Origin: Artemia franciscana
Lineage: Eukaryota; Arthropoda; Branchiopoda; Anostraca; Artemiidae
Direction: 5' to 3'
Length of the DNA: 64,000 nucleotides
Assembly: GCF_032884065.1 (NCBI RefSeq)
Contig: NC_088873.1
Coordinates: forward strand, 8,753,702 to 8,817,701
In this document: one piece after another, positions 1-64,000 of the stretch
Numbering within the stretch: position 1 is the first letter of the stretch
Layout: each line of letters begins with the position of its first letter
Translations under genes and position numbers: made by a program
The notes under the pieces: generated by a model
Database searches by the model: none
What the model was told of the DNA's origin: nothing
What the model saw: only the letters and a program-made list of their open reading frames with translations

Positions 1-200
1 AAGACAGACCGCATATAGAATGTATAGTGTGTGGGTAGAGTGTCGGTTCGTTCATTTTCCGTGTAGAGTTTGAAATTGGGCTTGAATTATTAAAAATACC
101 AATTTCAAGAAACCTAAAATTCTCAAATACAAAAGCTGACATATTAACTTTGTTAAACACTGATTTATTGCAAAAATTTTGAAATATTTATTAATTCCAG

Positions 201-535
201 AGAAAATGTGCCAAGCTGTCAAGTGAAAATGCAAAACAGTCCCGGATTCTTTCTGAAGCTGGCCGAAAAGAAGCAAAATTACAACAATCCATTAAAGATC
301 TGGAGACAAGCTTACGCCGTGAGAAAGAAGAGAGAAAGCGGACCAAGACTGAGGGGCAATCCAGAGTACAATACCTTGAGACTGCCTATAGGCGGATACA
401 AGCTGAACACGAAAAACTATCTAATCGAATAAAGAAAACCCATAGAATAGTGCCACCAAATATGGAGGTTTCATCTGTCATACCACTGCCTGAATCTCAT
501 GTTAGACGAAAATGGCCTGAAGAAGAACAGAAAAA
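201..535 (+). CDS. Putative ADIP/SSX2IP-like coiled-coil protein, exon A (partial)
   Basis: Internal exon read from the first base after an AG acceptor (ttaattccag, ending at 200) to a GTAAG donor at 536. It gives 111 codons plus two bases. The peptide is highly charged and helical, with runs such as LRREKEERKRTK and YRRIQAEHEKLSNRI, typical of a parallel coiled coil, followed by a proline-containing linker (HRIVPPNMEV) and a second charged stretch (RRKWPEEEQKK). The two leftover bases join in phase with the exon at 17464. ADIP/SSX2IP proteins are centrosome/centriolar-satellite and junction proteins that anchor microtubules. Resemblance of this exon to their central coiled coil is weak; the assignment rests mainly on the exon at 24586. 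Upstream exons lie outside the window. The exon structure is well supported, the family name moderately. Confidence 0.7.
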
Positions 536-1830
536 GTAAGCTTCCGATGAACTTTTGTGAATATTTGGCTAGTAGAAGTAAAAATGACAATTACAGTTAC
601 CCAGAACCTGATTAATATTTTCCGGGTAGTCAAACAGTTAGTTCATACCATAGAAAACGAGTAGATTCCTAAACAAATAAAGGATATACTAAAGGTATTA
701 CCGCCTGAGATTGGTTGAGTTCTGTATGCAAGATTTTTAGATTCTAACCTGTAAATTTCTTATCCAATAGCAGCCTTATTGGTAGGCTCAAGAGAGACGG
801 CTTCAGCCGTCAAGCTATTTGATTATATATTTTCCTGGTTGTTAGTCTTTGTGGCTTTTTAGTCTTCAAACGACTCTTTTTTTGCTTTTTACATTTTCAG
901 GCTTTGGCACTGAAAATGAGTCCGAAAACATATCATATCCTTTGAATATTATCGCCATGGTTCCGCTGTTCTCTGTTGAAAAGTCTATCTACGGGGAAGT
1001 AGTAGGGTGTAGTATAGGGGGAAATAGACAGAAAAAAGTTAATTTACCATTCAATTTCCTTCCCAAATATAAAAATTGCTGCCCTCACAATTGCGTAATT
1101 TCTTTTGATATAATTAGTATTCATTGTTTTGGGAACTTGACCTTTCGCCACTGTGTTGTGGCAACTAAACATGTATTTTATCGGATTGATGAAGTTTCTT
1201 GATTACTAAGGTCCTTGTGTCGACACTGTAGTCTCTGAGTGATTTTCGCTTAAAACATTTGATTGATCCGCCTTTTTTTTTAAATGTGAATCAATCTTTT
1301 TTAAATTTCTTTTTTAAATATTTTTTAATAATAAAAAATAACAATATGATAACAATAAGATATGATAAAGATAAAAATAAAAAAATGATACCAATCATTT
1401 TTGAATATCTATTTGAAGTCTAAATTTAACATGGGCTCTTTCCGATTGAAAAAAAGAAATTCGACACTTCACAATCAAGGCCGTATCCAGGGAGTAGGGG
1501 AGAGGTGTTGCCGGTTTTGAACCCTCCTCCCTCTGCCGTCGTCAAATTTTTGTTCAACTAGTAAAGAATTAACAAATGTTCATTTAGACAAATTTTTTGG
1601 ATGTGTTTTTTTGTTTTCTATGATAAACCACCAACAATAAATAGAAATTATAAGAAATTATAAATATAAATTATAATTAATAACCAAATCAAATTGCAAA
1701 TGATCAAAAACTAAGAGGAGTAGGGCTGTCGTCCCCTGTGCCTTCTGAAGACCAGAACATAATTTGAACTTTATTGAAAACCATCTTATTTCAAGCTTTG
1801 TGTTTTTAATTCTCATCTTATAAATAAAAA

Positions 1831-1904
1831 CATCACCATCATAACCAAAATTGCTGAAAAAATAAAACATCACCATCATAACCAAAATGGCTGAAAAAAA
1901 ACAA
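1831..1904. repeat. Two-copy 37-bp direct repeat
   Basis: The stretch beginning catcaccatcataacc at 1831 recurs at 1868 with one or two differences, making two adjacent copies of a 37-bp unit. Confidence 0.85.
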
Positions 1905-2164
1905 ATTGATATGGATTCACAATGTACAGTATATATACTGACATTCACGCTTGAAAGTTTTAATAATTTTAAATTTATTAATGTTTAAAAAAACTTTTAA
2001 ATTGTATTTCGTTTCTAGTCAAGTACTACAGTACTCTTAAGCTGTTCATGAGGTATAGCTGTTGCAACCTTTTGATAACCTGCATCCACATAGCGTGTTT
2101 CAATTTAGTTCACTATCCTCTTCAACATTCCCTGAAAGTTTTGTGATAATACCCTTAGCTTGAA

Positions 2165-2275
2165 TAGTGCTAGAAGTAGCCGTCTTAGCACTAGCTGTGG
2201 CAGTATCTGTAGTAGGAGTAGCAATTGTAATTGTAGTAGCAGTAGTAGTAGTGTTAGTAGTTATAGAAGTATGCA
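2165..2275. repeat. Imperfect (TAG)n triplet tract
   Basis: A degenerate run of GTA/GCA triplets on the + strand, including gtagtagcagtagtagtag. The LINE at 44574 ends in a similar (TAG)n tail, so this could be a relic LINE tail, but no LINE coding sequence adjoins it. Confidence 0.6.
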
Positions 2276-2811
2276 CATTTTGTATTTTGTTTAGTTTAAC
2301 GTTCCCCTTAATATGTCCTAAAATTTTCAATTTAATACCTTAGACCATTCCTGGGATACTGTCTATAGCCCATTTAATAGCCTTCTTGTATAGAGTGTAT
2401 TTTTATTTATTTCAACATCCCCCTAAATTTTTCCTGAGAGTTTCAACTTCCTACCCTTAGCCTGAGTATAGTAGCAGTCGCAGTATGTAATCATTGCAGT
2501 ATGTGAAGTCGCAAGTAGCAGCAGTACGCACAGAGTGCCTTTTGGTTAGTTGAACGTCCTTCTCAACACGCCCTGACAGTTTCTATTTCATTGTCTAAGC
2601 TATTCCGATAAATTGCTTATACTTCTTTCTTGCAACCTGAATGCAAACAATGTGTTTTGATTTACTTCAGCCCACCCCTCCCCCCATAAAATGTCTTCTG
2701 AAAACCAAACAACCACAACTTAGAAACAATAGGGTATTTTTTTAAGACAATGGAATTCATTTCAGTGAATATTTCGACCCTATATCCAAGGGCTATTTTC
2801 AGCACTCCAGG

Positions 2812-2855
<44 letters not shown>

Positions 2856-3084
2856 TTTGTCTGTGGGTCTGTTGAGTGACGTCATGTCATCATGGCGTCA
2901 TGAAGTTAGTTGTCGTCATGTTTGTTATGACGATGACGTTATTAAAGGTATTTAAGAAAATTGTTCAAAGACACATTTTTAACTGTAAGAAGATTGTGGA
3001 CGGAAAACTGTATAATTGTAAAATGACTGAAGAACCTACAATGGAAACAGCCGAGGAAGCTGCTCAAAGAGTCTATGCCAAAAA

Positions 3085-3378
3085 CTTGCGGTTGATAGAG
3101 AAAATAAGAAAAGAAAGCGTGCCGAGGAACCACAAGAACAGCAAGAAAACAGGCTTGCGGCTGATAGAGAAAGTAAGAAAAGAAAGCGTGCCGAGGAATC
3201 ACAAGAACAGCAAGAAAACAGGCTTGCGGCTAAAGAATGCAAAACCGCGCAGTTAAATGAAAATCCACCTGGACAGCGAGAGTCAAAACATATCAAAACT
3301 GAAAATGATAGCGATGATGATTGGGTTTGGGATTTTGACTTGGATAAGGTCATCAATGCTTACCAGATTTTAGTTTAA
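3085..3378 (+). pseudogene. Basic KRKRAEE-repeat ORF remnant inside Helitron copy 1
   Basis: Read in the frame ending at the TAA at 3376-3378, this encodes about two 23-residue repeats (KKRKRAEE..QEQQENRLA) with a 69-bp DNA period (3085, 3154, 3223), followed by an acidic tail containing SDDDWVWDF. Similar RLARDR/RKRAAE repeats occur in the N-terminal part of many Helitron-like proteins; I therefore read it as part of the element's own N-terminal coding region, or as cargo. The same stretch in another frame gives a second open run starting at 3024, which is why the start is unclear; a frameshift near 3085 is likely. No catalytic motif is present. Confidence 0.5.
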
Positions 3379-3714
3379 AAAAAACAAAGGTTCGGCGATA
3401 TGTATTTCATAGTGACGCGGAAAAATAAAGAAGAAAAAGAAAACTGAAAAAAGGTAAAAAACTAAACAAAACTAAAAAGAAAAAAAAACACTCAAAGAGA
3501 AATTACAGACCGGGACACAGATGAAGACCGGGACAGAGGGAATATAAATGACGACCGGGACAGTCAAAGAGATATTACAGACTGGGATACCGGGATACAA
3601 ATGACGACCGGGACACAGGGAATATAAATGACGACCAGGACACAGGGACACAACTACAACAGGGATGCCGGGGGCACAGGGGGATATATAACTGACGACG
3701 GGGACACAGGGAAT

Positions 3715-3912
3715 GTTCGATTAGCAATCACCATCAACAAAGCTCAAGGGCAATCGTTAGAAAAATACGGTATAGATCTGAATACGGATTGTTTTCCCAT
3801 GGACAATTATTAAGTTGCATGTTCAAGAGTTGGTAAACCTGACAATCTATTTATATGGACAGACAATGTGACAGCAAAGAATGTTGTATTTTCGCAAGTT
3901 TTACGTAGTTAA
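3715..3912 (+). pseudogene. Helitron helicase (PIF1-type) C-terminus, remnant
   Basis: In one frame the sequence encodes RLAITINKAQGQSLEKYGI, the motif V region of PIF1-family SF1 helicases. An in-frame TAA follows, and then VACSRVGKPDNLFI, the motif VI region (compare YVALSR in the family), ending at TAA 3910-3912. The stop between the motifs and the absence of the Walker A/B region, Rep nuclease and zinc-finger parts show it is a dead terminal fragment. It lies just upstream of the element's 3' GC-rich terminus, as expected for a Helitron. Confidence 0.85.
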
Positions 3913-4073
3913 AAATATATATATCTATCTATATTCACAGGTGGGACACAGGGATACAACTACAATGGCGCCTAACTAATATGGCACGTAACGACTTGCG
4001 CGGATGGGGGGGGGGTGTTGCTTGGGGGGCAGCGAAGCGCCCCCGCCAACTAGGTGTTTGGGTGGCGCGAAGC

Positions 4074-4109
<36 letters not shown>

Positions 4110-4184
4110 GTTTCAACTTTTCAAAACATAAGTTGTAATGTCGCTCCTTACTTTCATTTCAAAAACCTTGTTCTTTTTATTTTA

Positions 4185-4560
4185 AAACTTAAAAAGGCAA
4201 CTAGAACTTTTAATTGTTTTACGAACATTTTCATTAGTAAAAAATACACGTAATTTACAAATTAACTTACGTAACGAACTTCTATATTCGTTTATTTTTA
4301 TTGCGTATATGAGGGAGTTCACCCCTCGTCGATACCTCGCTCTTTACACTAAAGCTTAAATTCTGTCCTAATTCCTTAAGAATGACCCTTAAGTCACAAA
4401 GGCCGTAGAATAAATAGTTGAAATTACTAAAAATACTTTCGTGTAAAGAGCGAGATATTATGAGGAGGTAAACCCCTCTTATGCGCAATAATTTCTCCTC
4501 GTTTTAAGTTTTAATGTTGCTCCTCACTTTCAGTAGAAAAAAACTTCTCATATTTATTTT
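4185..4560 (+). repeat. Interspersed repeat with foldback core (family F), copy 1
   Basis: Starts with aaaaaggcaactagaacttt and contains an imperfect inverted repeat: cctcgctctttacactaaag near 4336 pairs with ctttcgtgtaaagagcgag near 4436. It ends with the GTTTTAAGTTTTAATG..GCTCCTCACTTTCAG motif. Further copies or parts occur at 4948, 62210, 63505 and 63955. No coding capacity; probably a non-autonomous element. Confidence 0.7.
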
Positions 4561-4947
4561 TTCTTGTTTTTTTAAATAATGCAAAAAAATCCTGCGCCCC
4601 CTTCATTGAAAGGCTCTTCCCCCATGAGAAGTTTTTCCATGGAAAGAATTTTTCCCGCGTAACCCCCCCCCCCCCCCCCACCTCAAATCTCCCTCCCAAA
4701 CCAAAAAAAAATCCCCCTGAAAACGTCCGTACACTTCAGTAACCATTACTATATGTAAACACAGGTCAAAGTTTGTAACTTGCAACCCCTCCCAGGGAGA
4801 CTACGGGGTAGTAAGTCGTCCCCAAAGACATAGTTATTAGGTTTTTTGACTATGGTGAATAAAATGGCTATCTCAGAATTTTGATCGGGTTACTTTTGGG
4901 AAAAAATGAGCGCGGGAGGGGGCCTAGGTACCCTTCAATTTTTTCGG

Positions 4948-5420
4948 TTACTTAAAAAAGGCACTAGAACTTTAATTTCCGTTAGAATGAGCCCCCCCGC
5001 GACATTCTAGGACGACTGGATCGATACGATCACCCCTGGGGAAAAAAACAGCAAAAAAACAAATAAACACGCATCTGTTTTTTGTCTTCTGGCAGAAAAT
5101 GCGAAATTCCACAGTTTTGTAGATAGGAGCTTGAAACTTCTACAATAAGGTTCTCTGATACGCTGAATCTGATGGTGTGATTTTCGTTAAGATTGTATGA
5201 CTTTTAGGGGGTGTTTCTCCCTATTTTCTAAAATGAGGCAAATTTTCTCAGGCTCGTAACTTTTGATAGGTCAGACTAATCTTGATGAAAGTTATATATA
5301 TATGAAATCAGTATTAAAATGCGATTTTTTATGTAGCTATTGATACCAAAATTCCATATTTTAGAGTTTTGGTTACTATTGGGCCGGTTCGCTCCTTACT
5401 ACAGTTCGTTACCACGAACT
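4948..5420 (+). repeat. Family F repeat, divergent partial copy
   Basis: Begins with ggttacttaaaaaaggcact and shares the opening of the repeat at 4185 and 62210, then diverges. Downstream text (CGCTCCTTACTACAGTTCG) recalls the repeat's end. No gene is visible in it. Confidence 0.45.
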
Positions 5421-6069
5421 GTTTGATAGGCACATGAACCAGAAAAGCTCTTTTGAAGGAAAAAAGTTTTATATTGCTGTCCGTAAGCTGGCACTAGACA
5501 CACACCCCCCCTGCTCTAGATACAGCCTAAATATAATTAGAAATTGGATGAAACTGTTTAATGGTTTGTGGTGTCGACTGGGAAGTATGATCTGGATAAG
5601 TAAGGTTTTTTTCATTATTTTAGCATTTTTACCACCAGACATGTACTTAACTTTTTCGGATGTCCATGAAAATGTGTAAAAATCTCATTTCTTCAATAAG
5701 TACGGGATGAATGCCACTCCTCCTGGAGGGACAATGGTAACCTTATAATGACCTTTCCAAAAAATATTACATATTTAAAATTAAAAAAAAAATGCTTCAA
5801 CTCCAATTAAACTTCAGACTTGCAAAATTAAAGTCATACAATAATTGAAACTAATTACTATCAAAGAATAAACGAAACCCAAAATGAGCAGGAATTTAAA
5901 TAAATAATTATATGAAACATAACGACAACAGATAAATCTTAGTGAAGAAATCTTAAAGCTCTCTTCCCCTCTCCCCTAACATTGAAAGTTCTAAAGCCAA
6001 TTGCATCATTGGCGTTTCAATGAAAACTGTATGTATTTTCAACAGTGTGCTTTAGTTTTTCAAAGCATC

Positions 6070-6200
6070 GACGACGAATAATAAATAAAGAGGCCTCAGG
6101 TGCAGATAGTATGGTAATAAGAGTGAATGTGGTAATTATAGAGGCATTAGCTTGATAGACTGTAAAGATACTGTAGATGAAGTTTTGAGCAGAATAAGCT
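6070..6200 (+). mobile_element. Internally deleted LINE reverse transcriptase scrap
   Basis: The DNA gaggcctcaggtgcagatag near 6090 matches the LINE at 43066 (KASGADSM region). It then jumps straight to gagtgtggtaattatagagg-like text near 6125, matching the LINE NYRGISL region at 43240. The roughly 130 bp between those motifs in the LINE are missing. It is a deleted fragment of the same or a close LINE family, in + orientation. Confidence 0.7.
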
Positions 6201-6759
6201 GTAATTTTCAGAAAATGTCAATAGCTACTGCTGGTTATTAGTGGAACGTCGTGATTATAATACCACGCGTATGGCTTCAATAACATTTCACTAACAAAAC
6301 GATAAGCACTAAGACAAGACTCAAGTGACCAGAGTGTAAGTAAGTTAACTGTTATTTAAGAAGGACTCCAACGACTAAATTCAAAAGTGTTTTGAGGTGA
6401 ATCCAAAATTTTTGTGTGTGCCGTCGAATAGTAAATTTTGCCTTATTTCCCTCTCGGTCGTTGAAAAAAATTCGGCGCTTAAAATTTTCGGCACGGCTTC
6501 GGGGGACTTGGTAATCAGTAACTTCAAAGACAAAAAGAAAGTATGTCACTAAAGTAATAAAACTAAATAGTTAGCATGATAATTCAGTGCTGTACTTGTG
6601 AATTTTGTTTTGAGTTCGTTAAACCAAATCTTATCTTTAAAGCAAAAAATCCGCATTTCGTACATTCTCTCATCACATTGTGAACAAAAGACTGTTATTA
6701 TCGATGACCAATTCTGAAAGTAATCCCCGAAGCTGCGCCGAAAACCACCAAAAATATTT

Positions 6760-6794
6760 CAGCGCGCCGTCAATGCTAAGGCCTCGGCGCGCTG
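6760..6794. repeat. GC-rich perfect 10-bp hairpin
   Basis: CAGCGCGCCG (6760-6769) is the exact reverse complement of CGGCGCGCTG (6785-6794), with a 15-base loop. It stands out in AT-rich DNA. Similar gcgcgccg text recurs near 8150, suggesting a dispersed element. Confidence 0.7.
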
Positions 6795-7299
6795 GTGTGC
6801 TGCCGAAAACCCAAACGCAAAGTTCACACGGCTGATTGGGGTAGCTGATCCACTGACATCACCTGAGATTACAGCCTTTTCTTCGGTCTCAGGTTGCTAC
6901 GCTTATATTTTTGTAGGGGAGGATTAGGAAAAAAATTATTCCTGGTGAATCTCCCGTATCATATAGTGGTGTAACCCACAGGGCCAGGGCAAACAACAAA
7001 ATTAAAAAATAGTAACTAAATAGGATTTTATCAAATTAAACAGATTCCCATAATAGCCGCCTAATAGTATAATGTAAATATAATCTTTAACTTCACTACA
7101 AAAATACTTAATAATAATTGGGGAAAAAATTCCACTGTACAACCTAATCACATGCATAGTTTAAATATGTTTCTCCAATTAAAAAGATACTAGAAGTTAA
7201 ATCCTCTCTCCATATTAATATAGCTTTTCAGAAGTCCCCAGCCAATTAGCTATCTCCTAATTTTCTGCCAAAGTCGGGTTAAAATTAGCATTCTAGACT

Positions 7300-7590
7300 T
7301 AGAATCCTTTTTGGGCGATGACAGGGGTAGGAATCCTGGTGTCGCTGGTTATTTTGTTTGGAACGGGGGTCAGTGACGTGATTCTGTATGCTTTGCCATA
7401 GTCGAACAAGCTCTAAATACCTGGGTATTTGGAGAAATCTGAGGAAGGTAAAGTAGAAGGATGTGCGAAACCAAAGGATGGCTGGCTCCCAACTCCCCGG
7501 TGCACTTCCTTGCTGAGGGGTCATGAAACGGAGATCAGCACCAACAGTAGGAACTGTAAAGTCCAATGCCTTACTCTTTATATTCACCTT
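7300..7590 (+). mobile_element. tRNA-derived SINE, older copy
   Basis: Shares the body of the SINE at 30534: cgggggtcagtgacgtgatt, ctggagaaatctg-like text, and gaaacggagatcagcacc before the end. Its tRNA-like head is diverged (GGGTAGGAATCCTGGTGT in place of GGGTTCGAATCTCGGTGT), so the B box is damaged. No target-site duplication was recognised. Same orientation as the copy at 30534. Confidence 0.8.
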
Positions 7591-9044
7591 TAGTTCTCAT
7601 TGGGATGCCATTGAAGGAAAAACAATGGTAGAGTGAAGAAGAAAACTATTTTTTCTGAGTATTGCAATGAAGGGAAGAGACATCAAGGAATTGCAAAACA
7701 GGTATAGGGTAGTCAGAGGAGTGGAATGTAGGGTGCAAGACCAGGAAATCCAGACATGAATAAGATATATACATTAGATTCCCTCGAGGTTTCTCGCACC
7801 AGATATGGTGCCAATAAATTTAAAGTTTTAGTGCAAATAAATTTAAATTCAAGTAAGTTTAAAATTCTCTATTTTGTAGGATTCGTTCAATTTTCAGACA
7901 GTTCAAGGTCTCACTGTCAATCAGTTGGATTAAAAGAATGTTTGGAGAAGTTAAGATTGATGTCTCGTCCTTATTTTGTCTGAGGTTTGGTCAAGCTAAA
8001 AAAGCTGAAAAGGAATTGTGGACCCCAAGAACTCTTGCTCTGAAGGAATTCCGAAAAGAACTATATCAATTCAGCATAATTTTTGAAACTTTTAAAAAAC
8101 AAGCAAATAATTCTAAAAATAGAACAAATGCCGATCAGTTTTTGGCAGCGCGCCGCCGCCGAGCATAATTGTGTCTGCCGTTTTTGGCTTCGGGACTAAC
8201 TGAAAGACCCTCTACACTGTAACAGAAACCATCATTATCACCCCTAACGGTCGTGTCTGACATCTTTACGATTTCCAAATAATTGCCGAAGAGCTTCACT
8301 AAGCGTCCACAGAGATAGTGTCCGCAAAACAATTTATGTTCAATCAGACTTACGTCCTCCTGGTCTAACCTATCCCATTGAGCCACTCTTTGAAAAGAGC
8401 TTAGCAAACAGTTTTTGGATATTATACCAAAATGTGGAAATGTCAGATACAACTTTTAGTTCAGACAGCGACGAAATGTGGATGAACGTACCTTCAAAAT
8501 GAAGTTTTAACGAATCTCGACAAGTTAATCACGCTTTTAATAGCCTTAAACAGTTCCATGATGATGCTTAAAAACTGGTATTTCGTTTCCATTCACAAAT
8601 GACGTCATCGTAAAACGTTTAAATTTGTTTTTCGGACGAAGGGTGCGAAGAATTTGACCCCTCCATAATTTGGAGGGGGGAGACTCCATATGTTTTGAGT
8701 TTTTTTGTGTGTGAGTAGTTTAGGTTGTGTGTTCTTAGAGGAAAATAATTCTTATACCTAACCTGACTGTTTATGACGTATTTTTTACTTAAAATGAATG
8801 GCATCATTGTTAAATGCCAACACATTTAGTAACCAAAATACAATAAAAATGAATGAATGCAAATACATGCAATTTTGCAGGATGCAAAAGTATTTATAGG
8901 TAATTTGCAAACATTTCCAGCAAAAAAAACTGCCAGGATTCTCTAATATTTAAAAGAAAACCTTGAGTTTCGAATATTTTATTATGTGTTTTGATATCAT
9001 AATTGTCGCCATAGCTGATCAAAGCATAACATATCTATTTTATA

Positions 9045-10997
9045 ATGACTTCATACGAAAACATCTACAAGTACTTATCAAACTGGGAAGATTCAAAGAA
9101 AGGTAATTCCACTTCTCCATCAGTCGACGTTTTTGAGCTCGAATCTTCTGGGATAAAATCAGTCATAGAAAAAGTGAGCAATTCTACTCCTGATCGAGCA
9201 AGCCAGCATTTAATGCCTAATGATATAACGTTTTCTTCCGATGATGAAAATAAAGCTCTGCTGGAAAAGAGCAGAAAAATTGATAAATCTACGCCTGATC
9301 AACAACAGCCAATGGTCCTGCTCGGATCACAACAACCAGTTTCAGATAATCCAAATAAACTGGAAAAGAATTTTCTTAACGTTTGTACTTTACGTGAAAG
9401 TGAAGCTATAAAAAGGCATCAAATTAGGAAGTTCAAAGGAATTTTAGGGAAAACAGGGAGACAAACTAAATTCAAGACGAAGATTCAAACTCGGATTCCA
9501 TTATTCTATCCTAATTTAAGTTGGGTAAATGGAGCTCGACGGGGTCTTTCGCGAGAAATAAGGAATAAATCTGATGCAAAGCTCCTGATACAACGCGATG
9601 GCATGGCCCCAAAGCATGATTCTTCTCTTTTTGACCGAAGCAAACAAGCAGCGTTGTCAAGATTAGAAGAAGTGAAATGTGGAATGAAGCGTTGTGCAAT
9701 ATCCGATGAAAATTTGCGGAACTTTAAGATTCCAAAACTTAACACTCTTAAAACAGGTAGCTTAGTTTCCGAGGGATTAACTGTTCGTGATTCAGAAAGT
9801 GACTTAACACAATCTGGGGCAGACTTTGACAGCAATAAAATATCTGTATATGATCTGGAAAACCAGTTTTTAGTGTCTAGACCCCCAGTGCCTTGTATAG
9901 TCGTAGATAAAAAGACCAGAAAATTTGATAATTATCAAGAAAGTAGCTTAAATTTGAGAAAAATAACTATTGACTACTGTGAAAATAATCCTACTAATTC
10001 TCAGGCAAATGTTATCTGGGGAAAAACAGACATGTTTATTAATAATCCAGAGAGCCAATTTTCGGTGCCAAAACCTATTTTGCAGTCGAATTTTACTGAA
10101 GATACTCTCCCCAAGTGTAATATTTTAAAGACAAGTATGTTGAATTCTAGTCTATTTGAGAGTAATTACATATATTATGACTTTGAAACTGACAAGGTTG
10201 GAACCTGGATAAAATCTGTCAGTGAAAATGCCGACAAGTTTAATCCTTATTTAGGAAACCAATTTTTGTTGTTGGATAAAATTACGACTCCTTCAGGAAA
10301 TCAAAACAAAACCTTGAAGAAGTTGGAGACATGTGGTTTCCCTACTTTCAATAAAGGGGTTTCAAGGAATCTCACTTTCACTAATATTAAGAATAAAAAC
10401 AAAATTGGAACAGTAAACTCGAATAAGAAAAGCAAAGGAACTCTGATGTCAAAAATGAGACACGTTGCAGAAATTCAAACAGGGTATCCCATTCCATACA
10501 GTCGTAACTTGCGTGAAGTTGTAATAGATGGTGCAAATGTTGCTTACCGATACTCAAGGCGAGAAAATAGGGAAAGGCTTGACTTGGAAGGGGTTCAGTT
10601 AGTTTACAATTATTTTATTGAGCGGGGTCATAAAGTCAGTGTAGTTTTCACTAATACTTTATTTAATCGTTTGAGTAAAGATCCCAAAATGGGAGAAATA
10701 TTTAAAGCTAAAGCTGTTGTTTTTACACCCCACATCAACCAGGAAGGCTTCAATCAAGTTGTTTTGGACGATGACAGATTTATTATCCAGCTTGCAGCCC
10801 AAAAGCAAGGAGTCATCATAACTGGTGACTTCTTTAGAGACTCTCTCTCTTATGCAATAGACAACCATTTTACTGATTGGGTTGATACTATAACGTTAAG
10901 GTTGTTGATCCCCACATTTGCCACAGGTATAGTTCTATTTGATCCCCTTCCGTATGGGCCTCAGGGGCCACCACTTTCTGCTATCTTAAAATTTTAA
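9045..10997 (+). CDS. NYN-domain endoribonuclease, Zc3h12a/N4BP1/KHNYN-like, intronless
   Basis: 650 codons from ATG 9045 to TAA 10995-10997 without interruption. Residues 1 to about 485 are polar, serine/asparagine/lysine-rich and probably disordered, with no recognised domain. Residues about 490-648 form a Zc3h12a-type NYN (PIN-like) RNase domain: VVIDGANVAY (D495, N498), GVQLVYNYFIERGHKV, VVFTPH, LDDDRFIIQLA (D576/D577) and TGDFFRDSLSY (D595, D599). It closes with DPLPYGPQGPPLSAIL, the conserved family tail. All the metal-binding acidic positions of the family appear present, so it should be catalytically competent on RNA. No CCCH zinc finger follows, unlike Regnase; the C-terminal placement is more like N4BP1/KHNYN. 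It lies on the same strand inside an intron of the coiled-coil gene. The open frame argues against a decayed retrocopy. Confidence 0.88.
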   Translation: MTSYENIYKYLSNWEDSKKGNSTSPSVDVFELESSGIKSVIEKVSNSTPDRASQHLMPNDITFSSDDENKALLEKSRKIDKSTPDQQQPMVLLGSQQPVSDNPNKLEKNFLNVCTLRESEAIKRHQIRKFKGILGKTGRQTKFKTKIQTRIPLFYPNLSWVNGARRGLSREIRNKSDAKLLIQRDGMAPKHDSSLFDRSKQAALSRLEEVKCGMKRCAISDENLRNFKIPKLNTLKTGSLVSEGLTVRDSESDLTQSGADFDSNKISVYDLENQFLVSRPPVPCIVVDKKTRKFDNYQESSLNLRKITIDYCENNPTNSQANVIWGKTDMFINNPESQFSVPKPILQSNFTEDTLPKCNILKTSMLNSSLFESNYIYYDFETDKVGTWIKSVSENADKFNPYLGNQFLLLDKITTPSGNQNKTLKKLETCGFPTFNKGVSRNLTFTNIKNKNKIGTVNSNKKSKGTLMSKMRHVAEIQTGYPIPYSRNLREVVIDGANVAYRYSRRENRERLDLEGVQLVYNYFIERGHKVSVVFTNTLFNRLSKDPKMGEIFKAKAVVFTPHINQEGFNQVVLDDDRFIIQLAAQKQGVIITGDFFRDSLSYAIDNHFTDWVDTITLRLLIPTFATGIVLFDPLPYGPQGPPLSAILKF

Positions 10998-11027
10998 CAA
11001 AAATCCAATGATTAATTAATTTTGAAA

Positions 11028-11033
11028 AATAAA
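11028..11033 (+). terminator. Poly(A) signal for the NYN gene
   Basis: AATAAA lies 31 bases after the stop codon at 10997, fitting a very short 3' UTR. Confidence 0.6.
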
Positions 11034-12514
11034 AACTTGCATTTCCTACTTTGATACTGACATATAAACAAGGTGTAGCTTAAGTATCTTTTCTGAGTGT
11101 ATTTTTTCTTCAACAGAAAATGTTTCGTTTGGGGGAAATTTTGTGATAAATGACTTGCAGGCTTGTGCTTAATTTTTAGTCTGAATTTGAGGCTTTGGCT
11201 CTTCAGGTTATTATCATTTGAGTTGGAATGTATTATTGCTACTTAAAATATATTATTGCTATTGCTAACTTTTAATATTTATGTTTCATCTTCAAATCTT
11301 GCTTTTTTGTGTAAATTTTCACTCTTATTAAGTTCATTAAATATGAAGTGCGTATATTTATGAAAAAGTAATTGAGGTTAGCAGCAAAAAAAAGACAAAA
11401 AGAAAGCGCCCCCATTTGATGGCTTCTATATGATGCAGCCTCAGTGTATTTTTCCCTCGGTAACTTTGTATACAAGGGTTGGCCGTCGAAGCTTAGAAGA
11501 GGGCTCATCCGATTTGAAATTGAAAGTTCTAGTTTCCTTAAGAGTCGACGGTGATATGATCAGTGTAAAATGTAACCAAAATATTGGTATGTGTGTACTT
11601 TTAAAAGGGTCAGACTACCAGGAAATGAAAATCATAAGATATTTAATCGATTTTTATGATGTAAAATCAGAAGCTTTAGAGTTGTCCTATCTTGAAAAAC
11701 AAGTCTAAAGTTCTTGTAGCGGGAGCAACGATTTGACACCCTGTGCGAGAGCAATGGCTTTGGAGGATTTTTGCTTTTTTTTTGCCCATGAAATTTTACA
11801 GTATGACTTGGATGCCGCAATGAGTTCCTTGTTCATTCGTAATCGTCAGCCGATAATGATATTAATAAACAGTGTATCTTAGCTATTAGCTGTATTTTTC
11901 ATAACAAAACAGTTGGGATGACACCATACTACTGTGATAGCCCATCGAAATTAAGAGAAGAGGAATGGAGGCACCAAACAGAGTATAAAAAAGAATATTA
12001 GAAGAAAGTATAGAGTATAAAAAGTAAGAAGAAAATATAAAAAAGAGTATTAGAACGAATGAGGTTGGAATAATAAAACTGTTCCTCACATATTTCAAAG
12101 TATTTCCAGATAATGGCATATTAAACAGAAATATATAAGATATTATATAATTTTTTTTTATTTAGTACCAATTATTGACAAAAAAAAAACTTAACATACA
12201 CAAATCCCCTCCAAATGCCACAGCATGATATGGAGGAGGGATAACCAAACAAATCAAAAAAATGAAAGCAGCAACAACAGCAAACAAAAAAAAACAACTT
12301 AGCACAAACCTTAGGAGGAGTTTTAAAACAAAACACAACTACAACATCATATACCCTACTACCACTTGCTTAAAAAAAATGCTGCAAATCGGTAACTTTT
12401 ATCAAGAGCTTGATTTATACAGCCAGTTAAATATGTTATTGCCTGTTCTGCATTCATTTCTTCCCTAAAAACCAAACTGATTAGGGTGTAATATATTAAA
12501 TTTCTCAAGATGTG
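11034..12514 (+). other. Intron sequence, no gene seen
   Basis: AT-rich sequence between the nested RNase gene and a LINE relic. Open frames at 11430-11708 and 11886-12119 have no recognisable domain or conserved motif. Confidence 0.5.
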
Positions 12515-13071
12515 CTAAAGTCTATTACTAATTAACTTTTCAGTTATACGACTTAATAGGGGCCAAACTGAAATGGGTCTATAAATTGACACACTAGTCC
12601 TCTCGCCTCTTTTAAATAATGGAATCACATCTGCTGTCTTAAAACAATCAGGGAATATCCCAACTTTAAAGTAAGAGCTAATCAATCCCACAAAATTTTC
12701 CAAAATTGTTGTTACAATCTATTTTATTACCTTTCCTGGTTACCATTCTGATTTATTATCAGATTAAATTTATCGCCTCCAAGTGAACTTAACTTCATAC
12801 TACGAACAATATTATCCACCTCAGTACAGTTCGTTGGCCTTAAATAAAGTGAAATATCTTCGGTGTTGTGCTCTTGCTAAGTACCGCCTGGTGAAAACCT
12901 CCTAAAATTTATATCCTCTTGTAGCTGTATATTTGATGATAGGTTTGACCCAATGTTGGAAAAATATTCACCAAACACCTCGGAAATTTTTACCAAAAGC
13001 TCAGCCAAAATATCGAGATGATATTTGCACGCAAGTACCAAGACGAGACTTGCGGTCTTGGGTGCCACCAA
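12515..13071 (-). pseudogene. Decayed non-LTR retrotransposon reverse transcriptase (minus strand)
   Basis: On the minus strand, 13071-12877 gives FGEYFSNIGSNLSSNI, the stretch that precedes the RT domain in Jockey/CR1-like LINEs. 12703-12515 then gives FKVGIFPDCFKTADVIPLFK and YRPISVWPLLSRITEKLI, RT motifs 1-2. The two parts are in different frames and separated by non-coding text, and the catalytic palm (YADD region) is absent. It is a 5'-RT relic unrelated in detail to the LINE at 41625. Confidence 0.75.
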
Positions 13072-14676
13072 CTATGCTTTTAATAATTTGCCATGTCTTC
13101 TTAGGGATCCTTCAATTCCCTTAAACTTAGAATGGTAATAATTTTCTCTTCATAGCTGTTAAAAACAATTCAAAACATTTCTATAATTTTTATGAACTGT
13201 AATAGATTCTTCACTTTTTTCAATATGCATACGCTTAAATAAAAAAAAAAATTCGATGACGAATGCAAAGGACTAAATTCATATTTATCCGTGATTTTCT
13301 AGGAGCATCTTTACGATTTAATGACGTTAACTTGCCCTACAAGACTCCTCAAAAAGAATTTTTAGCTGTTGATACCAAAGACCCGTTTTATGATTAGGGC
13401 CTTCACTGCTCTCAGCAATAGTAGACCAGTCAAAATACAATCCGTGAATTCAAACTAGAAAGCGTTTTAGCATCTATAATGATTGAAAGTTCATTTTGTT
13501 TTCCTGCACCCATTTGGTGTGGTTTGGACAGATTCAACTAATTGGACCCAAAAACTAAAGAGAAAATTTGAAAATTGGGGGGGGAGCTATGCACCTGAAA
13601 GCATGCATACATGCCTGGCTGCGAAAATCATCAAGTGCTTTCTAACAAGCAGATAATATCAGACTATACATTTAACCGGGAAGGTTGCTGTTGCATGTCA
13701 TCTATATTTTACTCGTGAGATGATAGCTTTCGCTCGGTTGGAGTGGTATTCGGGTGAGTTTTGCTTCTGGTAAAGCTAATAAGTCTTGTTTATATTAGAA
13801 TAATGATTATAATAGGATTCAATTTATTGCCAAAAATACCAATAATTACCGAAAAATATAAAAAGCGTTAAAGAATGGCTCGCAAGAAAAAATTTCAATT
13901 TGCAGCTGACTCAGGAATGGTAACCATTATCTCGATTATTGTTAATTTATGAAAGGCATCGGTCCTAGCTATTTATACCCCTGTAGGACGGACAGACGTA
14001 GACATAGTTAGTCGAAGGGATTTTACACACAGTTGTACAAACAAATAGACAGAATATTTGGGAGAGAAATAAAGTTATTTTATTTGTTTTTGTGTTTTAA
14101 GAGACTATATGACTGCTTGGTACAAATAGAGAAAGATGGTGTCCAAATATGAGTATGAGAACATGAAAATTTTAACGGCAATGGACGTCTGTAACTTTTT
14201 AGATATAACGACCTAGTTGTAACCAATAGCGTTTATGTGACTTAAAAGAACTTGAAGGCAGATGTGAAAACAGGTGATATTGTTTATTTATTCAGGCTGG
14301 AATGATGGAGTTTATAGGAAGAGAGTTGAAATCATGGTATATGAGAAAGCTTCTTAGTTTTCTGTTTTTTTGGGGGGTGGAGAAACTGCATTTCTAGTTG
14401 CGCTCTCTATGACTAAAATTGGGAAAATTCGCTGCAAATTTACCCTCTCTCCTAGGGTTTTGACAAAATTAACGCCACTAACTCTGATATAAACAAGTGT
14501 TGTGCAACGTATAATACTATTTAGGAAAGGGGTAGAGGGATACTTTACAATGCAAAAATATTTACCAGAAATTGTTGAAATAAAACGCAAAAAGGAAAAT
14601 AAAATTATTCGCTATTATTTTCTTCTTCTTGAGAAGTTTCGCTGGGAAAAATTTGATACATATATATGTATATATA
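13072..14676 (+). other. Intron sequence with a possible LINE endonuclease scrap
   Basis: No host exon seen. Around 14160-14240 the text acgacctagttgtaaccaat resembles the LINE endonuclease DNA at 42168 (acaacctagttataaccaat), suggesting a short old fragment in + orientation. The rest is AT-rich without recognised features. Confidence 0.4.
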
Positions 14677-14724
14677 TCTATATATATAAAAATAAGTTGT
14701 CTGTCTGTCTGTGGATGGATGGAT

Positions 14725-14740
14725 CAGGTGACGTCACCTG
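14725..14740. promoter_or_regulatory. 16-bp CRE-like palindrome at Helitron 5' end
   Basis: CAGGTGACGTCACCTG is a perfect palindrome containing TGACGTCA (the CREB/ATF consensus) inside E-box-like CAGGTG/CACCTG arms. It recurs at 15575-15590 and 57900-57915. A second GGTGACGTCA follows within 30 bases. A role in transcription is inference only. Confidence 0.6.
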
Positions 14741-14744
14741 AAAA

Positions 14745-16440
14745 AACTGGATCAGGTGACGTCAAAACTGAAAAAACTAAAAAAAGGCAAAAACTACAAA
14801 TAAAACTAAAAACTAATAAAAAAAATAAAAAAGCTAAAAAACTAAAAAAACTAAAAAAAGGCAAAAACTACAAAAAAAACTAAAAACTAATAAAAAAGCT
14901 AAAAAACTAAAAAAACTAAAAAAAGGCAAAAACTACAAAAAAAAACTAAAAACTAATAAAAAAAATTAAAAAAGCTAAAAAACTAAAAAAACTAAAAAAA
15001 CTAAAAAAAGGTAAAAAACTAAAAAAAACTAAAAACTAAAAAAAACTAAAAAAAAAGGAAAAAACTGAAAAATAAGCTAAAATAAAGGTAAAAACCAATA
15101 AAAAACTAAAAAAAAAACTGAAAAAACTAAAAAAAGGCAAAAACTACAAAAAAAAACTAAAAACTAATAAAAAAAGTAAAAAAGCTAAAAAACTAAAAAA
15201 ACTAAAAAAAACTAAAAAAAGGTAAAAAACTAAAAAAAAAAAAAAATAAAAAAAAAACTAAAAAAAAGGAAAAAACTGAAAAATAAGCTAAAATAAAGGT
15301 AAAAACCAATAAAAAACTAAAAAGAAAAAAAGGAAAAAACTAAAAAAAATTTTCATCTAAAAAACTAAAAAAGGTAAAAACTAAAAGAACTAAAAAAGAA
15401 AAAAATAAATGACGAAACTCAAAGAGAAAGCGACCAGGACAAAAGGAATGTTCGATTAGCAATCAACAAAGCACCGGGACACAGGGAGTATAAATGACGA
15501 CCAGGACATAAGTAAAAAAAAAAACTATCTATATATATAAAAATAAGTTGTCTCTGGATCTGTGGATCGTGGATCAGGTGACGTCACCTGAAAAACTGGA
15601 TCAGGTGACGTCAAAACTGAAAAAACTAAAAAAAGGCAAAAACTACAAAAAAAACTAAAAACTAATAAAAAAGCTAAAAAACTAAAAAAACTAAAAAAAA
15701 GGCAAAAACTACAAAAAAAACTAAAAACTAATAAAAAAAATAAAAAAATAAAAAACTAAAAAAACTAAAAAAACTAAAAAAAGGTAAAAAACTAAAAAAA
15801 CTAAAAACTAAAAAAAACTAAAAAAAAGGAAAAAACTGAAAAATAAGCTAAAATAAAGGTAAAAACCAATAAAAAACTAAAAAAAAAACTGAAAAAACTA
15901 AAAAAAGGCAAAAACTACAAAAAAACTAAAAACTAATAAAAAAAGTAAAAAAGCTAAAAAACTAAAAAAACTAAAAAAACTAAAAAAAGGTAAAAAACTA
16001 AAAAAAATAAAAAATAAAAAAAAACTAAAAAAAAGGAAAAAACTGAAAAATAAGCTAACATAAAGGTAAAAACCAATAAAAAACTAAAAAGAAAAAAAGG
16101 AAAAAACTAAAAAAAAATTTCATCTAAAAAACTAAAAAAAACTAAAAAAGGTAAAAACTAAAAGAACTAAAAAAGAAAAAAATAAATGACGACACTCAAA
16201 GAGAAAGCGACCAGGACAAAAGGAATGTTCGATTAGCAATCAACAAAGCACCGGGACACAGGGAGTATAAATGACGACCAGGACATAAGTAAAAAAAAAA
16301 TTAACAAAACTAAAAAGAAGGTAAAAACTACAAAAAAACTAAAAAGAAAAAAAAACTAAAAACTAATAAAAAAACTAAAAAATCTAAATAAACTAAAAAA
16401 GAAAAAAAAAGGAAAAAAATAAAGGAGAAAAACAAAACTA
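14745..16440 (+). repeat. A-run array (AAAAACTA / AAAAAGGTA units)
   Basis: Nearly continuous runs of five to eight A's separated by CTA, GCTA, GGTA or GGCA spacers, centre-to-centre about 8-10 bases. Larger blocks recur after the second 5' end at 15528. Strand asymmetry is extreme: the + strand has almost no T outside the spacers. Apparent open frames here on either strand are artefacts of the low-complexity sequence. Confidence 0.9.
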
Positions 16441-16863
16441 AAAAACGAATGTATATACAGACCGGTACACCGGGATACAAATGACGACCGGGACACAGGG
16501 AATATAAATGACGACCGGGACACAGGGACACAACTACAACGGGGACACCGGGGGAAACAGGGGGATATAAATGACGACCGGGACAAAAAAACTAAAAAGA
16601 AAAAAAAACTAAAAACTAATAAAAAAACTAAAAAATCTAAAAATCTAAATAAGCTAAAAAAGAAAAAAAAAGGAAAAAAATAAAGGAGAAAAACAAAACT
16701 AAAAAACGAATGTATATACAGACCGGGACACCGGGATACAAATGACGACCGGGACACAGGGAATATAAATGACGACCGGGACACAGGGACACAACTACAA
16801 CGGGGACACCGGGGGAAACAGGGGGATGTAAATGACAACCGGGACACCGGGACAGGGAATGGT

Positions 16864-17057
16864 CGATTAGCAATCACCATCAACAAAGCTCAAGGGCAAT
16901 CATTAGAATCATGAGGTATAGATCTGAATACAGATTGTTTTCCCATGGACCATTATATGTTGCATATTCAAGAGTCGGTAAACCTGACATTCTATTTATA
17001 TACAAAGACAATGGGACAGCAAAGAATGTTGTATATTCGCAAGTTTTACGTAGTTAA
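16864..17057 (+). pseudogene. Helitron helicase C-terminus, remnant
   Basis: RLAITINKAQGQSLES is followed by a TGA, a broken middle, and VACSRVGKPD in another frame, ending at TAA 17055-17057. It is the same motif V/VI remnant as at 3715. It lies between minisatellite blocks and the element's (TA)n tract. Confidence 0.8.

Positions 17058-17061
<4 letters not shown>

Positions 17062-17146
<85 letters not shown>
17062..17146. repeat. (TA)n microsatellite inside Helitron copy 2
   Basis: About 85 bases of uninterrupted TA dinucleotides between the helicase remnant and the 3' terminal region. Confidence 0.95.
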
Positions 17147-17147
<1 letters not shown>

Positions 17148-17240
17148 ATCTATATTCACAGGTGGGACATAGGGACACAACTACAATGGCGCGTAACTAT
17201 TATGGCGCGTAACGACTTACGCGCGCGGGGGGGCTTGGGG

Positions 17241-17432
<192 letters not shown>

Positions 17433-17463
17433 CTATATTTATACTATATAGACTCTTTTACAG

Positions 17464-17629
17464 GCTTCAAGAAGAAAAATGGATGCTTTCAGTTCAAAGT
17501 TTAAACAAGAAACTGCAGAGTATCTCCCAACACACAGAAAGGCTTACTACAGTATTAATAAATCTGGGAAGAACGTTGTTTGAATTGGTCAAGTTTGGTC
17601 AAGATCGTTTCAAGTGTGAACTTGGACAG
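17464..17629 (+). CDS. Putative ADIP/SSX2IP-like coiled-coil protein, exon B
   Basis: Begins after tctttttacag and ends at GGACAG|GTATAT. One base completes the AAG codon left open by the exon at 201, then 55 codons follow, ending in phase 0. The joined reading is [22 protein letters not shown]. The peptide is helical with a W and [18 protein letters not shown]2IP has a comparable W..-IR..H.EKL segment after its central coiled coil, but the match is loose. In-phase joining on both sides is the main evidence. A Helitron and a 125-bp TA tract end just upstream of the acceptor and may affect splicing. Confidence 0.7.
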
Positions 17630-17892
17630 GTATATTGAATACTCAGTTCTATTCTTAATGGGACTAAAGTAGAAAAGATTTGCTAAATCAGGAGTTTTCA
17701 TTGATTTTCGAATTCCTTGCATGGTAGTCCTTTAAAAAATTGTTCTATGGCTTACTGAGAATTTCATTTAATAATATAATAATTTTTATTCCTCACGTCT
17801 ATCAATACAAAATTTCCACATAACTGACAACCTATTGAAAGAAAAATGTTATGGCAGGGCAAAGAGCGCATCGACTGCGGCACGATTGTCAT

Positions 17893-18860
17893 TTAAAGTC
17901 GTCCTACGTCGACAGTCTCGAGATATGGTATGCTTATGTTTAGGCTATTGGAGAAGGCTTCCAGTGGTTTCATCTTTTCGACTGGGAATGGCAGTTTGTT
18001 CCAGATCCCGATGACCCGGGTTATGAACGAATGATGGCAAGAATTAGATCTTGCAAGCTTCATCTTCACCTGCTCCAATTGCAGACTGTGCGATCTTGTG
18101 TTCCTTTGGGGAGTTATTTGAACAAGTTTGTCTTTTACGTTCCCGAAATTCTCGTGAACTATCTTAAAAGGGTTTTAAGTCTAAGATCGTTCTTCTTGTC
18201 TCAAGTTTATGGAGAGTGAGCCTTCATATAGCTTCGTCATACGGAAGGTTTCTGAATCCTTGAAGTCCTTTTACAAATCGTTTCTGGACTCGTTCTATCC
18301 TGTCTATCGTTTTTGAGATATGGCGACCAGATGACAGTGGTGTATTCAAGCTGTGGCCTAACATAGCTTGTGTATTCTGAGATCTTTGAGTGAATGTCAA
18401 GGTATCGTAGGGAGTAAGTGAGTAGCATCAAAGAGTATTTGATGCTCTAAACACAACCAGGCCGACATGCTTTTCTGGTTTGAGGTCCAAGCTCAGAATT
18501 ACACCTAAGTCCTTTTCGCAGGTAGATTTTGTCAGGTTTCATTTTGTATGAGCACTTCGGATTTTGGTGGCCAAGATGGACGACAGAGCATTTTGCTACA
18601 TTTAGCGAAAGTTGCCATTCTTCGAGCTTCTCTGTTAGGGCGTCCAAAACCCTTTGAATTTGTTATAATGCACTAGCTTCTCCCAGGAGCTTCGTATTGT
18701 CTGCAAACAGGCCAAAGTTGGTTTGGGAAACGGCATTTATGCAAATTTCTATGTACATGACGAACAAGAGTGGGTCGAGAACACTACCTTGTGGGACGCC
18801 ACTGGTTGCATCTATCCATGTGGATAGTGTGTCTGCAACCGTGAGTTTTTGAACTTCATT
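17893..18860 (-). pseudogene. Decayed CR1/Jockey-like LINE, reverse transcriptase to C-terminus
   Basis: Reading the minus strand from 18812 downwards gives GVPQGSVLDPLLFVMYI (RT motif B), FGLFADNTKLLG (the FADD box, second D changed to N), LEEWQLSLNVAKCSVVHLG (thumb region), then YVRPQLEYTTVIWSPYLK and finally FITRVIGIWNKLPFPVEKM, the usual C-terminal end of this LINE type. Pieces lie in three frames with stops between, so it is an old dead copy. The catalytic D-to-N change alone would disable the enzyme. It lies in the intron after exon B. Confidence 0.88.
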
Positions 18861-20384
18861 AACACAGGATATAAGGGGCTCGTATCCTAAAACCCTTTCT
18901 CCCCTAGCCTGGGAAAACTTTGTAACAATTACATAAAAATGTTCAAAACCTGCATGTATCAGATGTTGATAATTCAGGGAAAGAGACTTCCATCTGGGTT
19001 TTGAATCGACTCTGTGTTTAAATGTTTATTTGATTAAATGCATTTATAATTAATGATGCCTCCAGGGATAACAAGAAAATTTTACAGATCTTAACTCTCT
19101 GTGTTAACTGTAACAAAAATTTCGCGGAACTTCTCCATAGTAACAACTTATATATTGGCTTCGGTTATTATAAAGAGGAAAAGAGGTGTCGCTTAAACAG
19201 AAACGTCTTCAAGCTTCGGCCACCCCAACACATTCATTTATTACGTTTTGCGCGTTTTTTTTGTTCGTACACTACGCATCCTGTTTCCCATTTGTCAACT
19301 AGAATGATTTCAAGTGCGATATCTATAACACTTTTAATACTGCCGTAGTCAAACACATAAAAGAATAAAGTTATAGTTGAGAGAATCTGAATGTGTCAAG
19401 TTGCTGATTACTATGAATTTGTAAATAATGTTTCAGTATTTTCGAAAAACGATGAAGCCCTCTGAAACAATAAAGTTGTGTATATGTCAGTAATTCTTCA
19501 TTGGAAAAAAAATTCCCTAGATGGTGTTGAACTTATGTTGGGGATCTAGTTGGGGAGAGGGGATTTAGTTCTCTTTTGACCACTTATCGTAGTTATACAA
19601 TTGCCGCTTTCTTTTAACTAGAATAAGAAAATTTCAGTGTTCATTTTAGATGTGAAGAAAGCTGCCATAGGCAATATTGAGTGACTAAAAGAACGAGGAT
19701 TAAAAAAAATAAGCAGGAAAAAGGATTGTCATAGTTATTGGCAAAGAGTAGGAGGAACTGATTGAATCATTAGTGAAAGAGTATTGAACGCTATCGATTG
19801 TTTTCCATGAAAACGAGGCTCTGACGTTGACAAAGACCTTCAAGATTAAGTTCAATGGTCTTACCTGAAATACCCCCCCCCCCTTCTCAATCTTAGAAAG
19901 ATTAAGATCATTTACTTTTGGTGCTGATAAAGAAGTATGCTTAAACTATTTAGGTCATGTTTTAGCATGTTTTTTATATTTTGTTGGTTGACATTTCTCC
20001 AAGTTTGTTTTGTATTTTATTGTATTTATTTCTAGTAAATGTTAAAAAACAAGGAGGCGCAAATCAGGTGGTATTAAGGAGTTTTTATTCAAGTAAAACC
20101 TGTAAGGAAGATAATTCTCGCTATTACAAATATTTTAGATTTATTAAAAGAATTTGGCTAGGCACATGTCGAAAAACTTATTTCACTTGCATTTTAGGTA
20201 TGCCTTTCATTTCCTTTTTTTTCATTTATGTTTCCGGACACTTAAAAAACACATTTCTAGGTATATGCCGGGAAAATTTGAAGATGAATTAGAAAATTAA
20301 GGATTTTGCAAAATTTTGAGATTTTGTGGGGGAGGGGTGGAATGGGGTTAGAGCTTTACTTATCCCCCTATATCTATTTTTTAG
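18861..20384 (+). other. Intron sequence, no gene seen
   Basis: AT-rich sequence between the LINE relic and exon C. The frame at 19981-20292 has no recognisable domain. Confidence 0.5.
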
Positions 20385-20538
20385 AAGGATAATCATGTCA
20401 TTTCTGAAGATGAAGCTTTCCTATCAGTTGATATACAAGAATTTCCTGTCGACTTTGATTTACATGAAGAAAGAAGTACTAACTTCTTTAATGAATTACT
20501 AGTAAGGTTGAAGAAAATTATCAGCTATAGCTTTTGCG
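20385..20538 (+). CDS. Putative ADIP/SSX2IP-like coiled-coil protein, exon C
   Basis: Begins after tctattttttag in phase 0, matching the end of exon B, and ends at TTTTGCG|GTAGGT with one extra base. It encodes 51 codons: an acidic segment (VISEDEAFLSVDIQEFPVDF) followed by a helical stretch (ERSTNFFNELLVRLKK). SSX2IP has a DVISRQDHE segment at the equivalent place, a suggestive but short likeness. The leftover G joins with AA of the next exon to give a GAA codon, keeping the frame. Confidence 0.65.
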
Positions 20539-21536
20539 GTAGGTTTTCATCTATTTTTCTTCTCTGAGCTAAATAATATAGGATTTTACTGTATGTAGGA
20601 TTTTAAAAATATTGGATTTTGCTTTGTTCATGGCTCATTACTTGCTTTTACAACTAAGAGGCGGCGCTTTTGCGTTACAAATCCGTGGCAACACACTAAC
20701 GTTACCTTTGTAAGGAGCCATGTGCCTACTATGTATCATTTTTATTTGTTAGTTGTTTTTATTACCACTTTTTGTGGAAGGTGCGGTCAATAAACTTTAG
20801 AATGGGCTCATTCGATTGGAATTTAAATTCTATTACTCTTTTTAGGGATGAAATTAATTAGAGGGCAACCAGCTCTCCTCGTGTGCACTTGTTTGCCCCT
20901 GGGCACCTCTCCAACCACCCATGGCATCGGATCAAAGTTTTATGTAGTCATTTTGTTCAAAATAGTCAAAATGTCTGATAAGTATACCTCAGGGGTTGAC
21001 ATGACCCTTTAGCCCCAGGTGTAGTGACCTTAAATTACGTAAGTTACCCATTGCTCACTAGTAGTTAAAGTAGAAAAGGTGGGTATGTTTTTTCTTGGTT
21101 GCCCATTCGGCTTAGAGCTCTAGAAGACCATTCGCTAGTTTTAGATTTCCCGGAGTTTCCAAGATATACTGCTAAAACAACATGCATATCTAAGTACTGT
21201 TGTAAAATACCGCAAAAGAAAAACTCGGTAAGCAAAATTGGTAAAATAAGGTAAAATTGGTAAAATAAGGTACTCCTTAGGAAATATAGGGTATAAAATG
21301 GGTGTTTAAGAGTTCCCCTTTAGCTACAAGACCTGTTGAGCATTTCTTTTTAAGCATCACTAACAGCTTTTAATGAAATTTTTTGATGATTCTGATTTTC
21401 CTGGGCTTAAAAAAGGTCATCCCTTCATCTAGAGTACCATCAACTTAAGTAACAGTCTAGTTTATCCCTTTGGTAATCTTATGCCTTGGGTAATATATCA
21501 GCACTTGGATAGGGCTTGATTTCAGACATCCGTTTC

Positions 21537-21571
<35 letters not shown>

Positions 21572-24500
21572 AGAAAAAAAAAAGATTTACCATTTATTTG
21601 GGAGTAAAATCATATAAGCAATTTTTTTGTACATTTAAACCAAAGAAATGATATCCTGATAGCCTTGCATATTTAAATAGCCGCGTTCAGTCACATGACT
21701 TATTCGCTTCATTTTTCATTGTTTGTATAAGTACCACCTGAAACATAATAGCAGAACATGCAGGCACTTTCACAGTCATTACGACCATCTTCAACAGAAT
21801 TTGCTGTCAAATCTAGCTCCTCTGCTTAAGACTCAGATTTTGATTCAGGCTTGTGCCTGTTCCGAACCATAGTTTTTTTGAACTGATCGTTTCCTGATTT
21901 TGGTTTCTTGGACTAAATACAGCATAATATTGGCTATTTATTTGTGCATTAGGGGGGAGGGGAGGAGGTAAAGCATATCAGTTCTGCATGTAAAATGTGT
22001 TAGCTACAATTTTTCTGCATATTATGAAGCAAGAATTGTTTTATAATTTCACGCTGTCCAAATACTTTACCCCCACCCTCTAGTATGCAAATATACAGCC
22101 CAGTTTATATAAGTCCAATGCAGTCCGTAACCAAGGTCTTTGTTGTTTTTTTTTTGGGGGGGGGGGGGGCAGTTGCCCCCCCAAAAAAAATTGGAGAAAA
22201 GAATTATTATATAGCCCATGCCCCTTGACCATCTGGATATGGACACCTCTCCCTCTCCCCAATAAAAATTCTGGAGCTACACCCCTGGCCGTTCTTGTCT
22301 TTGTGGCTATGAAACCAGTTTTCTCATATCTTACATTCAGATTAAGAACTCGAGTGTGTGCTGGCTAATTAACAAGTATCAAGAATTCTTGTCCAAGCTT
22401 GCTGGTGAATAGTCTTTCATTTAATCTAGCTTGGTTTTTTGGTTTGTTTGATTTAGTCTTTCTTCCGCTCTGTTAGGGTTACTTCAAAAAACTAGTTTTC
22501 CTTCTTTTTTTTGGGCACTGAAGACGGCTGGGCGGAAGTCCCTGACGAAATATCATTTCGCTTCTTTTCTATTCACTTGCTTACATTACCCTCTTTCTTC
22601 ACGGTTATTTAATTTATTTATTTTTTGTTTGTCATATGTCAATCCTACTTGTAACCCTTTCTAGAGTTTTGGGGTGAGGGGGGGGGGGTCAATTGGATGC
22701 TGACTTTTAAGGGGAGAGGAGGCAGAAGTAAATCGAAAGATAGAATATTTAATTCAGGTTATCAAAATAGCATATCTGTAATACCTCCTCAGCAGCTCGG
22801 AAAATAGAATTGAATCTTTCAGGTAGTTGCGGGGGAAAGAGAGAGAAAAGTTAATTCAAATTCGTATTATAGGGTGAGGCTATAAATGTTTTTTCTCCGA
22901 TCCCTCTAAAAGTCATTTCACTCTAAAATCTTATGGGACTTGGAGTCTATTCACGGTAAAGTAGTGAGATAAACTAAAATACCTCGGGAACTGCTTGAGG
23001 GATGAGTTTGAAACCTTCAGGGTAGTTGGTGTGGAGTATACCTTAAGTTTTAAATTGAAAGGTGGAGGGGGCCCAAATTCACCTAAAACTTTTGACTGTA
23101 ATCCACTGTGGGTATGTCTACATCCCTCTTAAAAAAATGCGTACGAAGATTAGAGTTTGGGTTCAAATCAATCGCTGATGCATATCAAAACATTTCGAAT
23201 TCCATTCAAGTTTAAAATCAAACATTTGGTGGTAACGAACTATTAATAAATGATGACTTTTGCGTATAGTAACCCATACTCCTAAGAACAAATTTTTATA
23301 AAAGTTCATCGTCTAAAAAATCTACTTTCTGTATCGTATCGAACTAGTAGCCTTAGGTTACCGAGACAGGCCTTACTCGAGCTAAAATTTTAATTTCTAG
23401 TGCCATTTTTGTAGCAAGAAAAAGATAACGCTCGTGCAGAGTACTGATTTCTGCTATTCTGTTCTGAAAAACAAAAATTTCTGCCTGAAATAAGCCAAAT
23501 ATCGCCAAAACATTTCTCATATATTGTCGGATGAAAATTCTAAAATAACTATTTGGCTTGAAATCATCGCTAACCTATTATATAGCCTTTCAGTTTCAGA
23601 GGCCATACCGGCGCGTGGTTGTGCATTTGTCTCTAAACAGATGTGCAGTTCTTAAAAATGAGCCGTTACTGTAGATTGTTTCCAGTAAAACTAACGGTCA
23701 TAGAATAGTGCAAAGCTATGCACAAACTATTTGTGGGGGAATCAATGAATCGTCTTGATGATGAGGAGGGTAACATAAAGCCTAAAAATTGACTTTTTAG
23801 GCCTAAATTCTCAATCTTCATGGAATGTATTTAAATTCATACATCTGTTCATTTTAACAAATGTATTTCATCTAGGCTTGCAACATTGATGCTGAACGGG
23901 GGGGGGGGTAGCTCCCTTTTTATTGTGAAAACACTGTTTTTACCGGAAAACCTTGGTTTTAGCTATAGAGAATGGTTATAAAATTTTGAAATCAGGATTA
24001 AAGAATAGGCATTTGATGGGGGATGATAACGTTTCTCCTATTTGCAAAAATTTTACCTGATTTTGGAATGTAAATATGCCTAAACGAGCTATATTTATTT
24101 TGCTGTGACTCTTGCTGTAAAGAAAAGTGCGTTGTGACAGATTAAATGATGAAATGGAAGAACAATTTTATTTTTTTAATCGAAAGAAGGGTTATTGATA
24201 ATAATTTGCAGATAGAGATTACAAACTGCTATTTATTGTACAAAAAAAGGAAAAAGAATCCTTCCTTTTTCTTACACAGTATCTTCATTTTTTTAGTTCT
24301 AGAATTTGTCTTAGTTCAAATCACTGTAGTTTATTTCTAAATAAAAAGAAGTATTATTATTATTATCCTAGACTTCTATTTATCGTTAACGAATTTTTTC
24401 TATTCAGGTAACGGTCTGTGCTAATATATTGTTTCGGCACGAAGAAACATTTAAAATAGCCTCTTTTTCCTTGTTTGGGATCTTTCCTCCAATTCAAAAA

Positions 24501-24585
24501 TTGGTCTCTGCAATCAAGCCACTGGGCTGTGGCCGCCTCGCTTTTCATTTTTCAGTAATGAACTGCTCGTTGTATTTATTTTTAG
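20539..24585 (+). other. Intron sequence, no gene seen
   Basis: Four kilobases without a supportable exon or transposon ORF. It holds an A-run of about 30 bases at 21541-21569 and several G-runs (22148, 22680, 23898). The frames at 22080-22262 and 24146-24340 are uncharacterised and low complexity. Confidence 0.5.
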
Positions 24586-24839
24586 AAGAAAGGCTTCGGG
24601 ATTTGCCTCTTGTTAATCAGTTGAAGGATGAATTAGAGAAGTTGCACTTTCTCATTGATGTCAAAGAGAAAATAATCGTTAATTTAACTACCTCAGATGT
24701 TGGTCTGTTGGAAGACATTGATATCCTTCAAGGGAAGGAAACTCTGAAGAAGGAACTGAAGATTGTTAAAGATAAGAAGGACGCTCTTGAAAATGAACGG
24801 AAGGTTTATACAGAAGGACTACTAAGACTTGTTAAGGAG
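24586..24839 (+). CDS. Putative ADIP/SSX2IP-like coiled-coil protein, exon D
   Basis: Begins after tgtatttatttttag; two bases complete the codon from exon C and 84 codons follow, ending at AAGGAG|GTGATT in phase 0. The peptide is a long amphipathic helix. Its end, LLEDIDILQGKETLKKE followed by ENERKVYTEGLLRLVKE, aligns without gaps to the SSX2IP segment LLRD..LLEEKERLKEE followed by ERERRSFTEAAIRLGLE. This is the best evidence that the four exons encode an ADIP-family protein, a centrosomal/centriolar-satellite factor that anchors microtubules. The next exon was not found: the family continues with an EEERASWL-type segment that I could not locate before the neuroguidin gene. Confidence 0.75.
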
Positions 24840-24862
24840 GTGATTTTCTTTTTCGAATTCAT

Positions 24863-25043
24863 CATAATTGCTTTGCTTTTTAAGTCCTCATAATTGCTTT
24901 CTATTTCTAAATCGTCATAATTGCTTTATTTTTTTAAGTCGTCATAATTGCTCTCCTTTTTTAAGTCGTCATAATTGCTTCTTTTTTTTAAGTCGTCATA
25001 ATTGATTTTCCTTTTTAAGTTGTAATAATTGCTTCCTTTTTTT
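24863..25043. repeat. Minisatellite, about seven copies of a 27-bp unit
   Basis: The core cataattgctt recurs every 26-28 bases with a T-rich spacer and AAGTCGT, starting only 24 bases after the exon D donor. Confidence 0.9.
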
Positions 25044-27225
25044 ATAAAAGGACTGTGACGTTTTAGCGCCTTACTTTCCCCTCTCCTTGCGCCTGCGCAA
25101 TCACCATGCGCCTTACTTTCCCCTCTCCTTTCGGGTGATAGGCTAGCTTATAAAGTGTTTTCATAAACATTCGAAATTCCGAAGCTGAGGCTAAACCTGT
25201 TCTTGTGGACTTTATCTGCTGGTCTTTATACTGACTTGAATTACTTACAAGGTGTTTTCGTTTGGGGATTAAAAGGGCAAAGTCCAAGGCCTAAGAAATT
25301 GAAAAATACAACAGCAATACCTTTTTAAGCACAATTCTCTTGAGCTAAAAGAAAAAGACAACTATTGTTTAGTCTTCAACTGGGCTGGGGATTCATAGGC
25401 CAAACTTCAAGGTCTCAAAGATGGAAAGTAGAAGGATTGAAAGAAACTTCGGGGTCAGTCTGTACTCTTTAATGAGGGTGATCAATTCAGTAATGTTGTT
25501 CACGTGATCTGACATTTTAGATTTTGGCCGATTCCTTCAAAACCAACGAGTAACTAGAGTTTTTCTGGTGTATCGTTGATTTTCGCCGAATAATTTTTCC
25601 TTTTAGACACAGCATTAGGTCTGAAAATTTGCCAAATTTAGAATTAAGAAGTATTTTCGTGTATGTTCTTTTTTCTGTCTTCAGTGGTTTGTGGTCAAGA
25701 TGCCTCCCGGACATAAGGGGGGATGAGATGTAATCTTAAATTACACTGGTGTGAACTCGTGATTGTATGTTCTCACGTATTGCCGAAATATTTAAATTCC
25801 ACCCATTGAACTAATACTATAGAAAAAAATGAGAAGTAGGTGGTCTACTCTCGTGGCGATTCTCCAGATCGCTCATGCTATGCGTTAAATCCATTTGCGT
25901 TATCGTGAGTGTTGAAGGTGATAAAAGCTGGAAAGTTCACACAACACGACTACTACGTGATATGGAAGATTAAACTCGCTTCCTAAGCAAACTTGATAGA
26001 ATTCTTTAATGGCTGCAAGATAGCATATGTGATTTTTCGTTTTGTATTTCTTGATACTTTCTTATAAAATTCATATTTTATCAAATAATCGTTAAAAAAA
26101 TGTTTCAGACTTTGGTCTGTGTTTCCCCCGTGTTTTGTGAAAATGCCTTGTAAGCAATTCAAGTCAGTCTAAAGACCAGCAGATGAAGTCCTCATGAACA
26201 GCTTTAGCCCTATTGAAATTTACCATCAGCACTAGAGCCATAGTGGAATATTTGTGAAAACGCCCTATAAGCAAGTCTGTCAACTTGCAAGGGGGTGTAG
26301 GGAGAGGCTTAGACGTATGCTAAAACCTCAATAATGACTATCTGTTTGGTAAAATTTGGTCCGATTGCAGAAAACAGTAACATTTTGTCCGATTACAGAT
26401 AAAACAATGACACTTAGTCCGATGACAAATAAAAACCGTGCCACTTTTTCGATTGTGATAAAAATCAGTGGTTATTTGTCCAATAGCAAATAAAAACTAT
26501 GGCAGTTTGTCCGGTGACAAAGAAAAACAGTGATAGTTTATCTTATGACAAGAAAAACAATCAAAGTTTACCCGATGACAAGGAAAAACAATGGCAGTTT
26601 ATCCGATGACACGTTGTCCTATGACAGTCTTGGTAATGACAGAAAAATGCATGTTAAAAAACGATGACCGAATTATTTTATGGAAAAATGTTGTTGAACC
26701 CTAGAGAAAAGGTTGTAAGTTATGCAATGTGCCCATTGTTTACATAAAGAATTTATCATTGGATAATGTATCATTGGAGGGAATGTTGAATGTTTGATCC
26801 TGAGTGTGTCAGAAAAGGCTAAGGGCAATAAGGTAAAACTTCAGGAATACTGAGGGGATGTTGAGGTCAATCAAAAGGTAGTATTTACATCTCGGTTGTC
26901 AGAAGTGTATATCCTAGGAATGGTTAATGGCATTTGGTCGTAACTTCTAGGGGATATTGAAATGAGTTAAAGAACGCTAATTAGAACTAACAAACTAGAA
27001 TTGGATGTTTCGATTCTTGCGCTGGAGACATGAAAAACTTATGTTCACCAAATAACAAAACTTTGGCAAACAAACACGAACAGAAATTACCAAAAAAAAG
27101 AATTTCCGAAAAAGAAGTTTTTTCCATTAAACTTAAAACCAGTAGAAATAAATTTATATTGTAATTCACACTCAAATTGGCCACACTCAAAAATGGGCAA
27201 CGTGAGGTGCTGCGGCAACGTTTGT
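25044..27225 (+). other. Non-coding sequence, no exon seen
   Basis: Contains a two-copy GCGCCTTACTTTCCCCTCTC repeat at 25068-25131 and the minisatellite at 26345. No exon continuing the coiled-coil gene could be recognised. Confidence 0.5.
26345..26640. repeat. Diverged minisatellite, about 36-40-bp unit
   Basis: The motif tttgtccgatgacaaa (variants tttatccgatgac, cttagtccgatgac) recurs about eight times, separated by AAAAACAATGGCAG-like text. The copies are about 70-85% alike by eye. Confidence 0.8.
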
Positions 27226-27921
27226 TCGGCCTTGCCGGGCAAAGTGTTTTGAGAGCAACACTTTGGTTTTGTTTCCTCGCTTCGATTAAACGCTGAAGTT
27301 GTTATTCTGTAAGGATCTTAAAATAAACGAGTCCCCTACATGTGTTACCACTGGAACCAAATTGGTCTCACCATCAAATACACCGGAAAAAAATAATAGG
27401 TACACCAACTAGCAAAAGTTGCGAACACTTCATTGCAGAAGATGATTATGAGCTAACAGCCGACTGTTGCTTAAAACTCCCCTATGTATCTTACTATTGG
27501 TATCGGCCTATTTTTGGTTTCAGTGTGTACCTTACTACTGAAGTTGTCAACCCCTTTAAACTTTCAAGCTCTGCATCTCATGAAGAAATTTTTTCTGCCA
27601 AAAAAATGGATGACACAGACTTTGATCAGCTCATCAAGAGCTCTCGACTGCCGTCGAAAAAAATCTGTTTGTCTTAGTTCAAAAGTTGACTTTTTTGCCG
27701 TAGGCCAAGTTTCCAACATCATCACTTAGAAAGGTGCAAAGGATAAACTCTAATTTCTAGCAATGAGAGAACTTTTAAAGTTTAAGAGGCACATCTGACA
27801 CCATTTCTCTACTGCAATCCCAAGTGCGAATAACCGAATGATAAACTCGGCTGAAGTCACGAATAGAAATGGTAGAAAGAATAAATGGCAGCACTTTTGG
27901 ACTGCTCCCGCAACACAAATA
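27226..27921. mobile_element. Deleted relative of the long-TIR DNA transposon
   Basis: Has the terminal motif GAGAGCAACACTTTGG near 27251 and a matching opposite end CTCCCGCAACACA near 27908. An internal stretch of about 300 bp (27606-27905, from ctttgatcagctcatcaaga) is repeated at 28435-28735 inside the larger element. Only fragments of the long arms are retained. No transposase frame is visible. Confidence 0.6.
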
Positions 27922-28100
27922 TGTGAAATACAATTCGTTTTCAGTAAAGTGCAAATGATGCAACAGGCTCTCGACTTCAGCGGTTAGGGAAGGGGAAAGG
28001 TGCGGTAGCCAAACTCCTGTTTGCAGTAATTTTTGTTCGTTTTAAGTTTGACTTGAATGCTCAATTAAATTTTTACTCGTTTCAAGATTGATTTGTTCAT

Positions 28101-29241
28101 TGTGTTGCGAGGGCAACACTTTGGTTTTGTGGTGTTTTTTCTTTTTTTTCCTAGCACCCCGATTTCAGCTTATTCCTAGAAAGTGGTAAGGGTCTAACCT
28201 CGGCAGTTTTTACGGAAAGTGCTGACCTTAGGCCGGATTGATGAATATGACTGCATTTTGGAAAGCTTCCTAGAAATCTTGCCTGGGGCCAAAAAGGATG
28301 GCTTTTGCTTGTCCCTGAGCCAGAGCCTATAGTGTGTGAAGTGAAGCCTGAAGTTATACAGTCAAGCTTTCGTTTCATCAAACCATGTTTCTGCTTATTA
28401 CAAACCATGTACCACCTTACCACTGGATGTCATATACTTTGATCAGCTCATCAAGAGCTATCGATTGCCGTCGAAAAAAAAATTATATCTGTCTTGGTTC
28501 AAAAGTTGGTTGTTTTTTTTTGCCATAGGCCAACTTTCTAACGTCACCACTTAGAAAGGAGCAAAGGATAAGCTCCAATTCCTTTAGCAATGAGAGAACT
28601 TTTAAAGTTTATCAGGCACATCTGATATCATTTCTCCACCGCAATCCCAAGTCCGAAAAACCGAATAATAAACTCAGCTGAAATCACGAACAGAAATGGG
28701 TAGAAACAATATATGGCAGTACTTTTGGACCCGTGGGAAAATGCCACATTCTTGCTTCTGTAAATTTTTCTATTTATCACTCAAAGAAGATATATTGGCT
28801 GTGGGGCTGGGTAATTGCCGCATATATTTAACACTTATAGATTTTGGTCCATCTTCAATTTGAAAGTGATGCCTGCCTGCTTGCCTGCTAGAACGGAGCT
28901 TTCCACTCGAAAGCAGAAACATGGTTTGTGCTTTCCACTCGAACGCTTGGCTGCACAACTTCAGATACTCCTCTCTGACATAGGCTATATAACTCCACTT
29001 CACTTCGCACACCATAGGCTATGGCTCGTGGACAAGCAAAAACCATCCTTTTCGGCCCCAGGCAAGAGTTCTGCGGAGGTTTCCAAAATGTAATGTCATA
29101 TTCATCAATCCGGCCTGAGGTCCACACATTCCGCAAAAACCGCACAGGTTAGACCCTTACCAGTTTCCAGAATAAGCTGAGATCGGCGGCATAGGAAAAA
29201 AAAAAAACGGGACAAAACCAAAGTGTTGCTCTCGCAACACA
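28101..29241. mobile_element. Non-autonomous DNA transposon with roughly 300-bp inverted arms
   Basis: The left end starts TGTGTTGCGAGGGCAACACT; the right end at 29213-29241 is its near-exact reverse complement, ending CTCTCGCAACACA. Inverted similarity continues inward for about 240-330 bp per arm (for example ggtaagggtctaacc on the left at 28184 against ggttagacccttacc on the right). Each tip is itself a small palindrome (GTTGC..GCAAC). No transposase ORF remains, and the superfamily cannot be named. No clear target-site duplication was found. Confidence 0.8.
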
Positions 29242-29732
29242 AATCATTAAATCTCTTTGGACTATTTCAAACCGTATGCTTAAATCATTTTCGGAAACAA
29301 ATTGAACTTCGGCCCTTTTTCCAAAAGACTATGGAAAGAAGCAAACTTGCATTTACCGTCCAGAAGATGAATCTAATTAATGTAAGATGTAATTACTTAA
29401 TATAAAAATTATGTAAACAAAAACTGCTTTCTGATCCCTTTGTTATTAGATAAAAGTAACTATAGTTTATAACTAGATACTTGAATTTCTGATTTCTGAT
29501 ATTCACCTTATTTGCTTTATTAAACTTGTCTATTGGCATTGATGTAAATAACCCCTTTACATTGCTACTTTTCATTAATCGATTGACATTTAAATCATGA
29601 CTGTTATTTAGCAATTAAGTCGGTTATTATAAAATTATAATATTACTATAAAATCGAATGACATCGATTGATCGAATCGAACAATAATAATGCGGGTGCA
29701 AATGACCAGTGTATAAATTAAAACAAAATATG

Positions 29733-29832
29733 NNNNNNNNNNNNNNNNNNNNNNNNNNNNNNNNNNNNNNNNNNNNNNNNNNNNNNNNNNNNNNNNNNNN
29801 NNNNNNNNNNNNNNNNNNNNNNNNNNNNNNNN
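29733..29832. other. Assembly gap (100 N)
   Basis: Exactly 100 N, the usual placeholder for a gap of unknown size. Confidence 1.
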
Positions 29833-30533
29833 ACCAATCTCGAATCATGGTTGCACTATAATGAAGGGATGACACGGAAAGCCTCAAACTGTAGTACCAT
29901 TATACAGTAGCGGTTTTAGGCCTCATAAACTGGATGGGGGAAGGTGTACAAAAATTACAATTGCGACAGTTTTTTAGTCAATTAAGCACCTTAATGGGAG
30001 TAAAAATATAAAATAAAAAGAATTTGATGTCGTATGTAAGAAAAACTAGGAGTGGAGTGGGGCAGCTACGCCCCCCCCCGTGCCCAGGTCTAGAACCACC
30101 ACTGCTGATATACTACAAACTAGTCAAACGAGGGAATTATAGTCTCTAAGCAGACAGCCTCTTGGCTGATGTCGCCGGGTTAAGACTACTGTTATATCAC
30201 TGGTAATGACATATCAACTCGAACAAGAAAAGGATTAATTCGAACTCTGTAGTACATGGTTAATAAAAAGGGAAGCTTAAATGCATCACTTGGGATAACA
30301 GATAAGCTGGAAATGTTTGAGCATAATATAGCAATATTTTTAGGCGCATTCTTCTGTGGGTACTTTCATCGGCATCTCCAATCTTCATGGTCGATTTTTT
30401 TTTTCGGCGCAATTTTCTGTGGAAAAATTACCGGTAGCTAGAATAATTTTTGGTGAAATGAAGCTTTCCTTGGGTATGGGAAGGCAAAATAAAAATAATG
30501 ACTCTTTTTGCCATGATCAACTAAACCAAAGGT

Positions 30534-30864
30534 CGCCCTGGCCGAGTGGGTTGGTGCGCTGGATTCGGGATCCTGTGTCTGAGAGGACGTGGGTTCGAAT
30601 CTCGGTGTATTTAGCCAATTCTTCAGTTTGGGACGGGGGTCAGTGGCGTGATCCTGTAAGCTTAGCCAGAGTCGACCCAGCTCTAAATGGGTACCTGGAG
30701 AAATCTGGGGAAGGTAAACAGGAAGGGTGTGCGAAAGCACAGGTTGGCTGGCCCCCAACCCCCCATTGCACTTCCTGGCTGAAGGGCCAAGAAACGGAGA
30801 TCAGCACCGCCGGTACGGACTGTAAAGTCTAAATGCCGCATCCTTTACCTTTTTACCTTTTTTT
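30534..30864 (+). mobile_element. tRNA-derived SINE, full length with target-site duplication
   Basis: The head is tRNA-like: A box TGGCCGAGTGG at 30539-30549 and B box GGTTCGAATC at 30592-30601, spaced as in a class II (Leu/Ser-like) tRNA. A unique body of about 230 bp follows, then a pyrimidine-rich tail (ccttttttttt). The 12-bp TAAACCAAAGGT occurs at 30522-30533 and again at 30865-30876, a perfect target-site duplication, so the insertion is fairly recent. The A/B boxes would act as an internal RNA polymerase III promoter. The element relies on a partner LINE in trans; which LINE is unknown. Confidence 0.93.
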
Positions 30865-30876
30865 TAAACCAAAGGT

Positions 30877-33156
30877 AAGTTATGTCATAACAAAAAAAAA
30901 AGCGATTATGCTCTTAAAAATGACTTATACAAATATCAATGCGATCGATAACAAGATAAACCACTTACACTGCAATGACACAACATAACAAAGACACCAG
31001 GTTTGACAGTAAACAAAAAATGGAGAATAGTGACACTTAACTTAATGAAATCTTAAATAGATTAAAAAATCGGTTGAAGAAAATGATGACATAGGGTTGT
31101 GTGGTAACCTTATATGAGCTTCTGATGTTAAGACTGGGGGGGGGGGGCTCTTCATTTCTTCTTATGGATGTACAGGTGTGTCTTGATCTGCCTGGGCTGC
31201 TCAGACTAATACAAACAGATCAAATTTAAGATTTGGGAAGGGGAAGGGTCGGTGGCCAAACTTCTGATGAACTTTTGTTTGCTCGACAATGTAAGCAAAA
31301 TCTGCGCAAAAATAAACTGCTCTAAGTCGGCAAGGGGTAGTAATTTTCAATGCAATATTCATATTGTTCTTAGTTTATTTAAAAATATGGTCTGAGAGTC
31401 TTCTCCGCCGTGTAGTTGATGAAAGTAAATGAAAAAGTTTACACTATAAAGAATGTAATCACGTGCGAGTTGGGATAGTGAAAGATTTCTTATTTCTGAA
31501 AATTTCCGGTGAGATTTTTATGAACTACTTTTTTGTGGGAAAGAAGCTATAGGATAAGTTATATTAAGCATTTTCTCAGTCGTCATTCTTTAGTTATCTA
31601 GGGGCATTTTGTGGAGAAACTGCTTTTTATTTTAATTTTTTCATCTATGTTTCTATATTTTGCTGTAAAACATAATTTAAACCGATCATGTTATATTGAT
31701 GAGTCATTCTTACTAAATAACTCTATAATCACTGTGTTTCTACGAGATTGAACATGAGACAAAAGAAAGTAAACACAACCAATTCATTTATTAATTGTTT
31801 TTTACTTTTGGACAAAAAAAAACCTTAGTATACCTACGGTATGGAGCATGAAAAGGCAACCAAACTACCTCATTATTTTTTATTTTTTTTTTTTTTTACT
31901 TTGGACAGTAAAAACAGAAAATATGTGCAGTCTTTCCTCTGCTGCGCTGTGTGTCTACGATGTGGAGCTTGAGAAGGTAAGAAGGTAATTAGACAGCCTC
32001 TTTGTTTAATCGTCTTTATTTTTTTTTACTTTTGCTTTTTTAATCGTCTTTATTTTTTGGATGACAAAAAATAGATGTATATATGTGTAGTCTTTCTTCC
32101 ACTGTAATTTATAGCAGTGAACAAAATCATAGCTGGAAAATAGTCAAACTATTGAGCAGGGCTTTGAGATTGCATGCTGAAACCGATCAAATCTTTTAAG
32201 GAGGTTCATCTTGCGTGGAAGTTTCCATGAATTAACAGTTTATATTTTTCCATGTATTTGTTTAATTTATGATTTATACTTAACTTAGCGGACCAAACTA
32301 AGACATTTGTGTCTTCATATTTTGCGTACATCAAGTCCACCTCAGGTATGTTATCAGTAAGGAAAAGTATAGTGATTGTTTTTTTGCATGCATACGAAAA
32401 TTGCAAAAGCCTTTTCATCACTTATCACTGATTGACTTTTTTTTTCTACACGCTAATATAGTGAATTTCTTCTGAAGATGAACCGTTTTTTTTTCTGTGA
32501 TTTTCATTCAGTGTTAAAAAAAGAAAACGACAAAAAAGTGTTGCCAAGGCTCATTTTGCGCACTTTGCAAATACTTGTAGCTTTATCCCAGGGCCAAAGT
32601 AAAGTCGCGCCTGTGAAAAAAAAACATGACACAGCGCCAATTACGTTCGTGATTTATAGAGTTTAATAGTGCTCAACTTACATGCGTCACTATAAACACC
32701 GGTATATAAGGTATATATACTAGATATTTAGTATATAAGATATATATACTTATATATATACTTAAGATATATATACTGTGTTTTCAGAGTAGGCTACAGA
32801 AGAAGAAGAAGAAGATTGCTCTTATTTGTTTTCAAAGAAGAACAGGAGGAAGGATAGAAAAAGATATGAGTCGAGGGGTATTAGTGTTGGTTTTTGTCTT
32901 TCCACTGCTTAATAATTCAGGGGAAGGGGCACAATATCGAAAAAAAGCTAAAATATTGAAAAATAATTGCAGAATGTGTAAACTCTCGGAATATAAGAGG
33001 AAAATTTGTACGAGCCTAAATCCTCTCCTCGCCTTAGACATGAGTCTAGAGATAAATAGAGTTACATTCAACCAAGGTGATTCATTAAGAACCAGAATCT
33101 GAAAGGTATTTGACTTATTTAGAAACAGTCCCCGACTTATTGCTTTCTTTTTTTAG
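30877..33156 (+). other. Intergenic sequence upstream of neuroguidin
   Basis: Contains imperfect T-rich repeats of roughly 130 bp (31790-32060) and TATATAC-type short repeats at 32700-32775. The neuroguidin transcript must have an upstream non-coding exon somewhere here, because its first coding exon starts with an AG acceptor; its location is not clear. Confidence 0.4.
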
Positions 33157-33176
33157 TTTATTTAACGTTGAAAGTC

Positions 33177-33314
33177 ATGGAAGATGAAGACAGAGATGTA
33201 CAGTTGGAGTTCAGAAGCCTTATCGAAGAAATCTCAACCCACACAAATCAAGTTAGAGAGAAAGTGAAAGCGTTAAGCCAGCAAATTGCAGATGACCCGC
33301 CAAATGTGAATAAG
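33177..33314 (+). CDS. NGDN: Neuroguidin, first coding exon
   Basis: ATG at 33177 lies 20 bases inside an exon that opens after a T-rich AG acceptor (33155-33156) and ends at GTGAATAAG|GTAACT in phase 0. It codes 46 residues, acidic at the N-terminus, then a helix (LEFRSLIEEISTHTNQVREKV). The end PPNVNK joins GLSILEVK of the next exon, matching the TEK-GLSFLEVK junction of vertebrate neuroguidin. Neuroguidin belongs to the Sas10/Utp3/C1D family: nucleolar small-subunit processome and ribosome biogenesis, and in vertebrates eIF4E/CPEB-linked translational control. The short 5' UTR piece and the acceptor imply an upstream non-coding exon. Confidence 0.88.
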
Positions 33315-34751
33315 GTAACTGAGCCCCTTCGCTGAGTGAATTATGCTTTTTCTTTCTATTGATAAATAAAGATTTGGTAGTTTTGGCTGACAAATGACTT
33401 TTTTAATCCCGTGTTTTCGGATGCAACGCGTTTTTCGTCAGTTGTGGTTCTAGGCCTAAGCAGGGGGTGCAGCTGCCCCTCTTCCCCAGTTTTTCTGACA
33501 TAGTTTTTCTCAAATAATTTTGATTAATGGACGTGTTTACACTCATGCCCGAAATTTGATTTTAATTTTGACATAAATTTGATTTTAACTTAGAAGTTAA
33601 CATATATCGTTGATACTTGCCTCCTTGGTTTAGGTCCTCACCTTAATTGTACTTACTCCTATGTCAGGGGTATATTTAGGAATTTGTGTTGGGTGAATGA
33701 GGAGGAGCAAATAGTTAATTAAAGCACCAGAATTTGGTAAATAGCTTGGAATAACTTTGTAAAAATAGTTGTAAACAGCTGAAAACTTCTGTCCAGAAAA
33801 CCAACTATATAAATATTTCCAAAAGGATGAAGGCCCTGTGTTTTCAGTTCTTCTCTTTTTGGTACTGCAATGCTTTCTACGTCGGAATGCCAATGCTTTC
33901 AACGTATGTATCCAAATGGCAAGTAAATGTTATTTATTTTTTTCGGTGAATTTCAGGCAATGAGTTGGCGTTTCCATCTAAAGCATCAAGGCCCTAGCCT
34001 TGTGTTTTTTTCTGATCTCTGATTCTGTTGCTCTGACATGCTTAATAAGCTTTGTTTACATTCCGTCTATTCTATTAAGGGGTAGCGGTGACATCTTTTT
34101 CGTAGTATTCCCGAGAGTAGTAAAAACAAATAGTAGCTGACCTACTATTGCTAATTTAAGTCACCGTTCTTATGTATTTAAGCTACTACTGGCTTTCAAA
34201 ATCATCGACGGGGGGTGAATCCCCCTGGATATCCGACTCGCCGACTCGGTGCAAGAAAAGATCCAAAGTAGAGCAATCTGAGGTGGAGGAAAAAATTTCT
34301 CTTTGTAAGACTAGTTTTGAGGATTAATTTCTGCTTGTCGTAATGGCTGGCAAGTGGTGGGTAACTCTCTCTTCCAGCGTTGCCTGCTCTAGTCGGTCTG
34401 AAGATGGCAGCTGGGGCTCTCAGGATCGAGGAAAACAATGGAAGAGACCTTGATATCGCCAAGTGAGGCACTTCTGTAAAGGAAAAAAAGGATTGGCAAA
34501 CCCTATATCAAATTACAACACACAGGAGGGAAGACCCCGTCGTGGCTACTAATTCAATAATGAAATCAATTTCCACTTATTGGGCTCAGTTTGTCTTCCC
34601 GTACCCTCTATCTATAAAAAATACTCGAAAATTCTTTATATTGGCATTTTTAATTTCTGAATTGAATTCCTTTAATTTATTTTTTGTACGTGCGTCATTA
34701 TTCGTAAACACTCCAAATATATAAGTGAAGAGAAAGATTATTGTGTGATTT
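33315..34751 (+). other. Neuroguidin intron 1, first part
   Basis: No exon or transposon ORF recognised; AT-rich unique-looking sequence. Confidence 0.5.
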
Positions 34752-35019
34752 ATTGAGGTCCACAGTATTGTACAGCACTGCTTGCTTCACAAGATGGTGC
34801 TTCAGCATTGAAAGAGGTATTGAGGTCCACAGTAATATACAGCACTGCTTGCTTCACAAGATGGTGCTTCAGCATTGAAAGAGGTATTGAGGTCCACAGT
34901 ATTGTACAGCACTGCTTGCTTCACAAGATGGTGCTTCAGCATTGAAAGAGGTATTGAGGTCCACAGTATTGTACAGCACTGCTTGCTTCACAAGATGGTG
35001 CTTCAGCATTGAAAGAGGT
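34752..35019. repeat. Four near-identical copies of a 67-bp tandem repeat
   Basis: Copies start at 34752, 34819, 34886 and 34953, each opening attgaggtccacagtattgt and closing gcattgaaagaggt. Only copy 2 differs noticeably (aatata for attgta). 67 is not a multiple of three and no long frame spans it, so it is non-coding. The high identity points to recent expansion, or to an assembly copy number that could be off. Confidence 0.95.
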
Positions 35020-36657
35020 ATTAGCAAATAATCTAAAGATCAAGAATTATAGTTGACAATCTCTTTTTTGAAAGTTTGAATGTTGAATCCAATTTTTTGA
35101 CAATTTCTATGTTATTTTATGATGATATCATTATCATCCTAGGATTCTTTACCTTGAAAATTTACAAAAAAAGTTAAGCATTGTATTTTTGTCTCGCATT
35201 CGTAGATTAAATGGGCATACTGCAGAACTTGTGTCTTATTTCAAGGAACTTCAGGGAGACAAAATCACTTTCCGAGCAAGCTTCTTTTGGTATTTTGAAG
35301 GAAGTAGGTATGCTGGGTCAATAAATCATCAGTTCAAAGATCAAACTCTGAAAGTTTCATTTATTTAAAACTTAAGTTCTTTAAGTTTGAAAAAATAATT
35401 TTTTCAAACTTAAAGAACTTACTATTTATTAAAAAAATTGCAAAACATAATCGCAAAGCTGCAATTTGTCAAAATTATTGGGTGCGAGTATTAAAGCTAT
35501 GATTGGTTTTATGTGTAAGCTATGAAGGTTTTTCAAATATTTAATAAATAACAAATAATTAGGTAATTTATGTTTAGTGTGTTGCGTTTTTTTTTTTTTT
35601 TTTTTTTTAGATTAATTTGATGCTGTAGGTTCAAGCTGCCTTAGGCTATCACAGCTACGCACGTCAATATTCTATCTCAATCTATTTAAAGCCTTCTTCT
35701 TTACTAGCTCCTAATAAGTTCCAATTTCCCTTTAATCCTTCCTTACGACATCCTCCCATTGTCTGCATTACTTTGAACGACAAAAATATGGTAAGATTGG
35801 TGGCTTCAGCAATAACAATGGCATTCCTATCGTCTTGAAAATTGGATTTCTATACTCTACTACTTTCCTTGTACTATACTTTTACTGAACTTTTCCTTTT
35901 ACTATACTTTTTATATATTACTATTTTAGAGCTAAGCGAATGAAATTTTAATTAAAAGAGTTTAAAAATTCATTCCTGGGGATTCATTCTTCTGGGAGAC
36001 TTTAGAGCAACGCAGCTATTTGCAAAATTAAGAGCGGTATTTTAACGTTACTGCATATAACCTTAAGCACGGCAAGTTATGAGGCTGGGGAAGGGGGCCC
36101 CCTCTGAAAAAATGCAAAAGGCAAAATGTTTTAAAATTCGGGAAGGATTTTCCGGGACTTTCTTAGGTTTTGCCTCTCGTAGCAAAGTTGTTGTTTTCTT
36201 ACCCCCTTTTTTAGAACATTTCTATGAGCACCTATGGTCTCATATGTCTAGTGTTAGAAAATCTAGAAATCCAAGACCGGGGATAAATTACTAACCCTTT
36301 TTTTTCTTTTTTTTTGCATAGCGTTTCCTTGATAGATTTAACCTGTCTTCAGTTATGGCGGTTTTAGTCGAAATTAAATGTACAAATCTGGAGACTATGG
36401 ATCTTGTCTCTTGGATTACAAACCTTTTGTATAGAATCTTCATCATCGTCAGCCATTATAGTGGCAAAGAATATAATAAGCTTAAAATGTAAGCCTTTTT
36501 CAATGACATTCTGGTAAGAAATTGAAATTCATCAGAAGGACTCCTTCACAAACAAGTTTTGGCTTAAAAATATATAGAAATAATACAAAGAAAAGAAATT
36601 GTCAGTGTTTTTAGCCTTTTAATTTTTATTTCTTATTTATCGAATATATTGTTTTAG
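35020..36657 (+). other. Neuroguidin intron 1, second part
   Basis: No supportable exon. A 35-bp inverted repeat of aagttctttaagtttgaaaa type lies near 35372-35420, and a T-run at 35588-35609. Confidence 0.5.
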
Positions 36658-36742
36658 GGTTAAGAATTCTTGAGGTCAAATTTCGGTCCTTTTTTGAGTT
36701 ATCAGATTAGCTGAATGCATAATTATAAAGGAAAACGGAAAT
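36658..36742 (+). pseudogene. Decayed duplicate of neuroguidin exon 2
   Basis: Follows a good acceptor (tgttttag) and aligns with the first 85 bases of the working exon at 36809: LRILEVKFRSFFEL here against LSILEVKYHAFVEY there, ending attataaaggaaaacgg against attataaaggtaaatgg. It has lost one base at its start and carries in-frame TAG and TAA stops. Intron text upstream (agcctttttaggc.., tttatttcttattt) is also shared, so a block of about 150 bp was duplicated in tandem and one copy decayed. Confidence 0.82.
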
Positions 36743-36808
36743 TTTAAAGAAAATCTAAGCCTTTTTAGGCTTTCGATTTATTTCTTATTTGTGACATTCT
36801 TTTTTTAG

Positions 36809-36923
36809 GGACTCAGTATTCTTGAAGTAAAATATCATGCCTTTGTTGAGTATCTAATTGGCATAACTTATGGCATGATTATAAAGGTAAATGGAATGAG
36901 CCTCCAAAAAAATTCATTAATTG
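36809..36923 (+). CDS. NGDN: Neuroguidin, exon 2
   Basis: Opens after a T-run and AG at 36807-36808 in phase 0 and ends at TTAATTG|GTAAGT with one extra base. It encodes GLSILEVKYHAFVEYLIGI followed by KVNGMSLQKNSLI. This is collinear, with no gaps, to the conserved Sas10/C1D-family segment GLSFLEVKDQLLLMYLMDL..KASGGSLQGHDAV of vertebrate neuroguidin. The internal GTAAAT after ATAAAG (36893) is a tempting but wrong donor: only the 36924 donor keeps the length and phase needed for the next exon. A stop-bearing duplicate lies 151 bp upstream. Confidence 0.92.
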
Positions 36924-38195
36924 GTAAGTTTTCTCTTATATCTTTTTATTACCCATGCAAATAAGAATGTATTTACGGCCAGATACTGATTTAATAAAAA
37001 CAGAAATCGACATCTCTTTCTTGAAAGTGTAGGTTTGTGGAGGTTGGTGTGTATTTGTCCCTCCCCTGCTCCTGCAGCATCAAAAATGGTGTTGCAGGCA
37101 TTACTTTCCCAGAGAAGCAAATTTTTTTTCTGGAAAAATAACTTGTATGATTCCCCTCTTAGTTTGGTTTGATATATATCAATCCTGTAAAAATATAACC
37201 TAAACATGCCCTTTTCCGCATTTTCAACCTTCCCTTGAAGGGATATTCGTCTCGAAAATTTTTATAACGAGGCTACTTTCATCCTTTCGTTAATTCTGGG
37301 TATAGCCTAATTCACGGGGGTAATTTCAGCATTTCAAGTTGGGGGGGGGATAAGAGGGGCGTCCACATCCGAGGGTCTGTGAGGTATTGGATATCCTTCA
37401 GGGAGAAAGGGGTTTCTTGTTGCACTCCTCTGGAGACTTTGTTAAAAATACAAGCCTAAAGGTGTTTTAAGCTGCCTGAAAACTTATTTTGGGAGAAGAT
37501 TTTATAATGGAGACCAAATACCAAATAGTAAAAAAGTAAAGATGGCGTTGGGCTGCCCCAAGTCTGCAATAGCACATTTTCTTCAAGTGGTAATGAAGAA
37601 AAGTTATTATTTAGCAAAGAAGCTACTCAGTTAATTTAAAAGCATACCACAATACACAATCGACAATACACACACATCGAACAAACATAAAATTAAGTTG
37701 GCAATCCCGCTTCCATTCTCGTCCAGTGATGGAGGCTTACCAGTAGATTCTCGGCGCCCAGAATTCATGATGCATTTCTATTTTTTTACACTTGCCTTTC
37801 CCTTTCAATCTTCAAACAAAACTAACGATATCGTATTTTTGATCGTATCAATTTTAAGTTAATATAAATTTAATTTAAAATGTACCTTTTAACATGCCTA
37901 TATACATATATGGTAAGGTTCTTAACATATTCCGATTTTATGTTTTGACCAAAAAAAAAATGAACCCAGCAACACATAACCAGTTTCCCAGCAATTTTAA
38001 TTTTTAAGTTTGTTTAGTAAATTGTAATGTTTTCAAAGTTATTGGGGAAGGGGTAACTGCCCCCTTGCCTCCTCCAAATGACGAATAGCCTAATTCATAG
38101 ATTTGTTTCTGGTAAGCTCGAATTCGGTGATGCTGTTCACATGTATGTTAATCCACCTGTTTTGGTATATTACTATGTTAATACAGCTTAATATG
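36924..38195 (+). other. Neuroguidin intron 2, first part
   Basis: No exon or ORF with recognisable content. Includes G-runs near 37341 and short AT-rich stretches. Confidence 0.5.
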
Positions 38196-38817
38196 TTAAT
38201 ACACACAATACAGCTTCATAATATCTCCCTCAAGCTCAACTACTCGGTCGATTTCTTCCAAAATCATTTTAGCAAGAGCAGATATTCGAGGTAACCACGG
38301 CACGACTGCTCTAAGGATCGTGTTCTTTTCTTTGAAGAAAATGAAGCTCAAAATGTCACAACCGGTGAAACAGTGCAAAAACGCAATTGAATTCACTATA
38401 GACGGTGGGAGTCTATCTGGAAGTTTAGTGATTGAAATGACTTTGTCCTGCAAACAAACCAACCCATTAGGAGTGGTCTTATAAGACCCCGTCCTGGTAC
38501 AGAACCCCGTGTGCAAACACATTAGGAGTGCAAAAACGCAATTGAATTCACTAGAGACGGCGGGAGTCTATTTGCAAGTTTAGTGATTGAAATGACTTTT
38601 TCCTGCCAGCAAACCAACACATTAGGAGTGATCTTATAAGACCCCGTCCTGGTACAGAACCCCGTGTGAAGAGTGACACGGATATCTGCTTCTTCATGTA
38701 TACTCCTCAGTTCAATGGCAAATCTCTCGCAGTTGACAGTCTGGATACCTGGAAGCAGGTCAACTACTTCAATTCTATCTGCAAATCCTCCTCTTTGATA
38801 CTCTGGAAAACACGCAT
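38196..38817 (-). pseudogene. Decayed gene fragment with EEAD..FTGCD motifs
   Basis: On the minus strand, from 38817 downwards, it reads FADRIEVVDLLPGIQTVNCE, then RSIHEEADIRVTLH, then after an internal duplication LPPSIVNSIAFLHCFTGCD and LSFIFFKEKN. This matches an uncharacterised protein type that is abundant in many arthropod and cnidarian genomes and recognised by HEEADTR..LLH and HAFTGCDTTS..GKGK motifs; I know the motif pattern but no function. A 155-bp tandem duplication disrupts the frame, and the FTGCD site has lost its usual TTS, so it is a relic. It sits antisense in a neuroguidin intron. Confidence 0.72.
38373..38672. repeat. 155-bp tandem duplication within the FTGCD pseudogene
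   Basis: The block starting gtgcaaaaacgcaattgaat at 38373 recurs at 38528 and runs to the second cagaaccccgtgtg at about 38669. The copies are about 92% identical by eye. Confidence 0.9.
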
Positions 38818-40439
38818 TCGATAAGCTTTACTTTACTTTGATTAATGTTACTTTAATTTCAACTTTAGTTTTAATTTTTTTCAATTTAAATTTTAATATA
38901 GTTTTAACTTTGTTTACTTGAATTTTTACTTCCTTAACTCACTTTAATTGCTTTACTTTAAAGCTTTGTTTTAATTACCCACAATTGTATTTGTCAATAA
39001 TATGTCTGCTCACAATTTAGTTAATTTGGAATTTAGGACCTTCATGAGATGGCTAAGAAATGAAAATACCATTCAATTCAGAGTTCAATACTATATCTAA
39101 ATATTAACGATCATTTCCTCTTGAAATTCCTTGAAGAAATTTAGTATAAAGTTGGAGATTGTTAGTTGACCCTGTAGTGAAGGATACAGAGGCCCTGCTA
39201 ATAGAACCCGAATATACAGTAAAAAGTTATTTGTTTGTATCCTATTTCTACTAGACAGTATCTGATTATTGACTGAATGATCATTGCCCAATTAAGCGAA
39301 TAATATTCAATAAAAAAACAAGTTGTTTTATCAGGGGAAACTAAACTGTACCTATACCAAATTTAGTAGATATATCACTGATGGGACTCCGTACATCCTC
39401 TAGATTCTATTAATCAGTCTTTCGGGGGAGACGAAGGGATTTGGGGCCAGGCTATAGGGTTGTGGGTGGGTGCCCTAGACCCCAAATTCCCAGAAACCTG
39501 AAGATTAAAACGAAATCAGGCTTTCCAAATTCTGGTAACTGAAAATTCCAGAATTTTCTAAATTATGTGAAATGATTATTGTATTCAGATGGAGGATTGG
39601 ATTATGAATCACATGGTCTGTTTATTTCATATCTATCTCATTATGGCCTGACTGGATGTAATCCATGTAGTGGATAGGAAAATCCTTTCCACTGAGGTTT
39701 ATGACCAACTTTGTGTCAGTTCTGATTCCTGGTGAGCAAGTGCCAAAAATACAGCTATTGGTTTGCCAGTCAAAATGGTTTGGACATGGATCAAGAGAGC
39801 AAAAGAAAACTGACATTATATGGGCCTTAAGCATAGAGAATTCTAATTTCAGCTTCAGAGGAATACCCTTTCACTCAAGACTTTTTGGATAATAGAAAAA
39901 TTACTCAATGAGACCAAGTGATGACATGCAAAAAAGGCCTTACTCACAAGTAACATCATATGCTATGCAACCTCCACTTAATTAACCAAAAACTATCGCC
40001 AGGAACTTCTTTCTCCACTTCTGTTGTCTTGATTCGGTCTTGATACTAAAGCAACAGCAGTCAAAACAAAACCAATCTTGCTTTTTTCTTCTAAAGAACA
40101 CCAGAAAATGACGTGTGAAACCGGCGTTTGCGGCTTTTGCTCGCTAGATAACGGTTTTCGGGAAATCTGAAGTTCAGATCCAAATTTAATAGACTTCCCC
40201 CTTGTTTTAAAGGGCAGTTTTGTTTTCGGTAAGTTTTCTTATTCATTTAAATTCTCAAAGGCGTTTTCTATAGGATATTGGCTTGTGAGATGTTTCAAAC
40301 AGGCTAAATTGGCTACTTAGGTCTACTTTTGCAGTACTAGCAGGGTTTCTAATAAGTTTCCTTCTTAATTTAAATTCTTGAAGGTGTTTTCTATAAGGTG
40401 TGGGTTGTGAGGTGTTGCAATCAGGCCAAATGGATTATT
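38818..40439. other. Neuroguidin intron 2, middle part
   Basis: AT-rich, no supportable gene. The minus-strand frame 39622-39834 is open but unrecognised. Confidence 0.4.
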
Positions 40440-40760
40440 ATTTATTAGTTAATTATTAGTTAACATGCTAGGTTGTGGAAGAGGAAAGAGCTTTTTTGTG
40501 TTTTCTTTATTTTATGGTATAATTTAAAAGAAAAGTTGTACTTTATTACAATATTAATTAGCTGCAATAGTTAACTAATTATTAGTTTGCATGCTAGGTT
40601 TTAACAGAGGACAACAGAGCTTGTATGTGTTATTTTTATCCTTTACTTTATAGTCTAAATTAAAGTAAAGTTGCAATTTACTGCAACTATTTATTAGTTG
40701 CATTAGTTAGTTAATTATTAGATAATCATGCTAGGTTTTGGTAGAGGACAACAGATAGGG
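40440..40760 (+). repeat. About 2.3 copies of a 130-138-bp tandem repeat at the LINE 5' side
   Basis: The phrase catgctaggttktgg recurs at about 40464, 40590 and 40728, each followed by agaggacaacag-like text and preceded by tagttaattattag. The repeat abuts the presumed LINE 5' UTR, so it may be the element's 5' monomer array, or just an adjacent minisatellite. Confidence 0.65.
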
Positions 40761-43700
40761 GATTGCCCTACAGATAGGTAGAGTAGCTCCATAGGAGGCT
40801 TAGACCAAGTAGGACCTTGTCCCAGTGGGGTCCATAATAGAAACTGGGAAACCCTCCCCTGGGGGTCATAATTACAGGTGGAGGAGGAAGAAGCCCCCTC
40901 AAATGTACACTCAACATGGCCCACTGCCGTGTTCACACGTCAGATGAGTTACAAACCTTCTCCCAGTAATGGGTTTAATTGCATGGTGAAGCAGAACACC
41001 ATCGTGGGAGGATCCTCTATAGCAGGACAACTGCGGCAGGGCGTAAGATCCAGATTTATGGACAACGGCCTCTGTAAAGGGCTGCCTCGACCCTTTCGGG
41101 GTACCCGCAAGACTGGGAAACTTGCGGTCAATTTTTCCCACTTGAGGAGTGGCGCCCCTCGAGGAAATTATAGCCTAGTAAACAACACAGCACTCGTACG
41201 GGATTCTGATTATTGGATATTTTTCTGGGCTTGGTTTGTTTTGATGGGCGTTTTCGGGCTGAAAAACCTCTTCCTAGCTAATTTATCTACTATGGACTGC
41301 CTTCCCGTAGTAGCATAATATTTGTAGGCATGAATATATAATGAGTCGGAGGTAATAGGCTTGGGACTGTCTGTTCAGGATTTTGACTCTTGTTGATAGA
41401 GGAGCATCGCCAAGTGCTGAAAACCATGTTATGACCAAGATGGGCCCAGGATTGCACAAAGCCTCCAAATTACTGGAGGTCCCAGGGACTTCTTGCTGTC
41501 CGGTTCTAAGCCGGCTTAAGCGCTTCGGTGTAGACTTGAGAAGATATGTTGGTCCCCATCCTGCACTGGTATCCGGGATCACTGCTTTTCTTGAGGCCAA
41601 AATAATTTTAAAGATTTAAAGAACATGAAAATTGGAACTTGGAATGTTACGATGTTAAAAAATGAATATCGCATCGACATTTTGACTGACGAATTCAGAC
41701 GGTTTGAACTGGATTTATTAGGAGTTTCAGAAACTCACATCCCAGGGATAGGAAGCATGAAATTAGGTGACATAGAATTTGTTTACTCAGGCAGGAAGGA
41801 TGGGGTACATAGACAGGGAGTAGGGCTCATGATGAATAAGGAAGCTGCTAAGTCTTGTTTAGGCTGGGAAGGTATTAATAATAGAATACTAATTGCTCAT
41901 TTTATGACTAAAAAGTTTAGGGTATCAGTTATAGTAGTATATGCCCCCATTGAACCAACTGATGGAGATACTAGTGACTCAGATGAATTTTACTTACAGT
42001 TACAGGAACAAATGGACAGGGTACCAGGTAGAAATATGGTGTTTTTGCTAGGAGATTTTAATGCCCAGGTTGGTAGAAATAGGGATAGATGGTATCCTAG
42101 CCTAGGTAAATTTGGTGTAGGAAAAGAAAACAGTAATGGCTATAGGCTTTTGCAATTTTGTAGGTATAACAACCTAGTTATAACCAATACGGTGTTTGGT
42201 CACAAAATGACCCATAAGTTGACATGGTATTCACGTGATGGTAAGACAGCAAACCTTATTGATTATGTTATTGTAAACAGAAGACTGGCAGGATCAATAC
42301 AAGATACTAGGGTGTATAGGAGTGCCGTTATTGATGTTAAAAGTAAAGATCACCATCTAGTAGTGTCTAAGGTTAATTTAAAGCTGAAATTTCGGAAGGG
42401 TAACTCCCTCCCGGAAAGTTATGATGTTGGTAGACTTCAGGATGAAAATTTGAGAAAAAAAATTTCAGGAACAGTTGAGTACTAAACTTGAGAGTTTAAA
42501 ATTTGACAATGTGGAAGATGGATGGAATAATTTCAGAAAAACAATTTGTGAAGTTGCTGATGGTGTCCTAGGGAAGAGTGCTAAGACTGCAACTAGGAAT
42601 ATTAGTGAAAAAGCTTTAGGTTTAATAGAGAGTAGACGGGGTTTGTATAAGAATTATCTGAGTGATAGGTCGTATGAAAACAAAAGGAATGTAAAGAAAG
42701 TGGAGAAAGCATTAAAATATGAACTAAGGAGATGTGAAGTGGAGGCGATGGATAAAATTGCTGAGGATCTGGAAGATGCGGCTAGACGGCATAATAGTAA
42801 AATATTATACTGGCATGTTAATAAATTGAAAGGGAGTAGCCAATCCGGACTAGTCCCAGTTAAAGATAGAAATGGGGCCACAATTAGTGATAAGGAAAAA
42901 ATTAAAGAAAGATGGGTGGAACATTTTGAGAATGTGCTAAACCGAGATACAGTTGCAGGAAAAGATATAGATGAAAATGAAAAAGTTTGTGATACCTTGG
43001 ATGTGAAGGAAGATTTTTTTAGTGAGGAAGAATTAGCGACAGTACTAAAAGGATTAAAAAATAATAAGGCCTCAGGTGCTGATAGTATGATTAATGAGTT
43101 TCTTAAATATGGTGGCTCTGAGGTTAGGAATAAGCTAAAGAAGATTATGAACATGATTTTTGAAAAAAGGGCAAGTACCCAATGATTTTAGGAAAACCTT
43201 AATTAAACCACTGTATAAGAAAGGTGACAAGAGTGAGTGTCGTAATTATCGAGGCATTAGTCTGGTCTCTGTAGGTAGCAAATTACTGAGTAATATGATA
43301 CTTTTTAGACTGAGACATGCTGTAGACAAAGTTTTAAGGGAAGAACAATGCGGTTTTAGAAAAGGTAGAGGATGTGTTGACCATGTTTTCACTCTTAGGT
43401 TAATAATTGAGAAGTCCCTTCGTTGTCAAACACCTTTGGTCCTCAGTTTTATCGATTATGAGCAAGCTTTCGATCCTGTTGATAGAACAGCGTTAACAAA
43501 GGTCTTGTCGTTATATGGTATACCTGAAAAATACATTAAAGTGATTTGCACTATGTACGAGAATAATACTGCTGCCGTTAAGGTAGGAAATGAGGTTAGC
43601 AACTGGTTTTGTATTAAATCAGGAGTTAAGCAGGGTTGTGTTCTATCCCCCTTTATATGGATCATTTTGATGGACTTCATCTTAAGGAGCACAGGAAAGG

Positions 43701-44574
43701 CAATTGGAGACCATGGAATCAAATGGGGAGGAAGAACGCTCCTGGACTTAGATTATGCTGATGATTTAAGCATATTAGATGAAAGTGCGAGCAAAATGAA
43801 TGAATTTTTAGAGGGTTTTACAAGTTCAGGGTGCTAAAATAGACTTGAAAATTAATGTTAAGAAGACTAAGTCACTAAGGCTAGGAATAAGTGAAGATGA
43901 ACAGGTGACATTAGGTAACGATAAGATTGATCAGGTTGGGAGCTTCAGTTATCTTGGTAGTATTATTAGTAAAGATGGTGGGAGCAGTGAAGATGTTAAA
44001 AGTAGAATAGCTAAGGCCCAGGGTGTTTTTTCACAGTTAAAAAAAGTTTGGAAGAATAGAACGATAAGTCTAGAAACCAAGATTAGAATATTGGAAGCTA
44101 CAGTGATGACAGTGGTCAAATATGACTCTGAAGCATGGGCACTCTGAAAAGCAGATGAAAATTTACTAGATGTTTTCCAGAGAAATTGCCTACGGATTGT
44201 TCTGGGTACCCGGCTGACTGACCGTATTTCAAACAGTAGGTTGTACGAAAAGTGTGGTTCAATCCCACTTTCTGGGGCTATAATGAAAGAAAGGTTGAGA
44301 TGGCTAGGCCACGTTCTACGGATGAAGGATGACAGATTACCGAAGATTGTCCTTTTTGGCCAACCGTCTGGGGCTACACGGAAGGCAGGTCGTCCTTGTC
44401 TGGGTTGGGAGGATGTCATAAATAAAGATTTAAAGGAAATGGCAACTTCCTGGGAGGGTGTAAAGAGGGAGGCTTTAAATAGATTAGGTTGGAGGAGGAG
44501 CGTGCGTAGCTGTGTTGGCCTCAAGCGGCTTGGTGCTGCATTGAGTTATTAGTAGTAGTAGTAGTAGTATGTTA
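40740..44574 (+). mobile_element. APE-type LINE, near full length, inactive
   Basis: A 5' region of about 880 bp precedes one large ORF; a (TAG)n tail ends at about 44568. The GC content and codon use of the 5' region (40850-41600) differ from the AT-rich surroundings. The ORF has apurinic-type endonuclease then reverse transcriptase. Clade: the IDYEQAFD..GVKQGCVLSP..LDYADD pattern and simple-triplet tail suggest an RTE-like or related lineage, not certain. The 5' boundary is approximate, and no target-site duplication could be fixed. It lies in sense orientation within neuroguidin intron 2. Confidence 0.85.
41625..44552 (+). pseudogene. LINE endonuclease-reverse transcriptase ORF, broken
   Basis: ATG 41625 starts MKIGTWNVTML, an APE endonuclease: SETHI, VVYAPIEP, LGDFNAQVG, IDYVIVNRR and SKDHHLVV supply the catalytic N, E, Y, D/N and DH residues. 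The RT follows: LIKPLYKKGD, YRGISLVS, FRKGRGCVDHV, IDYEQAFD, GVKQGCVLSP, LDYADDLSIL. The C-terminus has FSYLGSIIS and LRWLGHVLRMKDDRLPK. It is disrupted by a frameshift in the A-run near 42455, another in the A-run near 43165, a third near 43810, and an in-frame TGA at 44145-44147 (probably from CGA). All catalytic motifs survive, so the copy died recently. The breaks at homopolymers could partly be sequencing errors. Confidence 0.93.
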
Positions 44575-45064
44575 TCATTATGTTATTATACTAAATGAGC
44601 TCAAACCACTTTCTTGCTTTATTTAGAAGATATCTTTTTTTTTACTCGTCCTCAAAACTTATCTTTAAAATATCAAAAAAGTTCCACTGAGAAACGCCAT
44701 CATAGTTTCTTTGTTATTTTTCTTCTGTCTTTAGGGCTTATGCTTCTACGCCATGCCGACGTTGTCATCTTAACTCTTGCTCTCCCTTACGTTCTTGAAT
44801 TGAGTACAATTACTGCTTTCTACTCAGGTAGATTAGCCAGGGAGGAGCTGGTGTTCACTCCTCCAAATATCAGAATTACAAAGGTTTTATCTGAATTTTC
44901 GGTTTTTCTTTATATGGTTTGCATGTTTTTTTTTGTTTTTTTTTTTTTTTTTAGTTTTCTATATTCTCAGTGCTCAATTAAAAAAATTATAAACATACTC
45001 CTCGTTTCTATAGTAAATCGGTATTAATGGAAAGTTTCTTAAAATCATTGACTGTGTTTTATAG

Positions 45065-45222
45065 ATTTAATCGTGGAGAATAGGACTATTATTGAGAGAA
45101 TTAGACCGATTGAGCAGAAATTAAAGTATCAAATGGATAAAGTTTTAAAAGCGGCTAGAGGAGATCTCTCGGCGGATGATCCCCTCCGCTTTAAAGCAAA
45201 TCCGGATTTACTTGTCACTAAG
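45065..45222 (+). CDS. NGDN: Neuroguidin, exon 3
   Basis: Opens after tgttttatag; its first two bases complete the codon begun at 36923 (G|AT, Asp), and it ends at GTCACTAAG|GTAAGA in phase 0. It encodes LIVENRTIIERIRPIEQKLK, YQMDKVLKAARG and DPLRFKANPDLL. Vertebrate neuroguidin has RLVEIRTVLEKLRPLDQKLKYQIDKL and NDPLRFKPHPSNM at the same place, so this is the diagnostic core of the family. The 8.1-kb intron before it carries the LINE. Confidence 0.95.
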
Positions 45223-48200
45223 GTAAGATCATTTACTTAAATCTGATTATAAAGTGCTTCATTTGGTTGCTATTAATTCCTTAATGAATGAATCAACTGG
45301 ACTGGAAGTTAAGACATTTGCCCTTTCAAGCCAAACAATTTAGGGGATCTTTAGGAGTAATAAAATTGAACATGAAGGTGTTGCTTGTATGTTTTTTATT
45401 ATTATTTATTGTCACTATTATTGTAGAATTATTGCATTATTATGGTATAATTGTATTGTTATTATTAAATTATAATTATTATTAAATTGCTTGTTTTTTC
45501 TTCTTCGGTTTTCTTTTGATTCGTTGCAATGGATGTCTTTGGTAAAGTTATAAACGTTTGTTTCGTTTTTTGTGCATGGCACTTTGCTTTGGGTTTGTTT
45601 TTGGCGGGTTATCTGTGTTTGTTCTTTTTTTCTTAGTCTTAGTCCCTGTATTCACGGCCATACATTCTAAAGGGGGCATATGGTCATAGATATGCTTCTA
45701 TTGTTGATTTGCTTTTGAATAAAAATATCTATGTGTCTATCTGTTCTTGCACTTGAATAATAATAATCATAATAAATAAATTAGTATTTAATAATTTACT
45801 AAAAAAGGTATTCTTGTCCATATCCGCAGCCCCTTGCCCCCTTCTCCTTATTGACGTCCCTGGATGTAAATGAAATGGCTAACTGGATAATTGTTTTTTC
45901 GTGAAAAGTTGAGGAGGGGGATTAATAATGAAAAAGCCTATCTTCTTTGACGGTTTAAATAAAAAGTGCCTGGTAATTCAAGAAAGTTCGGATTTAATGG
46001 ATGGAGGAGCCGGTTTTCAAGGCTTCCCAAGGATAGATCCCTGGATGTAGGTGATGACCTGAGAATAAAAATTGATTTTAACCTTTTATGTCACCCACCA
46101 TATGTGTTTAGTTAACCTAATCTCTATTGTTTCACTTACAGGCCTTGTGTTAAACATTGTTTTAATGCAAATAAATTCCAAGTGTTCCTTTATCCCCATG
46201 TAATCCCGTAAGGAATTTATAAATGGTAGGAGATGATGGGAAGGGACAAGAGAAGTTGAAAAGGGGATGTGGGGGAGTTTTTGGAATGGGTTTAGCTTGG
46301 GGTTGAAGGGCATTAGGTAGTACTATAAAATTAAACATTTGGTACCAAATTTAGAAAAAAAGTCATAAAAATATCCGAGCAATGCTGGACACTTTTGGCT
46401 TATTTTTTATTATATAGCTCAAAGTAAATCGTGTGTTGTGAAAAAAAAAAATAGAAATGCGACTAAGGAGAAAAAGAAACAGAAAACATAATAGAAAGAC
46501 AATTTAATACAAGAGACAAATATAATAACACTTAATTATTATACTAATAAGCACAATAATAAGTGAATATACATTAAAAATAAAGTTAGTATCCACTAAG
46601 CAAGGCTCAAAAAACTCAACATTAGCCACTCCAACAACCGAAAAAAGCGAATTGTTCTGCAGTTCAATATGTCTATTGGCAAATGAATGTTTTTTGTTTT
46701 TACCTGCCTTTTCTGCAGAAATTTTGAAAAGCTGTTGAAAGGTTGAATGAGAAAGGTTATTAAATAGAAATTGACATCATCATTGGCAATATTGGTAGAC
46801 TTTGTTCACAAATTAAAGCTACTCATTTTTTTTTTTTTTTTTTGCATAAAGTTTTTTGCTAAAAAGTTCAATGATTGAAATTAACATTAAAGACAGATTT
46901 AGCGTTGCCAACGGTTTGAAGTAAACTGTACAAAATTGAGACTTTTAAATTGTACCAGAAACGGTACAGTCTTGCCACGTTGGCAACGCTTTGGAGGTTT
47001 AGCCTCAACATCGTCAGTATTCGAAATTACCCTAAGAATATTGATGGGATCTGTATAAAATTTTGCCAATTTTTATATGTAATGGACTCTCAATAAACGT
47101 AATTGATACTCTGGGACGATACATGAAAACCTGCACGTAAGGTCATGTGAGAAAGGTCATGTATTCTCCCAAACCGATATGGCCTAGACTAGATGCTCTT
47201 TTCAAATGGTAAAAATTTCTACGAAATTGCAATTTATTAAATCTTCTAAAAATTCACCGAAATGCAGGGGAAGGGCCAAGATTTTTTCGATTCTTATGAT
47301 GATACAAAAGAAATATTTCAAAATCTTGAGTGAGGAGGAGCAGTTTTTTTATTTTAAATGAAAATTTCGATAAGAGTTTTTTTTCAAAATCAAAAGAGGG
47401 GGCAAATGGGTTTCAGGTGGGGAAGCGGTAAACCAGTTTCAGATGTCCATTGTAGGCTGTCAACCCTTTTTTAGGTTTACATGGATCATGAAACTTCTTC
47501 AATTTAAATTAAAACGTAAAACACAATCATCATAGAAGTCTGGTTATCAATAGGGAGGTGTGACTAATGTTTTATAGAGGAACTCCCATTGATTTCCCTT
47601 TTCTACAAAGTCAGCTTCTATACATATATCTTCAAGACCGTCACATTTTGTGGTGCTTAGTTAAGCACATCTCCAAAAGCATTAGAAAAGGAACTTGATT
47701 TGAAATTCGTAATTGATGGCTTAAAATCGTTAAGTTGGTATTTTTAATAAAATTTTTATACCTCTTCTAGGGTAATATAGCTTTAAAGAACTGAGTGATT
47801 TTCTTAGAAATGAAAGAAAATATAAACTGAATCAGTTCGACAATTTTTCCATTAGGACAGCAGCTCACTGCTCCCGGTTATCTAACAAATCCAAGAAATA
47901 ATGTACATTCCATAATGGTATCTCCCTGTGTATAAGAAGCTCCCTATGCTCCTCGCAAACTGAATCAGTTCGATAAATTTTCATTTGTGGCAAGTTTTAA
48001 AGTTTAATCAGAGGAATTCGAGGAACCAACCATGCTTCATACTAAAAACTCGTTTTATTTCTTGTGACCTTGCACTTTTGGTTCTTGAGGGGAGTGGATG
48101 TAGTTCATCAACAAAGATTTATTCCTAGTCTTCTTCTATATATATTATATACTTATGTTTTCCTAACAAAAGGATGTTATCTAGTAATGATTCCGCTCAT

Positions 48201-50554
48201 GTACGTAGGTACATGCTCATACTTTAGGTTGATCCCACTGGTTCCCTTTATATGCGGGTCATGACATCTATATTATTTTATTTAGCACTGAAATTAGCAA
48301 TCGGTATTCCGGATTTTTTTTTCTTCTACTTTTGTATTTTCTTTTGTACTTACATATTTTTTATATTTTTATACCTTATATATTATCTATGCTTGTATAT
48401 TTCTTTTGAACTCTTTCATTTAACTATGCTTCTTTATATCTAATTTCTTTAAATTTCTTGTGTTCCAAAATTAACAGTGCTGTGTTGACTTTAGATCCAT
48501 ATGGACCCGACCTGGGAACCGAAGAACCGGTGTTTGTAATATTGCAAAAAGTCTTTCTTCTAAAATTTCGCAGAAGCAAAATAAAAAGATATCCCTTTGG
48601 AGAACGTCCGATTTTGAAGGCCATTTCCTAATACTTAGAACCAGTTTAATGATTTTAGTTTTTTCTTTAGGGTAGATTGATCTTCTTTCTTTGTTACATC
48701 TCAAAGTTTGAAAAAAAATGATAAGTGCAATATTTTTTCAGTAATATTAGAGAGTGTAGAAACAGAGGAAGGACACCTCGTGTCAGGTGATCCACTGTTT
48801 CACATGTTGTCGAGTGGATTTTGTTAACATATTTTTATCTAATGTTTGATTTACTAAGGTCAAGGTCTCGATAGGTGTACAGCATTTTGAGCCACAATCT
48901 TATGGTATTTTCTCGTTCTGAATGACCGAAAGCATTAGGGGCTGCACCCCCCTATCCAATGTGGATACTTCTACACTTTAATGACATTCCTTGGTAAGAA
49001 TCTGAATTCGGAGAAGACATAATAAGCATCGCCAAAAAATTTGTTACGGGGGTGGGAGACAGATCCAACTAGCAGTTTTTTTTTTATGATTTTAAATGGT
49101 AATATTTCTCTTTTCCATTTTAAACAGTTTTCTAATGTATCATAATGCTTTAGTCTATGAAATAAGAGAGCCAACACGGGGATTCGCCAATAAACAAACC
49201 AGGTCCACGTATTACACGCATTAGACACAAAAATATTCATTAATAAGAAAAAATGAATTAAATTGAAATATAAGAAAAAAACATAATAAAAGAAAAATTA
49301 AAAGAAAAGCAACAATCTTAGCTCCTGTAAACTACTGCATCCGAAATTTTACATTGTAGCAACGTTATGTTGGGCCTAACATATGTAAATAGTGCCTAAT
49401 ACTTAATGCTGAACAGAAGAAACCGGTACGACACCTGCGTGTGACACTGCGTATGACTACAACTGGCTGCTAAGGCCACTAACCTTTAGCTGGATGGACA
49501 GGATAGCGGTAGATCCACCATACTCCAGCATCCACATTATCCAATGTGTTTTTTATTACCTAACCAGAGAGCTCTAGACGTACGAGAATGCATGAAAATA
49601 CACTTTGAAAGAGATGTGAGCGAAACAGGTATGCCATCACGTGACGGGCATATACGAAGGTGTGATCCCTGGATGGCCCGGAAATTTAATTCATTGGAAA
49701 TAAGGGAATTTACCTGGGACAAGAAGCCAGGCTTAGAACGAATTGGTTTTACTGTTTATGACTAAATTAAGTTTATGTGCAACCAACAGAAAAAAAAACA
49801 TGATTTATGCAAATTATAATAAGCATTCACGCAGTTGAATGATTTGGGGGGGGGGGCAGTAACTGGTAATTAAAACTGTCAGTCAAAAACGAATATTGCT
49901 GCTGTCTGGAAGTTACCAGGGTAAAATATTCTTCGAATCCTCACCAATTGTACTATTTTCCTTCGGCTATTTGGTCAATATGTCAAGCTAACTGATGAAA
50001 AGAAATAAATCCCTGGAACCCTCTTCTTAAATAATGGTGTAAATATGAAGAAGGATTTTTGAATTAAATAAAACCGAAAAATAAAATGGAGAGTTCTAGT
50101 CGCAAACTTGAATCAGAATTTCCAAATATCAACGAAAATTGATTGTATCCTACTTGCTCTATAAAAAGCAATATTTTGCCTACAATTCCATTTCGATGTG
50201 TAGCCTACATATTAGTTTCAGCACGACCATGCAGATTAATCGTTACTGAATCCCTTTTTCTTCGCTGTCATCAACTGTTGCAACTCATGTACTAAAAATT
50301 CACAACAATGAAGACAAATGTTTAGGCGAAAGTTTTTAAGTCGATTTGTTCTACGATGAAAATGGAAGTTTTTTTTGTTCTTTCTTGGAAAATGTAAGAT
50401 TTAACTTTAAAAATCTTGCAATGCAGATGATGGTTATAAAATGCGGGGATTTGTCCAAATTAATCCACCAGTTCCACTGAAATCGTTTAGGATGAATTTC
50501 AAGTTAATAAGTGGATGCATAAGCGTTATTAAATCTAACAGTTTCCTATTGTAG
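45223..50554 (+). other. Neuroguidin intron 3
   Basis: 5.3 kb without a recognised exon. Open frames at 48064-48443 and 49544-49765 have no known domain. Holds a short foldback element at 46901 and AT-rich low-complexity stretches. Confidence 0.5.
46901..46990. repeat. 90-bp foldback element
   Basis: AGCGTTGCCAACG at 46901-46913 is the exact reverse complement of CGTTGGCAACGCT at 46978-46990. Inside, aaactgtac and ggtacagt pair again. It could be a miniature inverted-repeat element; there is no coding content. Confidence 0.8.
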
Positions 50555-50672
50555 GGAGAAGCATCTTCAGAGGAAGAGTTGAGTGAAGGTGAAGAAGAAG
50601 ATAGACAAAAAAGTGATTCAAAACAATCTGTTGGCACCTATGTTCCTCCAAAACTTGTTTCGATGCCTTATG
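50555..50672 (+). CDS. NGDN: Neuroguidin, exon 4
   Basis: Opens after cctattgtag in phase 0 and ends at CCTTATG|GTAAGT with one extra base. It codes an acidic serine/glutamate stretch (GEASSEEELSEGEEEDRQ) followed by YVPPKLVSMPY, the hallmark YVPPRLVPVHY of neuroguidin after its acidic region. The remaining C-terminal part (the basic ERAKRRALSSS and later regions) should follow in phase but was not found with confidence before the Helitron cluster starting at 52659. The later exons may lie beyond it or in the gap. Confidence 0.93.
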
Positions 50673-52658
50673 GTAAGTATTCCAAATTTATATGTATATG
50701 TCAAATTAACTGAATAATGGATATGTAATGTATCCAGTAAGTAAGTAAATGGGTACTTGTATAGTAAACCCCCTGCCGCTCAAGTTGTTCAATCATTGAC
50801 GCACTGTAAACCGTTTTTTTCCCTACTTTCTTTCAACTTAGCATGAGAAAAAACAAAGAAAAGTGACAGAATAGGTGGAAAATATATAATTTGGCTATAT
50901 ATTTGCACATTAGGGGAGTTGGGGGGTAGAGTATTTGGACAGTGTGGAGTCAAGAAACAATTCTTACTTCATAATATCAGAATAATTGTAGTTAACACAT
51001 TTTGCATGCAGAACCGCTGTACTGCACCCACCTTCCCCACTAATTTGCGAATATATATCCCAGATTTGTTTCTAAAGTATTATATTTTTATCATACATAG
51101 GTATATTTCAGTAATATTAACCTAACTTCACATCTTGAGCGGTATATCATACAGTTTCCGTTTCATCGATTGCTAGAGCATGGAAAACTGGCTATAGAAG
51201 AAAGTTATCCATTTTAAGCTTTTTGTTTTTTAGTCCAATAATCAGTTCCATCTAGCGTTACCTCAAAAATAATATGCTCTTTCGATTCAATAGGACAGGC
51301 TCATGATGAAAGATAAATGAATTCAAAGTATTTCCACTTGCGAAGCAACTTAGTTTAGACTTGAACACTACAAAATTAACAAGACTTCTCTTGAGCATCA
51401 TATAGAACTTGCAATGCATGGTCTTAGTTTTGATAACGGAGTCATTCCAATGTGACATCATACCCACGAAGAGTAACTTTTCAAAGGGTATCTGTGTTGT
51501 ATACAAAGATACAATTTTAGTCAAAAAATTGAATTTTATTTTACTATCAATTTTGATCATTGTTGCAGCAGCAGTACGATTAGCCTTGTAAAGAGCAAAC
51601 TCCAGCCCATAGTAACGTTGACAACTTATAGGTGGATTTTGAAAATAGTCTTAAGTGATTAAGAATTGTCATTTGAAACTGATTCAGGATTAGCAACTGC
51701 TTTTTCATTCAACCTTAATTGTAAAAGTTCTCGAGAAATAAATTTAGACAAACCGAAAACCAAAACAAATTAAGTTCTACTGAACTTTACAGTTATGGTT
51801 AATTGTAACCTTCTGATACTATTTTTATTGACCAAAATATAAGATTGTCTATTTTGAAAATATCGTTTTATTTACAGACAAATTTAGAAAAAATGAAAGC
51901 CAAAAAACCTTTCAGACTTCAACTTCAAACACCAGCGCCAACTTCAAGCTCCAATGCATAAATTTATACGAATATACAAATACCAGCTATAAACCCCACC
52001 GACGGGCTAAGAATTCAACATATGGCCTATTCCTTGTTCCTATACCTAGTTCATTTGATTCTTGTCTCTTCTAGAATTTGCTTGAATATGAGATCAGATT
52101 CAGTTAAAACTTCATCCTGTTTCTTCTTCTTGTTGAATGTTTTTGTTTCTTCTCTTTTGCCTTTTATTTTCGTTACTTGTCCTTTCTCATTTACTTCCCT
52201 CTGTTATATGTCTCTTTCTTGCGCTTCTTATTCTTGCCTCTTCTGGCATTTTCTTAGGTCAGATTCAATTAAAACCTCACCCTCTCTCTACTTCGTCTTT
52301 GTCTCTTCATCCATTTTTACTTTTTATTTTCATTACATCTTCTTTCACATTTACCTATTGTCTATGTTTTATGTCTCTTTCTAACGTTTTTGTTTGTATA
52401 CGAGTCATTGGGTTTCAAATCTGGAAAGTTTCTTTGATTATAATTTGGTCTGTCAGAAGATTTCTTATTATCAACTTTGTCAGGATCTTCTGTTCTTATT
52501 TTTTTCACTCTCGCTTCACCTTGACAATCACTGTGGCCAATTCTTTTTTCTTCATCATTATTACATTTCTTCCTCATATACGTCGTGACTTCTGTTCGTT
52601 TCATGTTTCGATATTGCTCCTAATTTTCAGCTTAAAAAACCTTTTTTTTTATATTTAA
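50673..52658 (+). other. Neuroguidin intron 4 or 3' region, no certain exon
   Basis: An acceptor-like tttacag at 51877 opens a frame in the right phase (DKFRKNESQKTF..), but it does not resemble the family's next segment. From 52020 on the sequence becomes T-rich and low complexity with meaningless open frames. Confidence 0.4.
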
Positions 52659-53601
52659 CTAGCTGTTGGTGCCAACACCTAGATGGAGGGGGCGCTTCGC
52701 CCAACCCACCCAAGCCCCCCGCGCGCGTAAGTCATTACGGGCCATTGTAGTTGTGTCCCTGTGTCCCACCTGTGAATATAGATAGTTCTTTTCCATTTTC
52801 TCTACCACTCCATATTAATCAAGTATCAATAATTCAATCTGTATTAATATGTTTTTATTTTATGATTGCCATTGAGCTGTGTTTTTTCTTTTTTCTCTTT
52901 GTTTCTCTTTTATTTTTCATTTTTTTCACTTTTTTCTTTTTTTCAGTTTTTTCTTTTTTCTTTTTTTAGCTTTTCTTTTTTAGTTTTTTTCTTTTTACCC
53001 TTTTCTGTTTTAGTTATTTTTTAGTTTTTCTTTCTTTAGTTTTTTAGTTTTTACTTTTTTTTTCTTTTTTTAAGTTTTTATTTTCTTTTTTGGTTTTTTC
53101 TTTTTTAGTTTTTTCTTTTTTTAGTTTCGTATATGCAAACCCTCAAACATACAAAAAACAAACCTGCATACAACTTATTTTTTTATATATATCTAGTTTC
53201 TCTTTTAGTTTTGTCTTTTTTAGTTTTTTCTTTATCTTAGTTTTTTTTTCTTTTTTAGTTTTTCTTTTTTTTTAGTTTCTTCTTTTTATTAAATTGTTTT
53301 CTTTTTTAGTTTTTTCTTCTTTTTCTAGTTTTATTGTTTTAGTTTTTATCTTTTTTTCTTTTAAATTTTTATTTTTTTCTTTTTTTCTTTTTTTCTTTTT
53401 AGTTTTTTTTCTTTTTTTGGTTTTGTCTTTTTTTCTAGTTTTTCTTTTTTTTAGTTTTTTTCTGTTTTTTATTTATTTTTTTTATTTTTTTTTTATTTTT
53501 TTAGTTTTCTTTTTCTTCTTTATTTTTCAGACGTCATATGCAAACCCTCAAACAAAAATACATACATACAACTTATTTATATATATATATATATATATAT
53601 A
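52659..53601 (-). mobile_element. Degenerate Helitron (copy 3, minus strand)
   Basis: Read on the minus strand, the 3' end is at 52659-52662 (CTAG). The hairpin is reduced to TGTTGGTGCCAACA (52665-52678), having lost the GC-rich middle of the stem. The family's GC-rich and CACCTGTGAATATAG text follows, then a T-rich (antisense A-run) array with two CATATGCAAACCCTCAAAC units, up to a minus-strand 5' end near 53575-53600. It abuts, head to head, the + strand 5' end at 53602. No helicase remnant. Confidence 0.75.
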
Positions 53602-53651
53602 TCTATATATATAAAAATAAGTTGTCTGTGTGTGGATCTGTGGATGGATCA

Positions 53652-56600
53652 GGTGACGTCATGTTTGTTCGCATATGACGTCTGAATTATTTCAAACTAA
53701 TAAAAAAGAAGAAAAAAACTAAAAAAGGTAAAAACTACAAAAAAAACTAAAAAGAAAAAAACTAAAAAAGCTAAAAAACTAAAAAAAAACTAAAAAAAGG
53801 TAAAAATCTAATAACTAAAAAAAACTGAAAAAAATAAAAAAAGGCAAAAACTACGAAAAAAATAAAAACTAATAAAAAAACTAAAAAAGCTAAAAAACTA
53901 AAAAAAACTAAAAAAAACTAAAAAAAGGTAAAAAACTAAAAAAAACTAAAAACTAAAAAAGAAAAAAACTAAAAAAAAGGAAAAAACTGAAAAATAAAAG
54001 AGAAAAAGAAAACTAAAAAAATATGAATAAATATATATAAAAATAAGTTGTTTGTGGGTTATGTCTGTCTATCTGTCTGTCGAGTGACGTCGTGTTTGTC
54101 CGCATATGACGTCTGAATTATTTCACACTAATACAAAAGAAGAAAAAAAACTAAAAAAGGTAAAAACTACAAAAAAAACTAAAAAGAAAAAAAACTAAAA
54201 AAGCTAAAAAACTAAAAAAAACTAAAAAAAGGTAAAAAACTAAAAACTAAAAAAAACTGAAAAAACTAAAAAAAGGCAAAAACTAAAAAAAAAACTAAAA
54301 ACTAATAAAAAAACTAAAAAAGCTAAAAAACTAAAAAAACTAAAAAAAGGTAAAAAACAAAAAAAAAACTAAAAACTAAAAAAGAAAAAACTAAAAAAAA
54401 GGAAAAAACTGAAAAATAAGAGAAAAAGAAAACTAAAAAAATATTAATAAATATAAAAAATATAAATATAAATACGGATCAGGTGACGTCATGTTTGTTC
54501 GCATATGACGTCTGAATTATTTCACACTAATACAAAAGAAGAAAAAAACTAAAAAAGGTAAAAACTACAAAAAAACTAAAAAGAAAAAAAAAACTAAAAA
54601 AGCTAAAAAACTAAAAAAAAACTAAAAAAAAGGTAAAAATCTAATAACTAAAAAAAAAACTGAAAAAAATAAAAAAAAGGCAAAATCTACAAAAAAAATA
54701 AAAACTAATAAAAAAACTAAAAAAGCTAAAAAACTAAAAAAACTTAAAAAAACTAAAAAAAGGTAAAAAACTAAAAAAAAACTAAAAACTAAAAAAGAAA
54801 AAAACTAAAAAAAAGGAAAAAACTGAAAAATAAAAGAGAAAAAGAAAACTAAAAAAATATGAATAAATATATATAAAAATAAGTTGTTTGTGGGTTATGT
54901 CTGTCTGTCTGTCTGTCGAGTGACGTCGTGTTTGTCCGCATATGACGTCTGAATTATTTCACACTAATACAAAAGAAGAAAAAAAACTAAAAAAGGTAAA
55001 AACTACAAAAAAAACTAAAAAGAAAAAAAACTAAAAAAGCTAAAAAACTAAAAAAAACTAAAAAAAATTAAAAAACTAAAAACTAAAAAAAACTGAAAAA
55101 ACTAAAAAAAGGCAAAAACTAAAAAAAAACTAAAAACTAATAAAAAAACTAAAAAAGCTAAAAAACTAAAAAAACTAAAAAAACTAAAAAAAGGTAAAAA
55201 ACAAAAAAAACTAAAAACTAAAAAAGAAAAAACTAAAAAAAAGGAAAAAACTGAAAAATAAGAGAAAAAGAAAACTAAAAAAATATTAAGGTGACGTCAT
55301 GTTTGTTCGCATATGACGTCTGAATTATTTCACACTAATACAAAAGAAAAAAACTAAAAAAGGTAAAAACTACAAAAAAAACTAAAAAGAAAAAAAAAAC
55401 TAAAAAAGCTAAAAAACTAAAAAAAACTAAAAAAAGGTAAAAATCTAATAACTAAAAAAAAACTGAAAAAAATAAAAAAAGGCAAAAACTACAAAAAAAA
55501 ATAAAAACTAATAAAAAAACTAAAAAAGCTAAAAAACTAAAAAAACTAAAAAAAACTAAAAAAAGGTAAAAAACTAAAAAAAACTAAAAACTAAAAAAGA
55601 AAAAAACTAAAAAAAAGGAAAAAACTGAAAAATAAAAGAGAAAAAGAAAACTAAAAAAAATATGAATAAATATATATAAAAATAAGTTGTTTGTGGGTTA
55701 TGTCTGTCTGTCTGTCTGTCGAGTGACGTCGTGTTTGTCCGCATATGACGTCTGAATTATTTCACACTAATACAAAAGAAGAAAAAAAAACTAAAAAAGG
55801 TAAAAACTACAAAAAAAAACTAAAAAGAAAAAAAAACTAAAAAAGCTAAAAAACTAAAAAAAACTAAAAAAAGGTAAAAAACTAAAAACTAAAAAAAACT
55901 GAAAAAACTAAAAAAAGGCAAAAACTAAAAAAAAACTAAAAACTAATAAAAAAACTAAAAAAGCTAAAAAACTAAAAAAACTAAAAGAACTAAAAAAAGG
56001 TAAAAAACAAAAAAAAACTAAAAACTAAAAAAGAAAAAACTAAAAAAAAGGAAAAAACTGAAAAATAAGAGAAAAAGAAAACTAAAAAAATATTAATAAA
56101 TATAAAAAATATAAATATAAATACGGATCAGGTGACGTCATGTTTGTTCGCATATGACGTCTGAATTATTTCACACTAATACAAAAGAAGAAAAAAACTA
56201 AAAAGAAAAAAAAACTAAAAAAGCTAAAAAACTAAAAAAAAACTAAAAAAAGGTAAAAATCTAATAACTAAAAAAAAACTGAAAAAAATAAAAAAAGGCA
56301 AAAACTACAAAAAAAATAAAAACTAATAAAAAAACTAAAAAAGCTAAAAAACTAAAAAAAACTAAAAAAAGGTAAAAAACTAAAAAAAACTAAAAACTAA
56401 AAAAGAAAAAAACTAAAAAAAAGGAAAAAACTGAAAAATAAAAGAGAAAAAGAAAACTAAAAAAATATGAATAAATATATATAAAAATAAGTTGTTTGTG
56501 GGTTATGTCTGTCTGTCTGTCTGTCGAGTGACGTCGTGTTTGTCCGCATATGACGTCTGAATTATTTCACACTAATACAAAAGAAGAAAAAAAACTAAAA

Positions 56601-56920
56601 AAGGTAAAAACTACAAAAAAAACTAAAAAGAAAAAAAACTAAAAAAGCTAAAAAACTAAAAAAAACTAAAAAAAGGTAAAAAACTAAAAACTAAAAAAAC
56701 TGAAAAAACTAAAAAAAACTAAAAACTAATAAAAAAACTAAAAAAGCTAAAAAACTAAAAAAACTAAAAAAACTAAAAAAAGGTAAAAAACAAAAAAAAA
56801 CTAAAAACTAAAAAAGAAAAAACTAAAAAAAAGGAAAAAACTGAAAAATAAGAGAAAAAGAAAACTAAAAAAATATTAATAAATATAAAAAATATAAATA
56901 TAAATATAATATAAATTAGC
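53652..56920 (+). repeat. Higher-order tandem array of two alternating subunits (about 0.8 kb per pair, four rounds)
   Basis: Subunit A is marked by GGTGACGTCATGTTTGTTCG at 53652, 54482, 55290 and 56131. Subunit B is marked by CGAGTGACGTCGTGTTTGTC at 54081, 54917, 55720 and 56525. They strictly alternate with spacing 373-435 bp. Each B is preceded by a (GTCT)n tract and the Helitron 5' text ATATATATAAAAATAAG without the initial TC. Between markers run A-tract arrays. Successive rounds are highly similar. Confidence 0.92.
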
Positions 56921-57404
56921 AATCAACAAAGCACCGAGACACAAATGACGACCGGGACACAGGGAGTATAAATGACGACCAGGACATAAGTAAAAAAAAA
57001 ACTAAAAAAACTAAAAAAATGGTAAAAACTACAAAAAAACTAAAAACTAATAAAAAAACTAAAAAATCTAAAAATCTAAATAAACTAAAAAAGAAAAAAA
57101 AGAAAAAAGGAAAAACTAAAAACACAGGGAATATAAATGACGACCGGGACACAGGGACACAACTACATTGGGGACGCCGGGGGGCACAGGGGGATATAAA
57201 TGACGACCGGGACACCGGGACACAAGGAATATAAATGACGCCCGGGACACTCAAAGAGAAATCACAGACTGGAACACCGGGACACAAATGACAACCGGGA
57301 CACAGGGAATATAAATGACGACCGGGACACAGGGACATAACTACAAAGGGGACGCCGGGGTGCACAGGGGGATATATAAATGACGATGGCGACTCAGGGA
57401 ATGG

Positions 57405-57599
57405 TCGATTAGCAATCACCATCAACAAAGCTCAAGGGCAATCATTAGAATCATGAGGTATAGATCTGAATACGGATTGTTTTCCCATGGACCATTATAT
57501 GTTGCATGTTCAAGAGTCGGTAAACCTGACAATCTATTTATATGCACAGACAATGGGACAGCAAAGAATGTTGTATATTCGCAAGTTTTACGTAGTTAA
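57405..57599 (+). pseudogene. Helitron helicase C-terminus, remnant
   Basis: The RLAITINKAQGQSLES region, then a TGA and a frame break, then VACSRVGKPDNLFI to TAA at 57597-57599. It is nearly identical to the minus-strand copy at 60618-60811. Confidence 0.8.
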
Positions 57600-57600
57600 A

Positions 57601-57602
<2 letters not shown>

Positions 57603-57671
<69 letters not shown>
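57603..57671. repeat. (TA)n microsatellite at an orientation switch
   Basis: About 68 bases of TA repeats. Helitron text runs + on the left and − on the right of it. Confidence 0.95.
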
Positions 57672-57672
<1 letters not shown>

Positions 57673-57673
<1 letters not shown>

Positions 57674-57835
57674 TAGCTGTTGGGGTGGCGCTTCGCGCCA
57701 CCCCAACACCTAGTTGGTGGGGGCGCTTCGCGCCCCCCCCCAAGCCCCCCCGCGCGCGTAAGTCGTTACGCGCCATATTAGTTACGCGCCATTGTAGTTG
57801 TGTCCCTATGTCCCACCTGTGAATATAGATATATA
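57673..57835 (-). mobile_element. Isolated reversed Helitron 3' terminal segment
   Basis: On the minus strand it ends with CTAG at 57673-57676 and the perfect hairpin at 57680-57706. The inner hairpin/CTAG module and the family 3' text back to CACCTGTGAATATAGATA follow. It is the reverse complement of 60370-60528, but stops where the next + strand 5' end begins at 57836. Confidence 0.85.
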
Positions 57836-60527
57836 TCTATATATATAAAAATAAGTTGTCTGTCTGTGGATGTGTGGATGGATGTGTGGATGGATGTGTC
57901 AGGTGACGTCACCTGAAAAAACTGGATTAGGTGACGTCAAAACTGAAAAAACTAAAAAAAGGCAAAAACTACAAAAAAAACTAAAAACTAATAAAAAAAA
58001 TAAAAAAGCTAAAAAACTAAAAAAACTATAAAGGTAAAAACCAATAAAAAACTAAAAAAAAAAAACTGAAAAAACTAAAAAAAGGCAAAAACTACAAAAA
58101 AAAACTAAAAACTAATAAAAAAAGTAAAAAAGCTAAAAAACTAAAAAAACTAAAAAAACTAAAAAAAGGTAAAAAACTAAAAAAAATAAAAAATAAAAAA
58201 AAACTAAAAAAAAGGAAAAAACTGAAAAATAAGCTAAAATAAAGGTAAAAACCAATAAAAAACTAAAAAAAAAAAGGAAAAAAACTAATAAATGACGACA
58301 CTCAAAGAGAAAGCGACCAGGACAAAAAACTAAAAAAAAAGGCAAAAACTACAAAAAAACTAAAAACTAATAAAAAAAATAAAAAAGCTAAAAAACTAAA
58401 AAAACTAAAAAAAGGTAAAAAACTAAAAAAACTAAAAACTAAAAAAAAACTAAAAAAGGTAAAAACTAAAAGAACTAAAAAAGAAAAAAATAAATGACGA
58501 CACTCAAAGAGAAAGCGACCAGGACAAAAGGAATGTTCGATTAGCAATCAACAAAGCACCGGGACACAGGGAGTATAAATGACGACCAGGACACAAGTAA
58601 AAAAAAAAATTAACAAAACTAAAAAGAAGGTAAAAACTACAAAAAACTAAAAAGAAAAAAAAACTAAAAACTAATAAAAAAACTAAAAAATCTAAAAATC
58701 TAAATAAACTAAAAAAGAAAAAAAAAGGAAAAAAATAAAGGAGAAAAACAAAACTAAAAAACGAATGTATATACAGACCGGTACACCGGGATACAAATGA
58801 CGACCGGGACACAGGGGAATATAAATAACGACCGGGACACAGGGACACAACTACAACGGGGACACCGGGGGAAACAGGGGGATATAAATGACGACCGGGA
58901 CAAAAAAACTAAAAAGAAATAAAAACTAAAAACTAATAAAAAAAACTAAAAAATCTAAAAATCTAAATAAGCTAAAAAAGAAAAAAAAAAGGAAAAAAAT
59001 AAAGGAGAAAAACAAAACTAAAAAACGAATGTATATACAGACCGGGACACCGGGATACAAATGATGACCGGGACCCGGGACACAGGGAATATAAATGACG
59101 ACCGGGACACAGGGACACAACTACAACGGGGACACCGGGGGAAACAGGGGGATAACCTGACAATCTATTTATATGCAAAGACAATGGGACAGCAAAGAAT
59201 GTTGTATATTCGCAAGTTTTACGTAGTTAAAACCATATATATATATATATATCTATATTCACAGGTGGGACATAGGGACACAACTACAATGGCGCGTAAC
59301 TATTATGGCGCGTAACGACTTACGCGCGCGGGGGGGGCTTGGGGGGGGCGCGAAGCTAAAATAAAGGTAAAAACCAATAAAAAACTAAAAAAAAAAGGAA
59401 AAAAACTAATAAATGACGACACTCAAAGAGAAAGCGACCAGGACAAAAAACTAAAAAAAAAGGCAAAAACTACAAAAAAAACTAAAAACTAATAAAAAAA
59501 ATAAAAAGCTAAAAAACTAAAAAAACTAAAAAAAGGTAAAAAACTAAAAAAACTAAAAACTAAAAAAAAACTAAAAAAGGTAAAAACTAAAAGAACTAAA
59601 AAAGAAAAAAATAAATGACGACACTCAAAGAGAAAGCGACCAGGACAAAAGGAATGTTCGATTAGCAATCAACAAAGCACCGGGACACAGGGAGTATAAA
59701 TGACGACCAGGACACAAGTAAAAAAAAAAATTAACAAAACTAAAAAGAAGGTAAAAACTACAAAAAAACTAAAAAGAAAAAAAAAACTAAAAACTAATAA
59801 AAAAACTAAAAAATCTAAAAATCTAAATAAACTAAAAAAGAAAAAAAAAAGGAAAAAAATAAAGGAGAAAAACAAAACTAAAAAACGAATGTATATACAG
59901 ACCGGTACACCGGGATACAAATGACGACCGGGACACAGGGAATATAAATAACGACCGGGACACAGGGACACAACTACAACGGGGACACCAGGGGAAACAG
60001 GGGGATATAAATGACGACCGGGACAAAAAACTAAAAAGAAATAAAAACTAAAAACTAATAAAAAAAACTAAAAAATCTAAAAATCTAAATAAGCTAAAAA
60101 AGAAAAAAAAAGGAAAAAAATAAAGGAGAAAAACAAAACTAAAAAACGAATGTATATACAGACCGGGACACCGGATACAAATGATGACCGGGACCCGGGA
60201 CACAGGGAATATAAATGACGACCGGGACACAGGGACACAACTACAACGGGGACACCGGGGGAAACAGGGGGATAACCTGACAATCTATTTATATGCAAAG
60301 ACAATGGGACAGCAAAGAATGTTGTATATTCGCAAGTTTTACGTAGTTAAAACCATATATATATATATATATCTATATTCACAGGTGGGACATAGGGACA
60401 CAACTACAATGGCGCGTAACTATTATGGCGCGTAACGACTTACGCGCGCGGGGGGGGCTTGGGGGGGGCGCGAAGCGCCCCCACCAACTAGGTGTTGGGG
60501 TGGCGCGAAGCGCCACCCCAACAGCTA

Positions 60528-60528
<1 letters not shown>
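57836..60528 (+). mobile_element. Helitron (copy 5) with both termini and internal 1.12-kb duplication
   Basis: 5' TC at 57836 follows an A; 3' CTAG at 60525-60528 is followed by T, with hairpin 60495-60521. The 5' end carries the CRE-like palindrome at 57900. The interior has A-run arrays, minisatellites, and two truncated helicase ends (from NLTIYLYAKTMGQ text at 59157 and 60276) that lack motif V. Non-autonomous. The near-identical internal duplicates imply recent rearrangement or an assembly error. Confidence 0.88.
58233..60474 (+). repeat. 1.12-kb near-perfect tandem duplication
   Basis: The block 58233-59354 is repeated at 59355-60474. At the junction, the 3' terminal GC-rich text gcgcgaagc runs directly into gctaaaataaaggtaaaaac, so the breakpoint used the shared AAGCT/AAGC microhomology. 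An 84-codon stretch (59061-59315 and 60181-60435) is identical in both copies at the protein level. Confidence 0.93.
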
Positions 60529-60616
<88 letters not shown>

Positions 60617-62092
60617 TTTAACTACGTAAAACTTGCGAATATACAACATTCTTTGCTGTCCCATTGTCTGTGCATATAAATAGATTGTCAGGTTTACCGA
60701 CTCTTGAACATGCAACATATAATGGTTCATGGGAAAACAATCCGTATTCAGATCTATACCTCATGATTCTAATGATTGCCCTTGAGCTTTGTTGATGGTG
60801 ATTGCTAATCGACCATTCCCTGAGTCGCCATCGTCATTTATATATCCCCCTGTGCACCCCGGCGTCCCCTTTGTAGTTATGTCCCTGTGTCCCGGTCGTC
60901 ATTTATATTCCCTGTGTCCCGGTCGTCATTTGTGTCCCGGTGTTCCAGTCTGTGATTTCTCTTTGAGTGTCCCGGGCGTCATTTATATTCCTTGTGTCCC
61001 GGTGTCCCGGTCGTCATTTATATCCCCCTGTGCCCCCCGGCGTCCCCATTGTAGTTGTGTCCCTGTGTCCCGGTCGTCATTTATATTCCCTGTGTCCCGG
61101 TCGTCATTTGTATCCCGGTGTCCCGGTCTGTATATACATTCGTTTTTTAGTTTTGTTTTTCTCCTTTATTTTTTTTCCTTTTATCTTTTTTTTCTTTTTT
61201 AGTTTATTTAGATTTTTAGATTTTTTAGTTTTTTTATTAGTTTTTAGTTTTTTGTAGTTTTTACCATTTTTTTAGTTTTTTTAGTTTTTTTTTTTACTTA
61301 TGTCCTGGTCGTCATTTATACTCCCTGTGTCCCGGTCGTCATTTGTGTCTCGGTGCTTTGTTGATTGCTAATTTATATTATATTTATATTTATATTTTTT
61401 ATATTTATTAATATTTTTTTAGTTTTCTTTTTCTCTTATTTTTCAGTTTTTTCCTTTTTTTTAGTTTTTTCTTTTTTAGTTTTTAGTTTTTTTTTTGTTT
61501 TTTACCTTTTTTTAGTTTTTTTAGTTTTTTTAGTTTTTTAGCTTTTTTATTTTTTTTGTAGTTTTTACCTTTTTTAGTTTTTTTTCTTCTTTTGTATCAG
61601 TGTGAAATAATTCAGACGTCATATGCGGACAAACACGACGTCACTCGACAGACAGACAGACAGACATAACCCACAAACAACTTATTTTTATATATATTTA
61701 TTCATATTTTTTTAGTTTTCTTTTTCTCTTTTATTTTTCAGTTTTTTTCCTTTTTTTTAGTTTTTTTCTTTTTTAGTTTTTAGTTTTTTTTTAGTTTTTT
61801 TACCTTTTTTTAGTTTTTTTTAGTTTTTTTAGTTTTTTAGCTTTTTTAGTTTTTTTTATTAGTTTTTATTTTTTTGTAGTTTTTGCCTTTTTTTATTTTT
61901 TTCAGTTTTTTTTTAGTTATTAGATTTTTACCTTTTTTTAGTTTTTTTTAGTTTTTTAGCTTTTTTAGTTTTTTTTTCTTTTTAGTTTTTTTTGTAGTTT
62001 TTACCTTTTTTAGTTTTTTTCTTCTTTTGTATTAGTGTGAAATAATTCAGACGTCATATGCGGACAAACATGACGTCACCTGATCCATCCAC
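60529..62092 (-). mobile_element. Helitron (copy 6, minus strand), 5' part lost in the gap
   Basis: From left to right: a (TA)n tract to 60613, the helicase C-terminus reversed, minisatellites reversed (60830-61140 and 61305-61350), T-rich arrays, one B-type marker reversed near 61625 and one A-type marker near 62054, 430 bp apart as in copy 4. It then enters the N gap. It mirrors the right half of copy 4, with small differences. Confidence 0.82.
60618..60811 (-). pseudogene. Helitron helicase C-terminus, remnant (minus strand)
   Basis: The reverse complement gives the INKAQGQSLES motif and VACSRVGKPD as at 57405, with the same internal break. TAA reads at 60618-60620. Confidence 0.8.
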
Positions 62093-62192
62093 NNNNNNNN
62101 NNNNNNNNNNNNNNNNNNNNNNNNNNNNNNNNNNNNNNNNNNNNNNNNNNNNNNNNNNNNNNNNNNNNNNNNNNNNNNNNNNNNNNNNNNNN
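62093..62192. other. Assembly gap (100 N)
   Basis: Exactly 100 N inside Helitron 5' sequence. The right arm of the inverted cluster is therefore incomplete, and its true length is unknown. Confidence 1.
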
Positions 62193-62209
62193 GGGGAGGA
62201 GGCCTTGTT

Positions 62210-62580
62210 ATCCTCCAATTTTGGGTTACTTAAAAAGGCAACTAGAACTTTTAATTTTTTACGAACGTTTTTACTAGTAAAAATATACGTAACTTACGAA
62301 TTAACTCGCGTAACGAACTTCTATATTCGTGTGTTTTTACTACGTATATGAGGGGGTTCGCCCCTCGTCAATACCTCGCCTTTTACAGTAAAGCTTAAAT
62401 TTTGACCCCTGAATCACAAAGGGGGTAGAATAAATAGTTAAAATTACTAAAAATACTTTAGCGTAAAGAGCGAGGTATTAGGAGGAGGTGAACCCCTCAT
62501 ATGCGAAATAATTGCTGTTCGTTTTAAGCTTTAATGCTTCTCCTTACTTTCAGTTGAAAGAACTTTTTAATATTTTTTTT
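62210..62580 (+). repeat. Family F interspersed repeat, copy 2
   Basis: Close match to 4185-4560: opens ggttacttaaaaaggcaact, has an imperfect foldback (cctcgccttttacagtaaag against ctttagcgtaaagagcgagg), and ends with cttctccttactttcag. Confidence 0.75.
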
Positions 62581-62840
62581 CATTTTATATAAATGCGAGA
62601 AAATCCTGCACCCTCCTCCAAACAAAAAGAAAAACTGAAAGCGTCTGTACACTTCCCAATAACGGTTGCTGTATGTAAACACTGATCAAAGTTTGTAACT
62701 TGCAGCCCCTCCCACGGGGACTGTGGGGGAGTAAGTCGTCCCCAAAGTAAGCTAAAAATATAAGCTATATTCAATTTGTGTTTTCTCAGCTTATTTCGCC
62801 TCATAGTTTTTTCTCTTTTTTTTAGTGGTGTGCTTTTCAG

Positions 62841-62999
62841 TATCGATCATCTCAACTGAGAAGTATAAAACAATTAGCAGGTGAGGTGAAGCATCTCAAA
62901 TTGGCAAATGCAGCATTGAGGAAAGAACGAGATGAACTTTTGACAGCGAAGCTAAAAATCAGAAAGCAATATAATATGCTTAGCGACTTTATTTTTAAG
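62841..62999 (+). CDS. Coiled-coil exon of an unidentified gene
   Basis: Between a good acceptor (gtgtgcttttcag) and donor (TTTAAG|GTATTC) lies an open 53-codon phase-0 block: YRSSQLRSIKQLAGEVKHLK, then LANAALRKERDELLTAKLKI, a strongly heptad-like helix. An upstream AG at 62824-62825 would extend it by five codons. I do not recognise the protein. Phase 0 would fit after exon D at 24839, so it might continue the ADIP-like gene with neuroguidin nested in between, but its sequence does not match that family's next part. It could also read through the donor to a TAG (VFAK stop) as a terminal exon. Confidence 0.4.
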
Positions 63000-63179
63000 G
63001 TATTCGCAAAATAGCTACTACATTTTAAATCAATACCCTTCAACTTCGATCTGATATTTAACAATCTTCTGTTTAATTTATACATTTACAGGGTTGAATT
63101 GAACAAGATGAAAGAAAAGCAGAAAAATTGAAAAAGTGGAATGTAGAAATAAGTTGATCCCGTCACAGCTAGATGATCC

Positions 63180-63450
63180 TGCCACAATAGTGCTAAAAAT
63201 CAGAAAACAATGACACTAAAAGTGTTAGAAGTGTTTCCAAAATAGCACAAGATTACAGGGATAAAGCATAAAAGAAAAAAAAAACAGATACTAGAGGCAC
63301 ATAGATATTACAAATTTCTGTACTGCAAAAAAATTCTTAAATATGAAACAAGATGGTTCTGTGACATCACTGCAAAAAAATATTAACGCAGGATAATCTG
63401 CTTACTGACCATATTTTTAAAGAATTTGAAAAGGCTACACTTAAAATCAT
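63180..63450 (+). repeat. Degenerate echoes of the coiled-coil exon
   Basis: gtgctaaaaatcagaaaaca at 63190 echoes agctaaaaatcagaaagcaa at 62950. The text aatctgcttactgaccatat at 63397 echoes aatatgcttagcgactttat at 62971, and both run on into ATTTTTAA. They suggest old local duplications of the exon and its flank, now without open frames. Confidence 0.4.
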
Positions 63451-63504
63451 GACACACTGACACGGCTGTATTTAGTAATTAAATAAAAAAAACTAGTTTT
63501 TTTA

Positions 63505-63749
63505 ACTGAAAGTAAGGAGCGACATTAAAACTTAAAACGAACAGAAATTACTCCGTATATGAAATGGGTTGTCCCCTCCGCAATCCCTCGCTCTTTACGC
63601 TAAAGTTTGACTCTTTGCTACAATTCTACTTTCTAAAACAATTAAAAACTTTAGCGTAAAGAGCGAAGGATTGCGGAGGGGACAATCCATTTCATATGCG
63701 GAGTAATTTCTGTTCGTTTTAATTTTTAATGTCGCTCCTTACTTTCAGT
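63505..63749. repeat. Foldback element with about 104-bp near-perfect arms (family F core)
   Basis: The left arm opens ACTGAAAGTAAGGAGCGACA; the right arm closes TGTCGCTCCTTACTTTCAGT. The arms meet near 63608 and 63645 (..GCGTAAAGAGCG pairing with CGCTCTTTACGC..) around a spacer of about 36 bases. No coding content. It would extrude a long cruciform and resembles a MITE/foldback element. Confidence 0.9.
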
Positions 63750-63954
63750 AAAAAAAAAAGTTTTTTTTTAAATTTAATTTCTGAACGTTTTTGAATTAAT
63801 GCATGTTTGATTTTGGCTCTCCGCACATAAATTATTAAAATGAAATTTGCATATCAATTCTTTTTTTGGCTAAATGGCTTTGTCTTAGTTTTGATCAGAC
63901 GATTTTGAGAAAATAAGGGGTGGGGAAGTAGGCCTAGTTGCTCTCCAATTTTTT

Positions 63955-64000
63955 GGTTACTTAAAAAGGCAACTAGAACTTTTAATTTTTAACGAACGTT
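63955..64000 (+). repeat. Family F repeat, start of copy 3 (cut by window end)
   Basis: ggttacttaaaaaggcaact followed by agaacttttaattttt and acgaacgtt is identical in layout to 62223 and 4185. Confidence 0.75.

What the first reader, a model, noticed from the sequence alone, without database searches (positions are those of the whole stretch)
53652..56920. Satellite-like higher-order repeat built from Helitron 5' ends
Two subunit types, A (GGTGACGTCATG) and B (CGAGTGACGTCGTG), alternate strictly four times with a pair period of about 0.80-0.84 kb, as in centromeric higher-order repeats, yet each carries Helitron 5' terminal text. This looks like a transposon end turning into a satellite array by dimer-wise amplification, possibly through rolling-circle replication that fails to terminate.
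Basis: partly seen in the sequence, partly recalled or inferred. Interest (0 to 1): 0.7.

Follow-up and report, generated by a model that had tools for sequence, protein, structure and literature searches.

The report
Fourfold repeat inside a mobile element
A common jumping gene (a Helitron) in this genome, probably an animal's, has at this place its ordinary two-part front half repeated four times in a row; it looks like a local copying accident inside a transposon rather than a new satellite DNA, so it is largely ordinary.

Summary
A and B units alternate strictly four times at 53652-56905 (A-A spacing 830, 808, 841) and fall on two sides of a 100/100 branch. The satellite reading is not supported. 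The window's own genome (1.27 Gb) holds at least 6,637 A-cores. Of 20 sampled single places, 18 have one A followed by one B, 1 has A-B-B, 1 has A alone; three places set aside as pairs have two dimers. So A+B is the usual front half of a dispersed, non-autonomous Helitron family. The junction that repeats the dimer here (J2) was found twice in the genome, both in this array, so the amplification looks private and local. A wider pattern found 30 other B-to-A junctions; all keep some Helitron 5'-terminal text, 9 of them the full terminus with TC, as 5'-end joining or self-insertion would give. J2 lacks the first 44 nt, which argues against rolling-circle re-initiation for this array. Multi-5' Helitrons, Helitron-borne repeats and head-to-tail Helitrons are published. 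Verdict: new member of a known kind, low interest.

The parts
53602..53651 (+). Helitron 5' terminus (TCTATATATATAAAAATAAGTTG...) of element E3; the only TC terminus in the array
53652..54080 (+). unit A1
54081..54481 (+). unit B1, ends in junction J2 (AAATACGGATCAGG)
54482..54916 (+). unit A2 (lacks the first 44 nt of the element)
54917..55289 (+). unit B2; its join to A3 lacks 34 nt relative to J2
55290..55719 (+). unit A3
55720..56130 (+). unit B3, ends in J2
56131..56524 (+). unit A4 (private deletions)
56525..56905 (+). unit B4, runs into the ordinary element tail
56906..57599 (+). tail of E3 with frame-broken C-terminal helicase remnant
57673..57835 (-). Helitron 3' end (hairpin + CTAG) lying inverted after the (AT)n that follows E3; no 3' end in E3's own orientation was seen between its tail and the next element's 5' end at 57836
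52659..53610 (-). E6m: diverged element with two 5'-type units (74% alike), head-to-head with E3; 3' CTAG at 52662-52659, 5' border not exact because it lies in (TA)n
60613..62092 (-). E5m: ordinary copy of the same family with one A-B dimer (B shortened inside); 5' part cut by the N gap
14677..17307 (+). E2: related element with two 5' ends (second exactly at TC, 15528) and one 3' hairpin CTAG
57836..60529 (+). E4: related element with a separate 1.12-kb internal tandem duplication (99% identical)

Best explanation
E3 is a copy of a young, high-copy, non-autonomous Helitron family whose usual body is 5' TC - unit A - unit B - tail with helicase remnant - 3' hairpin CTAG. In this copy the A-B front half was duplicated by a join of B's AT-rich end to a point 44 nt inside the 5' end (J2, with one added C), and the dimer was then amplified to four copies, most simply by unequal exchange or replication slippage between 0.8-kb repeats. 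Shown: the body plan in the sampled copies, the alternation, and that J2 was found only here. Inferred: the joining and expansion mechanism, and 'young' (from about 1% divergence between loci).
For: A is followed by B in 8 of 8 loci and in 19 of 20 (one of the 19 is A-B-B; 7 of these 20 are the same places as). J2 was found in 2 places at up to 2 mismatches in 1.27 Gb, both inside this array. Two of three B-to-A joins here are identical J2, and the third is the same text less 34 nt. J2 carries none of the element's first 44 nt. Dimers carry private indels. E4 next door shows a separate tandem duplication whose break lies in the 3' hairpin text rather than at a transposon end, with AAGC shared by both parents (the shared letters read by eye).
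Against: A-B segments differ by only about 1% between loci (mean 0.99%, n=1206 pairs) and by 0.65% between neighbouring dimers of the array (n=3), so high identity does not itself prove recent local duplication. All 30 other B-to-A joins found keep 5'-terminal text, so a different mechanism here is less economical than one altered join. J2 contains AATACGGAT, also found in the helicase remnants of E1, E3 and E5m, which could be a relic of a collapsed head-to-tail concatemer. No reads were available.
Confidence: 0.7

Rival explanations
1. Rolling-circle replication lost or passed the 3' terminator and laid down tandem truncated elements (the model that the review PMC12628747 ascribes to Xiong et al. 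2016), giving many 5' ends and one 3' end.
For: 30 of 30 other B-to-A junctions found keep 5'-terminal text, 9 with the full terminus and TC and 4 lacking one nt; E2 repeats exactly at TC.
Against: In this array 0 of 7 internal units begin at TC and the three B-to-A joins lack 44 nt or more. The AT-rich B end is also a natural insertion target (inference), so self-insertion explains the other junctions as well.
Confidence: 0.12
2. Self-insertion of a second copy into the AT-rich end of B of a resident copy made a two-dimer composite (as proposed for Fusarium Helitrons, PMC5148889), followed by deletion around the join and local expansion.
For: 21 different B-to-A junction strings occur among the 30 outside the array, 13 of the 30 junctions at TC or one nt from it; tandem dimers elsewhere differ by 0.69% (n=8) and dimers of different loci by 0.99% (n=1206), no clear sign that tandem dimers are direct copies of each other.
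Against: J2 retains more of the B end than the other 30 junctions (38 letters against 15-28) and none of the 5' terminus; it needs an extra deletion.
Confidence: 0.13
3. The four dimers are an assembly artefact.
For: A 100-N gap lies nearby at 62093 and the sequence is highly repetitive.
Against: No N inside the array; dimers carry private indels of up to 34 nt.
Confidence: 0.05

Closest known systems
Helitrons with multiple 5' termini and a single 3' terminus (Fusarium FoHelis, PMC5148889; passages seen)
   Same: several 5' ends precede one tail
   Different: there the repeated 5' text is typically under 200 bp; here each unit is about 0.4 kb, two types form a dimer, and the 3' end lies inverted
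Tandem arrays of truncated Helitrons in plant centromeres (Xiong et al. 2016, not read; seen only as described in passages of PMC12628747)
   Same: repeated 5' parts
   Different: those arrays range from several to several hundred repeats; here four dimers, J2 at one place, and unit borders not at the 5' terminus
Non-autonomous Helentrons with central satellite-like repeats (Cg_HINE, PMC7492417, abstract and first part of discussion; DINE-1, PMC4067079, passages)
   Same: short arrays carried by rolling-circle transposons
   Different: in Cg_HINE the repeats are central, 140-180 bp on average, and a regular part of the elements; here the repeat is the 5' half
Head-to-tail Helitrons with a CTAG/TC junction (maize, PMC2267711; passages seen)
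   Same: the G/T junction, found 1,214 times in this genome; some neighbours unlike each other
   Different: concerns the family, not the array itself

Membership tests
canonical Helitron (non-autonomous) | 5' terminus TC | tested here: met
   TCTATATATATAAAAATAAG at 53602, 14677, 15528, 57836
canonical Helitron (non-autonomous) | 3' CTRR preceded by a hairpin | tested here: met
   for the family: hairpin before CTAG at 17307, 60529 and in the inverted end at 57673 (z -9.9, -10.2, -9.1), weaker in E6m (-3.2); E3 itself has the 3' end only inverted
canonical Helitron (non-autonomous) | inserts between A and T without target duplication | tested here: inconclusive
   3' ends seen are followed by T, but many flanks are (TA)n or another copy, so borders are ambiguous; no empty site was compared
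canonical Helitron (non-autonomous) | relationship to a RepHel protein | tested here: inconclusive
   a 29-aa remnant of E1 aligns with Helraiser residues 1423-1444 at E=1, the only PDB match at E up to 10; the 39-aa piece of E3 had none in Pfam or PDB
satellite DNA / centromeric higher-order repeat | multi-monomer unit repeated head to tail | tested here: met
   A-B dimer x 4
satellite DNA / centromeric higher-order repeat | long arrays, or the same array at several loci | tested here: not met
   J2 in 2 places, both here; no run with more joins, which sees only joins of 30-60 nt with exact anchors in assembled sequence
rolling-circle tandem array of truncated Helitrons | each unit starts at the 5' terminus (my reading of the model) | tested here: not met
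   0 of 7 internal units start with TC; J2 lacks the first 44 nt

The most novel reading that the evidence does not exclude
J2 is the scar of a collapsed head-to-tail Helitron concatemer: B end joined to AATACGGAT of the helicase remnant and then to GGATCAGG of the next copy, through 4-nt microhomologies (AATA, GGAT; read by eye). The array would then be a rolling-circle concatemer trimmed to its front halves, a stage between transposon and satellite. AATACGGAT occurs 5 times in the window, twice in J2 and three times in helicase remnants, against 0.44 expected, but only one letter of J2 really needs the third source.
Probability: 0.12. Interest if true: 0.45.

Novelty: new member of a known kind. 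Interest (0 to 1): 0.22.

Why it matters
It gives a clean case of a first step by which a transposon could seed a tandem array, with the founding junction readable and, in this assembly, found at one locus only, and it warns that alternation of two unit types need not mean a satellite. The family itself (thousands of similar copies, over a thousand end-to-end junctions, dozens of 5'-end joins) would be a good natural data set for testing how multi-5' Helitrons form.

Tried and rejected
Satellite reading: not borne out by the genome searches. E5m as a special sister of E3: first thought so because the tails match (7 mismatches in 698 aligned positions, some at alignment gaps), dropped when 18 of 42 other loci matched E3's tail at 99% or better. 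1-2-4 doubling of the array: BLAST of D1-D2 against D3-D4 suggested it, but pairwise counts did not (D3-D4 closest). Head-to-tail pairs as rolling-circle concatemers: neighbours were not clearly more alike (mean 89.4%, n=11) than non-neighbours (86.5%, n=238). The 11 come from 23 junctions with up to 30 nt between the ends; the rest had no downstream 3' end in the locus or no alignment of 150 nt; six loci nested in longer ones were left out. Only 5 of the 11 are exact CTAG|TC (89.8, 87.5, 75.2, 96.0 and 82.1%). Divergence as a test of duplication against self-insertion: inconclusive (alignments under 400 nt dropped, 16 nested loci skipped; one of the 8 tandem pairs, L038, has unrelated DNA between its dimers). 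Exact pattern searches of viral contigs and genome contigs found nothing. Protein searches of the remnant gave nothing firm. Counts of all 3' ends and of B-cores were asked for but did not complete, so the 1,214 junctions have no denominator.

Full report
Observation. The array is present as described. A 24-base core occurs eight times on the plus strand between 53670 and 56568, and the heads alternate A, B, A, B, A, B, A, B; 100 shuffled windows gave no match. Spacing is 803-841 bp between like heads. A maximum-likelihood tree of the eight units plus the two units of a neighbouring minus-strand copy (E5m) puts all five A and all five B on opposite sides of a 100/100 branch (bootstrap values rough). 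With homopolymer runs collapsed, A2, A3, A4 and the minus-strand A show no substitutions between each other, and neither do B1 to B4; A1 differs from the other A units by 6-7, and the minus-strand B, which has lost an internal part, by 0-5 from the other B units; A and B differ by 3-15, with 7-11 gaps. The A-rich body is slippery, so small counts should not be over-read.

Anatomy. The array sits in a Helitron copy (E3) that starts at TCTATATATATAAAAATAAGTTG (53602). Only A1 follows that terminus. Each B is preceded by TATATATAAAAATAAGTTG without TC. A2 and A4 follow junction J2 (AAATACGGATCAGG), which lacks the first 44 nt of the element, and A3 follows the same join less 34 nt. After B4 comes the ordinary tail with a broken C-terminal helicase remnant. 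No 3' end in E3's own orientation was seen before the next element; a 3' hairpin end lies inverted at 57673-57835. Family 3' ends fold into a strong hairpin directly before CTAG. Three neighbours are related: E2 has two 5' ends, the second exactly at TC; E6m is a diverged element with two 5'-type units; E4 has its own 1.12-kb internal tandem duplication at 99% identity.

The genome. The window lies at C11:8753702-8817701 of a 1.27-Gb assembly. The A-core with up to three mismatches occurs 6,637 times (3,287 plus 3,350; a lower bound), control zero. The eight loci returned with that search all have A followed by B, with the A-to-B junction of this window exact in 7 of 8. I then took the first 20 single places with an exact A-core on contig C1, in list order; 7 of them are the same places as, and two places with a second exact A-core within 1 kb were passed over. 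Of the 20, 18 have one A-B, one has A-B-B (L030) and one has A alone (L034); in L038 a neighbouring copy holds two more dimers with unrelated DNA between them. The two passed-over places and a third on C1 (L011, L012, L013), with A-cores 855-874 bp apart, hold two dimers each, with B-to-A joins at or within a few nt of the Helitron 5' terminus and not J2. The sample is limited to copies with an exact A-core. So the alternation reflects the usual body plan of a dispersed family, and two-dimer copies also exist elsewhere. A-B segments from different loci differ by 0.99% on average, and 18 of 42 other loci match E3's tail at 99% or better.

The repeat junction. J2 with up to two mismatches was found twice in the genome, both in this array. 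A wider pattern for a B end followed 30-60 nt later by an A head, with exact anchors, finds 32 places, control zero. Two are J2. The other 30 all keep some Helitron 5'-terminal text (9-22 of 22 nt); 9 keep all 22 with TC, 4 lack one base, 17 are trimmed or changed further in; 21 different junction strings occur among them, and some repeats on small contigs may be haplotype copies. Only this array and one contig (C1846, 2.6 kb apart, not inspected) have two such junctions within 3 kb. The array is therefore the longest A-B run that I saw. The pattern cannot see joins outside its range (the B2-A3 join here is one), and a collapsed assembly could hide longer arrays.

Mechanism. For this array the simplest account is a local duplication of the A-B half by a non-homologous join, then expansion between the 0.8-kb repeats. 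Re-initiation of rolling-circle replication should place unit borders at TC; here none of the seven internal units starts there. Elsewhere in the family, joins at or near the terminus are the rule among those found; they fit self-insertion into the AT-rich end of B, proposed for Fusarium Helitrons with several 5' termini (PMC5148889, passages), or the loss-of-terminator model for plant centromeric arrays (as described in PMC12628747, passages; the original paper was not read). Divergence between tandem dimers (0.69%, n=8) and unlinked dimers (0.99%, n=1206) does not separate the two. The motif AATACGGAT shared by J2 and the helicase remnants leaves open that J2 is the scar of a collapsed concatemer.

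Head-to-tail copies. The junction CTAG|TC between family members occurs 1,214 times with up to three mismatches, control zero. In 11 usable pairs (5 with exact CTAG|TC, 6 with a few nt more or less) the neighbours were on average 89.4% alike, against 86.5% for 238 non-neighbour comparisons. This small sample gives no sign that neighbours are copies of each other as a rule, and points to independent insertions; some pairs (in L016, L017, L026, L038) are 94-97% alike and might be concatemers. A maize paper described one such G/T junction between unlike Helitrons and discussed both models (PMC2267711, passages); Helraiser makes circles with the same join (PMC4778049, passages).

Known or new. Short arrays inside rolling-circle transposons are well known (PMC7492417, abstract and first part of the discussion; PMC4067079, passages). 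What is specific here is the dimer of two 5'-type units and a non-terminal junction found at one locus. I rate it a new member of a known kind.

Noticed in passing
whole genome; e.g. L022 near 3447, L011 near 1053, L034 near 3511, L038 minus strand: 1,214 CTAG|TC head-to-tail junctions (up to 3 mismatches) between Helitron family members; in the few pairs compared, neighbours are often clearly unlike each other.
   Followed up: partly
L026:139-2100: Two head-to-tail repeats of about 979 bp with the same CTATATATC junction, the third start cut by an N gap: a candidate true Helitron concatemer.
   Followed up: partly
58231-60476: 1.12-kb tandem duplication inside Helitron E4, 99% identical, break inside the 3' hairpin text with shared AAGC (by eye).
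   Followed up: partly
57604-57835 and 60371-60613: A helicase remnant is followed by (AT)n and then a Helitron 3' end in the opposite orientation, on both sides of E4, making a large inverted arrangement of E3 and E5m.
   Followed up: partly
34751-35022: 67-bp tandem repeat, 4.1 copies, 98% matches, outside the Helitron copies.
   Followed up: no
24845-25044: 27-bp tandem repeat, 7.4 copies.
   Followed up: no
9030-10997: 655-codon open frame with a Zc3h12a-like NYN ribonuclease domain (Pfam PF11977, E 2.9e-25).
   Followed up: partly
41595-43837: LINE-type retrotransposon pieces: endonuclease and reverse transcriptase domains.
   Followed up: partly
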